Shown in pieces: positions 1 through 43,884 of a DNA stretch of 43,884 nucleotides (positions within the stretch are counted from its first letter, which is position 1; each line of letters begins with the position of its first letter). The stretch comes from Streptosporangiales bacterium. Its GTDB lineage: Bacteria > Actinomycetota > Actinomycetes > Streptosporangiales > WHST01. The stretch is taken from assembly GCA_009379955.1 (NCBI GenBank), contig WHST01000048.1, positions 1 through 43,884 on the forward strand, in the 5' to 3' direction. The notes under the pieces were generated by a model. The model worked only from the letters and a program-made list of their open reading frames with translations. It was not told the DNA's origin and did no database searches. Position numbers and translations under genes: made by a program.

Positions 1-88
1 ACTTCGCCCGCCGAGACCAGCCGATCAGTTGCTCCCGCTCGGCACCGGTCAACACCAACTCCGCCTTCGGACGCCCAGTTCTCGGCAT
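1..88 (-). CDS. IS630-type transposase, N-terminal fragment (runs off the left edge)
   Basis: Only the first 29 codons are visible. The peptide starts MPRTGRPKAELVLTGAER and continues to a basic WSRRAK stretch, the characteristic opening of actinobacterial IS630-family transposases (helix-turn-helix region; the DDE catalytic domain would lie further left). The start codon is the ATG whose complement is at 86-88. The gene points out of the window and is truncated only by the window edge. The assignment rests on family resemblance of a short peptide, so whether the full-length transposase is intact is unknown. Confidence 0.7.
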   Translation of the reverse strand, partial: MPRTGRPKAELVLTGAEREQLIGWSRRAK

Positions 89-134
89 GCCACCACCATA
101 CCGACTTAACCTACGAATTTCCGGCGGGCGACAC
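1..134 (-). mobile_element. Partial IS630-family insertion sequence (transposase end)
   Basis: The left edge carries one end of an IS630-type element: the 5' end of a transposase gene (start codon at 88) plus about 46 bases of non-coding end sequence. The likely outer boundary is the CTAG at 134-137, because IS630/Tc1-type elements insert at TA. To the right of this point the reading frame of an Mrr-type endonuclease begins with no start codon of its own. The other element end lies outside the window, so the inverted repeats and TA duplication cannot be confirmed. Confidence 0.6.
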
Positions 135-187
135 TAGCGCGCCAGCATGCTGAGATCGAGCGCTTCAAGCAAGACTTCCATGCGGGA

Positions 188-1237
188 GTGCCAGCCGCGG
201 TCACGCAGTACCTTGCCGATGTTCTGGAACTCAGCCAGTATCCAGAAGACTTCCCACAGAGGTTCCGTCTCGCCTACATGCCAGAGTCGCGCCAGCTCGT
301 CGTCAAATATTACCTTCCACCATACGATCGCATTCCCACTGTCGCCGAACATAAGTATATACGTACCGGCGACAAGATTACGGAGAAATTGCGACCCGCG
401 CGTGAGCGACAGGAGATGTACAAGACGTTGGTCGCGAAAGTGACCGTTCGCACATTGCACGAGATCTTCGAGGCGGACCGAGCGGCCATCGTCGATACAA
501 TAGCCTTCAACGGACACGTTGACACGATCAACGCCGCCACCGGCCGAGCCGAGGAGCCCTGCCTGATCACGCTACTCGCTACTCGAGACAGCTTCATGAA
601 CCGCGACTTTAGCCGCGTCGATGCTCTCGCCTGCTTGCTTGACCTCTCGGCAAGTGTGTCCAAGACACCGTCGGAACTGACTCCTGTCAGGCCGATCATC
701 GACTTTGACATGGTGGATCCAAGGTTCGTCGAGGAGGCCGATGTTCTATCCGGCCTAGATCAGCGGCCGAACCTTATGGAACTAAAGTTCAGCGAATTCG
801 AGTCGTTGATCACCAACCTCTTCACCCGCATGGGCCTCGAGACCCGCCAGACAAGGCCCTCACGTGATGGCGGTGTCGACTGTGTCGCCTTCGACAGCCG
901 CCCCGTGTTCGGCGGCAAGGTTGTAATCCAAGCGAAGCTCTACAAGAACACCGTCCCCGTCAGTGCGGTGCGCGACCTGTTCGGCAGCGTCCACAACGAA
1001 GGCGCATCGAAAGGCATCCTCGTCACAACCTCCGGCTATGGCAGAGCTTCGTTCGACTTCGCCAAGAACAAGCCGCTCGAACTGCTTTCTGGGAGCAATT
1101 TGTTGTATTTACTGAAAACGCACGCGGACATTGATGCGAGAATCGAACCTCCTGATCATTGGGTGGAGCCGCCTGCGGACAGTGGGCCGCCACATTGGGA
1201 CGAGCCGCCATCACAGGAACTGTCTCCTGCTCGGTGA
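188..1237 (+). pseudogene. Mrr-type restriction endonuclease, probably 5'-truncated by the IS insertion
   Basis: The C-terminal half (about residues 195-305 from the GTG at 188) is an Mrr-like type IV restriction nuclease domain. A conserved helix reads LKFSEFESLITNLFTRMGL, followed by the PD-(D/E)xK core: GGVD, then QAKLY, then a strand ending GILVTTSGYG. Such enzymes cut modified or foreign DNA. The remainder is a family-specific N-terminal region of unknown role; the C-terminus is a proline-rich tail. The same frame is open from 110 and encodes protein-like sequence upstream of 188 (AEIERFKQDFHAG), so 188 is an internal GTG, and the natural start was probably lost when the IS630 element inserted near 134. 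Base composition is visibly more AT-rich than the flanking genes, suggesting horizontal acquisition. It might still be translated from 188, but no good ribosome binding site is visible. Confidence 0.65.
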
Positions 1238-1323
1238 CGGGCGACGCCCAGTAGCACTCCGGAGGATCTTGACGGTCCTGAATCGTCAATAGGCTCGCCG
1301 CCCGCGCCGGTTGATCACGTTCC

Positions 1324-1425
1324 TTCGAAATGCGGCGGCGACCAGGCACCCCGTGAGCGGCACCCTCACCGCGTCGGGGCACGGTGAGGGTGCCGTTCAC
1401 GTGCTGCGGCCGCGAGGTGACCGGC
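1324..1425. repeat. Dispersed hairpin repeat, family I, copy A
   Basis: A 13-bp perfect stem, GGCACCCTCACCG at 1359-1371 with CGGTGAGGGTGCC at 1382-1394, closes a 10-base loop. An outer GTGA/TCAC pairing lies at 1353-1356 and 1397-1400. The left flank (from TTCGAAA at 1324) matches copy B at 37999, and the right flank (1405-1425) matches copy C at 38368. It sits between the convergent Mrr-like and MDR genes and may act as a bidirectional terminator. Confidence 0.85.
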
Positions 1426-1439
1426 TGCCTTCCCGGAGA

Positions 1440-2360
1440 TCAGGTCCGGCGCAGCACGGCCTTGCCGACGATCTCGCGGTGCGCGAGGGCCGCGAGGACG
1501 TCTGTGGTGCGGGTCCAGTCGTCGACGCGGCCGAGGCGTGGGTCGAGTGTCCGGTTCTGGATCTGGGTCACCAGGGTCGCCAGGTCGGCACCCTTCTGGT
1601 CCTCGGGAACGTAGTGGAAAAGGCCCATGAGCCTGGCGTTGGGTGCGGTGGCGAAGTCGCGGAGCCCGATGGTGGCTGGTCCGCCGAGGGCCCCGTAGGT
1701 CACGGCAGTGGCACCGGGCTCGAGGTGGTGGATCGCGGCGGTCAGGGTGTCGCCGCCGATGCCGTCGGCGACGAAGGCGAACGGTTCGAGGCCGTCGTCG
1801 TCCAGGTCGCAGATCACGCGGTGGGCACCCAGGGTGCGGGCCTCGTCGCGTCGGTGTGGTCCGCTGACGAGAGCGGTGACGTGGGCGCCGGCGGCCCGTG
1901 CGAGCTGGACGGCGAACTGCCCGACGCCGCCGGTGGCGCCGGTCACCAGGACACGGCGGCCCAACAGGGAACCGGCCTGGCGCAGCGCTCGCAGTGCGGT
2001 GAGGCCGGCGATGGGCAACGCCGCGGCCTGCTCGGTCTCGACACCGTCGGGGAGCCTCGCGCAGTGCGCCGCCGCGACCGCGACGCGTTCGGCCCAGCCG
2101 CCGCCCTGTGCGATCGCCACCACGCGCTCACCTGCCACCGGACCGGTGCCGTCGGCCGCGGCCGCGTGCACGACTCCGGCGACGTCCTGTCCTGGTTGCC
2201 AGCCCTCCGGGCGAGCCGGGATCAACGCGAGCTCGCCGCGGTTGACCGCGTAGGCACGGACGTCGACGACGAGCTCACCGTCGGCCGGGACCGGCTCGGG
2301 CAGATCCTCGGCCAGGCGCAGACCGCCTGGGTGGTCGGGGTCGGTGATGAATCCACGCAT
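1440..2360 (-). CDS. Zinc-independent MDR-family oxidoreductase (quinone oxidoreductase-like)
   Basis: A 306-residue medium-chain dehydrogenase/reductase. The N-terminal GroES-like domain contains NRGELALIPARPEGWQPGQD and GERVVAI. The Rossmann domain carries VLVTGATGGVGQFAVQLARAAGA, the nucleotide-binding motif of the NADPH:quinone reductase branch. The cysteine/histidine ligands for catalytic and structural zinc are absent, as expected for that branch. The family reduces quinones or activated double bonds with NADPH in the cytoplasm; the substrate here is unknown. I chose ATG at 2360 (MRGFITDPDHP) because it fits the family N-terminus; an upstream in-frame codon at 2420 would add a low-complexity leader. 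It is a single gene, divergent from the PHP gene and convergent with the Mrr-like gene. Confidence 0.85.
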   Translation of the reverse strand: MRGFITDPDHPGGLRLAEDLPEPVPADGELVVDVRAYAVNRGELALIPARPEGWQPGQDVAGVVHAAAADGTGPVAGERVVAIAQGGGWAERVAVAAAHCARLPDGVETEQAAALPIAGLTALRALRQAGSLLGRRVLVTGATGGVGQFAVQLARAAGAHVTALVSGPHRRDEARTLGAHRVICDLDDDGLEPFAFVADGIGGDTLTAAIHHLEPGATAVTYGALGGPATIGLRDFATAPNARLMGLFHYVPEDQKGADLATLVTQIQNRTLDPRLGRVDDWTRTTDVLAALAHREIVGKAVLRRT

Positions 2361-2541
2361 GCCCTCGACGGTAGCGCGGGCGACGGCCCGCGCGCCGCGA
2401 GGATGCGGTCGACCCGTCACGGCTGGTCACGACATCGAGTGGACACGCGGCGGTAGCTCGGCATTCCCGTCCGGTTCAGCCCCGGGGTCGACGCTCTGTC
2501 TCGCCATGACCGTCTGCCCGGGGGTTGGGAACGAGGCTGGG

Positions 2542-4245
2542 ATGGGTCACCACGACCACGCGCACCACCATCACCACGGCGACCACCACGACCCCGGTGA
2601 CACGGACGTGCCGCCCGTCCTGGACCTCGACGTCGCTGACGAGGAGCTGAGCCCCGACGAGCTGTCCAGGCGGTCACTGCTTCGCCGGGCCGGGCTGCTC
2701 GGCGCCGGACTGGCGGGCGGGACCGTTCTCGGCCACTCCGGCGCCGCCGCGGCGGCGCCCCTCGCCAAGGCGGGTGGCGACGTGCCGAGGCGTGGCTACC
2801 AGTGGCTCGCCGGCGACCACCACATCCACACCCAGTACAGCCCGGACGCGGTGTACCGGGTGATCGACCAGGTCCGGCACGCGAACGCGTACGGCCTCGA
2901 CTGGATGGTGATCACCGACCACGGCAGCGAGCAGCACGCGAAGATCGGTGTGGAGAAGGTGAACCCCGACATCGTCGCCGCCCGGTCCGCCGTCCGCGAC
3001 ACCCTCGTCTTCCAGGGCCTGGAGTGGAACATTCCGGCGGCCGAGCACGGCACGGTGTTCGTGCACCCCGGCAGGAGAGAGGTCGGCGTCCTCAAGGAGT
3101 TCGAGAACTCCTTCGACGGGTCCGTGAAGGGCGCCGGCGCCAACACGCCAGCGAACGAGGCGCTCGCCATCGCCGGGGTGAACTTCCTCGCCGACGCCGT
3201 CAGGCGACGCAAGGTCACCGACGCCTTGTTCCTCGCCAACCACCCGGCCCGCAAGGGCCTCGACTCCCCGCACGAGATCCGTGCCTGGCGGGATGCGAAC
3301 CCCCGCATCGCCGTGGGCATGGAGGGCGCGCCGGGTCACCAGGCCGCCGGCATCGCGAAGCCGAACGGTCCCGGCTCGGGTCGGGGCGCCTACGACAGCA
3401 GTCCAAGCGCGGACTCGTTCCCCGCCTATCCGCTGGAGAGCTACCGCACGTTCGGTGGCTACGACTGGATGACGGCAACGGTCGGCGGGCTGTGGGACAG
3501 CCTGCTCGCGGAGGGCAAGCCGTGGTGGATCAGCGCCAACTCCGACGCCCACTGGGTGTACACCGACACCGTGGCGCGCGGACCCGGCAGTGACTTCCCC
3601 GCCAACGGGTACTACGAGGACCCCGTGTACGGCGGTCAGCTCGGGCTGACCAACAGTGACTTCTGGCCCGGCTACTACAGCCGCACCCATGTCGGTGCGG
3701 CCGGCTTCGGCTACGCCGCGGTGATGGACGGCATCCGCGCCGGCCGCGTGTGGGTCGACCACGGCGGGCTCGTCAGCGGCCTCGACGTCCGGCTGCGGAC
3801 CCGCAGTGGCCGTGACGACGTCACCCTGGGCGGGATGCTGCGGGTGCGCCGCGGCACGAAGGTCGACCTCGTCGTCACGATCGACCTGGCCAACGGCCCG
3901 AACTGGGCGCAGTTCGTGCCGACGCTCGCCCGGGTCGACGTCATCCAGGGCGACGTCACGGGAGAGGTGTCCGACCGCGATGCGTTCGCCGCACCGAAGA
4001 CCAGGGTCGTGAAGTCCTTCGAGGTCGGTAGGTCGACCGGCACCGTACGGCTCACCTATCCGCTCGGCGAGGTCGGCACGCCGGTGTACGTCCGGTTGCG
4101 CGGCACCGACGGCAAGCGCACGGCCGTCGGCCTGCGCGGCGCCGCCGTCGACCCCACGGGACCGGCGATGGACGTGGTCGGCGACGCGGATCCGTGGCAG
4201 GACCTGTGGTTCTACACCAACCCGATGTGGGTGCTGCCCTCGTGA
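2542..4245 (+). CDS. Tat-exported PHP-domain metal-dependent phosphoesterase with His-rich leader
   Basis: 567 residues. Residues 1-16 contain ten histidines. A twin-arginine signal follows (RR at 43-44, then [15 protein letters not shown], with an alanine-rich cleavage region near 70). The mature part begins a PHP domain with metal-binding motifs DHHIHTQYS (92-100), [19 protein letters not shown] and [11 protein letters not shown] proteins hydrolyse phosphoesters using bound metal ions; the substrate is unknown. About 190 residues downstream of the PHP motifs form a beta-rich C-terminal part. The ATG at 2542 was chosen because a GAGGC-type ribosome site precedes it; an earlier frame start has none. 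The stop overlaps the next gene by four bases, so the two are probably co-translated, and the pair leads into the urease operon. A folded, metal-loaded protein is a typical Tat substrate. Confidence 0.8.
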
Positions 4246-4850
4246 CCGAGCCGGCACGAGCGTCGTCCACGGTGGTCGGCGTCGACGCCGGCACGCGAGG
4301 TCTCCGGGAGGCCGATCACCTGGTTCGCGACCTCGCGGACCGGCTCGGCCTCCCCGACGACACCCTCGCGTGCACGCACCTGATCCGCACCGAGGACGAA
4401 CCGCACGTCGCACTCTCGTTCGGGCTGCCGCCGGACGCCGGCGACGCGACCGCCTGGACGACATGGAGCGACCTGGCCCGCGCCGACGGCGTCGGCGTCG
4501 CGGCGGGCGCGCGCCGCCTCGGCCCCGGCCACCGAAGCGACGCCGCCGCGGAGGCGGCGGCACGTCACGCGGCGGGGCGCAGCGGTCGGGCCGTGCTCTA
4601 CGTCGGCGTCGCGACGCTGACCGGCACGGTCACCGTGGGCGACATGCTCGCCCGCACGGCGATCGACGCCATCTCCGTCCTCGCGCATCCGATCGAGCCG
4701 GTCGAGAGCGATCTCGTGGAGACGCGCGACCACGTACGGCCGGAGTGGCGCGATGGCGTGCTCACGTTGACCACCACCGCCGTGGCGAGGGACCGCTACG
4801 CGCCGTTCGAGATACCCGACCCCACTCCCTGCTGCGCCGACCACGACTGA
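4242..4850 (+). CDS. Conserved-looking protein of unknown function
   Basis: I do not recognise this 202-residue protein. It starts with GTG at 4242 overlapping the stop of the PHP gene (GTGA), and ends 56 bases before ureA. It is acidic and alanine-rich with no signal peptide or membrane segment. Features that might help identify it are a central [17 protein letters not shown] segment, a [15 protein letters not shown] strand pair, and a C-terminus ending PTPCCADHD, whose vicinal cysteines plus histidine could bind metal. Translational coupling to the PHP phosphoesterase suggests a shared process. Proximity to urease genes hints at a link to nickel or urea metabolism, but that is inference only. 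Confidence 0.7.
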
Positions 4851-4906
4851 GCCGTGCCCTGCTCCCGCCGCTGGCACGCCGGTCGGCGGAAGGGCAGACT
4901 TGGGCG

Positions 4907-5209
4907 ATGCGACTGACGCCGCACGAACAGGAACGGCTGCTGATCCACGTCGCGGCGCGGCTCGCCGAGGAGCGCCGTGCCCGCGGGCTCCGGCTCAACC
5001 ATCCCGAGGCGACCGCCGTGATCACCTCCTTCCTCCTCGAGGGCGCCCGCGACGGCAGGTCGGTGGCCGACCTGATGTCCGACGGGCGCACCGTGCTCGG
5101 CCGCGACGACGTCATGGACGGCGTACCCGAGATGCTCGACGAGGTGCAGGTGGAGGCCACCTTCCCCGACGGCACGAAGCTGATCACCGTGCATCGGCCG
5201 ATCCCGTGA
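4907..5209 (+). CDS. ureA: Urease subunit gamma
   Basis: 100 residues, the standard length for UreA. It opens [20 protein letters not shown] and contains [21 protein letters not shown] and the [24 protein letters not shown] terminus typical of the family. UreA is the small structural subunit that packs with UreB and UreC in the cytoplasmic urease, which hydrolyses urea to ammonia and carbamate. The ATG at 4907 is the only sensible start. The stop overlaps the GTG of ureB by four bases. Confidence 0.97.
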
Positions 5210-5535
5210 CGGGCGGCCCGATTCCCGGGGAGGTGCTCGTCGGCACCGAGCCGATCCTGCTCAACGAGGGCCGGCCGACGGTGACGATGGTCGTGAACAA
5301 CGCCGGTGACCGTCCCGTCCAGGTGGGCTCGCACTTCCACTTCGCGCAGGTCAACACCGCCCTGCTGTTCGACCGCGCCGCGGCCGCGGGGCACCGGCTC
5401 GACATCCCCGCGGGCACCGCCGTCAGGTTCGAGCCCGGCCTGAGCCGGGAGGTGACCCTGGTGCCGCTCGCCGGGCGGCGGCACGTACCTAGCCTGCAGG
5501 TCGACCGCGGCGAGGAGCCCGCCGATGAGTCATGA
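5206..5535 (+). CDS. ureB: Urease subunit beta
   Basis: 109 residues. Motifs: [20 protein letters not shown] at the N-terminus, then [19 protein letters not shown], the conserved beta-strand core of UreB, and [13 protein letters not shown] near the end. It is a structural subunit of urease. It starts with GTG at 5206 within GTGA shared with the ureA stop, and its last codons overlap the ureC start by 11 bases, so the three structural genes are tightly coupled. The histidine in GSHFHF is conserved in the family. Confidence 0.96.
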
Positions 5536-7246
5536 ACTCGACCGTGAGCGGTACGCGACGCTGTACGGGCCCACGACGGGCGACCGGATCAGGCTTGCCG
5601 ACACCGACCTGCTGATCGAGGTCGAGGACGACCTCGCCCGCGGTCCCGTACCGGGCGACGAGGTCGTGTTCGGTGGCGGCAAGGTGATCCGCGAGTCGAT
5701 GGGACAGGCCACGGCGACCCGCGCGGAGGGGGCGCCCGACCTGGTGATCACCGGCGCGATCGTGCTCGACCACTGGGGCGTGGTCAAGGCCGACGTCGGC
5801 GTCCGCGACGGTCGCATCGTCGCGCTCGGCAAGGCGGGCAACCCCGACACGATGTCCGGCGTCCACCCCGACCTCGTCATCGGCCCGTCCACCGAGATCC
5901 TGGCCGGCAACGGCAAGATTCTCACCGCGGGTGCGGTCGACTGCCACGTCCACCTGATCTGCCCTCAGCTGGTCGACGAGGCGCTCGGCGCCGGCGTCAC
6001 CACACTCGTCGGCGGCGGTACGGGCCCCGCCGAAGGCACCAGGGCGACGACCGTCACGCCGGGCGCCTGGCACCTCGCGCGCATGCTCGAGGCCATGGAC
6101 GCGCTGCCGGTCAACGTAGCGTTGCTCGGCAAGGGCAACACGGTGTCCGCGGCCGCCATGTGGGAGCAGCTGCACGCCGGTGCCGCGGGGTTCAAGCTGC
6201 ACGAGGACTGGGGCTCGACACCGGCGGCGATCGACGCCTGTCTTCGCGTCTGTGACGCCGCGGGCGTCCAGGCAGCGCTGCACAGCGACACCCTCAACGA
6301 GGCGGGCTTCGTCGAGAGCACCCTCGCGGCGATCGCCGGCCGCACGATCCACGCGTACCACACGGAGGGCGCGGGTGGCGGCCACGCACCCGACATCATC
6401 ACCGTCGCGTCGCAGCCGAACGTGCTGCCGTCCTCGACGAACCCGACCCGGCCGCACACGGTGAACACCCTGGACGAGCATCTCGACATGCTGATGGTGT
6501 GCCATCACCTCAACCCCGCGGTCCCCGAGGACCTCGCGTTCGCCGAGAGCCGCATCCGCCCGTCCACCATCGCGGCCGAGGACGTCCTGCACGACGTCGG
6601 CGCGATCTCGATGATCGGCTCGGACTCCCAGGCGATGGGACGCATCGGCGAGGTCGTGATCCGTACGTGGCAGACCGCGCACGCCATGAAGGTCCGACGC
6701 GGCTCGCTGCCGGGAGACGACGCCGCCGACAACCACAGGGCCAGGCGCTACGTCGCGAAGTACACGATCTGTCCCGCCGTCGCGCACGGGCTGCAGGACG
6801 AGATCGGCTCCGTCGAGGCCGGCAAGCTCGCCGACCTCGTGCTGTGGGAGCCGGCGTTCTTCGGGATCCGTCCACATGTCGTGCTCAAGGGCGGCATGGC
6901 CGCGTGGGCGGCGATGGGTGACGCGAACGCGTCGATCCCGACACCGCAACCCGTGCTTCCGCGCCCGATGTGGGGAGCGACGCCGACCGTCGCGGCGCGC
7001 ACCTCGGTGTCGTTCGTCGCACCCGCGGCGATCGAGGCCGGCCTGCCGGAACGTCTCGGGCTTGCCAGGCGTCTCGCTCCGGTCACCGACGTCCGTCGGG
7101 TGACGAAGGCCGACCTGCCGGAGAACGTCGCGCTGCCGCGGATCGAGGTCGAGCCCGACACGTTCACCGTCCGCATCGACGGCGACGTCGTCGAACCCGC
7201 GCCGGCCGCCGAGCTGCCGATGGCGCAGCGCTACTTCCTCTTCTGA
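5525..7246 (+). CDS. ureC: Urease subunit alpha (catalytic)
   Basis: 573 residues, normal UreC length. All active-site positions are visible, each displaced by seven from the classical Klebsiella numbering: nickel ligands His141 and His143 (CHVHLICPQ), Lys224 in FKLHEDWG (the carbamylated bridging lysine), His253, His279 ([12 protein letters not shown]), Cys326 and His327 on the mobile flap (VCHHLNP) and Asp367 (GSDSQAMGR). It should therefore be a working nickel-dependent urease. It overlaps ureB by 11 bases and is followed two bases after its stop by ureF. Confidence 0.98.
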
Positions 7247-7248
7247 CC

Positions 7249-7935
7249 ATGGACGCATCCGCCGTCGCGCTGCTGATGCTCGCGGACTCGCGGCTGCCCT
7301 CGGGCGGACACGCCCATTCGGGCGGCGTCGAGCCCGCGATGACGACCGGGACCGTGCGCGACCTCGACGACCTGGACGTGTTCCTCCGCGGACGGCTGCG
7401 CACTGTCGGAACGGTCTCCGCCGCCGTCGCGGCGGCGACCTGCCACCGGTTACCGCGGCTCGCGTCCGACGAGCTGTGGCGGCGTCTCGACGCCGAGACC
7501 GACGCCCGTACGGCCTCTCCCGCGCAGCGTGCCGCGTCTCGTCACCAGGGACGTGCGCTGCTGCGGACGGGATGCGTGGCGTGGCCCGCACGGTCGCTCA
7601 CGTCGCTGGCCGCGTACGCGGCGGACCCGCATCACGCCGTCGTCCTCGGCGCGGTTGGCGCGGCGGCCGGGTGCCCACCGGCCGGGGTCGCGCGCGTCGC
7701 GGCGTACCTGGCGGTGTCGGGCCCGGCCTCGGCCGCACTCCGGCTGCGTGGCCTCGATCCGCTCGCCGTCCAGGCCCTGCTCGCCACACTCGCGGGACCG
7801 ATCGAGAACGTCGCGGCGGCGGTCGCGGCCGCCGCGGCAGCGCCGCTCGACGACCTGCCCTGTCCCACCGCCCCGCGGCTCGACCTGCTCGCGGAGATCC
7901 ATCGCTGCACGGAGGTGCGTCTCTTTGCTTCCTGA
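7249..7935 (+). CDS. ureF: Urease accessory protein UreF
   Basis: 228 residues, all-alpha and alanine-rich. The N-terminus [22 protein letters not shown] is the family signature (LADSxxPxGGFxxSxGxE-like). UreF joins UreD and UreG in the complex that delivers nickel to apo-urease and gates GTP hydrolysis by UreG. The start at 7249 lies two bases after the ureC stop. The 3' end is adjacent to the disputed start of ureG. Confidence 0.92.
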
Positions 7936-8609
7936 CCACGACCACGGCCACGGCCACGGCCACGGAGCCCGACCAACCGGCCGCGCCCACGGGCCGGGCG
8001 CTGCGCATCGGCATCGGCGGACCCGTCGGCAGCGGCAAGACCGCGCTGGTCGCGGCGCTGTGCCGCACGCTCGGCCCGACGTTCTCGCTCGCCGTCGTGA
8101 CCAACGACATCTACACGACCGAGGACGCCGACTTCCTGCGCGCCGCCGGGGTCCTCGACCCCGACCGGATCACGGCCGTCGAGACCGGCTGCTGCCCGCA
8201 CACCGCGATCAGGGACGACATCTCCGCCAACCTGGACGCGATCGAGGCGCTGGAGGCGCGGTTCCCCGGACTCGACCTCGTCCTCGTCGAGAGCGGCGGC
8301 GACAACCTCACCGCGACGTTCAGCTACGGGCTCGTCGACCGGCAGATCTTCGTCCTCGACGTCTCGGGCGGCGACAAGGTGCCGCGCAAGGGCGGCCCGG
8401 GCGTGACCCGTGCCGACCTGCTCGTCGTCAACAAGACCGACCTCGCCGCGCTGGTGGGCGCCGACCTCGGCGTGATGACCCGCGACGCCGCGGCCATGCG
8501 CGGCGAGCTGCCCACGATGCTCCTCTCGTTGCGCGAGCGGCCGGACGCCGACGACGTCGCGGCCTGGGTGTCCGGCCTCGTCCTGGACCGGACCGCGACG
8601 GCGTCGTGA
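7932..8609 (+). CDS. ureG: Urease accessory GTPase UreG (start region appears frameshifted)
   Basis: A SIMIBI-class GTPase that powers nickel insertion into urease. The P-loop GGPVGSGKT is encoded at 8016-8042. The metal-binding [14 protein letters not shown], the ESGGDNL motif and the NKTDLAAL guanine-recognition motif are all intact. No ATG, GTG or TTG occurs in this frame close to the P-loop; the coordinate given is a CTG. A TTG at 7925 starts a peptide [11 protein letters not shown] in another frame. Histidine-rich leaders of this kind are usual for actinobacterial UreG, so the leader and the GTPase appear separated by a single-base frame difference between about 7962 and 8000. This could be a sequencing error, a mutation or a real frameshift. 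ureD follows with a four-base overlap. Confidence 0.85.
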
Positions 8610-9352
8610 GAGCGCGCGCGGTCGTACGGGCCGAGGCGGACGCGGAGGGGCACACGCGACTCACCGCGCTCCACTCCGAGCCGCCGCTCGTGCTCCGACC
8701 GACCCGCGACGCCGTCTACGTCGCCGCCGGCGCCGCCGGCCCGATCGGCGGCGACGACCTCGAGCTGTCCGTGACGGTCGGCGAGGGCACGCTGCTCCAC
8801 GTCCGCACGGTCGCCGCCACCGTCGCCCTGCCCGGTGCCGGGGAGTCGTCGATGACGTGGCGCCTGCACGTCGCCGCCGGTGCGCGTCTTGTGGTCGCAC
8901 CCGAACCGACGGTCGTCGCCACCGGCGCACGCCACTGCACGCGCATCGAGGCCGACGTCGACGCCACCGGCTTCCTGACGGTGCGCGAGGAGGTTCAGCT
9001 CGGCCGGTACGGCGAGCCCGGCGGCGTCCACCGCGGCCGGATCCGCGTCGACGTCGCGGGCACCCCGCTGCTGCGGCACGAGCTGACGCTGGACGGCACC
9101 GATCCCGTGACGGTGGGACGTGCCTCGGCGATCGGCGCCCGTGCGTACGGCTCGCTGCTCACCATCGACCCGACGTGGACGGACGAGCGACGCCGCAAGG
9201 CCGCTCTCGCGGAACCCGGCCTCGCCGTCCTGCCGCTCGCCGGCCCCGGCGTCCTCGTCACGGCACTCGACGCGGACGCCCGCCTGCTGCGCGACCGGCT
9301 CGACAGGTTCGCGTGCCGCGACCCGGGCAGAGCGCAGCCACCGGCACCCTGA
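8606..9352 (+). CDS. ureD: Urease accessory protein UreD (UreH)
   Basis: 248 residues, beta-rich. It begins [19 protein letters not shown] and contains PLVLRPT, an acidic [20 protein letters not shown] strand pair, and [14 protein letters not shown], the UreD core (P.PT/E.VI..GA-like). UreD scaffolds UreF and UreG on the apo-urease. It starts with GTG at 8606 overlapping the ureG stop. It ends the urease operon; no ureE (nickel chaperone) and no urea or nickel transporter gene lies in the flanks shown. Confidence 0.9.
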
Positions 9353-9385
9353 GCTTCTCGATCTTGCTCCGTCACGGTACGACAA

Positions 9386-9408
9386 GTATCATGCATTATG
9401 CGTGATAC
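9386..9408. promoter_or_regulatory. 23-bp palindrome, candidate operator of the 9.4-12.8 kb operon
   Basis: The arms GTATCATGCA (9386-9395) and TGCGTGATAC (9399-9408) are inverted repeats with one mismatch around a 3-base spacer. It lies 37 bases before the ATG at 9445, in the gap after ureD. Size, AT-rich centre and position fit an operator for a dimeric repressor (GntR/TetR class), but the regulator is not identified. Confidence 0.5.
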
Positions 9409-9444
9409 AGACGGTGCCCGCCTCGATCAAGGGAGATTCGGTCC

Positions 9445-10152
9445 ATGCCACCTGCGGTGCTGAGAGCGTCCTGGTTCGTCGCGGAGGACCCGGAGGTGAC
9501 TCGACCGGAGATCGAAGAGTTCCACCGCGACGTCCAGGTCCTTCCGGGCGTGGCGGCGTCGGCGGTCTACCGACTGAACGCGGGTGGCCCTGGGATGCAG
9601 GCGTTCGCGCAGCGCCTCCAGCGCCTCGAGCACGGGGCGGAGCTGGGCGCAGCGACGTGGGTCGCGCTCACCGAGTTCGGCTCGCTGGACGAGGCGTTGG
9701 ATGCCGAGGCGAAGATCCGCGGGTTTCCGGCGGAGAGCGAGGATGGTCGCCTGCGGCACCACACGCGCGCCTTGTACACGACCATCACCGATGTTCCGGG
9801 GAACAGTCGTCGCGACGACCTCGGCTTCGCGCCGGCCGTCCAGTTCGGCACGTTCGACATGGATTCCGTCGACGCCGAGTGGATGCTCAGCGACTGGTAC
9901 CAGCACAACCGTATTCCGCGCTTCCTGGGTATGCCGAGCGGTATCCGCTTCCGCCGCTTCGTCTCGATATCGGGCCCTGCCAAGTACGCCGTGCTGTACG
10001 AGTTCCCCTCGCTGGACGCGCGCATGAACGAGTTCGAGGTCCCGGTCGAGGCGCACGAGCTCGATGCGAGCAGCCCCTCCCAGCCCGTCCTGTCACGAAC
10101 CGTGCACCTGTCCGCGTCGCCCGGCATCGGAAGCCTGGAATTCTCCGTCTGA
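9445..10152 (+). CDS. EthD-like / dimeric alpha-beta barrel protein of unknown function
   Basis: 235 residues, no signal peptide. The layout suggests two ferredoxin-like halves. The first is RASWFVAEDPEVTRPEIEEFHRDV followed by PGVAASAVYRLNAG; the second is DWYQHNRIPRFLGMPSGIRFRRFVSI followed by KYAVLYEFPSLDA. The pattern of a short strand, DWYxxxHIPxxLxxPG-like segment and YExxS is that of EthD and related dimeric alpha-beta barrel proteins, which bind or turn over small aromatic or hydrophobic ligands. Specific activity cannot be inferred. The ATG at 9445 is preceded by AGGGAG. It is the first gene of an operon with a MetE-C-like enzyme and an MFS importer. Confidence 0.65.
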   Translation: MPPAVLRASWFVAEDPEVTRPEIEEFHRDVQVLPGVAASAVYRLNAGGPGMQAFAQRLQRLEHGAELGAATWVALTEFGSLDEALDAEAKIRGFPAESEDGRLRHHTRALYTTITDVPGNSRRDDLGFAPAVQFGTFDMDSVDAEWMLSDWYQHNRIPRFLGMPSGIRFRRFVSISGPAKYAVLYEFPSLDARMNEFEVPVEAHELDASSPSQPVLSRTVHLSASPGIGSLEFSV

Positions 10153-10184
10153 CCGATTCGACTCCGGCTCGCAGGAGGTGCACG

Positions 10185-11357
10185 ATGCGGCGCAGTGACG
10201 AACGGATCATGGTCACCCATTCCGGGAGTCTGCCGAGATCCCAGGATCTGGCGCGGCTCTACGGCGCGCGATCTCGCGGTGAGGACGTCTCGGAGACCGA
10301 GCTCGAGGAGCTCGGGAGACAGGCGCAGCACGCCAGCGTGCGACGCCAGCTCGCGGTAGGCGTCGACATCGGCAACGACGGCGAGGCGCGGCGGGAGAGC
10401 TACTTCACGTTCGTCCAGAACCGGCTCTCCGGGTTCGGCGGGAGTTGGGAGCGACCGCCCACGGCCGACGCGGACCGCTACCCGCTCTACGCGCGCGCGT
10501 ACCGACGTTTCATCGGGGCGATCGAGGGTGTCACGAACATCACCGGCGTGCCGATGGCCGTCGGTCCCGTGCGGCATGTGACGAGCCGCCCGATCGAGGA
10601 CGAGTGTGCCCAGTTGCGCGCATGTCTCGACGGCGCCACGGAGGGGGCGTTCACCGAGGCCTTCATGACCGCGCCGTCACCGGGGATCGTGGTCGCTGCC
10701 ATGAAGAACGCCCACTACGCGAGTGACATGGAGTACCTCGCGGCCGTCGGTGCCGCGATGCGCGTGGAGTACGAGACCATCGTGGACAACGGCTTCGTGC
10801 TGCAGCTGGACTGTCCTGACCTCGCTCTCGAACGTCACCGCACGTACAAGGACCGGAGCCTGTCCGAGTTCCTGGCGTTCGCCTCGTCGGTCGTGCGGAC
10901 GATCAACGAGGCGATCGAGAACATCCCCAGGGACCGGGTGCGCATGCACGTGTGCTGGGGAAACTACGAGGGCCCGCACGACTGCGATCTGGAGCTCGAG
11001 GCGATCGTCCCGGTGTTGCGCGAGGCCGACGTCGGAGGTTTCGTCCTGCCGTTCGCGAACCCACGTCACGCACACGAGCACAAGGTGCTGTCCGACTGGA
11101 AACCCGACGACGACCAGATCGTCGTCGCCGGGGTCATCGACACCCAGACCAACTACGTGGAGCATCCCGAAGGCGTCGCCGACCGCCTGGTGCGGATCGC
11201 CGAGTCTCTCGGTGACCCGACCCGCGTGCTCGCGGGCACCGACTGCGGGTTCGAGTCCGCCGCCGGAGGAGGTCGGGTCGCCGACGACGTCGTGTGGGCG
11301 AAGCTCAGCGCGCTCAGCGACGGTGCGCGAATCGCCAGCACGCGCCTGTTCGGATAG
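10185..11357 (+). CDS. MetE C-terminal-domain-like (cobalamin-independent methionine synthase family) protein
   Basis: 390 residues with a TIM-barrel of the MetE-C/UROD-like superfamily. The zinc ligands of the family are visible: HVC in RMHVCWGNYEGPHD and a cysteine in LAGTDCGFES. The N-terminus (MVTHSGSLPRSQDLARL) is the usual opening of stand-alone MetE-C-like proteins. Family members transfer alkyl groups to thiols; some act in epoxyalkane:coenzyme M transfer, others are uncharacterised. The N-terminal half of true MetE is absent, so it is probably not the main methionine synthase. The ATG at 10185 follows an excellent AGGAGG. Its neighbours suggest catabolism of an imported small molecule. 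Confidence 0.85.
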   Translation: MRRSDERIMVTHSGSLPRSQDLARLYGARSRGEDVSETELEELGRQAQHASVRRQLAVGVDIGNDGEARRESYFTFVQNRLSGFGGSWERPPTADADRYPLYARAYRRFIGAIEGVTNITGVPMAVGPVRHVTSRPIEDECAQLRACLDGATEGAFTEAFMTAPSPGIVVAAMKNAHYASDMEYLAAVGAAMRVEYETIVDNGFVLQLDCPDLALERHRTYKDRSLSEFLAFASSVVRTINEAIENIPRDRVRMHVCWGNYEGPHDCDLELEAIVPVLREADVGGFVLPFANPRHAHEHKVLSDWKPDDDQIVVAGVIDTQTNYVEHPEGVADRLVRIAESLGDPTRVLAGTDCGFESAAGGGRVADDVVWAKLSALSDGARIASTRLFG

Positions 11358-11409
11358 ACCACGCCCAACCGGCGGGAGCCTGTCGACACCTCCCGAGAGG
11401 ATTCCGTCG

Positions 11410-12750
11410 ATGACCACACCGAGAAGCACAGGACAGACGACCACGAGGTTGGTGTACACGCGGCTCCTGCCGATTCTCTTCCTCGGCCAGCTGCTCGTCT
11501 GTATCGACCGGACGAACATCTCCTTCGCCGCACTCCAGATGAACGACGATCTCGGCGTCAGCGCCGAGATGTTCGGCCTGGCGGCCGGGATCTTCTTCCT
11601 TGGCTACGCTCTGGCGGAGGTGCCGAGCAACCTGCTCCTCCAGCGAGTCGGCGCCCGGCGCTGGCTCGGGACACTCGTGCTCGCCTGGGGTCTGGTCACC
11701 GTCGTCCAGGCGTTCGTGCCCAACCCGGTGACGTTCGTGCTGCTCCGGTTCCTGCTCGGGCTGACCGAGGGCGGCTTCCTCCCGGGCGTGTTCTTGTTCC
11801 TCACCTATTGGCTTCCGGCGGACAGTCGCGCTCGGGCCGCCATCGTCATCACCGCCGCAACCCCGATCGCCGCGGTCATCGGCGGCCCGCTCGCCGGACT
11901 GCTGATGCACCTGGAGGTCGCCGGGCTCGCCGGCTGGCAATGGCTCTTCCTCGTCGAAGGCATCGCTCCGGTGGCCCTGGCGCTGGTGTGGTTCCGTGTC
12001 GTCCCCTCCAGCCCGGCAGCGGCCCGATGGCTTCCCCAGGTCAACCGCGACAGTCTGCTGGAGCGGTTGGCGGCAGAACGCGACGTCGCCGCGCGGGAGT
12101 CACACGGGCTCAGCGACCTCGTCGAGGCGCTACGGCAGAAGACCGTGTGGGTGTACAGCCTGGCCTACTTCGTGCTCCTGCTCGGGTACTACGGCATCTT
12201 CCTGTGGCTGCCACAGATCATCGAGGCCGGCTTCAGCGGCATCAGCACGCTCCACAACGGCCTTCTCTCGGCCGTTCCGTTCATCGTCGGTCTCGCCGCG
12301 CTCGCCTTCTTCGGACGTACCGCTTCTCGAACGGGTGACCGCCGATGGCACCTCATCACGTTCGGCCTCGTCTCGGGAGCAGCGCTCGTCCTGGGCGTAC
12401 TGATCGACGTGCCGATCCTCGCGTTCGTCGCCACCTGCGTCGCCATGGGATGCGGCACCGCCTACATCGGGCTCTTCTGGGCATCGCCGATGGCGATCCT
12501 CTCGGGCTCGGCAGCGGCGGTCGGATTCGCGCTGGTGAACGGGATCGGCAACCTCGGCAGCTTCCTCGGACCGTACTTCGCGGGTCTCCTCAGGGGCGCC
12601 TCGGGCAGCTTCACCCTGACGACGCTCATGTTCGCGGCATTCCTGTTCGCGTCGGCCGTGGTCCCGCTGACCTTCAGGAGGCTCTTCCCGAATCTGCTGC
12701 GCCTCCAGGAGAGTGTGGAGACCCTTCGGACCGAGCGGACGAAGCCCTAA
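11410..12750 (+). CDS. MFS transporter, anion:cation symporter (ACS) type
   Basis: 446 residues with about twelve hydrophobic segments. IDRTNISFAALQMNDDLG near the N-terminus and the GRARWLG/ADSRARAAIVI loop patterns are typical of the ACS family, which imports organic anions such as tartrate, phthalate or hexuronates with protons. It starts at ATG 11410, after a CCGAGAGG ribosome site, 52 bases behind the MetE-C-like gene, and ends the operon. Its presence suggests that the two upstream proteins act on an imported carboxylated compound. Confidence 0.85.
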   Translation: MTTPRSTGQTTTRLVYTRLLPILFLGQLLVCIDRTNISFAALQMNDDLGVSAEMFGLAAGIFFLGYALAEVPSNLLLQRVGARRWLGTLVLAWGLVTVVQAFVPNPVTFVLLRFLLGLTEGGFLPGVFLFLTYWLPADSRARAAIVITAATPIAAVIGGPLAGLLMHLEVAGLAGWQWLFLVEGIAPVALALVWFRVVPSSPAAARWLPQVNRDSLLERLAAERDVAARESHGLSDLVEALRQKTVWVYSLAYFVLLLGYYGIFLWLPQIIEAGFSGISTLHNGLLSAVPFIVGLAALAFFGRTASRTGDRRWHLITFGLVSGAALVLGVLIDVPILAFVATCVAMGCGTAYIGLFWASPMAILSGSAAAVGFALVNGIGNLGSFLGPYFAGLLRGASGSFTLTTLMFAAFLFASAVVPLTFRRLFPNLLRLQESVETLRTERTKP

Positions 12751-12839
12751 CCATCCCGCGCGGTCATGACCCACGCCGTCGCCGCCCCGGGATCGACGAC
12801 GACCCGAGCGACCACCCACACGCTGCGGACGGCATTGAC

Positions 12840-12858
12840 TTAGGGTAGCCTTACTCGA
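12840..12858 (+). promoter_or_regulatory. DtxR/IdeR iron box overlapping the heme oxygenase promoter
   Basis: TTAGGGTAGCCTTAC at 12840-12854 and the next four bases match the 19-bp DtxR/IdeR consensus at 14 of 19 positions by eye. A -35-like TTGACT (12835-12840) overlaps its left end and a GATAGT -10-like hexamer follows after 16 bases. Iron-loaded IdeR bound here would block transcription, so the gene should be expressed under iron starvation. Confidence 0.75.
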
Positions 12859-12860
12859 TA

Positions 12861-13574
12861 GTGGAACGCATGGAGCAGCTGTCGGCGCGGCTCGCCGCGG
12901 CCACCCGCGAGGTGCATGCGCGCGCCGAGAGCTCTGCGTTCATCACCGAGTTGCTGGCCGGGCGGCTGCCCGCGTCCGCGTACGCCGGCATGCTCGCGCA
13001 GCACTACTACATCTATGCGGCCCTGGAGCGCACCGCGGACCAGCTGCGCTCGCATCCGGTCGCCGGACAGTTCGTCTTCGACGACCTCGCCAGGTTGCCC
13101 GCACTCGACGTCGACCTGCCCTGGCTGCTCGGGCACGACTGGCGCCTCGAGCACGCGCCCACGGTCGGCACCCAGGCCTATGCGGACCGGATCGTCGACG
13201 CGTGCACCCGGTGGCCGACGGCGTTCATCGCGCACCACTACACCCGCTACATCGGCGACCTCTCGGGCGGCAGGATCATCAAGACCCTGGTCAGCCGCAC
13301 GTACGGCTTCGCCGAGGACGGCGTACGGTTCTACAGCTTCTCCGGCATCGCCAAGCCCAAGCGGTTCAAGGACGCCTACCGGCGGCGGCTCGACGCCATC
13401 GACCTCACCGACGCCGAATGCGACGAGCTGACCGACGAGGCGATCACGGCGTTCCGGCACAACATCACGGTCTTCGAGGAGCTCGAGCAGTGCCTACCCC
13501 GGCAACGCGACGACGTGATCGGCCGCGGTCACCGCACCGCATCGAGACGTTCCGACGGACGGCCGGGACGATGA
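12861..13574 (+). CDS. Biliverdin-producing heme oxygenase
   Basis: 237 residues, all-alpha. The proximal heme ligand is His19 in REVHARAE; the distal helix signature is YTRYIGDLSGGRIIKTL, with a QHYYIYAALE segment near residue 52. The enzyme opens heme to biliverdin, CO and Fe2+ using reducing equivalents from a ferredoxin reductase or NADPH system, here most likely to recover iron. The GTG at 12861 opens the frame, but the ATG at 12870 lies about seven bases beyond the -10-like hexamer and could be a leaderless start. The stop overlaps the following alcohol dehydrogenase gene (ATGA). The iron box just upstream supports iron-dependent repression. Confidence 0.93.
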   Translation: MERMEQLSARLAAATREVHARAESSAFITELLAGRLPASAYAGMLAQHYYIYAALERTADQLRSHPVAGQFVFDDLARLPALDVDLPWLLGHDWRLEHAPTVGTQAYADRIVDACTRWPTAFIAHHYTRYIGDLSGGRIIKTLVSRTYGFAEDGVRFYSFSGIAKPKRFKDAYRRRLDAIDLTDAECDELTDEAITAFRHNITVFEELEQCLPRQRDDVIGRGHRTASRRSDGRPGR

Positions 13575-14875
13575 GGGCTCTCGTCTTCCACGGTCGCGGT
13601 GACCTGCGGCTGGAGGACCGGTCGGTGCCGACACCCGCGGCGGGTGAGCTGCTGCTCGAGGTGCACGCTGTCGGGGTCTGCGGCACCGACGCGCACGAGT
13701 TCGCCTCCGGTCCGCACCTGGTCCCCCTCGCCTCGCGACACGAGGTGACCGGGCACGTCGGCCCGTTGATCCCCGGCCACGAGCTGACCGGTCGGGTCGT
13801 CGACGCCGGAGCCGGGGTCGTGGGTTTCCGCGCCGGCACCGTGGTCGCGTGCGGCGCCGGCATCAGCTGTGGCACCTGCGACCGGTGCCTGGCCGGGCGC
13901 ACGAACCTGTGTCGGCGGTACGCGACGGTCGGTCTGCAGCGCCACGGCGGACTCGCGCAGTACTGCGCCGTCCCTGCAGAGATCTGCCTCGACGCCGACG
14001 GGTACGGCCTGTCGGAGGATCTCGCCGCGCTGGCACAACCGATGTCGATCGCCGTGCACGCCTTCCGTCGCGGCCAAGCGCGCCCAGACGTCCCCGTGGC
14101 CGTGGTCGGTGTCGGTGGCATCGGCGCGTTCCTGACCTTCACCGCCGCGGAGCGCGGCGAGGTCACGGTCGTCGACCTCGACCCCGGCCGGCTGGACGTG
14201 GCCTCCGGGCTCGGCGCCACCACGGTCTGCCGTCCCGGCGAGAGCGCGGCGCTCGGCCCGGTGTTCCCCGTGGTCTTCGAGGTCACCGGCACCGCCGGCG
14301 GACTCACCACCGCGCTCGACCTGCTCGCGCCGGGAGGGCGGCTCGTCCTGGTGGGGCTGCACGACACACACCGTCCGGTCGATCTCACCCGAGCATCGCT
14401 TCGCGAGCTCGAGCTCGTGGGCACCAACGCGCACGTGGTGACAGCCGACCTGCCGGAGTCGTTGCGCCTGCTGGGCACCCGGCGCACGTCGTGGGCCGAC
14501 ATCGCGCCAACGGCACTCAGCCTCGACAGAGTCGTCGACGACGCACTGCGACCGATGATCGACGGCGGCAGCCGCGTGATCAAGGCACTCGTCGACCCGT
14601 GGGCCGACGCCCCGGCGCGACGAGACTGGCGACGGAGTGATCAACCGGGCGTGGGCGGCGTTCCCAGACGCGCGGCGGACCAGTCGTCGGGGAAGAAGAA
14701 CGCGTTCGACGTCGGCGGTGTCGGGCTCTGCACCTCGAGCCAGCGGACGGGTTCCGTGCCCTCGTTGACGAAGCCGTGCGTGGAGTTCACGCCCGTCCAC
14801 ACGATGTCGCCGGCACGCACGCACACTCGCTCGCCGTCGAGCGTGCCGATCGCCTCACCCGCCAGCAGGAAGTAG
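13571..14875 (+). CDS. Zinc-dependent alcohol dehydrogenase (butanediol/threonine dehydrogenase type) with antisense C-terminal extension
   Basis: A 434-residue medium-chain dehydrogenase. Catalytic-zinc motifs: GVCGTDAHEF near residue 36 and PGHELTGRV near 73. Structural zinc: CGTCDRCLAGRTNLC. The Rossmann motif is VVGVGGIGAFLTF. The enzyme domain ends at about residue 345 (IKALVDP), the usual family length; the frame then continues roughly 80 more residues of unrelated, low-order sequence to 14875. The last 235 bases lie antisense over the 3' end of the bicupin gene. The ancestral stop has probably been lost. It overlaps the heme oxygenase stop by four bases, so both may be iron-regulated. 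The family oxidises secondary alcohols or diols with NAD(P); the substrate is unknown. Confidence 0.85.
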   Translation: MRALVFHGRGDLRLEDRSVPTPAAGELLLEVHAVGVCGTDAHEFASGPHLVPLASRHEVTGHVGPLIPGHELTGRVVDAGAGVVGFRAGTVVACGAGISCGTCDRCLAGRTNLCRRYATVGLQRHGGLAQYCAVPAEICLDADGYGLSEDLAALAQPMSIAVHAFRRGQARPDVPVAVVGVGGIGAFLTFTAAERGEVTVVDLDPGRLDVASGLGATTVCRPGESAALGPVFPVVFEVTGTAGGLTTALDLLAPGGRLVLVGLHDTHRPVDLTRASLRELELVGTNAHVVTADLPESLRLLGTRRTSWADIAPTALSLDRVVDDALRPMIDGGSRVIKALVDPWADAPARRDWRRSDQPGVGGVPRRAADQSSGKKNAFDVGGVGLCTSSQRTGSVPSLTKPCVEFTPVHTMSPARTHTRSPSSVPIASPASRK

Positions 14876-15531
14876 ATCTCCTCGAACGGGTGGTAGTGCT
14901 CGCTCGCGGCCCTGCCCTTCGTGGCGCCCTGCGCGAACTCCACCATGAACAGCGTGTGATGCTGCGCGCCGAGGAGCCGGTCGACCAGCATCCGCACCGA
15001 GATGTTGCGGATGTTCGGTCCGTGGTACCCGGGCATGGACAACGGCCCGTACGGCGCCATGTCGTCGTCGCGGAAGCGACCGACATGCCTGTGCCGGGGA
15101 TCGGTCTCGCTCGGAGGTCCCGCCATCGCGGGGAACCCGTGACCGTCCGCGAGCACCGTCCCGGTGGAGTGGGCGGTGGCCAGGGGCTGAGGGGCACGCA
15201 CCTCCAGCCACCGCACCGGTCCTGAGCCGTCGCCTCGCCACGCGTGCGTGGTGGCCACCGGCGCGAAGCCGTAGTCGCCCGGCCCCACCTCATACGCCGA
15301 CTCGCCCACACACACGGTCGCCGAGCCTGCCAACACGTAGAACGACTCCTCGAACGCGTGGAAGTGCGCGGGGAGCGTCGCGTCCGCGGGCAGCTCGCAC
15401 AGCCGTATCTCCAGGTGGACCGAGGAGTCGCGCGCTCCTACCAGCGGCAGCACGCGTAACCCGGCGCCGGCGAACGGCGGTTCCGGCTCCCGCCACTCCT
15501 CGTCCGTCGACGTGCGCACGACATGTGGCAT
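14641..15531 (-). CDS. Bicupin protein (two cupin domains), last gene of the ABC transporter operon
   Basis: 296 residues. Cupin domain 1 contains PAHFHAFEESFYVLAGSATV; domain 2 contains SEHYHPFEEIYFLLAGEAIG. Both keep the HxH...E metal-ligand pattern. The bicupin layout recalls ureidoglycine aminohydrolase and other small-molecule enzymes, but the match is not specific. It lies 24 bases behind the LivM-type permease on the same strand and is probably co-transcribed, so it may process the transported substrate. Its last 235 bases are overlapped antisense by the alcohol dehydrogenase frame. The ATG at 15531 is well placed. Confidence 0.8.
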   Translation of the reverse strand: MPHVVRTSTDEEWREPEPPFAGAGLRVLPLVGARDSSVHLEIRLCELPADATLPAHFHAFEESFYVLAGSATVCVGESAYEVGPGDYGFAPVATTHAWRGDGSGPVRWLEVRAPQPLATAHSTGTVLADGHGFPAMAGPPSETDPRHRHVGRFRDDDMAPYGPLSMPGYHGPNIRNISVRMLVDRLLGAQHHTLFMVEFAQGATKGRAASEHYHPFEEIYFLLAGEAIGTLDGERVCVRAGDIVWTGVNSTHGFVNEGTEPVRWLEVQSPTPPTSNAFFFPDDWSAARLGTPPTPG

Positions 15532-15555
15532 TGCGTCTCCCCTTCCGCTCTTCCC

Positions 15556-16602
15556 TCACACCGACAGCCGGCGGCCGCGCGCCGAGGAGAACAGCCCCAC
15601 GACACCGCGCCTGGCGTACAACGCGAACAGCACGAGCAGCAGCCCGAGCACGACTCGGTTGGACTCGACGGGTATCTCCCAGCCGAACGGGTGGAACCCC
15701 GCCAATGCGGTTCGCAGCCACTGCTCGAGCAACACGACGATGCCCGCGCCGATCAACGGGCCCTGCCACGTACCGAGCCCACCGATCACGCAGATGAGCA
15801 CGATGTCGAGCGAGGTGCTCAGGCTGAACGTGCCCACCGGTTCGATGTAGCCGGTCTGGAACGCGTACAGTCCCCCGGCCACCCCGGCGACCGCCCCACC
15901 GAGGAGCAGAGCGCCCAACTTCACGGTCGTCGTGCGCACGCCGAGGACGGCCGCGGCGTCCTCGTCCTCGCGTATCGCACGTAACGCGTAGCCGAGGTTC
16001 GAGTGCTGCACGACGAACGCGAGAGCGGTGGCGACGACGACGAGGGCGAGGAACGCGTAGAAGAAGAGAGCGGCGATCGGCCGGGTACCGGTCACGGGCG
16101 CGGTCGTGTAGAGCCCGTTGGCACCGCGCGTGATGCTCAGGTTGGCCGCGGCCGACAGCATGAGGAACGTGATGACCAGCGTGAAGATGGCGAAGTAGTG
16201 GCCACGTAGTCGCAGGGTCGCCAGGCCCACGGGCAACGCGAGGATCGCGGCGACCAGGCCGGCGATCGGCAGCGTCGTCCAGACGCTCCAGCCGAGCTGG
16301 TTGTCGAGGATCGCGGAGGTGTAGACGCCCGTACCGAAGAACACGACCATGCCGAAGTTGAGGTATCCCCCGAACCCGCCGAGCAGGTTCCAGCCCTGTG
16401 CGACGGCCGCGAACATGAGGACCGTGGTGAGGGTCGTCACCACCCCCAGCTTCAGCGTGTACGCCATGGGCGTGAGTGATGCGAAGGCGACGAGCGCGAC
16501 GGTCGGTCCGACCCACCGGGGCAGCCGACGCGTCCGCTTCCTGGTCGACCGGGCGACGTGCGCGCCCGAGGCCCCGCTCGGCTCTTCCTCCTGCACGGTC
16601 AT
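15556..16602 (-). CDS. Branched-chain amino acid-type ABC transporter permease (LivM family)
   Basis: 348 residues. A 35-residue basic cytoplasmic leader is followed by about nine membrane segments. Signatures: WNLLGGFGGYLNFGMVVFFG near the third segment and the EAA-like loop AIREDEDAAAVLGVRTTTVK (ALRAIREDExAAxxxGxxxxxxK) that contacts the ATPases. It forms the channel with the LivH-type permease. The operon order is substrate-binding protein, LivG, LivF, LivH, LivM, bicupin. Start ATG at 16602, eight bases after the LivH-type gene ends. Confidence 0.92.
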   Translation of the reverse strand: MTVQEEEPSGASGAHVARSTRKRTRRLPRWVGPTVALVAFASLTPMAYTLKLGVVTTLTTVLMFAAVAQGWNLLGGFGGYLNFGMVVFFGTGVYTSAILDNQLGWSVWTTLPIAGLVAAILALPVGLATLRLRGHYFAIFTLVITFLMLSAAANLSITRGANGLYTTAPVTGTRPIAALFFYAFLALVVVATALAFVVQHSNLGYALRAIREDEDAAAVLGVRTTTVKLGALLLGGAVAGVAGGLYAFQTGYIEPVGTFSLSTSLDIVLICVIGGLGTWQGPLIGAGIVVLLEQWLRTALAGFHPFGWEIPVESNRVVLGLLLVLFALYARRGVVGLFSSARGRRLSV

Positions 16603-16609
16603 CGCCGCC

Positions 16610-17482
16610 TCACATCGCCCGCACTGCTCTACCGCGCAGCCCCTCGCGGCGCACGATCAAGGCGAGGGCGAGCAGCGCATACACCGCGAGATAGACGTAC
16701 CGGAAGGGCAGCAGCGCACCCATCAACGCTTCGGCGATGCCGAGCACGAGGCCGGCCAGCAGGGTGTTCCACACGCTGCCCAGGCCGCCGATGATCACGA
16801 CGAGGAATGCCCAGGCCAGCCACCGCACGTGACCCTGCGGGCTGAACGGCACGCTGTAGGCGAGCACCACCCCACCGAACCCGGCGAGCGCGACGCCTCC
16901 CACGAACACCCATGCCGACAACCGGCGGACACGTATCCCGAGCATCGAGGCGACGTCGCGGTTCTGCGCCAGGCCCCGCATCGCCGTCCCCGTCAGCGTA
17001 CGGGTGAGGAACAGATGCAGGCCGATCATCAGGACGAGCGTGAGGACGGCACCCACCAGACGTGCGACCGGCACGTTGACCGGCCCGAGGTGGATCACGT
17101 CGGACAGGTAACCGAGCGGCACGGTGTAGGTGTCGGTGCTGAAGCGCAGGATCGCGACGCTCTCCACGATCACCATCAGACCGAAGAACACGAGGAGCAC
17201 GGTGAGGTCGGCCTCACGCGTGAGGCGCCGAACGACGGTGCGCTCGATGCCCGCACCCAAGGCGACGAACAGGCCCACGACGAGCACCACGGTCACGAGC
17301 GGGTCGACGTTCCACCCACTCACGAACTGCCAGGCGAGGAGGGACCCCAGGACGAGCAGCGCGCTGTGCGCGATGTTGACGACGCCAAGGATGCCGAGCA
17401 CCAGGCTGAGCCCGACCGCGACGGCCGCATAGATCATGCCGAGCAGCAGGCCGGTCACCATCGCCTGCGCAAGGGTGCTCAC
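16610..17482 (-). CDS. Branched-chain amino acid-type ABC transporter permease (LivH family)
   Basis: 290 residues with about eight membrane segments. It begins with the typical MVTGLLLGMIYAAVAVGLSLV and has the EAA-like loop MRGLAQNRDVASMLGIRVRRL before the last segments. It pairs with the LivM-type permease. Start is GTG at 17482, overlapping the LivF stop by four bases (GTGA), so translation is coupled. The substrate class cannot be read from permeases; branched-chain-type systems also import urea, amides and aromatic acids. Confidence 0.92.
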   Translation of the reverse strand: MSTLAQAMVTGLLLGMIYAAVAVGLSLVLGILGVVNIAHSALLVLGSLLAWQFVSGWNVDPLVTVVLVVGLFVALGAGIERTVVRRLTREADLTVLLVFFGLMVIVESVAILRFSTDTYTVPLGYLSDVIHLGPVNVPVARLVGAVLTLVLMIGLHLFLTRTLTGTAMRGLAQNRDVASMLGIRVRRLSAWVFVGGVALAGFGGVVLAYSVPFSPQGHVRWLAWAFLVVIIGGLGSVWNTLLAGLVLGIAEALMGALLPFRYVYLAVYALLALALIVRREGLRGRAVRAM

Positions 17483-18261
17483 GAGGCCCTCCCCCCGGTC
17501 GCGTCGAGCTGGAGCCAGCTCTTGATCAGCTGATCCAACCGGTCACCGAACTGCGCGCGCTCGCCGTCGAGATGGTTGCGCCCGTAGGCGAGCGTGTAGA
17601 CGTAGTCGGCGAGCTCGACGGCTGCCTGGACGTTCTGCTCGACGAGCAGGACGGTGCGCCCCTCACGCTTGATCCGTCCCAGCTCGTCGTACACGGTGTC
17701 GACGAGGACGGGCGACAGGCCGACCGAAGGCTCGTCGATCAGGATCACCGCGGGATCCAGCACGAGGGTGCGGCCGAACTCGAGGAGGCGCGCCTGACCT
17801 CCGGAGAGGCTGCCCGCAGGTTTGTCGCGCACCTGGCGCAGCGTCGGGTACCGGTCGAACATCGCATCCACGGCCGCGGTCAGCGCCGATCGTCGCCTGC
17901 GCAGGTGCCATGCACCGAGCCTGAGGTTGTCCAGCACGGTCAGCTGGGGGAAGACCGAGCGGCCCTGAGGCAGCAAGGCCATGCCGAGCGCCGTGCGCGC
18001 GTCGACGGGGACTCGCGTCACGTCGGCACCGGCGAGAGTGATCCTTCCGGTGCGCGGCTGCAGGAAACCGTAGAGCACGCGTAGCGCCGTGGACTTGCCC
18101 GACCCGTTCGGCCCGAGCACCGCCGTCACCTGGCCCGTGCGTGCCCACAGGGACACGTCGTCCAGCACGATGTCGTGGCTCAGGTAGCCGGCCGTCACAT
18201 GCTCCATGACCAGTCCGGCCGTGGCGGAGCCCACTGCCGTCTGCGCAGCGTCGGGCGTCAT
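17479..18261 (-). CDS. ABC transporter ATP-binding protein (LivF family)
   Basis: 260 residues. Walker A GPNGSGKST, Q-loop region LPQGRSVFPQLTVLDNL (the LivF-type signature), ABC signature LSGGQ, Walker B VILIDEPSVGLSP and switch histidine region LLVEQN are all present. It energises import together with the LivG-type ATPase. The ATG at 18261 overlaps the upstream stop by four bases. An N-terminal extension of about 18 residues precedes the first strand. Confidence 0.93.
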   Translation of the reverse strand: MTPDAAQTAVGSATAGLVMEHVTAGYLSHDIVLDDVSLWARTGQVTAVLGPNGSGKSTALRVLYGFLQPRTGRITLAGADVTRVPVDARTALGMALLPQGRSVFPQLTVLDNLRLGAWHLRRRRSALTAAVDAMFDRYPTLRQVRDKPAGSLSGGQARLLEFGRTLVLDPAVILIDEPSVGLSPVLVDTVYDELGRIKREGRTVLLVEQNVQAAVELADYVYTLAYGRNHLDGERAQFGDRLDQLIKSWLQLDATGGRAS

Positions 18262-18995
18262 GATGCCTTCCGTGACGTGCCGCGGGTACCCAGGTACGCC
18301 GTGATGACCTTGGCGTCGTCGGAGACAACGGCCGGAGTGCCCTGGCAGATGACCGCGCCGTCGCCCAGGCAGGTCACCTCGTCGGAGAGCCGCATCAGGT
18401 CGGGGATCTCGTGGCTCACGACCACGAACGACGTGCGCTGCCTGTTCCGCTCGCGGATGCGCTCGTGCATCACCTGCTTGAGACTGGGATGCACGCCCGC
18501 GAACGGCTCGTCCATGAGCACCGTGCTCGGCTCGGTCATCAGGGCCCGCACGAACTCGAGCAGCTTCTGTTGTCCGCCGGACAGCTCGCTCGCCGGTGTG
18601 TCGCGATGTGCGGTGAGCCCCACGAACTCGAGCAGCTCCTCGGCCCTGCGATGCAACACGCGGCGCGGCTCCCGGTGGTGCAGGGTCGGGACGAGCAGGT
18701 TCTCGAATGCGGTGACGGTGGTGAACACCCGTGCCGTCTGGAAGGTACGAGTGACGCCGTGGCGGACGAACTCCCTGCTCGAGCGTCCGGCCAGCTCTGT
18801 TCCGCCGACGAGGATCGACCCGCCATCGGGCCGGAGCGCCCCGTTGAGCAGGTTGAGCGTCGTGGTCTTGCCTGATCCGTTCGGCCCGATCAGCCCGACG
18901 ATCGTGCCCGGGGGTACGCGAAGCGAGACATCACGCACGACGTGCTGACCGCCGAAGGACTTGTTCAGCCCGGTGGCGACGACGCCGGATGCCAT
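18258..18995 (-). CDS. ABC transporter ATP-binding protein (LivG family)
   Basis: 245 residues. Walker A GPNGSGKTT, the LivG-typical RTFQTARVFTTVTAFENLLV, signature LSGGQQKLLEF, Walker B TVLMDEPFAGVHP and a VVSHEI switch segment are visible. It starts at ATG 18995 (MASGVVATGLNKSFGG), where homology to the family begins; the open frame extends further upstream but that part is not protein-like. It lies 23 bases after the substrate-binding protein gene. Confidence 0.93.
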   Translation of the reverse strand: MASGVVATGLNKSFGGQHVVRDVSLRVPPGTIVGLIGPNGSGKTTTLNLLNGALRPDGGSILVGGTELAGRSSREFVRHGVTRTFQTARVFTTVTAFENLLVPTLHHREPRRVLHRRAEELLEFVGLTAHRDTPASELSGGQQKLLEFVRALMTEPSTVLMDEPFAGVHPSLKQVMHERIRERNRQRTSFVVVSHEIPDLMRLSDEVTCLGDGAVICQGTPAVVSDDAKVITAYLGTRGTSRKAS

Positions 18996-19018
18996 GTCGG
19001 CCTCCCCTGGCTGATGGC

Positions 19019-20248
19019 TCACCTCGACGGGACGACCGCTCGACCGGTGGCATCGCGCTTCGGCCAGATCACCTCGTTGTGGTCCTTCTGGTACTGGACG
19101 AGCAGCGCACCGAACTTGATCGTGCCGTCGGAGTTGTACCTGATGTTCCCGACCGCCGTCCGGAACGTCTTGCCCTCCATGTAGTCGCGGATCTTCTGCT
19201 GGTCGAGCGTCTTCGCACCGTTCACGGCCTGCTGCATCACCTGGAGGATGGCGAGCGCCACGGCGCCGTAGGCCGGCATCTCCTCGTAGTCGAACTTCTT
19301 CTCGAGCATCGAGAACAGTTCCTTCTGCATCGGGTATCCCTGGGTGGGCCACGCCGTCGTCGTCGCCATGACTCCGCTGCCCGCCGCACCCAAGTCGCCC
19401 CACGTCGGCAGCGTCGTGACCTGGGAGCCGCACGAGCAGTAGAAGCGCGGCCGGAAGTCCTGCTCGTGAGCGGTCTTCGCCAGGAGTGCCGCATCGTCGG
19501 GCAGGCTCAGCTGGATGAACGCGTCCGGCTTCTTCGCCTTCGCCCGCTGGATCAGGCCGTTGACATCGGACGCCGTCTGCTCGTACTCCTCGTCGAAGAC
19601 GACCTTGATGCCCAGCTGCTTGGCGTAGTTCAGCACCCCGTCCTTGCCGTCGTAGCCCGAACGTACGGCGAGCGGGAACGGGTTCTGTGCCGTGACGATG
19701 GCCAGCGTCTTCGGCCGTTGGCTCGACGGAAGCGACTTGAAGTACTCGAACAGCGGCAACGCATACTGCGTGTCCTGGTACGGGTAGCTGTTCACGATCA
19801 GCTTGTTCCTCGCGTGCAGCTCCTGGCTGACGAACCCGCCGTTCCACAGGACCTTGCCGGCACGTTCGGTGATCGGCACGATCGCTCCCCCGACGGCTGT
19901 CGCATAAGGCGCGAGCAGCAGATCGGCGTTGTCCTCGTTGATGAGTTTCTGGTAGAGCTGCTGCGCGGTGGTGGGGTTGCTCTCGTCGTCGTAGATGACG
20001 AGCTTCACCTTGCGTCCGAGCAGACCGCCATGCTTGTTGACGTCAGCGACCCAGAAGTCGTATGCGGCTCGGTAGGCGGCCGACGACGTGGCGTACACGC
20101 CGGAGAGTCCGAGCGTCCCGCCGACGACGATCGGTGTGTTCTTGTCGCCGGCGCCCTCATCGTCCTCACCCGTGGCGCATGCCGAGATCAGGAGGCCGAG
20201 TACGAGCAGCAACGCTGCGGTCAGGTGCACGTTTCTTCTCGGTCGCAT
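19019..20248 (-). CDS. Substrate-binding lipoprotein of the branched-chain-type ABC transporter
   Basis: 409 residues. The signal peptide MRPRRNVHLTAALLLVLG is followed by a lipobox (LISAC) at about residues 20-24, so it is a lipid-anchored extracellular receptor. The mature protein begins IVVGGTLGLSGVYATSS, typical of LivJ/amide-binding periplasmic proteins, and contains KVKLVIYDDESNPTTAQQLYQKLI. The ATG at 20248 is preceded by AGGAG; an upstream GTG at 20275 is less likely. A palindrome at 20418 and a GntR gene lie upstream, suggesting ligand-responsive control. The ligand is unknown. Confidence 0.92.
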   Translation of the reverse strand: MRPRRNVHLTAALLLVLGLLISACATGEDDEGAGDKNTPIVVGGTLGLSGVYATSSAAYRAAYDFWVADVNKHGGLLGRKVKLVIYDDESNPTTAQQLYQKLINEDNADLLLAPYATAVGGAIVPITERAGKVLWNGGFVSQELHARNKLIVNSYPYQDTQYALPLFEYFKSLPSSQRPKTLAIVTAQNPFPLAVRSGYDGKDGVLNYAKQLGIKVVFDEEYEQTASDVNGLIQRAKAKKPDAFIQLSLPDDAALLAKTAHEQDFRPRFYCSCGSQVTTLPTWGDLGAAGSGVMATTTAWPTQGYPMQKELFSMLEKKFDYEEMPAYGAVALAILQVMQQAVNGAKTLDQQKIRDYMEGKTFRTAVGNIRYNSDGTIKFGALLVQYQKDHNEVIWPKRDATGRAVVPSR

Positions 20249-20417
20249 GCCTACGGCCGCTCCTTTGCGTGCCACCCCTGTCGGTCAGTCCGGCGGGCTG
20301 ATACGCCCTCGGCGATCGGCGGCCGCACCTGCTGTTGCTGCAACGGTTGCGGCAACATGCCTTCAACGAGATGACGGGGCGGCAGTCGATCGATCATCGG
20401 ATCAGGGGTCTGGAAAG

Positions 20418-20428
20418 TGGCTTAGCCA
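20418..20428. promoter_or_regulatory. Candidate GntR (FadR-type) operator upstream of the ABC transporter operon
   Basis: TGGCTTAGCCA is a perfect palindrome with a three-base centre, inside AGTGGCTTAGCCA, which recurs identically upstream of the GntR gene at 21410. Its form (short inverted repeat, 3-base spacer) fits sites of FadR-subfamily GntR regulators. It lies 170 bases before the lipoprotein start and just downstream of the GntR gene. Confidence 0.65.
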
Positions 20429-20516
20429 GTTTGACACCCGCCCGGAGACTCGTCAACGGGTCAACAGGAAGGCGCACCCCTGCACACGGTCCGCCGCCCA
20501 GACCTGCGCGCTTGGA

Positions 20517-21317
20517 CTACTTCCTGGCCCGACGGCGACCCCGGGCCTTACTCCGGAGCCGCGCGTCGACGTGACGGTGCATCGTCTCGTGATGACGCAG
20601 CACCGCCTGCTCGACCGCCACGACATCCCGCATGGCGACAGCCTCGAGGATGGGCTCGTGCAGCGCGAGGAGATCTTCGCCACCGGCCTCGCGAAGCCAG
20701 TCCGGTTCAGCCTGCGTCTTGACCCAGTGCTCGTACTCGAAGGACAGGATCGACGTGTGCACGCTCTCGTACATGGCCGTGAGGTACGGATTCCTGGCCG
20801 CGCCGACGATCGCCGCGTGGAAGACGGTGTCCGCCGCGATCCAGGCCGAGGTGTTGCCCGCGGCGTCGGCCAGGCGGCCCAGAGCGGCCCGGATCGTGGC
20901 CAGCTCCTTCTTGGTCACCGGCGGCGCCCGTCTGGCCGCCTCCTGGACGCCGACCGTCTCGAGCCACAGCCGCAGTTGCATGAGATCGTGGATGGACTTG
21001 TGATCCTCGGCGAGCATGAGACTCATCGATGCGGTGACCATCGTCGCCGGCCTGCGCAGGACGTACGCTCCGGACCCGCGTCGAATCTCGACCATCCCCA
21101 TCAACGACAACGTGCGCAGTGCCTGACTGACCGTCGGGCGGCTCGTGTCGAACCTGATGGCGAGCTCACGCTCCGACGGGAGACGCGATCCCTCGGGGAG
21201 ATCCTCGCGCACGATGAACTGCCGGATCTGCTCGGAGACCGCGTCGGACAGTCGCGTGACAGACGCGGCGCCGACACCGGTCATGTCGACGGCCCGACTC
21301 GGCTTCTGCTGGGTCAA
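20517..21317 (-). CDS. GntR-family transcriptional regulator, FadR (FCD) subfamily
   Basis: 266 residues. A winged helix-turn-helix at about residues 23-90 contains LPEGSRLPSERELAIRFDTS and VSQALRTLSLMGMVEIRRG. A helical FCD ligand-binding domain follows (HKSIHDLMQLRLWLETVGVQ, DTVFHAAIVGAARN, HHETMHRHV), with the histidines and aspartate that hold a metal in this family. The tail is strongly basic. It probably represses the ABC transporter operon behind it and perhaps the divergent transketolase genes through the two TGGCTTAGCCA sites, including its own promoter region. Confidence 0.92.
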   Translation of the reverse strand: MTQQKPSRAVDMTGVGAASVTRLSDAVSEQIRQFIVREDLPEGSRLPSERELAIRFDTSRPTVSQALRTLSLMGMVEIRRGSGAYVLRRPATMVTASMSLMLAEDHKSIHDLMQLRLWLETVGVQEAARRAPPVTKKELATIRAALGRLADAAGNTSAWIAADTVFHAAIVGAARNPYLTAMYESVHTSILSFEYEHWVKTQAEPDWLREAGGEDLLALHEPILEAVAMRDVVAVEQAVLRHHETMHRHVDARLRSKARGRRRARK

Positions 21318-21409
21318 CTCGCGAATCCCCCTCCGGTACGTCGCTTCGCGCCACTCCTCGCTACGAGGATAGTGCCTTGACAGCCGCGCGGACCGCGGTG
21401 ATGATGAAG

Positions 21410-21427
21410 TGGCTTAGCCAATTAGCC
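21410..21427. promoter_or_regulatory. Second candidate GntR operator, in the GntR/transketolase intergenic region
   Basis: TGGCTTAGCCA at 21410-21420 is identical to the site at 20418, here extended by a further ATTAGCCA half-site. It lies 93 bases upstream of the GntR start and about 115 bases before the transketolase ATG, so one bound repressor could control both directions. Confidence 0.65.
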
Positions 21428-21535
21428 ACCGGTTAGGACTCCTCTATTCCTCCCCCGGTCACACCTCCCTCGGCCGCCGACGGCGCCCACGATCCGCGGC
21501 GGGTCGCCATCGGGATCCGCCTGCGCGCGGTACGC

Positions 21536-22279
21536 ATGGTCGCGAAGCAGGGGTTCGGCTACCTGGGTCAGGCACTGTCGTCGGCCGAGCAGTTCGCCGC
21601 ACTCTACGCCGCCGTGCTGCGGCCGGGAGTGGACCGCGTGGTCTGCTCGCCGGGACACTACGTCGTCGCCGCCTTCGCGGCCGCCGTGGAGATCGGCCTC
21701 GCCGACGAGGAGACGCTCGCGACGTACGGTGAGAACGGATCATCCGTCGAAGCCATCGGCTCGGAGCGGACAAAGGTGCTCGACCACACCTGCGGGTCGC
21801 TCGGCCAGGGACTGTCGGCGGCCGCGGGCTTCGCGTTGTCGGATCGGCTCACGGGAGCGACGGAGCGGCGCACGTTCGCGTTCGTGAGCGACGGTGAGCT
21901 GGAGGAGGGACAGCTCTGGGAGGCCGCGATGTTCGCCGGCCACCACCGCCTCGGTCGCATCACTGTGCTGCTCGACGCGAACAACTCGCAGGTCGACGGC
22001 CCGGTCGACACCATCACCACCCTCGAACCCATCGCCGACAAGTGGACCTCGTTCGGCTGGGACGCCGTCGAGGTCGACGGGCACGATGTCGCCGCCGTGA
22101 TCCGGGCACTCGAGGCCGCGGTCGACGCCGCCCGTCCGCACGTCATCGTCTGCCGGACGTCGACGAGACACGGCCTGCGTTGCCTGCCGCCGGACGCCGA
22201 CGGCCACTTCGTCAAGTTGCCCGGCGAGCTCGCCACGCGCGCGGTCGCAGAGCTCACCACGGAGCTGGAGCGGACATGA
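21536..22279 (+). CDS. Transketolase, N-terminal (thiamine diphosphate-binding) subunit
   Basis: At least 247 residues. ThDP-binding features are CGSLGQGLSAAAGFALSD, GDGEL-like SDGELEEGQLWEAAMFA and DANNSQVDGPVD. It is the N-terminal half of a split transketolase; its partner overlaps by four bases. The annotated ATG at 21536 is almost certainly too far in: the upstream frame is open to 21437 and encodes the usual family helix (RRVAIGIRLRAVR), but it contains no ATG, GTG or TTG. Candidate starts there are ATT at 21446 or CTG at 21521. Split transketolases transfer two-carbon units; in catabolic operons their substrates are often uncommon sugars. Confidence 0.88.
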   Translation: MVAKQGFGYLGQALSSAEQFAALYAAVLRPGVDRVVCSPGHYVVAAFAAAVEIGLADEETLATYGENGSSVEAIGSERTKVLDHTCGSLGQGLSAAAGFALSDRLTGATERRTFAFVSDGELEEGQLWEAAMFAGHHRLGRITVLLDANNSQVDGPVDTITTLEPIADKWTSFGWDAVEVDGHDVAAVIRALEAAVDAARPHVIVCRTSTRHGLRCLPPDADGHFVKLPGELATRAVAELTTELERT

Positions 22280-23289
22280 GCAGCGCACTCGAGGCTCCGT
22301 ACCGCACCATGCTCAAACCGTATGGCCGGGCACTGGTCGAGGTCGCGAAGGAGCGCGACGAGATCGTCTGCCTGAGTGGTGACCTCACCCGCCAGTGCGA
22401 GGTCGATCTCTTCCAGGACGAGCTGCCCGACCGGTTCGTGCAGGCCGGCATGGCGGAGGCGAACATGATGGGCGTCGCCGCCGCGTTGGCTCGCTCGGGA
22501 CACCTGCCCTTCGTGCACACCTTCGGCGTCTTCGCGACCCGTCGGGCGTACGACCAGGTCGCCAACGCGATCGCGTACCCACGCCTGCCGGTGCGGATCG
22601 TCGGGTTCATGCCGGGTGTCTCGAGTCCCGGCGGGCCGAGCCACCAGGCCATCGACGACGTCGCGCTGATGCGTGCGTTACCGGGCATGACCGTCATCGA
22701 CGTCGCCGACGCCGTCGAGACACGGCAGGTCGTCCGCGCCGTCGTCGACCTCCCGGGTCCGGCCTACATCAGGCTCAAGCGCGGCGAGATCCCCGTCATC
22801 TTCGGCGACGACCATCGCCTCCGCCTCGATCGCGCACAGGTTCTCACCGAGGGTACGGACGTCGCGCTGTTCGCCAGCGGGATGTTGCTCGCCTCCGCAC
22901 TCGCCGCGGAACGGCTGTTGCGCGCGCACGAGGTCTCGGTGTCCGTCGTCAACGTGCCGGTGACGAAGCCCCTGGACGTCGCGACCGTGCGAGGCGTCGC
23001 GGCCGAGGCACAGGTGGTGGTGACCGCCGAGAACCATTCGGTCATCGGCGGCCTCGGCTCCGCGGTGGCCGAGGCCTGTGCAGAGGCGGGGATCGGACGT
23101 CCGCTGCACCGGATCGGACTCCAGGACGTGTTCGCGGAGGGGGCACAGACGGCTGCGTACCTGTTCGAGAGGTACGGGCTGACGACACAGCATCTGGTGA
23201 CGACGGTGTGGCAGGCCTTGCGCCGCGCGGATCCGGTACCGCGAGCCGCGACGATGACAAGCGAACCGGGCGAGTACGCACCGGTCTGA
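22276..23289 (+). CDS. Transketolase, C-terminal (pyrimidine-binding) subunit
   Basis: 337 residues. The pyrimidine-binding motif region FVQAGMAEANMMGVAAALARSG holds the catalytic Glu of transketolases. YDQVANAIAYPRLPVRIVG and the C-terminal domain with TAENHSVIGGLGSAVAEACAE are typical. It works as a heteromer with the upstream subunit; ATG at 22276 overlaps that stop (ATGA). It is probably followed in the same transcript by the M24 protein. Confidence 0.93.
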   Translation: MSSALEAPYRTMLKPYGRALVEVAKERDEIVCLSGDLTRQCEVDLFQDELPDRFVQAGMAEANMMGVAAALARSGHLPFVHTFGVFATRRAYDQVANAIAYPRLPVRIVGFMPGVSSPGGPSHQAIDDVALMRALPGMTVIDVADAVETRQVVRAVVDLPGPAYIRLKRGEIPVIFGDDHRLRLDRAQVLTEGTDVALFASGMLLASALAAERLLRAHEVSVSVVNVPVTKPLDVATVRGVAAEAQVVVTAENHSVIGGLGSAVAEACAEAGIGRPLHRIGLQDVFAEGAQTAAYLFERYGLTTQHLVTTVWQALRRADPVPRAATMTSEPGEYAPV

Positions 23290-23307
23290 CCGTCCCTCGA
23301 GGAGCGC

Positions 23308-24627
23308 ATGATGGTCAAGAACTTCTCCGCGGCGACGCAGAGCACGCCGGTAGCGTCACCCGGTGCCACCATGGCGACCGACTGGGAGCAACGGGTCGAC
23401 TTCACCCGGTTGCGCACCGAGCGTTTCGCGAAGGTTCGTGACGCGCTCGAACGTTCCGAGCTCGGCGCGTTGATCCTCTTCGACATGAACAACATCCGCT
23501 ACGCCACCGCGACGCACATCGGAAACTGGGCGCGGGACAAGCTCTTCCGATGCGCCCTGGTGGTTCGCGGTCACGATCCGATCCTGTGGGACATCGGCTC
23601 GGCGGCCCGCACGCATCAGACCTTCGCGCCGTGGAACGACCGAGAGAACTGGCGGGCCGGCATATCGAGCTGGCGCGGCGCCATTCCCGAGGACGTCGGT
23701 GTCGAGCGGGGCAATGCGAAGCGGATCGCCGACATCCTGCGCGAGCACGGGGTGGCGGGCGAGCCGATCGGCGTCGACGTCGTGGAGATACCCGTGCTCA
23801 AGGCACTCGAGCGCGAGGGCCTGCACATCGAGGACGGCCACGGCCTCATGCAGGATGTCCGGGCGATCAAGACCGCTGACGAGATCGCCCTGCTCGACCA
23901 CTCCGCCGCGTTGGTGGACGGCGCGTACGACGAGCTCTACCGGTACCTGCGCGCGGGCGTGCGGGAGAACGACTGCGTGGCCCTGGTCAACCACTACCTC
24001 TACGAGAACGGCTCCGAGGAGGTCGAGGCCGTCAACTCCATCTCGGGAGAACGCTGCAGCCCGCACCCGCATGTCTTCTCGGACCGGATGCTCCGACCAG
24101 GCGACACCGCGTACTTCGACATCATCCACTCCTTCAACGGCTACCGCACGTGCTACTACCGCACCTTGAACGTGGGCAGCGCCAACCGTCAGCAACGCGA
24201 CGCCTACGGCCGGGCGCGGGAGTTCATGGACAACGCGATCGCGGAGATCCGGCCGGGCGCGACGTCCGCCGACGTCGTGCGGCACTTCCCCGCGGCGCAG
24301 GAGTTCGGCTTCGCGACCGAGGAGGAGGCGTTCGGCCTGCAGTACTGCCACGGCCTCGGCCTGTCCAACTGGGAGCGGCCGTTGATGAGCCGGTACCACT
24401 CCTTCGAGCACCCGGTGCGGCTCGAGGAAGGCATGGTGTTCGCGATCGAGACCTACTGGCCGACGCCGGACGGATCGGCGGCCGCCCGGATCGAGGAAGA
24501 GGTCGTCGTCACCCGACACGGCTGCGACCTGCTCACCCGCTTCCCGGCCGACCAGCTCTACGTGGCGGGCACGCGCATGTACACAGGAGCAGACCTACCC
24601 TCCCCGAACGGTCAGGGCTCCCGTTGA
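23308..24627 (+). CDS. M24-family (creatinase/aminopeptidase P fold) protein with an altered metal site
   Basis: 439 residues. The creatinase N-terminal domain (GALILFDMNNIRYATATHIG) and the pita-bread C-terminal domain are both present. Of the five usual metal ligands, Asp271, His348 (CHGLGLSNWERP), Glu381 (AIETYW) and Glu396 (IEEEVVVT) remain. The second aspartate, normally in a GYxxDxTR motif, is Cys282 (GYRTCYYRT). A classic dinuclear Xaa-Pro peptidase is therefore unlikely; a creatinase-like hydrolase or lyase is more plausible. Start: ATG at 23308 behind GAGGAGC; ATG at 23371 is an alternative. It follows the transketolase pair by 18 bases. Confidence 0.85.
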   Translation: MMVKNFSAATQSTPVASPGATMATDWEQRVDFTRLRTERFAKVRDALERSELGALILFDMNNIRYATATHIGNWARDKLFRCALVVRGHDPILWDIGSAARTHQTFAPWNDRENWRAGISSWRGAIPEDVGVERGNAKRIADILREHGVAGEPIGVDVVEIPVLKALEREGLHIEDGHGLMQDVRAIKTADEIALLDHSAALVDGAYDELYRYLRAGVRENDCVALVNHYLYENGSEEVEAVNSISGERCSPHPHVFSDRMLRPGDTAYFDIIHSFNGYRTCYYRTLNVGSANRQQRDAYGRAREFMDNAIAEIRPGATSADVVRHFPAAQEFGFATEEEAFGLQYCHGLGLSNWERPLMSRYHSFEHPVRLEEGMVFAIETYWPTPDGSAAARIEEEVVVTRHGCDLLTRFPADQLYVAGTRMYTGADLPSPNGQGSR

Positions 24628-24700
24628 TCACGTGAACGTGATCAGCGAGGACTTCACCTCATGCCGGGACGAGGTGAAGCCCATGTCGGTGAGGTGAAGC
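24625..24700. repeat. Dispersed hairpin repeat, family II, copy D
   Basis: It contains a near-perfect palindrome (TGATCACGT at 24625-24633 with ACGTGATCA at 24636-24644), then a stem CTTCACCTC (24652-24660) with GAGGTGAAG (24671-24679). The 18-base core at 24662-24679 and the 16-base end at 24685-24700 are identical to copy E at 38250-38288. It begins at the M24 stop codon and lies between the convergent M24 and NCS1 genes. Confidence 0.8.
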
Positions 24701-24718
24701 AGGACTGACCATCACGGC

Positions 24719-26299
24719 CTACGGCCGACGGGACGTCGCTCTCGCCGCGGCGGCCTGTCGGTGCCGCAGCCGGTGGGCCGAGGCGCGTGGGTCGTCCACG
24801 ACCGGCGGGATGTCCGCATCGACGACGCGTGTTCCGCGTGGCCCCGCAGGGCCGAACACGTACCGCGGCTCGGGTACGAGACCGAGGAGCGCGAGGTACA
24901 CCACCGCGGCGAGCCCGATCGTGACGAACAGGCTGATGTCGACGCCACCCGCGACGTTGCGCAACGGACCCTCGATCAGCGGCGGATAGTTCGCGAACAG
25001 CAACCCGCCGACGGCCGCCGGCACCCACGCCGCGATTCCCCGCCAGTTGACGCCGGCACGGAACCAGTACCGGCCGCCGATCCGCCCCTCGTTGAACACC
25101 TGCACGTCGGCCGGTGAGTAGTAGCCGCGGCGCACGATGTACCCGAGCGTCATGATGATCATCCAGGGGGTGGTGCAGATGACGATCGCGCCGACGAACG
25201 CGTTGACACTGTCGATCAGGTTGAAGACCAGCCGGCCGATGAGGATGAAGAGGAAGGCGAGCGCACCGATGAGCAGCGACGCCTGCACCCGGGTGAAGCG
25301 GGGGAACACCGACGAGAAGTCGAGACCGGTGCCGTAGAGCGACGTCACGCCGGTGGACATCCCACCGAGGAATGCCACGACCATGAGCAGCAGCGCGTAC
25401 CACAACGGCGAGATCTGGATCAGAGCGAATACGTAGTCCTCCTCCCCCGCGACGAGGGTGGCGGTCGCGACGCCGAAGAAGAACGGCACGAGCGTTGCGA
25501 GCTGCGCGAGGAAGGTCGCTGCGAGCAGGCGGGAGGGCCTGGTCGCGGCGGGGATGTACCGGGTCCAGTCGCCGAGGAATGCACCGAAGGACACCGGGTT
25601 GCCCATCACGATGAGCGCCGAGAGCACGAAGGTCGGCCAGAACTCGCCGAGTGCGTACGCCTGCGGACCAGGATCGTAGCCGGCGTCGAAGCGCGACGCG
25701 TACGCCACGATGCCGACCAGCATCAGCACGGTGTTGCCGATGACGACGACCTTGTTGACCAGCAGCATGAACTGGTAGCCGTAGACCACCACGACGATCA
25801 CGAGTGCGCCGAGCACCGCGTAGGCGAGTCCACGGGTCAGGTCGGAGTCGGGCACGTCGAAGAGTCGGGCTGCCGCGCCGACGAGTGCGTCGCCGCTGAC
25901 CCACACCGAGATCGAGTAGAACGCGAGCGCGGTGAGCAGCGAGAGGAACGAGCCCACCACCCGACCGCGGACGCCGAGATGGGCGCCGGAGGAGACCGCG
26001 TTGTTCGTGCCGGTCGCCGGCCCGAACAGCCCCATCGGCATGAGGATCACGGCGCCCGCGACGACACCGACGACCGTCGCCGCTACGGCCTGCCACCACG
26101 ACAGGCCGAGCAGTACGGGGAACGTCCCGAGGATGATGGTAGCGAAGGTGTTCGCGCCGCCGAACTGGATGCGGAACAGGTCGAACGGTCGTGCGGTGCG
26201 GTGCTCGTCGGGGATGGTGTCGATGCCGTGCTGCTCGATCTCGGTGGCCCTCGGTGAGCGTCGCTGCGCCGCGCCGTCGGCCCGCTCCGACCCGTTCAT
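24719..26299 (-). CDS. NCS1-family nucleobase/hydantoin/allantoin permease
   Basis: 526 residues with about twelve membrane segments. The N-terminus (IEQHGIDTIPDEHRTARPFDLFRIQFGGANTFATIILG) is the NCS1 signature around the first transmembrane helix. WTRYIPAATRPSRLLAATFLAQ and a cytoplasmic, basic C-terminus also fit. NCS1 proteins import cytosine, uracil, allantoin, hydantoins or thiamine-like compounds with protons or sodium. It is divergent from the cyclase gene, with a 104-base shared promoter region, suggesting joint control. Confidence 0.93.
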   Translation of the reverse strand: MNGSERADGAAQRRSPRATEIEQHGIDTIPDEHRTARPFDLFRIQFGGANTFATIILGTFPVLLGLSWWQAVAATVVGVVAGAVILMPMGLFGPATGTNNAVSSGAHLGVRGRVVGSFLSLLTALAFYSISVWVSGDALVGAAARLFDVPDSDLTRGLAYAVLGALVIVVVVYGYQFMLLVNKVVVIGNTVLMLVGIVAYASRFDAGYDPGPQAYALGEFWPTFVLSALIVMGNPVSFGAFLGDWTRYIPAATRPSRLLAATFLAQLATLVPFFFGVATATLVAGEEDYVFALIQISPLWYALLLMVVAFLGGMSTGVTSLYGTGLDFSSVFPRFTRVQASLLIGALAFLFILIGRLVFNLIDSVNAFVGAIVICTTPWMIIMTLGYIVRRGYYSPADVQVFNEGRIGGRYWFRAGVNWRGIAAWVPAAVGGLLFANYPPLIEGPLRNVAGGVDISLFVTIGLAAVVYLALLGLVPEPRYVFGPAGPRGTRVVDADIPPVVDDPRASAHRLRHRQAAAARATSRRP

Positions 26300-26351
26300 G
26301 CCGGTCTCCTCGGTTCAAGGACGCTGCCCCCGACGAGCGGTACCCTAGACG

Positions 26352-26390
26352 GATGTTTCGTGATAGGCAACATCTGTTTACCAGTACAGA
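26352..26390. promoter_or_regulatory. Inverted repeats in the NCS1/cyclase divergent promoter
   Basis: Two dyads sit side by side: GATGTT (26352-26357) with AACATC (26369-26374), 11 bases apart, and TCTGT (26373-26377) with ACAGA (26386-26390). This is the most AT-rich part of the 104-base gap. They could be sites for the XRE-cupin regulator encoded just downstream of the cyclase. Confidence 0.4.
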
Positions 26391-26403
26391 CAGAGGAGCA
26401 GTG

Positions 26404-27072
26404 ATGCACGTCCGCCGGATCGTCGACCTGTCCGTCCCCGTCGGGCAGCACACTCAGGTCTATCCGGGCGATCCCGTCCCTCGGTTCACGACCCACTCGA
26501 CGATCGCCGAGCACGGCTTCAACCTCCTGCGCGTCGAGATGGGATCACAGTCCGGCACCCATGCCGACGCGCCCTACCACTTCGAGGCCGACGCACCGAC
26601 GATCGACCGAGTGCCGCTCGAACGGTTCGTCGGCACCGGCGTCGTCGCCGACGTACGTGGGGTACCCGCTCGCGCGCCGATCGGCTGGGACTCCCTCGCC
26701 CCGTACGCCGGCTCCCTCGGGCCTGACCACATCCTGTTGCTGCACACGGGCTGGTCGGCGCACTTCGGTAGCGCGCGCTACTTCGACCATCCCTACCTCG
26801 ATGCCGACGCCTGCCGTCGCGTCCTCGAGCTCGGCGTCCGCACGATCGGGATCGACGCCATCAACATCGACGAGACACCGGACGCCGACCACCCCGGCTG
26901 CGGATACCCCGTGCACCATCTGCTCGCAGCTGCCCGCGGCATCATCATCGAGAACCTGCGCAACCTCGAGGCCGTCGACTTTCCCGACCCGCTGGTGTCC
27001 GCACTGCCGGTGGCGTTCGAGAACGCCGACGGCGCACCTGTCCGCGCGGTCGCCATGCAGTGGGGGGCGTAG
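26404..27072 (+). CDS. Cyclase family protein (kynurenine formamidase-like metal hydrolase)
   Basis: 222 residues. The metal-binding motif SGTHADAPYHF (HxGTHxDxPxH-type, near residue 52) and the IDAINIDETP segment identify the cyclase/KynB fold. Members hydrolyse N-formylkynurenine, isatin or related amides. The family's second-sphere histidine may be in PVHHLLAAARGIIIENLRNL. The ATG at 26404 follows GAGGAG. It is divergent from the NCS1 permease and one base before the XRE-cupin gene, suggesting uptake and opening of an amide- or ring-containing nitrogen compound. Confidence 0.88.
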   Translation: MHVRRIVDLSVPVGQHTQVYPGDPVPRFTTHSTIAEHGFNLLRVEMGSQSGTHADAPYHFEADAPTIDRVPLERFVGTGVVADVRGVPARAPIGWDSLAPYAGSLGPDHILLLHTGWSAHFGSARYFDHPYLDADACRRVLELGVRTIGIDAINIDETPDADHPGCGYPVHHLLAAARGIIIENLRNLEAVDFPDPLVSALPVAFENADGAPVRAVAMQWGA

Positions 27073-27073
27073 C

Positions 27074-27640
27074 GTGCCGAGACGGTCGAACGGTCCGCCG
27101 GACGTGCGCATCGGTGGGCGGCTACGTGCGGCGCGGCGGGCCCGCGGGCTGACACTGGAGAAGGTCGCCGGCAAGACCGGAGTCACCAAGGGATTCCTCA
27201 GCCGGCTCGAGCGCGACGACGTCTCCCCGTCCGTCGCCTCGCTCGTCGCGGTCTGCAACGTGCTCGGGCTCCGCGTCGGTGACCTGTTCGAGCCCGCCGA
27301 GACGTCGCTGGTTCGGGCCGGCGAGGGACCGCCGATCAACTTCGGCGGTCGCGACGTCGCCGAGGTGCTCCTCACCCCCGGCACGCAGAGTCAGCTGCGC
27401 GTGATCCACTCGCTCATCGCACCCGGTGGCGGCAGCGGTGACGAGGAGTACTCCCTCGACTGCGACGCCGAGTTCGTCTATGTCATCGCGGGCGAGCTGG
27501 AACTCGTCCACGACGGACAGGCAGCCCGGCTGTCGACAGGCGATGCCTTCACCTTCCCCGGAAGAGCGCCGCACACCTGGCACAACCCGTCACCCGACGA
27601 GACCTGCAGCGTCCTCTGGGTTCTCTCACCCGCTCCATGA
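27074..27640 (+). CDS. XRE-family regulator with C-terminal cupin sensor
   Basis: 188 residues. The helix-turn-helix at about 12-67 reads IGGRLRAARRARGLTLEKVAG ... TKGFLSRLERDDVSPSVASL. The C-terminal cupin has EFVYVIAGELELVHDG and GDAFTFPGRAPHTWHNPS. This is the SutR/PuuR-like class that senses small molecules and controls adjacent catabolic or transport genes. It starts with GTG at 27074, one base after the cyclase stop, and probably regulates the cyclase and NCS1 promoters. Confidence 0.9.
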   Translation: MPRRSNGPPDVRIGGRLRAARRARGLTLEKVAGKTGVTKGFLSRLERDDVSPSVASLVAVCNVLGLRVGDLFEPAETSLVRAGEGPPINFGGRDVAEVLLTPGTQSQLRVIHSLIAPGGGSGDEEYSLDCDAEFVYVIAGELELVHDGQAARLSTGDAFTFPGRAPHTWHNPSPDETCSVLWVLSPAP

Positions 27641-27657
27641 GGCGCGCGACGCGAGTC

Positions 27658-27694
27658 GGCTGACGCGCGACCGAAGGGTCGCCCGTCGCCAGCC
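27658..27694. terminator. Hairpin between the XRE-cupin gene and furA
   Basis: The inner stem GCGACC / GGTCGC closes a GAAG loop; outer GGCTG (27658-27662) pairs with CAGCC (27690-27694), with a bulged middle. A short T-containing run follows. Placed 18 bases after the XRE-cupin stop, it probably ends that transcript. Confidence 0.5.
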
Positions 27695-27699
27695 GATTC

Positions 27700-27728
27700 T
27701 TGATTGATTCCAGAAAATGCGGCACACT
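27700..27728 (+). promoter_or_regulatory. Putative furA promoter
   Basis: A -35-like TTGATT (27700-27705) and a weak -10 (CACACT, 27723-27728) with a 17-base spacer place the transcript start near the furA GTG at 27736. The AT-rich stretch resembles the region to which FurA binds in mycobacterial furA-katG operons. Assigned by position and composition only. Confidence 0.4.
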
Positions 27729-27735
27729 TCGGAGG

Positions 27736-30430
<2,695 letters not shown>

Positions 30431-30444
30431 CCGAGCACCCGGGT

Positions 30445-30473
30445 CCAGGTCGGCCGCACGCCGGCCGACCTGG
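30445..30473. terminator. Strong 12-bp hairpin after katG
   Basis: CCAGGTCGGCCG (30445-30456) pairs perfectly with CGGCCGACCTGG (30462-30473) around a five-base loop. No T-run follows, as is common in GC-rich actinomycetes. It lies between the convergent katG and DUF2510 genes and could end both transcripts. Confidence 0.7.
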
Positions 30474-30491
30474 GCGACTCCGGCGTGGTGG

Positions 30492-31391
30492 CTAGTGTCC
30501 GGTGATCGTACGACCGAGCGACCGTTGACCTGCCTGGGTGACGCTGAAGGCGAGGTCGATCGCCAAGGGTGCAGCGACCACCAGGGAGTGCATCGGCTGG
30601 GCCGGGCGGCTCTCCAGCCGGAGGACGTAGCAGCCCACCACCTTGCGCGGCCCCAGGACCCCCGGCTGGGCGTACCGGCCGAGCTTGATCACGCGGCCGA
30701 TCGGGTTCTTGGTGACGTCGGTGATCGTGAACCCGAGTAGCTGGGTGTTGTCGGAGATGATCTCCCCGAGATCCTGACCGCCTGCCTCGAGCCCGAGTCT
30801 GACCTTGCCAAGCACGTTCTCCTGCTGGAGAACCCCGATCTCCCGGCCGGCGGCGTCGGTCATCGTGACCTTGCTCTTCCACACCTTCTTGTGCGCCAGC
30901 CGTGCCCAGGGCGCCCCGGACGGATCGACGAGCGCGATCCGGTCGGTGTTGGCATCGTTCATCAGCTCGCCGAAGGATGCCTCGGCCGGGTCCAGCTTGT
31001 CGACGAGCATCTCGTGGCACCGCCCGACGACCGTTCCGGCCGGGCTGAGGATGCTGTATCGGAACCCCTCGGCAAGATCCGTGACCCACTGGTAGACGAT
31101 CAGCACCGGCTCGTCGAACAGCGTCCCGCCACCGGCACCGACCGGCTGGACCCCCGCTTCGGCGAGGATTCCCTGGATCTGCGCCTCCTGAAGGCGATCG
31201 TCCTCGACGACCGCGGACCGGGCAGGATCTCCCTGCGCGGCATGGGCCGTGGCCGGCGGCTGGGGAGGCATCGGATCGGTCGAGGTGGCACCGTTGCTGC
31301 CGACGTGCTCGGTCCAGCTCCGACCGTCCCAGTAGCGGTGCTGGTGACGTCGGATCGGGTCGGGATACCAGCCAGCTGGGTGCTCGGACAT
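30492..31391 (-). CDS. DUF2510 protein with scramblase/LURP-like C-terminal domain
   Basis: 299 residues. Residues 6-28 are a DUF2510 module (AGWYPDPIRRHQHRYWDG.SWTEHV), a short actinobacterial domain usually attached to membrane-associated proteins. A proline/alanine-rich linker (about 35-65) leads to a beta-rich domain with repeated strands (IALVDPSGAPWARLAHKK, TMTDAAGREIGVLQQENV, ITDVTKNPIGRVIKL) of the phospholipid-scramblase/tubby-like type. No catalytic residues or membrane spans are evident. The function is unknown; it may bind lipids. It is transcribed alone. Confidence 0.75.
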   Translation of the reverse strand: MSEHPAGWYPDPIRRHQHRYWDGRSWTEHVGSNGATSTDPMPPQPPATAHAAQGDPARSAVVEDDRLQEAQIQGILAEAGVQPVGAGGGTLFDEPVLIVYQWVTDLAEGFRYSILSPAGTVVGRCHEMLVDKLDPAEASFGELMNDANTDRIALVDPSGAPWARLAHKKVWKSKVTMTDAAGREIGVLQQENVLGKVRLGLEAGGQDLGEIISDNTQLLGFTITDVTKNPIGRVIKLGRYAQPGVLGPRKVVGCYVLRLESRPAQPMHSLVVAAPLAIDLAFSVTQAGQRSLGRTITGH

Positions 31392-31446
31392 GCCCGCATC
31401 GTACCCGGCGGCGGCCGTCGCAAGCTGACGCGAGACGACGAGGAGG

Positions 31447-32940
31447 CTAGCGTGGAAGGTGCCAGGGGTTGTCGTCGCGCAGAGCCGGCGGCAGGGCGGC
31501 CTGGGGGACGTTCTGGAATGCGACCGGCCGGGTGAAGCGATTCAGGGCACGCGCCCCCACGCTCGTCGCACTCGGGACGCTCGTCGACGGCCACGGTCCG
31601 CCGTGGTGCATCGCGTCGATGCACGCGACCCCCGTCGGCGGGCCGTCGATGACGACCCGGCCCACCTGGCCCGCGAGCTGTGTCACCAGCGCAGGCGTGT
31701 CGGAGTCGTCGTCGCCCGCGCCGTACACCGAGCCGGCCAGCGACGGTTGCATGCGCCGCAGGACGGCCAGCGCGTCGTCCGTGCCGGTGTACTCCGCCAG
31801 CAGGGCGACGGGACCGAAGCACTCCTCGAGGAGACGGGAGCCCGCGATCAGCTCCGCCGGCGTCACCTGGAGCAGCGTCGGCCGGGCGGCGTACCCGTCG
31901 TCGAGGGTCTCGCCCTCCGCTGCCACGCGTCCGCCCGCGGCGCGCAGGGCGGCGACACCGTCGCGATAGGCCCGCGTGATTCCGTCCGACAGGAGCCACA
32001 CGCCGGGAGCGCGGGTGGTGTGCGCGGCGATCGCCTCGACCGCGCCGCATCCGGCCGGCGCGAGCATCAGGCCGGGCTTGGTGCAGAACTGCCCGGCGCC
32101 CAGGGTGAACGACGCGACGAAGTCCCGGGCGATCTCGTCGATCCGCCCGCCCGCCGCCGGGGTGACGACCACCGGGTTGACGGTGCCCATCTCCGCGTAG
32201 ACGGGAATCGGGACCGGACGCAGCCGGGCTCGCTCGACGAGCGCCATGCCGCCGGCCTGCGAGCCGGTGAACGCCACGGCCGCGATGTCGGGTGCGTCGA
32301 CGAGCGCGCTGCCGGCATCGAACCCGACGACGAGGGCGAACACCCCATCGGGAGCACCGGCGGACGCGAACGCGCTCCGCGCGACCTCGGCCAGCCGCAG
32401 GCTGAGCCGCGGATGGGCGGGATGCGCCTTGACGACGACGGGACAGCCGGCAGCGACGGCCGAGCACGAGTCGTGGCCGAGCACACCGAACATGAACGGG
32501 AAGTTGCTCGCGCCGAACACCGCGACGGGCCCGACCGGCAGGTCGGCACGGCGCAGGTCGAGTGGTGGAGGTCCGGCGACCGTCTCGATGCACGCATGCA
32601 TCCACCCACCGCTCTCCCCTACCGCGGCGTAGTAGCGCATGTTCGACACAGTGCGTCCGAGCTCGTTGAGGAGCCGCGGCGTGCCGAGCGCCGTCTCCTC
32701 GTCGGCCACTGCCACGAGCTCGTCCGCATGCGCCTCGACGGCGTCGGCCACCGCCTCCAGCCAGCCGCGACGTCGCGCCGGCGTCGCCATGCTCACCTGC
32801 GCGAACGCGGACGCCGCCGCGCGTACGAGGCTCGCCACCTCGTCTGCACCGGAGTGCGGCGGACCGTCGACGGCGTCGCCGGTCCGCGGGTCGTGGCTCA
32901 GGTCGAGCATCATGTCGGCTCCGCTCGGTCGGCCGGGCAT
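31447..32940 (-). CDS. NADP-dependent aldehyde dehydrogenase (2,5-dioxovalerate/ketoglutarate semialdehyde type)
   Basis: 497 residues. Catalytic Glu250 (VYAEMGTVNPVVV) and Cys286 (GAGQFCTKPGL), plus the substrate loop FGASNFPFMFGVLGHDSCSAVAAGCPVVVKAHPAHP, match the class III ketoglutarate-semialdehyde dehydrogenase group. These oxidise aldehydes from sugar acids, hydroxyproline or related catabolism. It starts at ATG 32940, sharing one base with the ferredoxin stop, so it is the last gene of the five-gene redox operon. Confidence 0.9.
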   Translation of the reverse strand: MPGRPSGADMMLDLSHDPRTGDAVDGPPHSGADEVASLVRAAASAFAQVSMATPARRRGWLEAVADAVEAHADELVAVADEETALGTPRLLNELGRTVSNMRYYAAVGESGGWMHACIETVAGPPPLDLRRADLPVGPVAVFGASNFPFMFGVLGHDSCSAVAAGCPVVVKAHPAHPRLSLRLAEVARSAFASAGAPDGVFALVVGFDAGSALVDAPDIAAVAFTGSQAGGMALVERARLRPVPIPVYAEMGTVNPVVVTPAAGGRIDEIARDFVASFTLGAGQFCTKPGLMLAPAGCGAVEAIAAHTTRAPGVWLLSDGITRAYRDGVAALRAAGGRVAAEGETLDDGYAARPTLLQVTPAELIAGSRLLEECFGPVALLAEYTGTDDALAVLRRMQPSLAGSVYGAGDDDSDTPALVTQLAGQVGRVVIDGPPTGVACIDAMHHGGPWPSTSVPSATSVGARALNRFTRPVAFQNVPQAALPPALRDDNPWHLPR

Positions 32941-33266
32941 CAGTCGGAGCCCGTGAGTTGAGGCAACGCCCTGACGAGGGCGTGATCCTCGTCGATCCTA
33001 CCGATCTTCGCCGAACCGCCAGGCGTCCCGATCCCGGCGAAGAACTCGGCGTTGATCCGCGTGTACGTACTCCACTGGTCGGGGACGTCATCCTCGTAGT
33101 AGATCGCCTCGACGGGGCACACGGGCTCGCATGCCCCGCAGTCGATGCACTCATCCGGCTGGATGTAGAGCATTCGGCCGCCCTCGTAGATGCAGTCGAC
33201 GGGACACTCGTCGATGCATGCCCTGTCGAGCAGGTCCACGCACGGCTGTGCGACGACGTACATCAT
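32940..33266 (-). CDS. fdxA: Seven-iron ferredoxin (FdxA type)
   Basis: 108 residues. The 3Fe-4S cluster cysteines are in CVDLLDRACIDECPVDCI; the 4Fe-4S cluster is in CIDCGACEPVCP. The C-terminal stretch (DQWSTYTRINAEFFA) is typical of actinobacterial 7Fe ferredoxins. It carries electrons from the adjacent FprA-type reductase to oxygenases or other acceptors. It lies 54 bases behind the reductase gene. Confidence 0.93.
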   Translation of the reverse strand: MMYVVAQPCVDLLDRACIDECPVDCIYEGGRMLYIQPDECIDCGACEPVCPVEAIYYEDDVPDQWSTYTRINAEFFAGIGTPGGSAKIGRIDEDHALVRALPQLTGSD

Positions 33267-33320
33267 GCCTTCGCCTCCTGGTGTTCGGCAGAGGAAACAG
33301 CGGAAGAAGAGTCGGACGGC

Positions 33321-34667
33321 CTACGGCGTCGCGTCGTCCGAGACGTCGAGCATGAGCTGACGGTCCGCGACGCGCACGCGTTCACGGGCCTGGGCTCGGC
33401 CGAGCTCCCTCTCGTACGCATCGAGGCGCAGCCATCCGGGCCAGGTGGTGAACCTGACACCACGCCGGGCCAGGGCCAGTCGCAGATGTTCCCTGGCCTG
33501 GTACGGGGGCGGCACGAGACGTGGGGCGTCCTCCAGGATGCTCGCGACGGTCTCGGCCGCGTCGGACTTGTTGGTGCCGATCACGCCGGTCGGCCCGCGC
33601 TTCGCCCAACCGACGACGTAGTCGCCCGGCACCGGCCTACCGGTCTCGTCGAGCACACGACCGCGCGCATGGGGCACCGTCGAGGTCACCGGATCGAACT
33701 GCACGTCGGGCAGCGGATGCGCACGGTACCCGACCGCACGGAGTACCAGACCCGCCTCCACCGACTCGCGCTCGCCCGTTCCCACGACGCGACCGTCGTC
33801 GCCCGGCTCGTTGCGCTCGACGACGAGACCGGCCACCGCCTGCGCACCGAGGATGCGCACCGGGCTGCGCAGGAACCGAAGGTGGACCCGCCGCGGCCGA
33901 CCCTCGGGCGTGCGGCTCGACCAGTCCCGCAGCATCTCGACGTTCTGCCGAACCTGGCGGCTCGCGGCCATCCTCGCCTCGCCGTCGGCGTCGACGACGA
34001 GCTCGTCGGGGCGGACGAGGACGTCGGCGTTGACGAGCTTGCCCATCTCGCGCAGCTCGATGGGGGTGTACTTCGCGTGGGCGGCGCCACGACGGGCAAA
34101 GACGTGGATGTCGGTGACCTCGCTGGTGCGCAACGCGCGAAGCACCCGGTCGGGGACGTCGGTGGTGGCGATCTCCGGGTAGCCCTTGGCGAGCATCCTC
34201 GCCACGTCGAGTGCCACGTTGCCCGCGCCGACGACCGCCACCTGCCCGATATGCAGGTCGAAGTCGCGGTCGGCTGTGTCGGGATGACCGCAGTACCAGT
34301 CGACGAACTCCCGGGCGCTGCAACTGCCGGCCAGGTCCTCCCCCGGGATGTCGAGCGTGCGATCGGCCTGTGTGCCCGTCGCGTAGACCACGGTGTGGTA
34401 GTGGTCGCGCAGATCACGATGGGTCAGGTCACGACCGAATGCCACGTTGCCGAAGAAGCCCACGTCGTTGGAGTCGTGGAACGACTCCCGCAGCACGCGA
34501 ATCACGGTGCGCATCTTCGGATGGTCGGGCGCGACTCCGTACCTCACCAGCCCGTACGGCGCGGGCAGGCGGTCGAACACGTCGATGCTGACCGTCGTGG
34601 ACGACTCCAGCAGTGACCGCACAGCGTAGAGTCCCGACGGCCCCGATCCGACGATGGCGACTCTCAT
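33321..34667 (-). CDS. FAD-dependent ferredoxin-NADP+ reductase (adrenodoxin reductase/FprA type)
   Basis: 448 residues. The FAD motif VAIVGSGPSGLYAVRSLL is at the N-terminus, then PAPYGLVRYGVAPDHPKMRTV, the family signature. The NADP motif VAVVGAGNVALDVARML is at about 165, and FARRGAAHAKYTPIEL and VGWAKRGPTGVIGTNKSDAAET near 370. It transfers electrons between NADPH and ferredoxin; the FdxA gene directly follows. ATG at 34667 overlaps the LLM stop by four bases. Confidence 0.93.
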   Translation of the reverse strand: MRVAIVGSGPSGLYAVRSLLESSTTVSIDVFDRLPAPYGLVRYGVAPDHPKMRTVIRVLRESFHDSNDVGFFGNVAFGRDLTHRDLRDHYHTVVYATGTQADRTLDIPGEDLAGSCSAREFVDWYCGHPDTADRDFDLHIGQVAVVGAGNVALDVARMLAKGYPEIATTDVPDRVLRALRTSEVTDIHVFARRGAAHAKYTPIELREMGKLVNADVLVRPDELVVDADGEARMAASRQVRQNVEMLRDWSSRTPEGRPRRVHLRFLRSPVRILGAQAVAGLVVERNEPGDDGRVVGTGERESVEAGLVLRAVGYRAHPLPDVQFDPVTSTVPHARGRVLDETGRPVPGDYVVGWAKRGPTGVIGTNKSDAAETVASILEDAPRLVPPPYQAREHLRLALARRGVRFTTWPGWLRLDAYERELGRAQARERVRVADRQLMLDVSDDATP

Positions 34668-35695
34668 CGCGGCACTCCCCGCACCACCGGCCAGACGTCG
34701 TCGATGAAGCTACTGACCGTGGACGCCAGCGTATCGCCCTCGGCCGCCAGCGGGCGGATCGTGACCTTGGCGACCTCCGGGCTCAGCAGGCTGTGCAACT
34801 GCTCCACCACCGTCGCCGCCGATCCCACCAGCCCGGTGGCACGGACGTCCTCGGCGGAGAGCCCGCTGGCGACCGCGTCGACGTCGCCGGCCTCGGCCGC
34901 TCGGCAGGTGTCCTCCGTCGGCGTGACACCCAACCCCTCGAGATAGCTCCACCTCGGGTACGTGGTGCACAACCGCGCGGCGAACCTGCGGCGCATGACC
35001 TCGAGTGCCCTGTCCTCGTCGTCACCGATGCAGGTCTCCAGGCGGAGGTGGACGGCGACGGATCCCGGCTTCCTGCCGGCGACGCGCTCGCCGTCCCGAA
35101 GAGACTCGATCGCGGTGTCGATGGCGGGACGCCTGGCCAGGTTGGCGAGCAGCACTCCGTCGGCGAGCTTCCCCGACAGGCGCAGCACCTGCGCGCTGTG
35201 CGTGGCGACGAAGACAGGGACGTCGCGCCGCAGTGGTGTGAAGCCCAGGCCGGTCCCCTGGAGCCGGTAGAGCTCCCCCGTGTAGTCGACGGGTGAGCCC
35301 TCGAACATCGCCCTGATCAGCTCGATGGCCTCGCGTAACGCGCGGACCGGACGGTCCTTGCGCACCCCCATCTCCGCGAGGCCGCTCCCGCCCGTCCCGA
35401 GGCCGATCTGCACGCGGCCCTGGCTGAGCTCGTCGAGGGTGGCCATCGCCATCGCGACGACAGCGGGATGCCTGCTGTACGGATCGCTGACGCCCGGCCC
35501 GAGCAGGAGGCGACGACTGTGTCGCGCGGCGAGCGCGAGTCCCATGTAGCACTCGTGCTGGAAGCGGATGTCGGTGTACCACAGCTCCGAGTAGCCGCTG
35601 TCGTCGGCGAGCTCGACCAGCTCGATGAGCTCCTTCGCCGGACCCGTCGACCAGAGCAGCAGGCCGGGTGCCGCCGCCGGCGGCCTATCGTGCAC
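34664..35695 (-). CDS. LLM-class flavin-dependent oxidoreductase (luciferase-like, F420 or FMN)
   Basis: 343 residues. The TIM-barrel bacterial luciferase-like fold shows GYSELWYTDIRFQHECYMGLALAA, LGPGVSDPYSRHPAVVAMAMATLDELSQGRVQIGLGTGG and RDVPVFVATHSAQVLRLSGKLADG, a pattern close to F420-dependent methylenetetrahydromethanopterin reductase homologues. GTG at 35695 was chosen because the family N-terminus begins there (LLLWSTGPAKELIEL); it overlaps the tautomerase gene by 11 bases. In this operon it could be a monooxygenase or reductase; the substrate is unknown. Confidence 0.85.
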   Translation of the reverse strand: MHDRPPAAAPGLLLWSTGPAKELIELVELADDSGYSELWYTDIRFQHECYMGLALAARHSRRLLLGPGVSDPYSRHPAVVAMAMATLDELSQGRVQIGLGTGGSGLAEMGVRKDRPVRALREAIELIRAMFEGSPVDYTGELYRLQGTGLGFTPLRRDVPVFVATHSAQVLRLSGKLADGVLLANLARRPAIDTAIESLRDGERVAGRKPGSVAVHLRLETCIGDDEDRALEVMRRRFAARLCTTYPRWSYLEGLGVTPTEDTCRAAEAGDVDAVASGLSAEDVRATGLVGSAATVVEQLHSLLSPEVAKVTIRPLAAEGDTLASTVSSFIDDVWPVVRGVPR

Positions 35696-36485
35696 GGTCG
35701 GGGAGGACGTCGAACGAGCCCAGCGGATCGCGGTCGTGGAGCAACGGACGGACACGGGCCTTCAGCATGTCGTGCGCCGGGCTGGAGGCGTAGGCCTCGG
35801 CGTGCTCCCGGCTCAGCCAGTGGTTCACCACGAAGAACGACGAACCCGACGGCAGCTGGCGCAACCGGTCGCTGGAGACGAAGCCGCTGCATCGGTTCAT
35901 CTCGGGATGGACGGCCAGCCGCATCAGCTGCAGGTACTCGTCGACCGTGTCCTCGCGAACGTGGTGGGTGCCGATCGTCAGATGGAGCGGCAACCGGTTC
36001 TGGCCGCGGAGACCACCGAGTGGCAGATCGGCGCGCAGGCAACGCATGACCTTGCCGTCGGCGACCGACGTCTCCGCGAGGAACCCGTCCCACGCGTCCT
36101 GCGCGTCCTGACCGGGTGAGCAGGCGCCGAGGACGAGGGCAGCCGGGGTGGCGTCCGAGTCGCAGTTGACCCCTTGCCTGATGCCGAGGAGACCGTTGGA
36201 CGGCAACGCGGGGACCTTCTCCGCTGTGCTGCCCGTCTGCAGCACCATGACCACGTCGCCCGAGTCGACGCCAGGGATCACCTCGGAGTCCTGGCGCGGC
36301 GGACGGTCGGAGTTGAGCAGCGCGCCGCGCCCCCAGTTCTCCCGCGTCCTCTCCTCGAGGAGCACGTGGACGCCGTCCGCGTCGACCTGACACGTACGTG
36401 CCACCGTCTCCGTGATGCCCTGGACGAGCTCACGCTTCTTCTCGATGGGTCGTCCCTCGAAGAACTCGACATGGACGATGGGCAT
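35685..36485 (-). CDS. Two-domain protein: 4-oxalocrotonate tautomerase-like plus ABM-like barrel
   Basis: 266 residues. After removal of Met1 the chain would start with Pro1 (PIVHVEFFEGRPIEKKRELV), the catalytic base of tautomerases, followed by VHVLLEERTRENWGRGALL. From about residue 150 a second domain (LHLTIGTHHVREDTVDEYLQLMRLAVHPE ... SSFFVVNHWLSREHAEAYASSPAH) matches antibiotic-biosynthesis-monooxygenase/dimeric alpha-beta barrels. ATG at 36485 follows AGGAGG. I know of tautomerases as 60-130-residue proteins; this fusion is unusual. It leads the redox operon, 32 bases after a molybdenum hydroxylase remnant. Confidence 0.75.
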   Translation of the reverse strand: MPIVHVEFFEGRPIEKKRELVQGITETVARTCQVDADGVHVLLEERTRENWGRGALLNSDRPPRQDSEVIPGVDSGDVVMVLQTGSTAEKVPALPSNGLLGIRQGVNCDSDATPAALVLGACSPGQDAQDAWDGFLAETSVADGKVMRCLRADLPLGGLRGQNRLPLHLTIGTHHVREDTVDEYLQLMRLAVHPEMNRCSGFVSSDRLRQLPSGSSFFVVNHWLSREHAEAYASSPAHDMLKARVRPLLHDRDPLGSFDVLPDRAR

Positions 36486-36517
36486 GGAATCCTCCTGGTG
36501 CTCGGGAACCTTCGACG

Positions 36518-36679
36518 TCACCGAACGCGCTGCGGCGCGCGGCGCATCGCTTCGAGCACGCGCGCGGGCGTCGCCGGCATCTCGAAGACGCGGGCTCCGA
36601 TCGCGTGCGCGATGCCGTTGGCGACCGCGGCCATGCCGCAGGCCGCGGTGATCTCCGCGGATCCCTTCGCGCCGACCGG
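36518..36679 (-). pseudogene. C-terminal remnant of a xanthine dehydrogenase/molybdenum hydroxylase large subunit
   Basis: Reading leftward from about 36679, the frame encodes PVGAKGSAEI and then AVANGIAHAIGARVFEMPAT, ending in PARVLEAMRR and a TGA at 36518. This is the typical end of a molybdopterin-binding subunit (GxKGxxE...AxxNAIxxAxGxRxxxxPxTPxxVLxAL). The preceding several hundred residues are missing. The fragment is co-directional with and 32 bases upstream of the tautomerase gene, so the intact gene probably belonged to that operon. Confidence 0.75.
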
Positions 36680-36814
36680 GCGCGGGTGGCCAAGGAGGAG
36701 GACACCAGGAAGGCGCTCGCCGCGGGTGAGCTCGGGCTCGACAGGTACGGCCTCCGCGCCGTCCTGGCCGGTCTCGGGGTGGAGTACGTCCGGGCCGACG
36801 ATGCGACGAGCTGA
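36677..36814 (+). pseudogene. C-terminal remnant of an RraA-like 4-carboxy-4-hydroxy-2-oxoadipate aldolase
   Basis: From about 36677 the plus frame encodes RARVAKEEDTRKALAAGELG, then LDRYGLRAVLAGLGVEYV, and a TGA at 36812-36814. The ending (AGELGLDxYxxRxxLxxxGxxYV) resembles RraA-family CHA aldolases of protocatechuate/phthalate catabolism. Everything before it is missing; homology starts where the opposite-strand hydroxylase remnant also starts. The assignment rests on a short C-terminus. Confidence 0.55.
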
Positions 36815-36861
36815 CCGACCCGACAACCGTTGCAGATGGTTCGCGATTCTTAGCGACAATC

Positions 36862-37037
36862 CTGTTGGAGACCGTGCCGGTCTGTCTTCGTTACGGCATC
36901 GGAGTCACGCCGTACTTCCCGCTCGCGCACGGCCTGCTCGCCGGCGGATGACCACCGAGGACACGACCGCACTGGACGAGATCGCGCGGCCGCGGAAGTA
37001 CGTGCCACTCGGCAGCCGTACCGGACACCTGCGCTAG
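36862..37037 (+). pseudogene. Aldo/keto reductase remnant with internal deletion
   Basis: 36862-36951 encodes RYGIGVTPYFPLAHGLLAGG followed by TGA, matching the central strand and loop of aldo/keto reductases (YGIGVTPYFPLASGLLTGK-like). An ATG overlapping that stop (36948) opens 29 codons, TEDTTALDEIARPRKYVP and a short tail, resembling the C-terminus of the same family (LDEISRP). About 100-150 residues between the two are missing, as is the N-terminal half. It precedes the decarboxylase-like gene by 16 bases. Confidence 0.6.
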
Positions 37038-37053
37038 AGAGAGGGACACAACG

Positions 37054-37935
37054 ATGCCCGAGACCCTGCGGATGGCGGTAGGCAGCTACCCGCACACCGA
37101 GGCGTTGCAGGACGGTCGGGTGCGACTGGCCGGGCTGTCCATCGAGCATGTCGTCCCCGAGCCGGCGCACCGGGCGTTCCGGCCGATGGCCAACGCCCTC
37201 GCGTACGACGTCGCCGAGATGGCCATCGTCACGTACCTGCTCGCGAAGGACCTGGGCCGGCCGCTCGTGCTCCTCCCCATCGTGTTGATGCGGCAGCCCG
37301 AGCTGCCGCTGCTGGTGTGTCCCGTCGACTCCGACCTGCACACCGCGCAGGACCTCGCCGGGCGCACGGTCGGCGTGCGCGCGTACACCCAGACGACGGC
37401 CACCTGGGTACGCGGGATCCTGCAGGACACCGCGGGCCTCGACCCGGACACAGTGCGCTGGCGGACGTTCGACCCCGCCCATCTCGACGAGTTCACCGAT
37501 CCCGCGACGGTCACCAGGATGCCGGCAGGAACCGACCTGCTCGGCAGTCTCCGTACCGGCGAGCTGGACGCGGCGATCGTCGCGTGGGACGCGCGGAACG
37601 CACCGGGGCTCCGGCCCGTGCTCGACGCCCCGATGGCCATGGAGACGCAGTGGATCGCCCGCTCGGGCGTGACTCCGGTGAACCACCTCGTGTGCGTGAA
37701 GGCCGAGCTGTTGCGGGACATACCGTCGCTGGGGAACCGGCTCGTCGGGATCTTCGCCGAGGCCAAGAGCGCAGCCGGCAGCTCGCCCGACTCCGGGCAG
37801 GACGCGGGACCTTCAGGCATCGACGAGATCCGCCCCGCCCTCGACACGATTGCGGAGTACGCGCACCGCCAGGGGATTACGAGGAGGCGGTTCACCGTGG
37901 ACGAGCTCTTCGAACATCAGGACGACAAAGAATAG
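37054..37935 (+). CDS. 4,5-dihydroxyphthalate decarboxylase-like protein (periplasmic-binding-protein fold)
   Basis: 293 residues, no signal peptide or lipobox. It opens LRMAVGSYPHTEALQDGRV and has the substrate-binding-protein fold with DLAGRTVGVRAYTQTTATWVRGIL and LLGSLRTGELDAAIVAWDARN, the layout of 4,5-dihydroxyphthalate decarboxylase and related proteins. In that family a solute-receptor fold acts as a cytoplasmic enzyme, but most members are uncharacterised. A purine-rich GAGAGAGGG precedes the ATG at 37054. A neighbouring aldolase remnant fits a phthalate/protocatechuate theme. Confidence 0.75.
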   Translation: MPETLRMAVGSYPHTEALQDGRVRLAGLSIEHVVPEPAHRAFRPMANALAYDVAEMAIVTYLLAKDLGRPLVLLPIVLMRQPELPLLVCPVDSDLHTAQDLAGRTVGVRAYTQTTATWVRGILQDTAGLDPDTVRWRTFDPAHLDEFTDPATVTRMPAGTDLLGSLRTGELDAAIVAWDARNAPGLRPVLDAPMAMETQWIARSGVTPVNHLVCVKAELLRDIPSLGNRLVGIFAEAKSAAGSSPDSGQDAGPSGIDEIRPALDTIAEYAHRQGITRRRFTVDELFEHQDDKE

Positions 37936-37998
37936 TTGAAGGGGTCATCGACGGCCTCGATGCATGACCTTCCTCACCGTCCGCTCCGTTGAGCTTCA

Positions 37999-38070
37999 TT
38001 CGAAAATACGGCGGCGACCAGGCACCCCGTGAGCGGCACCCTCACCGTGTCCAGGCACGGTGAGGGTGCC
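37999..38070. repeat. Dispersed hairpin repeat, family I, copy B
   Basis: The stem GGCACCCTCACCG (38035-38047) pairs with CGGTGAGGGTGCC (38058-38070) across a 10-base loop. The roughly 48-base left part (TTCGAAAA, then CGGCGGCGACCAGGCACCCC and the stem arm) is nearly identical to copy A at 1324. The right flank differs from copies A and C. Confidence 0.85.
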
Positions 38071-38220
38071 CCTGACGGGTCCTGGCACGACCCCCGCGGT
38101 CGTGCCGCGATGCGCAGCGGTGCCTCACCTCAAACGGACGTGACCGGTTCCCCGCGGGGGACCCCAGCCGGGTGGTCACCTTTCACCAGTAGGGGATGGC
38201 CCGCCAGGGTCCTCCAGTGG

Positions 38221-38288
38221 TTCACGTGATCAACGTGGACTGCACCTCGTGCCGGGACGAGGTGAAGTCCACGTCGGTGAGGTGAAGC
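38221..38288. repeat. Dispersed hairpin repeat, family II, copy E
   Basis: Nested stems: ACGTGGAC (38233-38240) with GTCCACGT (38267-38274), and inside it CACCTCG (38243-38249) with CGAGGTG (38258-38264). The core and the 16-base end match copy D at 24662-24700. Copy E has the better-paired outer stem. Confidence 0.8.
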
Positions 38289-38312
38289 TCCGCCGACGAC
38301 TCTCGGAGTGCA

Positions 38313-38388
38313 CCCGTGAACGGCACCCTCACCGTGCCCCGACGCGGTGAGGGTGCCCCTCACGGGTTGCGGCCGCGAGGTGACCGGC
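38313..38388. repeat. Dispersed hairpin repeat, family I, copy C
   Basis: The most complete hairpin of the family: CCCGTGA (38313-38319) pairs with TCACGGG (38360-38366), and GGCACCCTCACCG (38322-38334) with CGGTGAGGGTGCC (38345-38357), with symmetric two-base mismatches between. The right flank 38368-38388 is identical to that of copy A (1405-1425). Confidence 0.85.
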
Positions 38389-38416
38389 ACAGATGCCGGT
38401 CGCGTGCCTGTGCCGG

Positions 38417-39691
38417 TCATGGAGCATGGGGGGCAGTGTCGGCGGCGGGGAGCGGTGGGACGACGGCGGCGGCGACGGCCACGCCGGCGATGACGATGAC
38501 GATGGCGAGTCCGGTGACCGTTCCGGCGTCGCCGGTTGCCTGCCAGGCGAGTACGGCGAGGGCGGGGCCGAGCGCGAAACCTGCGGTACGGGCGAGGCCG
38601 GCGAGCGAACCGATGCTGCCGGCGAGGTTCGGGGGTGCGGCAGACATCAACATTGCACCATTGGGCCCGAGGATCAGACCGGAACCGGCACCGACCAGGA
38701 CCAGTGTCACGAACACCCTCACCAGGTCGGCCGTGTCACCACCGCGCGTGGCGCCGACCACGGTGGCGAACAGGGCGCCGGCACCGGCGACGAGCGTGAG
38801 CGTCCCCGCCAGCTGGATGCGCCAGGGACCCCACCTGTCGGCGAGCATGCCGCCGCCGGGAGCCAGCAACGCCATCGTCGCGGGCGGCACGAGCAGCAGC
38901 ATCCCCGCCACCGCGGCCGAGTGGTGCCACGAGCGCTGGAGCAGGAACGGCAACAGTGCGTTGTACGCCCCGGTCACGGTGGTGCCCGCGAGCAGTACGG
39001 CGAGGGTCGGCGCGACCGCGCGTCCGCGCGCCATCTCGGCCACCCCGCGCAGCCACTGCGCGGGCCTGCCGCCACCACCGCGGATCCGCGGCACGGCGCG
39101 TGCACCGAGCACGGCGGCCAGGAGACACACCGGGAGGTTGACGAGGAACGCAGCGCGCCAGCCGTACGCGGAGACGAGCAGCCCACCGACGCCCGGGCCC
39201 GCCACGCTGCCCAAGGGACCGAGCATCGCGACCAGGCCCTGCGCCCTGCCGCGGTGCTCGGGCCGGACCACGGCCGCGACGACCGCGAAGCTCAACGCGC
39301 CCACCGTCGCTCCGAACAACCCCTGCACGGCGCGGGCGGCGAGCACGAGGCCCAGCGAGCCCGCCACCGCGACCAGAGCGCTACTGCCACCGAAGCCGGC
39401 GACCGCGACGAGGAACGCCCGGCGCCGGCCCGTCCTGTCGACCCAGCCACCGGCCGGCAGCATGAACGCGATCACCGGCACCAGGTACGCCAGCACGGCG
39501 AGCTGAGCCAGACCCGGCCCGACACCGAGGTCGGTGCTGAGGTCCGGCAACGCGACGGCGACGACAGTCATGTCCAGGCCGGTCATGAACACCATCACCG
39601 CGACCGCGACGACGGCCGACCACCGTGTACGGTCCGGCACGGGCGGCCGACCACCGACGTCGCGTTCCCTCCCCTTCTCCACCGAGGTCAT
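38417..39691 (-). CDS. MFS drug/metabolite exporter (drug:H+ antiporter type)
   Basis: 424 residues, twelve or more membrane segments. The N-terminal motif FMTGLDMTVVAVALPDLSTDLG (LDxTVVNVALP-type) and the motif-A loop GGWVDRTGRRRAFL are typical of DHA-family exporters. The motif-C-like segment is GPLGSVAGPGVGGLL. The ATG at 39691 overlaps the DAHP synthase stop (ATGA). As third gene behind the PhzE-like and DAHP synthase genes it probably exports the product made with their help. Confidence 0.88.
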   Translation of the reverse strand: MTSVEKGRERDVGGRPPVPDRTRWSAVVAVAVMVFMTGLDMTVVAVALPDLSTDLGVGPGLAQLAVLAYLVPVIAFMLPAGGWVDRTGRRRAFLVAVAGFGGSSALVAVAGSLGLVLAARAVQGLFGATVGALSFAVVAAVVRPEHRGRAQGLVAMLGPLGSVAGPGVGGLLVSAYGWRAAFLVNLPVCLLAAVLGARAVPRIRGGGGRPAQWLRGVAEMARGRAVAPTLAVLLAGTTVTGAYNALLPFLLQRSWHHSAAVAGMLLLVPPATMALLAPGGGMLADRWGPWRIQLAGTLTLVAGAGALFATVVGATRGGDTADLVRVFVTLVLVGAGSGLILGPNGAMLMSAAPPNLAGSIGSLAGLARTAGFALGPALAVLAWQATGDAGTVTGLAIVIVIAGVAVAAAVVPPLPAADTAPHAP

Positions 39692-40914
39692 GTCCACGCC
39701 TCGACCAGCTCGTGCGCCTGCTCAGGGTTCAACCGCGGGTCGCACAACGTCGTGTACCGGCGCTGCACCATCTCCTCACCGCTGACCTTCCCGCCGACGC
39801 ACTCCGTGACATCGTCGGCTGCCACCTCGAGGTGCAGGCCGGCCGGGTGCACACCGGACCGCTCGAGGATCGCCCGGCATGCCAGCACCTCGTCGACCAG
39901 GTCCGACAGGTGCCGGGTCTTCACACCGTCCCCGGTGCGCACGGTGTTCCCGTGCATCGGGTCGCTCAGCCACACCGCCGGGTGGCCGGCGCGGCGTACC
40001 GCCGTCACGAGCGGGGGCAACGTCTCCGCGATGTGGGCGACACCCATCCGCGCGATCAGGACGAGTCGGCCGGGCACCCGGTCCGGGTCGAGCAGCTCGC
40101 ACAGGCGGAGCAGGTCGGTCACCTGCGTGCTCGGACCGAGCTTGCAGCCCACCGGGTTGTCCATCGCGGACAGCAGTCGCACGTGGGCCGAGTTCGGCTG
40201 TCTGGTGCGCTCCCCGATCCAGGGGAGGTGGGTCGAGCCGAGGAAGCTGCCGCCACCGGGTCCGGTACGGATCGCGCTTCCCTCGTAGTCGATGACGAGC
40301 GCCTCGTGGCTCGCCCACGGACCGCTGCCGATCCCGGCGGTCGCCACAGCCGTGCCGGCGGTACGCCGCAGCCGGTCCTCGCGCAGCATCCGCAGCACGC
40401 GTGCACTCGCCTGGTACCCGAGCAGCATGCGGCTGGGATCGTGCTCGCGCGCGGCACGGGTGGGCACATCGGAGTTCACCAGGTGACCGCGGAACACCGG
40501 CAACTCGCGTCCGTCGTGCCACTCCACGGGTTGTGACCGCGGCTTCGCGAACTGACCGCCGATCCGCCCGATCCGGACGACCGGAGCCTCCGCGCCCGCG
40601 GCGAGCCGGTCAGCCAGACCGTTCAGGACGGCGAGCTTCGCAGCGGTGTGGTCGGACATGCATTCCGCGAGGCTCTCCGCGCAGTCGCCGGCCTGCAGCA
40701 GGAGTGCCCGGCCGGCCGCGACCGTCGCGAGGTTCCGCCGCAGCGTGTCCAGCTCCGCCACGGTCACCAGGGATGGCGCCGCCGCGAGCGCCTCCCTGGT
40801 ACGCAGGTACTCGGCGTGATAGCGCCAGTGCGGTTGCTGTTCCGCCGGCAGTCCTTCCCACGCGGCCGGTCCGGCGACCGACCGCGGCAGAGTCCGTTCC
40901 TGCATCACAGACAT
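39688..40914 (-). CDS. Class II 3-deoxy-7-phosphoheptulonate (DAHP) synthase, PhzC-like
   Basis: 408 residues. Class II (AroA-II) motifs: LLQAGDCAESLAECMSDH, VVRIGRIGGQFAKPRS, DPSRMLLGYQASA, FLGSTHLPWIGERTRQ, VGCKLGPS and WLSDPMHGNTVRTGDGVKTR. It condenses phosphoenolpyruvate and erythrose-4-phosphate, the first shikimate-pathway step. It is shorter than the housekeeping mycobacterial form (about 460), matching PhzC-type copies that feed chorismate to a secondary pathway. ATG at 40914 follows AAGGAG. Confidence 0.94.
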   Translation of the reverse strand: MSVMQERTLPRSVAGPAAWEGLPAEQQPHWRYHAEYLRTREALAAAPSLVTVAELDTLRRNLATVAAGRALLLQAGDCAESLAECMSDHTAAKLAVLNGLADRLAAGAEAPVVRIGRIGGQFAKPRSQPVEWHDGRELPVFRGHLVNSDVPTRAAREHDPSRMLLGYQASARVLRMLREDRLRRTAGTAVATAGIGSGPWASHEALVIDYEGSAIRTGPGGGSFLGSTHLPWIGERTRQPNSAHVRLLSAMDNPVGCKLGPSTQVTDLLRLCELLDPDRVPGRLVLIARMGVAHIAETLPPLVTAVRRAGHPAVWLSDPMHGNTVRTGDGVKTRHLSDLVDEVLACRAILERSGVHPAGLHLEVAADDVTECVGGKVSGEEMVQRRYTTLCDPRLNPEQAHELVEAWT

Positions 40915-40971
40915 GCGGGCACTCCTTCTGCTCTGACTTTGGCGACCGTTGTTGCCGTGGATTCGTACGCG

Positions 40972-42951
40972 TCATCCCGATCGCTGCAGCGGCAGGTGCC
41001 CGCGCCGACCGGTGAGCGTGGACGCGAGCAGCTCCGCAAGGATCGCCACACCGTGCTGGGTGAGCAGCGACTCCGGATGGAACTGCGTCGACGCGAAACC
41101 CGGACCCCGCAGCGCGTGCACCTCTCTCGTGCGCGGATCTCGGCACACGCGGATCGGGCCGGGGATGTCCGGCCGATGAAGCACGTCGCTCTCCGACAAG
41201 GCCACGTACGTGTTGTAGAAGCCCACCCGCTCACGCCGGCCGAACAGCTCGATGTCGAGCTGCACGCCCTGGTTCGGCACCGGCTTGCGTACCAGATCCA
41301 GTCCCAGAGCGGACGCGAGCACCTGGTGGGAGAGACACACACAGAGCAACGGGATGTCCTGGCGCTTGGCGCACCCGATCACCCGCCACAGCGCATCGAC
41401 GCGGCTGTCGTCGCGGTCCCGCGGATCTCCTGGTCCAGGGCCGGCGACCACGAGGTCGTACGACTCCATGACACCGTCGACGAGTGCCTCGCCGCATGGC
41501 CGGATCGTCACGGCCGTCCCCAGTGAGCGCAGCTGCTGCCCGAGCATCGCGGTGAAGGTGTCCTCTGCGTCGAGCACGAGCACCCGCCGCCCGGCGAGGT
41601 ACGGATCCGGCCGATCTCGTTCGTCCTCGGGATCGAACCAGTACCGGGAGAGCGTCGCGTTGCGTCGCCGCAGCGCGGCGTCGACCCGTTCGTCGCCGGG
41701 CAACCCGCGTGCACTCGACCAGTTGGCCCCGGCAGGTCGTGTGGTCGCGATGGTCCCGCCCGCGGTGACGCCGGCCGCCGCGAGCAGTCCGGCGACCTTC
41801 GCCTCGGTCTCGGCCACCTCGGCATCGGGGTCGGAGTCGCGCACCAGCGTGGCACCGACGCCGACCTCGATCCCACCGGTCTGGTCGATGTCCGCGGTCC
41901 TGATGAGGATCGCGGAATCCATGAGGCGCCGGCCGGACCCGTCCCGTCCGACGAGGGCGATAACGCCGCTGTAGTACCCACGCCCGACACGTTCGCGACG
42001 CGCGATCACTCGACAGGCGTTCTCCACGGGACTGCCCGTCACCGTCGGCGCCAGCAGGGTGCGGCGCAGCACCTCGCGGACATCGAGACTGCTGCGCCCG
42101 CGTAGCAGGTACTCCGTGTGCGCGAGCCGCGCCATCTCCTTGAGGTACGGACCGAGCACCTGCCCACCCACCTCGCAGATGCCCGCCATCATCTTCAGCT
42201 CCTCGTCGACGACCATGACGAGCTCGCCGGCCTCCTTGCGGTCGGCGAGGAACGCGAGCGTTCCCGTCAGGTCCGGGCCCGTCACCGGGTAGCGGTACGT
42301 CCCGCTTATCGGGTTCATCACGACCTCGCCGGCCCGCACGCTGACCTGACGCTCCGGTGTGGCGCCGACGAAGGTCCGGGTTCCGGTGTGCACCAGGAAC
42401 GTCCAGTACGCCCCCACCTCGCCGGCCAGCAACTCGCGGAACAGGGCGAGCGCGGCGCGGTGCGAGTCGCCGGGCATCCGGCCACGGAACGTCCGCTTCA
42501 CCACGAAGTTCGATCCCGCCCCGGTGCCGATCTCTTCGGCGAGCACCGCGCGAACCAGCCGGGTGTACGACTCGTCGTCACCCTCGAAGCCCGCGTCGGC
42601 GAGCTCGACCGGCCCTACGGGCAGCCACTCGAGGATGTCGTCCAGCGGCACGGTGGACTGCCGCGACACCGTCATCGCCAGGATCGGTTCCTGGTCGTCG
42701 CGACAGACGTAGCCGCGTTCGACCACCTGACGGTACGGAACGAGGGCGAGCACCTCGTGCCGTGGGACCGTGTCGCTGCTGTCGCCGCCGGTGACGGCGT
42801 CGTCCGGCACCGGCAGATCCGCCAGCCGGTGCACCGCCGAGACGTCGCCGACGAGCAGCTCCACCCTGGCCGGATCCGCCGACTCCGGCCGGTACAGCAG
42901 CGCGAACGGCGGAGGCGTGGGCCCTACCAGCCGAGCGAGCTCGTCTGCCAT
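40972..42951 (-). CDS. 2-amino-2-deoxyisochorismate (ADIC) synthase, PhzE-like fusion
   Basis: 659 residues. The N-terminal chorismate-utilising domain (to about 430) has FVGATPERQVSVRAGEVVMNPISGTYRYP, DEELKMMAGICEVGGQV and SGVIALVGRDGSGRRLMDSAILIRT. The C-terminal class I glutamine amidotransferase has VVAGPGPGDPRD, nucleophile Cys in VCLSHQVLASALG, and FHPES. The synthase-amidotransferase order and the CLSHQ motif are as in PhzE, which makes ADIC from chorismate and glutamine; a fused anthranilate synthase is the alternative. The ATG at 42951 (MADELARL) is preferred to 42984. It leads the operon with DAHP synthase and an exporter. Confidence 0.88.
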   Translation of the reverse strand: MADELARLVGPTPPPFALLYRPESADPARVELLVGDVSAVHRLADLPVPDDAVTGGDSSDTVPRHEVLALVPYRQVVERGYVCRDDQEPILAMTVSRQSTVPLDDILEWLPVGPVELADAGFEGDDESYTRLVRAVLAEEIGTGAGSNFVVKRTFRGRMPGDSHRAALALFRELLAGEVGAYWTFLVHTGTRTFVGATPERQVSVRAGEVVMNPISGTYRYPVTGPDLTGTLAFLADRKEAGELVMVVDEELKMMAGICEVGGQVLGPYLKEMARLAHTEYLLRGRSSLDVREVLRRTLLAPTVTGSPVENACRVIARRERVGRGYYSGVIALVGRDGSGRRLMDSAILIRTADIDQTGGIEVGVGATLVRDSDPDAEVAETEAKVAGLLAAAGVTAGGTIATTRPAGANWSSARGLPGDERVDAALRRRNATLSRYWFDPEDERDRPDPYLAGRRVLVLDAEDTFTAMLGQQLRSLGTAVTIRPCGEALVDGVMESYDLVVAGPGPGDPRDRDDSRVDALWRVIGCAKRQDIPLLCVCLSHQVLASALGLDLVRKPVPNQGVQLDIELFGRRERVGFYNTYVALSESDVLHRPDIPGPIRVCRDPRTREVHALRGPGFASTQFHPESLLTQHGVAILAELLASTLTGRRGHLPLQRSG

Positions 42952-43201
42952 GTCGGTCTCAGCGCGTCGATCCGTGTGCTGCACGGCGCCTCCGTCCGGG
43001 TCGGACCTGACCAGCGTCTGGGCTGGAACGGCCTGGTGACTCCGGAATCAGCATCGGCGCCTGGCAGGCGGCACGGCATCACGTCTTCGCGCGATCAATC
43101 CGGCTCTTCACAGTTGAAGGGTGTACGGCGGGTCGGCGCGTCGGTGGCAGGGTCGGGGTCGAGGTCTTCCGGTGAGGAGGGTTCCTACTCCGCTTCCCGC
43201 G

Positions 43202-43678
43202 TCACAAGGGGCGCAGGTGCTCGATCGTGACGCGGTGCCGCTCGGTCAACCGCTGGGCGATCAACGAGCGGTGGCAGGCCTCCGGGTCGCGCTCGACACA
43301 GAGCAGCGCTGCGGTCCCACTACTCGACAGCGCCGAGACGATCGGCGTGAGGTCGGCGCGGTCGAGGATCTCGGTGGTGTAGCGGCGGGTGTACTCGGCG
43401 GCGAGCTCGCGGCGCGAGCGCTTGCCGACCCCGCGGCGGTCATCCTCGGCGTACTGGAGCTGACGTAGCTCGGTGGTCGGGGCGAGGTCAGGGTGGTGCT
43501 CGTAGGCGATGCGGGCATGGGCGAGGGCCGCCTGCAGCCGGCGCGAGTTCGCCCAGGCGTACTCAGGTCCGCGGACGCCGCGGCGCTGGCGTACGTCGAG
43601 CAGCAGGCGAACGTTCGCCTGCTGCAGTCGTTGCAGGAAGGACTCGACGTCGAAGCCATAGACGCCGACTGTCGCCAT
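43202..43678 (-). CDS. DUF488 family protein
   Basis: 158 residues, cytoplasmic. It opens MATVGVYGFDVESFLQRLQQ and has LLLDVRQRRGVRGPEYAWAN and the C-terminal CVERDPEACHRSLIAQRL, the conserved cysteine/arginine/histidine motif of DUF488. Biochemical function is unknown; the clustered Cys and His suggest a catalytic or metal site. ATG at 43678 fits the family; an ATG nine bases upstream (43687) is possible. It is separated from the PhzE-like gene by about 250 bases and probably independent. Confidence 0.85.
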   Translation of the reverse strand: MATVGVYGFDVESFLQRLQQANVRLLLDVRQRRGVRGPEYAWANSRRLQAALAHARIAYEHHPDLAPTTELRQLQYAEDDRRGVGKRSRRELAAEYTRRYTTEILDRADLTPIVSALSSSGTAALLCVERDPEACHRSLIAQRLTERHRVTIEHLRPL

Positions 43679-43835
43679 CCTGAGCATCGGAAATCACCCG
43701 CCTGCCTCCTACTCGTGCCGGTCCATGGTGGCCCCGGGCAATGACGCTAGGAGCGTGGGTCCGTATTGGCGAATCCGCCGCGCCGCGGCGCTGATGGGGC
43801 TGCTGGGCGGTTAGCGTGGCGGGCCGTGTGCCGGC

Positions 43836-43884
43836 ATGAGTGAGGTGGTCGTGCTCGTCGTTGATGCTCAGCGATCAGCGATCA
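43836..43884 (+). CDS. Possible start of a gene running off the right edge
   Basis: ATG at 43836 opens a frame, MSEVVVLVVDAQRSAI, that continues to the window end. The alternating hydrophobic start looks like a first beta strand, but only 16 codons are visible and the ribosome site is weak. The last bases include a direct repeat of AGCGATC. Confidence 0.2.
   Translation, partial: MSEVVVLVVDAQRSAI

Follow-up and report, generated by a model that had tools for sequence, protein, structure and literature searches.

A repeated palindromic sequence as the probable operator of a GntR regulator over a LIV-type transporter operon and a transketolase-like/M24 operon

The stretch of DNA analysed here (43,884 nucleotides, the window) carries two copies of a 13-base sequence that are very probably operators of the neighbouring FadR/FCD-type GntR regulator, a presumed repressor of two operons, one encoding a LIV-type ABC transporter and the other a split transketolase-like pair (TKN, TKC) followed by an M24 protein. 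This assignment comes from sequence comparison and rests above all on the way the site tracks the GntR orthologue across related loci (13/13 versus 0/7). In related soil bacteria the same operator appears, from such comparisons, to govern the same transporter and enzyme set, and the gene set is likely an undescribed catabolic pathway. A preliminary description had placed the 13-mer upstream of the transporter operon and in the gap between the GntR and transketolase genes, where we found it exactly, at 20416-20428 and 21408-21420. The gene names it had given (ABC transporter operon, here of LIV type, bicupin, GntR, here of FCD type, split transketolase, M24) were confirmed by profile matches. 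The features are as follows.

13571-14587, plus strand: Zn-dependent alcohol dehydrogenase, convergent to the transporter operon; a 48% relative lies inside the L166 transporter operon
14641-15531, minus strand: bicupin, last gene of the transporter operon (PF07883 in two stretches; other matches weak)
15556-16602, minus strand: LivM-like permease (PF02653)
16610-17482, minus strand: LivH-like permease (PF02653)
17479-18261, minus strand: LivF-like ABC ATPase (PF00005)
18258-18995, minus strand: LivG-like ABC ATPase (tblastn to L166 and others; ATPase identity and start from reading of the sequence)
19019-20248, minus strand: LIV-type ABC substrate-binding protein, SBP (PF13458)
20416-20436, no strand: putative operator A (AGTGGCTTAGCCA followed by a degenerate third half-site), some 170 bp 5' of the SBP start
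20517-21317, minus strand: GntR regulator of the FadR/FCD subfamily, 266 aa (PF00392 and PF07729 above cut-offs)
21377-21405, plus strand: promoter-like TTGACA-17-GATGAT, a consensus match only, its end 5 bp short of the operator B palindrome
21408-21428, no strand: putative operator B (AGTGGCTTAGCCAATTAGCCA), in the divergent GntR/TKN gap, directly downstream of the sigma-70-like promoter
21503-22279, plus strand: transketolase-like N subunit, TKN; homology starts upstream of the first ATG (21536)
22276-23289, plus strand: transketolase-like C subunit, TKC (profile matches and comparison with relatives)
23308-24627, plus strand: M24 pita-bread protein; Cys282 takes the place of the second metal-binding Asp (profile, alignment, AlphaFold model)

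Both copies of AGTGGCTTAGCCA read on the plus strand, with no further exact copy in the window, and their core TGGCTTAGCCA (20418-20428 and 21410-21420) is a perfect palindrome about a single central base. At site B the palindrome is followed by a third half-site (TGGCTTAGCCAATTAGCCA, 21410-21428), which recurs at site A with one mismatch (TGGCTTAGCCAGTTTGACA, 20418-20436). The preliminary description had proposed a genome-wide motif scan, and the two sites passed this check. Across the organism's own genome (6,610,571 bases in 225 contigs), the palindrome TGGCTTAGCCA occurs twice, both times here, while TGGCTNAGCCA is found at five places, with the T/A centre solely at the two window sites. 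Sites B and A are also the two best genome matches to the extended 19-bp operator TGGCNNNGCCANTTNGCCA (0 and 1 mismatch, respectively); one other place, C50:10519, has 1 mismatch to it and lies amid long open frames.

As a bare repeat, the 13-mer pair is weak and unremarkable evidence. The window holds 40 distinct 13-mers that recur within 1.1 kb, against a second-order Markov mean of 6.3, and 25 of 100 simulations contained at least one such close repeat with a palindromic core, so repeat statistics alone would not reject a chance recurrence in GC-rich sequence. The pair stands above chance because it lies between genes, ranks highest genome-wide and is conserved: the core is unique to these sites, the extended motif has its top two matches here, and the site recurs in all 13 GntR-bearing genomes. 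On the conservation, we rejected the chance explanation, to which we attach a negligible probability.

Related loci were gathered with the M24 and transketolase proteins as queries, and 20 split-transketolase loci, the window included, were counted after dropping L161 (the same region as L041) and L167 and L169 (no TKN). The pattern [TC]GGCnnnGCCA was present within 360 bp upstream of TKN in 13/13 genomes with a GntR orthologue and in 0/7 without one; the Fisher p of 1.3e-5 ignores relatedness, and the genomes are related, so that the counts are not independent. The CGGC variant was let in after looking at the sites, and the 360-bp span was set after seeing L168, whose site is 355 bp out; counting just the exact core gives 9/13 versus 0/7 (p 0.005). 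Exact TGGCN3GCCA was found in 7 of the 11 non-window loci holding GntR, on a background of 15 exact sites in 351,808 bp of the same loci. After the palindrome, the third half-site follows the consensus TTnGCCA, with C at position 18 in 92% of 25 rows (one L168 site being included twice). The excluded L167 (genome G509) has GntR and M24, and a second contig of that genome, L237, bears its TKN start; an operator free of mismatches lies there at 333, where the TKN fragment has its 5' end, and adding this locus would give 14/14. On the negative side, a 36% partial GntR match in G648 (L163) was scored as lacking an orthologue, and no GntR match was found in the genomes of L039, L040 and L042 in a search that included no genome known to match.

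Could the sites belong to another regulator, with the GntR gene merely a neighbour? The operator-bearing locus in G580 has no GntR gene within 20 kb, as such a reading would predict, but two GntR copies lie elsewhere in G580. For L160, the one apparent exception in the count (sites present, GntR absent nearby), the genome holds two 56% GntR copies that are 84% and 80% identical to the L158 GntR. Moreover, across the 20 loci the site tracks the GntR orthologue rather than the transketolase, and the GntR gene itself has it upstream in three cases (window, L158 and L239). We therefore regard another regulator as very unlikely and retain the neighbouring GntR protein as the probable binder.

A LIV transporter lies near the operator-bearing locus in six cases (window, L037, L160, L165, L166, L168), and a site precedes the SBP gene in five of them, including L037, L165, L160 and L166; the L168 transporter has no operator of its own. 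The transporters of L037, L165 and L160 are non-orthologous (25-42% identity where matched) and still preceded by the operator, which indicates that the operator follows function. One relative, L166, from another family of the order, keeps the full syntenic set, with bicupin-ADH-LivMHFG-SBP divergent from TKN-TKC-M24-GntR and a single operator between them. The TKC orthologue is sporadic, occurring in 13 of 296 other same-order genomes and absent from two same-genus genomes; a plasmid search with TKC at 1e-70 gave no match. Statements on gene order rest on tblastn because the gene caller was crude and missed several genes (e.g. TKN in L158 and GntR in L157, L165 and L166).

The GntR protein scored 62.1 for PF00392 (cut-off 27) and 80.6 for PF07729 (cut-off 24.3), and its recognition helix, SR(P/A)(T/I)(V/I)xQA(L/I)R, is near-invariant among relatives. 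The DTxFH, HxPI and HH motifs of the FCD domain, which supply an Asp and His set, are conserved in 11 of 12 distinct GntR rows (L038 is truncated). In FCD domains the Asp and three His residues bind metal. Escherichia coli NanR is both the nearest NCBIfam and PDB match, i.e. the closest solved relative, with a score (NF003011) of 120.4 against a family cut-off of 260. Operators of FadR/FCD GntR proteins are described, in the part of the source available to us, as palindromes with 3-nt spacing and TKGT/ACMA boxes (Suvorova et al. 2015, PMC4494728). Here the inner T/A of these boxes is C/G in every listed site, the sites having been sought that way. This departure of the candidate operator from the FadR consensus at the inner base pair counts against the GntR assignment.

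A GntR dimer would bind the palindrome TGGC-N3-GCCA, probably aided by the third half-site. Bound at operator B, it would shut off both gntR and the divergently oriented TKN-TKC-M24 operon at their promoters; bound at operator A, it would do the same to the SBP-LivGFHM-bicupin operon. Repression would be relieved by a metal-bound carboxylate effector, namely the compound brought in by the transporter or a pathway intermediate. The protein is most likely a repressor rather than an activator, judging from the habit of the family and from the position of operator B just behind the promoter-like site (1 found versus a shuffle mean of 0.1), which is typical of a repressor. In the TKN-TKC-M24 operon (plus strand, 21503 to 24627) gene ends overlap or nearly abut. 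The 5' end of TKN reflects either an unusual start or a base error: homology runs from about 21503, no ATG, GTG or TTG lies between the in-frame stop at 21434 and the ATG at 21536, and the alternatives are only ATT at 21446, two ATC and CTG at 21521.

On the other strand, SBP, LivG, LivF, LivH, LivM and bicupin form a tightly packed run (20248 to 14641). The transporter would import a compound that the M24 and ThDP enzymes then degrade, in an order and on a substrate that we can only propose. The regulon put forward in the preliminary description (transporter, bicupin, GntR, transketolase pair, M24) thus gains good support from phylogenetic footprinting. The bicupin is not core to it: among the other operator-bearing loci it recurs in L166 (69%), and L167 has a weak 33% match. 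The bicupin retains the conserved His/Glu in both cupins, and its predicted structure is poor (mean pLDDT 63.7). An assignment as (S)-ureidoglycine aminohydrolase was rejected (NCBIfam 26.6 versus a cut-off of 200).

For the chemistry, the preliminary description had suggested uptake of a compound that M24 hydrolyses, with transketolase moving a two-carbon unit. Both folds and the ThDP motifs are present: SDGE(L/M)xEG and SQVDG in 16/16 TKN rows and GM(A/S)E in 17/17 TKC rows. These correspond to the ThDP motif and the catalytic Glu. Against ordinary C2 transfer, three conserved transketolase histidines, one of them at the phosphate site, are lost in all 16 TKN and 17 TKC rows, which carry GYLGQA(L/M)S for GHPGGSLS, (E/P)AI(G/S)(T/S)E for GHPD and GFMPG for ATHAG. 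In transketolases these histidines line the substrate channel and the phosphate site, and their loss means that ordinary two-carbon transfer between sugar phosphates should not be taken for granted.

The M24 protein is nearest in sequence and fold to DddP and prolidases (AlphaFold mean pLDDT 80.4), with creatinase a more distant fold match. Where prolidase has YNSDxTRT, the family found here has YRTCYYRT, and the Cys replaces the second metal-ligand Asp in 37/37 aligned members, including a 32% paralogue; the remaining ligands are kept (Asp271, His348, Glu381, Glu396/397). This Cys could either coordinate metal or act as a nucleophile. With an invariant Cys in place of the metal Asp, ordinary M24 hydrolysis cannot be assumed either. 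An assignment as ectoine hydrolase was rejected, the score lying below the NCBIfam cut-off, as was one as DddP DMSP lyase (NF043017 122.2 versus a cut-off of 600, two of six ligands replaced). Two M24 paralogues lie in the same genome, at C25:55430 (L131, 54%) and C53:34850 (L132, 32%); the former sits with HIBADH, E1alpha and E1beta genes, with transketolase absent nearby, and the genome-scan match flagged one TGA in its open frame.

The pairing of M24 with transketolase chemistry is also called into question by its relatives. Among 20 regions with distant M24 relatives, at least 18 have an E1alpha/E1beta-type ThDP gene and none has a transketolase match, i.e. away from the loci compared above, the usual neighbours of the family are E1 subunits of 2-oxoacid dehydrogenases. 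On plasmids, three of the four records first viewed (L137, L138 and L139; not L136) have M24 near E1alpha/beta, E2, lipoyl dehydrogenase or SSADH genes. Conversely, L155, L157 and L164 are operator-bearing transketolase loci without M24. An enoyl-CoA-hydratase-like gene is found in these three and in L163 (not L162), that is, in four of five transketolase loci without M24, and the L155 member was confirmed.

Together with the substituted Cys and the lost histidines, these observations make M24 hydrolysis followed by ordinary C2 transfer doubtful; specialised split transketolases are known from catabolic clusters (SqwGH, in the part of PMC11659671 available), and we consider such chemistry possible but disfavoured in its plain form, and improbable overall. 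Since M24 pairs with E1 genes elsewhere and some transketolase loci lack M24, the ThDP partner and the M24 partner each seem to be exchangeable. This suggests a two-step logic, in which one enzyme would make a ketone and the ThDP enzyme would cleave it. Our tentative proposal, held at a little short of an even chance, is an undescribed catabolic regulon that unites a Cys-substituted M24 clade with a ThDP enzyme cleaving or transferring from a non-phosphorylated ketone and no longer a sugar-phosphate transketolase; elsewhere the same M24 clade would work with an E1-type ThDP complex in an equivalent C-C cleavage. That M24 itself forms the substrate of the ThDP pair is conceivable, and we hold it with some doubt.

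Further candidate members were sought by scanning the genomes of ten relatives for the operator with at most 1 mismatch and then reading the matches. In both G474 and G580 an operator precedes GntR itself and a TRZ/ATZ-type amidohydrolase gene; in addition, one precedes a malic-enzyme-like gene in G474 and one an MFS gene in G580. Scattered single matches, apparently due to chance in GC-rich sequence, turned up in each genome as well, and in most of the ten the reversed control pattern gave no fewer matches than the operator; isolated matches are thus not to be read as regulon members. In L235 (8892-8918; G580 C57:58891) the operator reads on both strands beside a gene that is GntR-like by reading, about 0.8 kb from a second amidohydrolase, a possible extra regulon member. 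HIBADH-like and SSADH-like genes lie 3' of M24 in L158 and L160.

The operator-linked amidohydrolases point to another possible chemistry, the degradation of an N-heterocycle or cyclic amide in which M24 or an amidohydrolase would open the ring, leaving a ketone for the ThDP enzyme to cleave. A second M24 gene in L042 (5596-12727) has an E1-type subunit, HIBADH, a LigB-type dioxygenase and an acetamidase/formamidase as neighbours, which hints at ring cleavage; amidase, RidA and flavin reductase genes lie near M24 on a Paenarthrobacter plasmid, and the window itself contains urease alpha and an NCS1 permease. However, no amidohydrolase was called among the operator-linked genes of the window or L166, and the neighbours vary strongly, several being plasmid mosaics. 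We consider this ring-opening route possible, somewhat on the doubtful side.

Several neighbouring genes are recorded here for completeness. M24 homologues occur on Rhodococcus and Paenarthrobacter plasmids (L136, L138, L170) with malic enzyme, RidA, amidase or flavin reductase genes, the one in L138 about 2 kb from the sulfonamide-degradation flavin reductase gene sulR. In the window, urease subunit alpha (5525-7246, plus strand) is separated by about 7 kb from the end of the transporter operon that carries the bicupin, and the gene directly 5' of the alcohol dehydrogenase (12861-13574, plus strand) presumably resembles the heme oxygenase family. Beyond M24, 24719-27640 holds a convergent NCS1-type permease (minus strand) and then a cyclase-family protein (PF04199), followed by an XRE regulator with a cupin domain (by reading); an ORF at 28196-30430 (plus strand) is catalase-peroxidase-like, KatG by reading.

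With these results the repeat becomes a defined regulon signature that can be carried over to other genomes: wherever this GntR is present, the operator could serve to find further genes of the pathway, and it has already brought in the amidohydrolases, the malic-enzyme-like gene and the MFS gene. Members of the two enzyme clades are usually annotated as "transketolase" and "Xaa-Pro peptidase", names that the conserved active-site changes suggest are misleading. The operator appears to be a variant of the FadR/FCD type already known, and the pathway appears undescribed in the literature searched: a search on the gene set found no paper among the records listed, which is weak evidence of absence given that subscription journals were mostly uncovered, a search on the operator gave nothing relevant by titles and abstracts, and one on apulose gave no match.

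As far as the available parts of the respective sources go, the system can be compared with five known ones. With FadR/FCD regulons (PMC4494728) it shares an FCD GntR protein, a palindrome with 3-nt spacing and the expectation of carboxylate effectors; those regulons use TKGT/ACMA, whereas the sites here have TGGC/GCCA and a conserved third half-site 8 bp on. An operator of three half-sites is shared with E. coli NanR, which binds three direct GGTATA repeats (PMC8012715), in contrast to the inverted pair plus one direct copy found here. DddP (4b28, 4rzy; PMC4108388) is the closest fold and sequence to M24, at about 22-23% identity; of its six metal ligands (Asp295, Asp297, Asp307, His371, Glu406, Glu421), Asp297 and Asp307 correspond to Ile and Cys in M24. 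The split transketolase of Carboxydothermus, the closest solved sequence to TKN/TKC, has the same two-chain architecture and ThDP motifs (PMC7661550), but GHPG, GHPD and THAGL are replaced here by GYLG, AIGxE and FMPGx. Finally, SqwGH, the 6-deoxy-6-sulfofructose split transketolase, is likewise a split transketolase of a catabolic pathway with an altered sugar-head-group motif (RSFHR to RAFDR, tied to a different sugar head group; PMC11659671); judged by its published description, it differs in that the His position of this motif is Met in the proteins described here.

Follow-up and report, generated by a model that had tools for sequence, protein, structure and literature searches.

The operon at the end of contig C48

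The window is the whole stretch of DNA that was analysed, 43,884 nucleotides long, and makes up all of contig C48, one of the 225 contigs in which a genome of 6.61 Mb is assembled. Close to one end, a compact operon on the minus strand (38417-42951) encodes a PhzE-like enzyme of the ADIC-synthase type, a short DAHP synthase and an MFS exporter. The first-pass annotation had proposed such a three-gene operon, and it is borne out, with all three genes intact at these positions. The phzE-like gene (40972-42951, minus strand) can be read from an ATG at 42951 or from an upstream GTG at 42984, and the ATG is the start that fits the relatives of the gene. It is followed after a gap of 57 bp by the gene for a phzC-type class II DAHP synthase of the short form, type IIB (39688-40914, minus strand; 426 bits to the DAHP synthase II profile). 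The last gene (38417-39697, minus strand; 177 bits to MFS_1) encodes the DHA2/EmrB-like MFS exporter, and a possible ATG for it at 39691 overlaps the stop codon of the DAHP synthase gene, as ATGA.

Upstream of phzE, domain search identified a DUF488 gene (43202-43687, minus strand), which is probably not part of the pathway. Upstream of phzE the contig runs on for 0.9 kb and breaks off within a multicopy element; the end of this mobile-element-like repeat (43747-43884) was recognised by repeat comparison. Contig C48 carries no homologues of phzA/B, phzD, phzF or phzG. The earlier statement that no phzD is adjacent thus holds for this contig, but another contig of the genome encodes a true orthologue of PhzD.

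Genes downstream of the operon were considered as further pathway members. At 35685-36521 on the minus strand lies a gene for a fusion of a 4-oxalocrotonate-type tautomerase with an ABM domain; genes for an LLM-class oxidoreductase, for a ferredoxin-reductase-like protein and for FdxA come next in the same run. The tautomerase-ABM, LLM and reductase genes were rejected as pathway members, since they were not found in the related loci examined and a plus-strand gene lies between them and the operon. The plus strand encodes at 37054-37935 a protein of 293 residues that matched nothing in Pfam or NCBIfam and may bind a substrate as part of a transporter-like system. Ordinary genes occupy 1729-30430, including those for tRNA-Gly, the urease alpha subunit, a branched-chain amino acid transporter, a purine permease, and Fur followed by a catalase-peroxidase-like gene.

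Identity of the PhzE-like enzyme and the DAHP synthase

The PhzE-like chain has an N-terminal Chorismate_bind domain (PF00425, 131 bits) and a C-terminal class I GATase domain (PF00117, 88 bits), and contains the GATase motifs VCLSHQ and QFHPES. Its best match in the PDB is the PhzE of Burkholderia lata (3r74), with 620 bits over the length of the protein, whereas chains of TrpE, PabB and isochorismate synthase reach at most 86 bits. It is 52-60% identical to PhzE homologues in other genomes of the order. In the PhzE tree the window copy falls outside the phenazine group and sits with the copies from two related genomes, G036 and G125, with a modest support of 83 (tree supports throughout are SH-aLRT values from short searches). 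The earlier proposal that an ADIC-synthase-type enzyme here serves specialised, non-phenazine metabolism is supported; whether such an enzyme releases ADIC or anthranilate is something its sequence does not reveal (PMC5958127).

Among PDB entries, the DAHP synthase is best matched by P. aeruginosa PhzC (6bmc), at 344 bits and with almost its whole length aligned. Type IIB enzymes have been defined previously, and the short class is insensitive to aromatic amino acids (PMC6435475). The window enzyme fits this definition: it keeps the N-terminal extension and lacks helices alpha2a and alpha2b, it is about 39 residues shorter than the long forms at that site, and its residues 178-200 span residues 174-235 of 5uxm, while its alignment with 6bmc is unbroken. 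Its active-site motifs are present. In the DAHP synthase tree it groups only with copies from G036, G018 and G125 (support 92), and a branch with support 98 separates the remaining 51 rows. The MFS gene is not conserved across related clusters, save for a 42% partial match in Micromonospora.

Neither enzyme is the genome's copy for primary metabolism. The genome encodes four chorismate-binding enzymes, and in NCBIfam comparison the other three pass the cut-offs of their own models: anthranilate synthase component I (TrpE) on contig C1 (794 bits, cut-off 693), aminodeoxychorismate synthase component I (PabB) on C97 (386 bits, cut-off 328), and a member of the isochorismate synthase subfamily on C19 (293 bits, cut-off 225). 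A long class II DAHP synthase is encoded on C76 (664 bits). The first-pass annotation had named the finding that would have undone its proposal, namely that the window gene was the sole anthranilate synthase and served tryptophan synthesis. This does not apply, because TrpE, PabB, isochorismate synthase and a long DAHP synthase are all separate genes, and a tryptophan role for the window PhzE is discarded given the canonical TrpE on C1.

A probable partner cluster on contig C46

A genome-wide check for PhzD, which had been suggested earlier, returned one true orthologue, on contig C46. It is 54% identical to P. aeruginosa PhzD, and its best PDB matches are PhzD chains (229 bits), with isochorismatases at 201 bits or less. 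The gene belongs to a run on the minus strand (C46:31370-39865) that encodes, in order, an FAD monooxygenase, an Amidohydro_2 protein, PhzD, an EntA-like SDR, a second FAD monooxygenase, an AMP ligase, a GriH-type 3,4-AHBA synthase and a GriI-type aldolase; upstream of the run, the opposite strand encodes a LuxR-type regulator. Neither phzE nor a DAHP synthase gene was found in this cluster. In the PhzD tree the C46 copy groups with the clusters of G036, G018 and G125 (support 92), again outside the phenazine group.

The SDR is of the DHHA-dehydrogenase type and scores high enough to clear the cut-off set in the models for 2,3-dihydro-2,3-dihydroxybenzoate dehydrogenase. The AMP ligase matches NatL2 (6siw) with 588 bits and AjiA1 with 572 bits, and the alignment shows that the cysteine and histidine zinc ligands of NatL2 and the lysine of its C-terminal extension are conserved. 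Both components of closoxazole-type 3,4-AHBA synthesis, the aldolase and the AHBA synthase, are present on C46; they score 402 bits to BagB/FevI and 569 bits to BagC/FevH, both below those models' own cut-offs, and lie above the thresholds of the broader models PRK07226 and PRK02290.1-3.

The amidohydrolase has 272 residues and belongs to Amidohydro_2; no match was found to NatAM, a cyclising amidohydrolase of two domains and nearly 500 residues. Its predicted model (pLDDT 84) fits the Amidohydro_2 fold, and the nearest structures are aryl-acid decarboxylases and related TIM barrels; based on this model, a decarboxylase role is possible. The amidohydrolases of closoxazole biosynthesis are also reported to have low similarity to NatAM (PMC12118335), and the C46 protein agrees with them in this respect.

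The presence of PhzC-, PhzD- and PhzE-type genes in one genome might suggest a phenazine pathway dispersed over its contigs, yet this is highly improbable. No phenazine core operon, with phzA/B, phzF and phzG alongside phzC/D/E, lies in the window or on C46, and neither region has a match to PhzA/B or PhzG. The only PF02567 gene in the whole genome, on contig C3, is isolated and 34% identical to PhzF, and both PhzE and PhzD fall outside the phenazine groups in their trees.

Relatives with both halves in one cluster

The C46 amidohydrolase was searched for in 347 genomes of the order, three of them from the window's genus, and nine were positive, this genome included. A phzE gene is present in seven of these nine and in 59 of the 338 others (Fisher p 1.8e-4, to be taken as a guide and not as an exact probability, as the genomes are related). 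The distance between the phzE and amidohydrolase genes in the relatives is about 3.5 to 20 kb. In G036, a single contiguous cluster holds the DAHP synthase, a putative aspartokinase, GriI, GriH, the amidohydrolase, the ligase, an FMO, the SDR, PhzD, PhzE, a second FMO and LuxR. In G018 and G125 the set is almost the same but less tightly arranged, and most of it was found, within the stretches read, in G264, G288, G019, Streptomyces carminius and Micromonospora sp. C95. One further genome, G191, has the 3,4-AHBA genes, the ligase and the amidohydrolase and is missing both phzD and phzE, which is expected if these two genes go together. Among 80 PhzE loci that were fetched with their flanks, 75 have a PhzD homologue in the stretch or in the same cluster, usually directly upstream of phzE. 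At two loci of G125 (L169 and L170, on its contig C179), paralogues of the amidohydrolase and of the AMP ligase, two of each, lie near one phzE.

These comparisons bear on whether the window operon could be a small locus of its own, with its PhzE producing ADIC or anthranilate either for export or for genes that have no tie to C46, for example towards a compound of the benzoxazolinate type. Pathways are known to branch at ADIC (PMC10098953), no ADIC-using gene was found on contig C48, and four loci (L064, L109, L129 and L132) have phzE with no phzD within 10 kb. Against this, the genome's only PhzD orthologue is in a C46 cluster that lacks phzE, and the DAHP synthase and PhzE of the window both group in trees with clusters that combine the two halves. 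A locus working independently of C46 is for these reasons unlikely. In L064 and L109 a phzC-type gene adjoins phzE. L132 is a 6 kb contig labelled Candidatus Melainabacteria that holds phzE and a phzC-type gene with mostly actinobacterial kin, and it may be misbinned.

Independence could also lie on the other side, with the PhzD and SDR of C46 taking isochorismate from the C19 enzyme to 2,3-dihydroxybenzoate and the window PhzE serving something else. Enzymes of the PhzD/EntB and EntA types can act on isochorismate, for which this genome encodes a synthase (C19); EntA and EntB can replace CbxG and CbxH in vivo (PMC5481532); and the SDR scores above the 2,3-dihydro-2,3-dihydroxybenzoate dehydrogenase cut-off. 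However, relatives with the same cluster keep phzE beside it, and the C46 PhzD is nearer to PhzD chains than to isochorismatases, which makes this reading quite improbable.

The first-pass annotation had described the operon as a small or relocated locus. Relocation stands up in part, but a minimal stand-alone locus does not, as PhzD, the SDR, the AMP ligase and the amidohydrolase are on C46 and both sets occur in one cluster in the relatives.

Position of the two contigs

Both contigs end in repeated DNA. The last 138-140 bp of C48 recur on eight other contigs of the genome with 99-100% identity, and the last 139-141 bp of C46 (L151, 14900-15040) recur at seven other places. The two elements differ from each other, and therefore one copy of one element cannot bridge C46 and C48: either two elements lie between the halves, or the operon has moved. 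Copy number and the contig breaks suggest that these repeats are insertion sequences; no transposase was identified. The ends of C46 and C48 share no overlapping sequence, and no join by synteny was found in two genus mates, where clear orthologues of the DUF488 gene and of the RidA-type neighbour are missing. Sequence composition does not separate the C46 and C48 regions and is compatible with a single genome; the estimated contamination of the assembly is 3.8%.

There are precedents for both a split supply and action in trans. Genes of the caboxamycin cluster are replaced by paralogues elsewhere in the genome (PMC5481532), and benzoxazolinate clusters borrow ADIC from the distant phzE of a phenazine operon (PMC10098953).

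Proposed pathway

Taken together, the window operon is likely to be the ADIC supply arm and exporter of a predicted two-part benzoxazole pathway, the other half of which is on C46. This reading builds on what can be taken from the sequences, namely orthology, gene content, co-clustering in the relatives and single, complementary gene copies in this genome. We infer the enzyme activities, the benzoxazole product, the mixed use of 3-hydroxyanthranilate (3-HAA) and 3-amino-4-hydroxybenzoate (3,4-AHBA), the export role and the joint expression of the two loci.

In the proposed pathway, the short DAHP synthase, which belongs to the class of the feedback-insensitive kind, would raise chorismate, and the PhzE-type enzyme would convert chorismate and glutamine to ADIC. 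The PhzD of C46 would then turn ADIC into DHHA, and the EntA-like SDR would take DHHA to 3-HAA. In the limazepine pathway, Lim6 gives ADIC and Lim5 gives DHHA in vitro (PMC5958127). The GriI/GriH-type enzymes would supply 3,4-AHBA, and the NatL2-type AMP ligase would join the two aryl acids as an ester. The small amidohydrolase may close the benzoxazole ring, which is the weakest step of the proposal. Tailoring would fall to the two FAD monooxygenases, and the MFS protein would export the product.

Comparison with known systems

The closest likeness for the supply arm is to the 3-HAA modules of caboxamycin and nataxazole (cbxF-I and natAL/DB/IS/AN), which have the same four activities: a class II DAHP synthase, a PhzE-like enzyme, an isochorismatase and an EntA-like dehydrogenase (PMC5481532). 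Here, in contrast, the module is spread over two contigs, and the partner cluster is predicted to make 3,4-AHBA as well. The closoxazole clusters (clx and pfx) resemble C46 in their 3,4-AHBA enzymes, in the use of an AMP ligase and in an amidohydrolase that is far from NatAM (PMC12118335). Their units, however, are all based on 3,4-AHBA, their AMP ligases number two, and phzE, phzD and a DAHP synthase are undescribed there. Limazepine biosynthesis (Lim3-Lim6) uses the same types of chorismate and DHHA enzymes (PMC5958127), although its 3-HAA is joined by an NRPS, whereas a NatL2-type ligase is present here. The phenazine operon phzA-G is matched by the PhzC and PhzE homologues and, on another contig, PhzD, yet phzA/B, phzF and phzG do not accompany them and the trees place them outside the phenazine group.

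In the open-access literature, a scope outside which most subscription journals fall, no description was found of a double supply, with routes to both 3-HAA and 3,4-AHBA, beside a NatL2-type ligase. More tentatively, and with somewhat less than even confidence, we suggest that some actinobacterial clusters form a family in which a NatL2-type ligase and a non-NatAM amidohydrolase combine one 3-HAA with one 3,4-AHBA into a mixed benzoxazole, and that in this genome mobile elements have split off the ADIC supply operon.

A locus resembling a lone piece of a phenazine operon can supply the half that a cluster lacks, and prediction contig by contig would overlook such a cluster. The comparison also points to a small cluster family with routes to two aminohydroxybenzoates next to a ligase of the NatL2 type. 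A mixed benzoxazole, should that be the product, would bring a further scaffold into a class with antibacterial and antitumour members.
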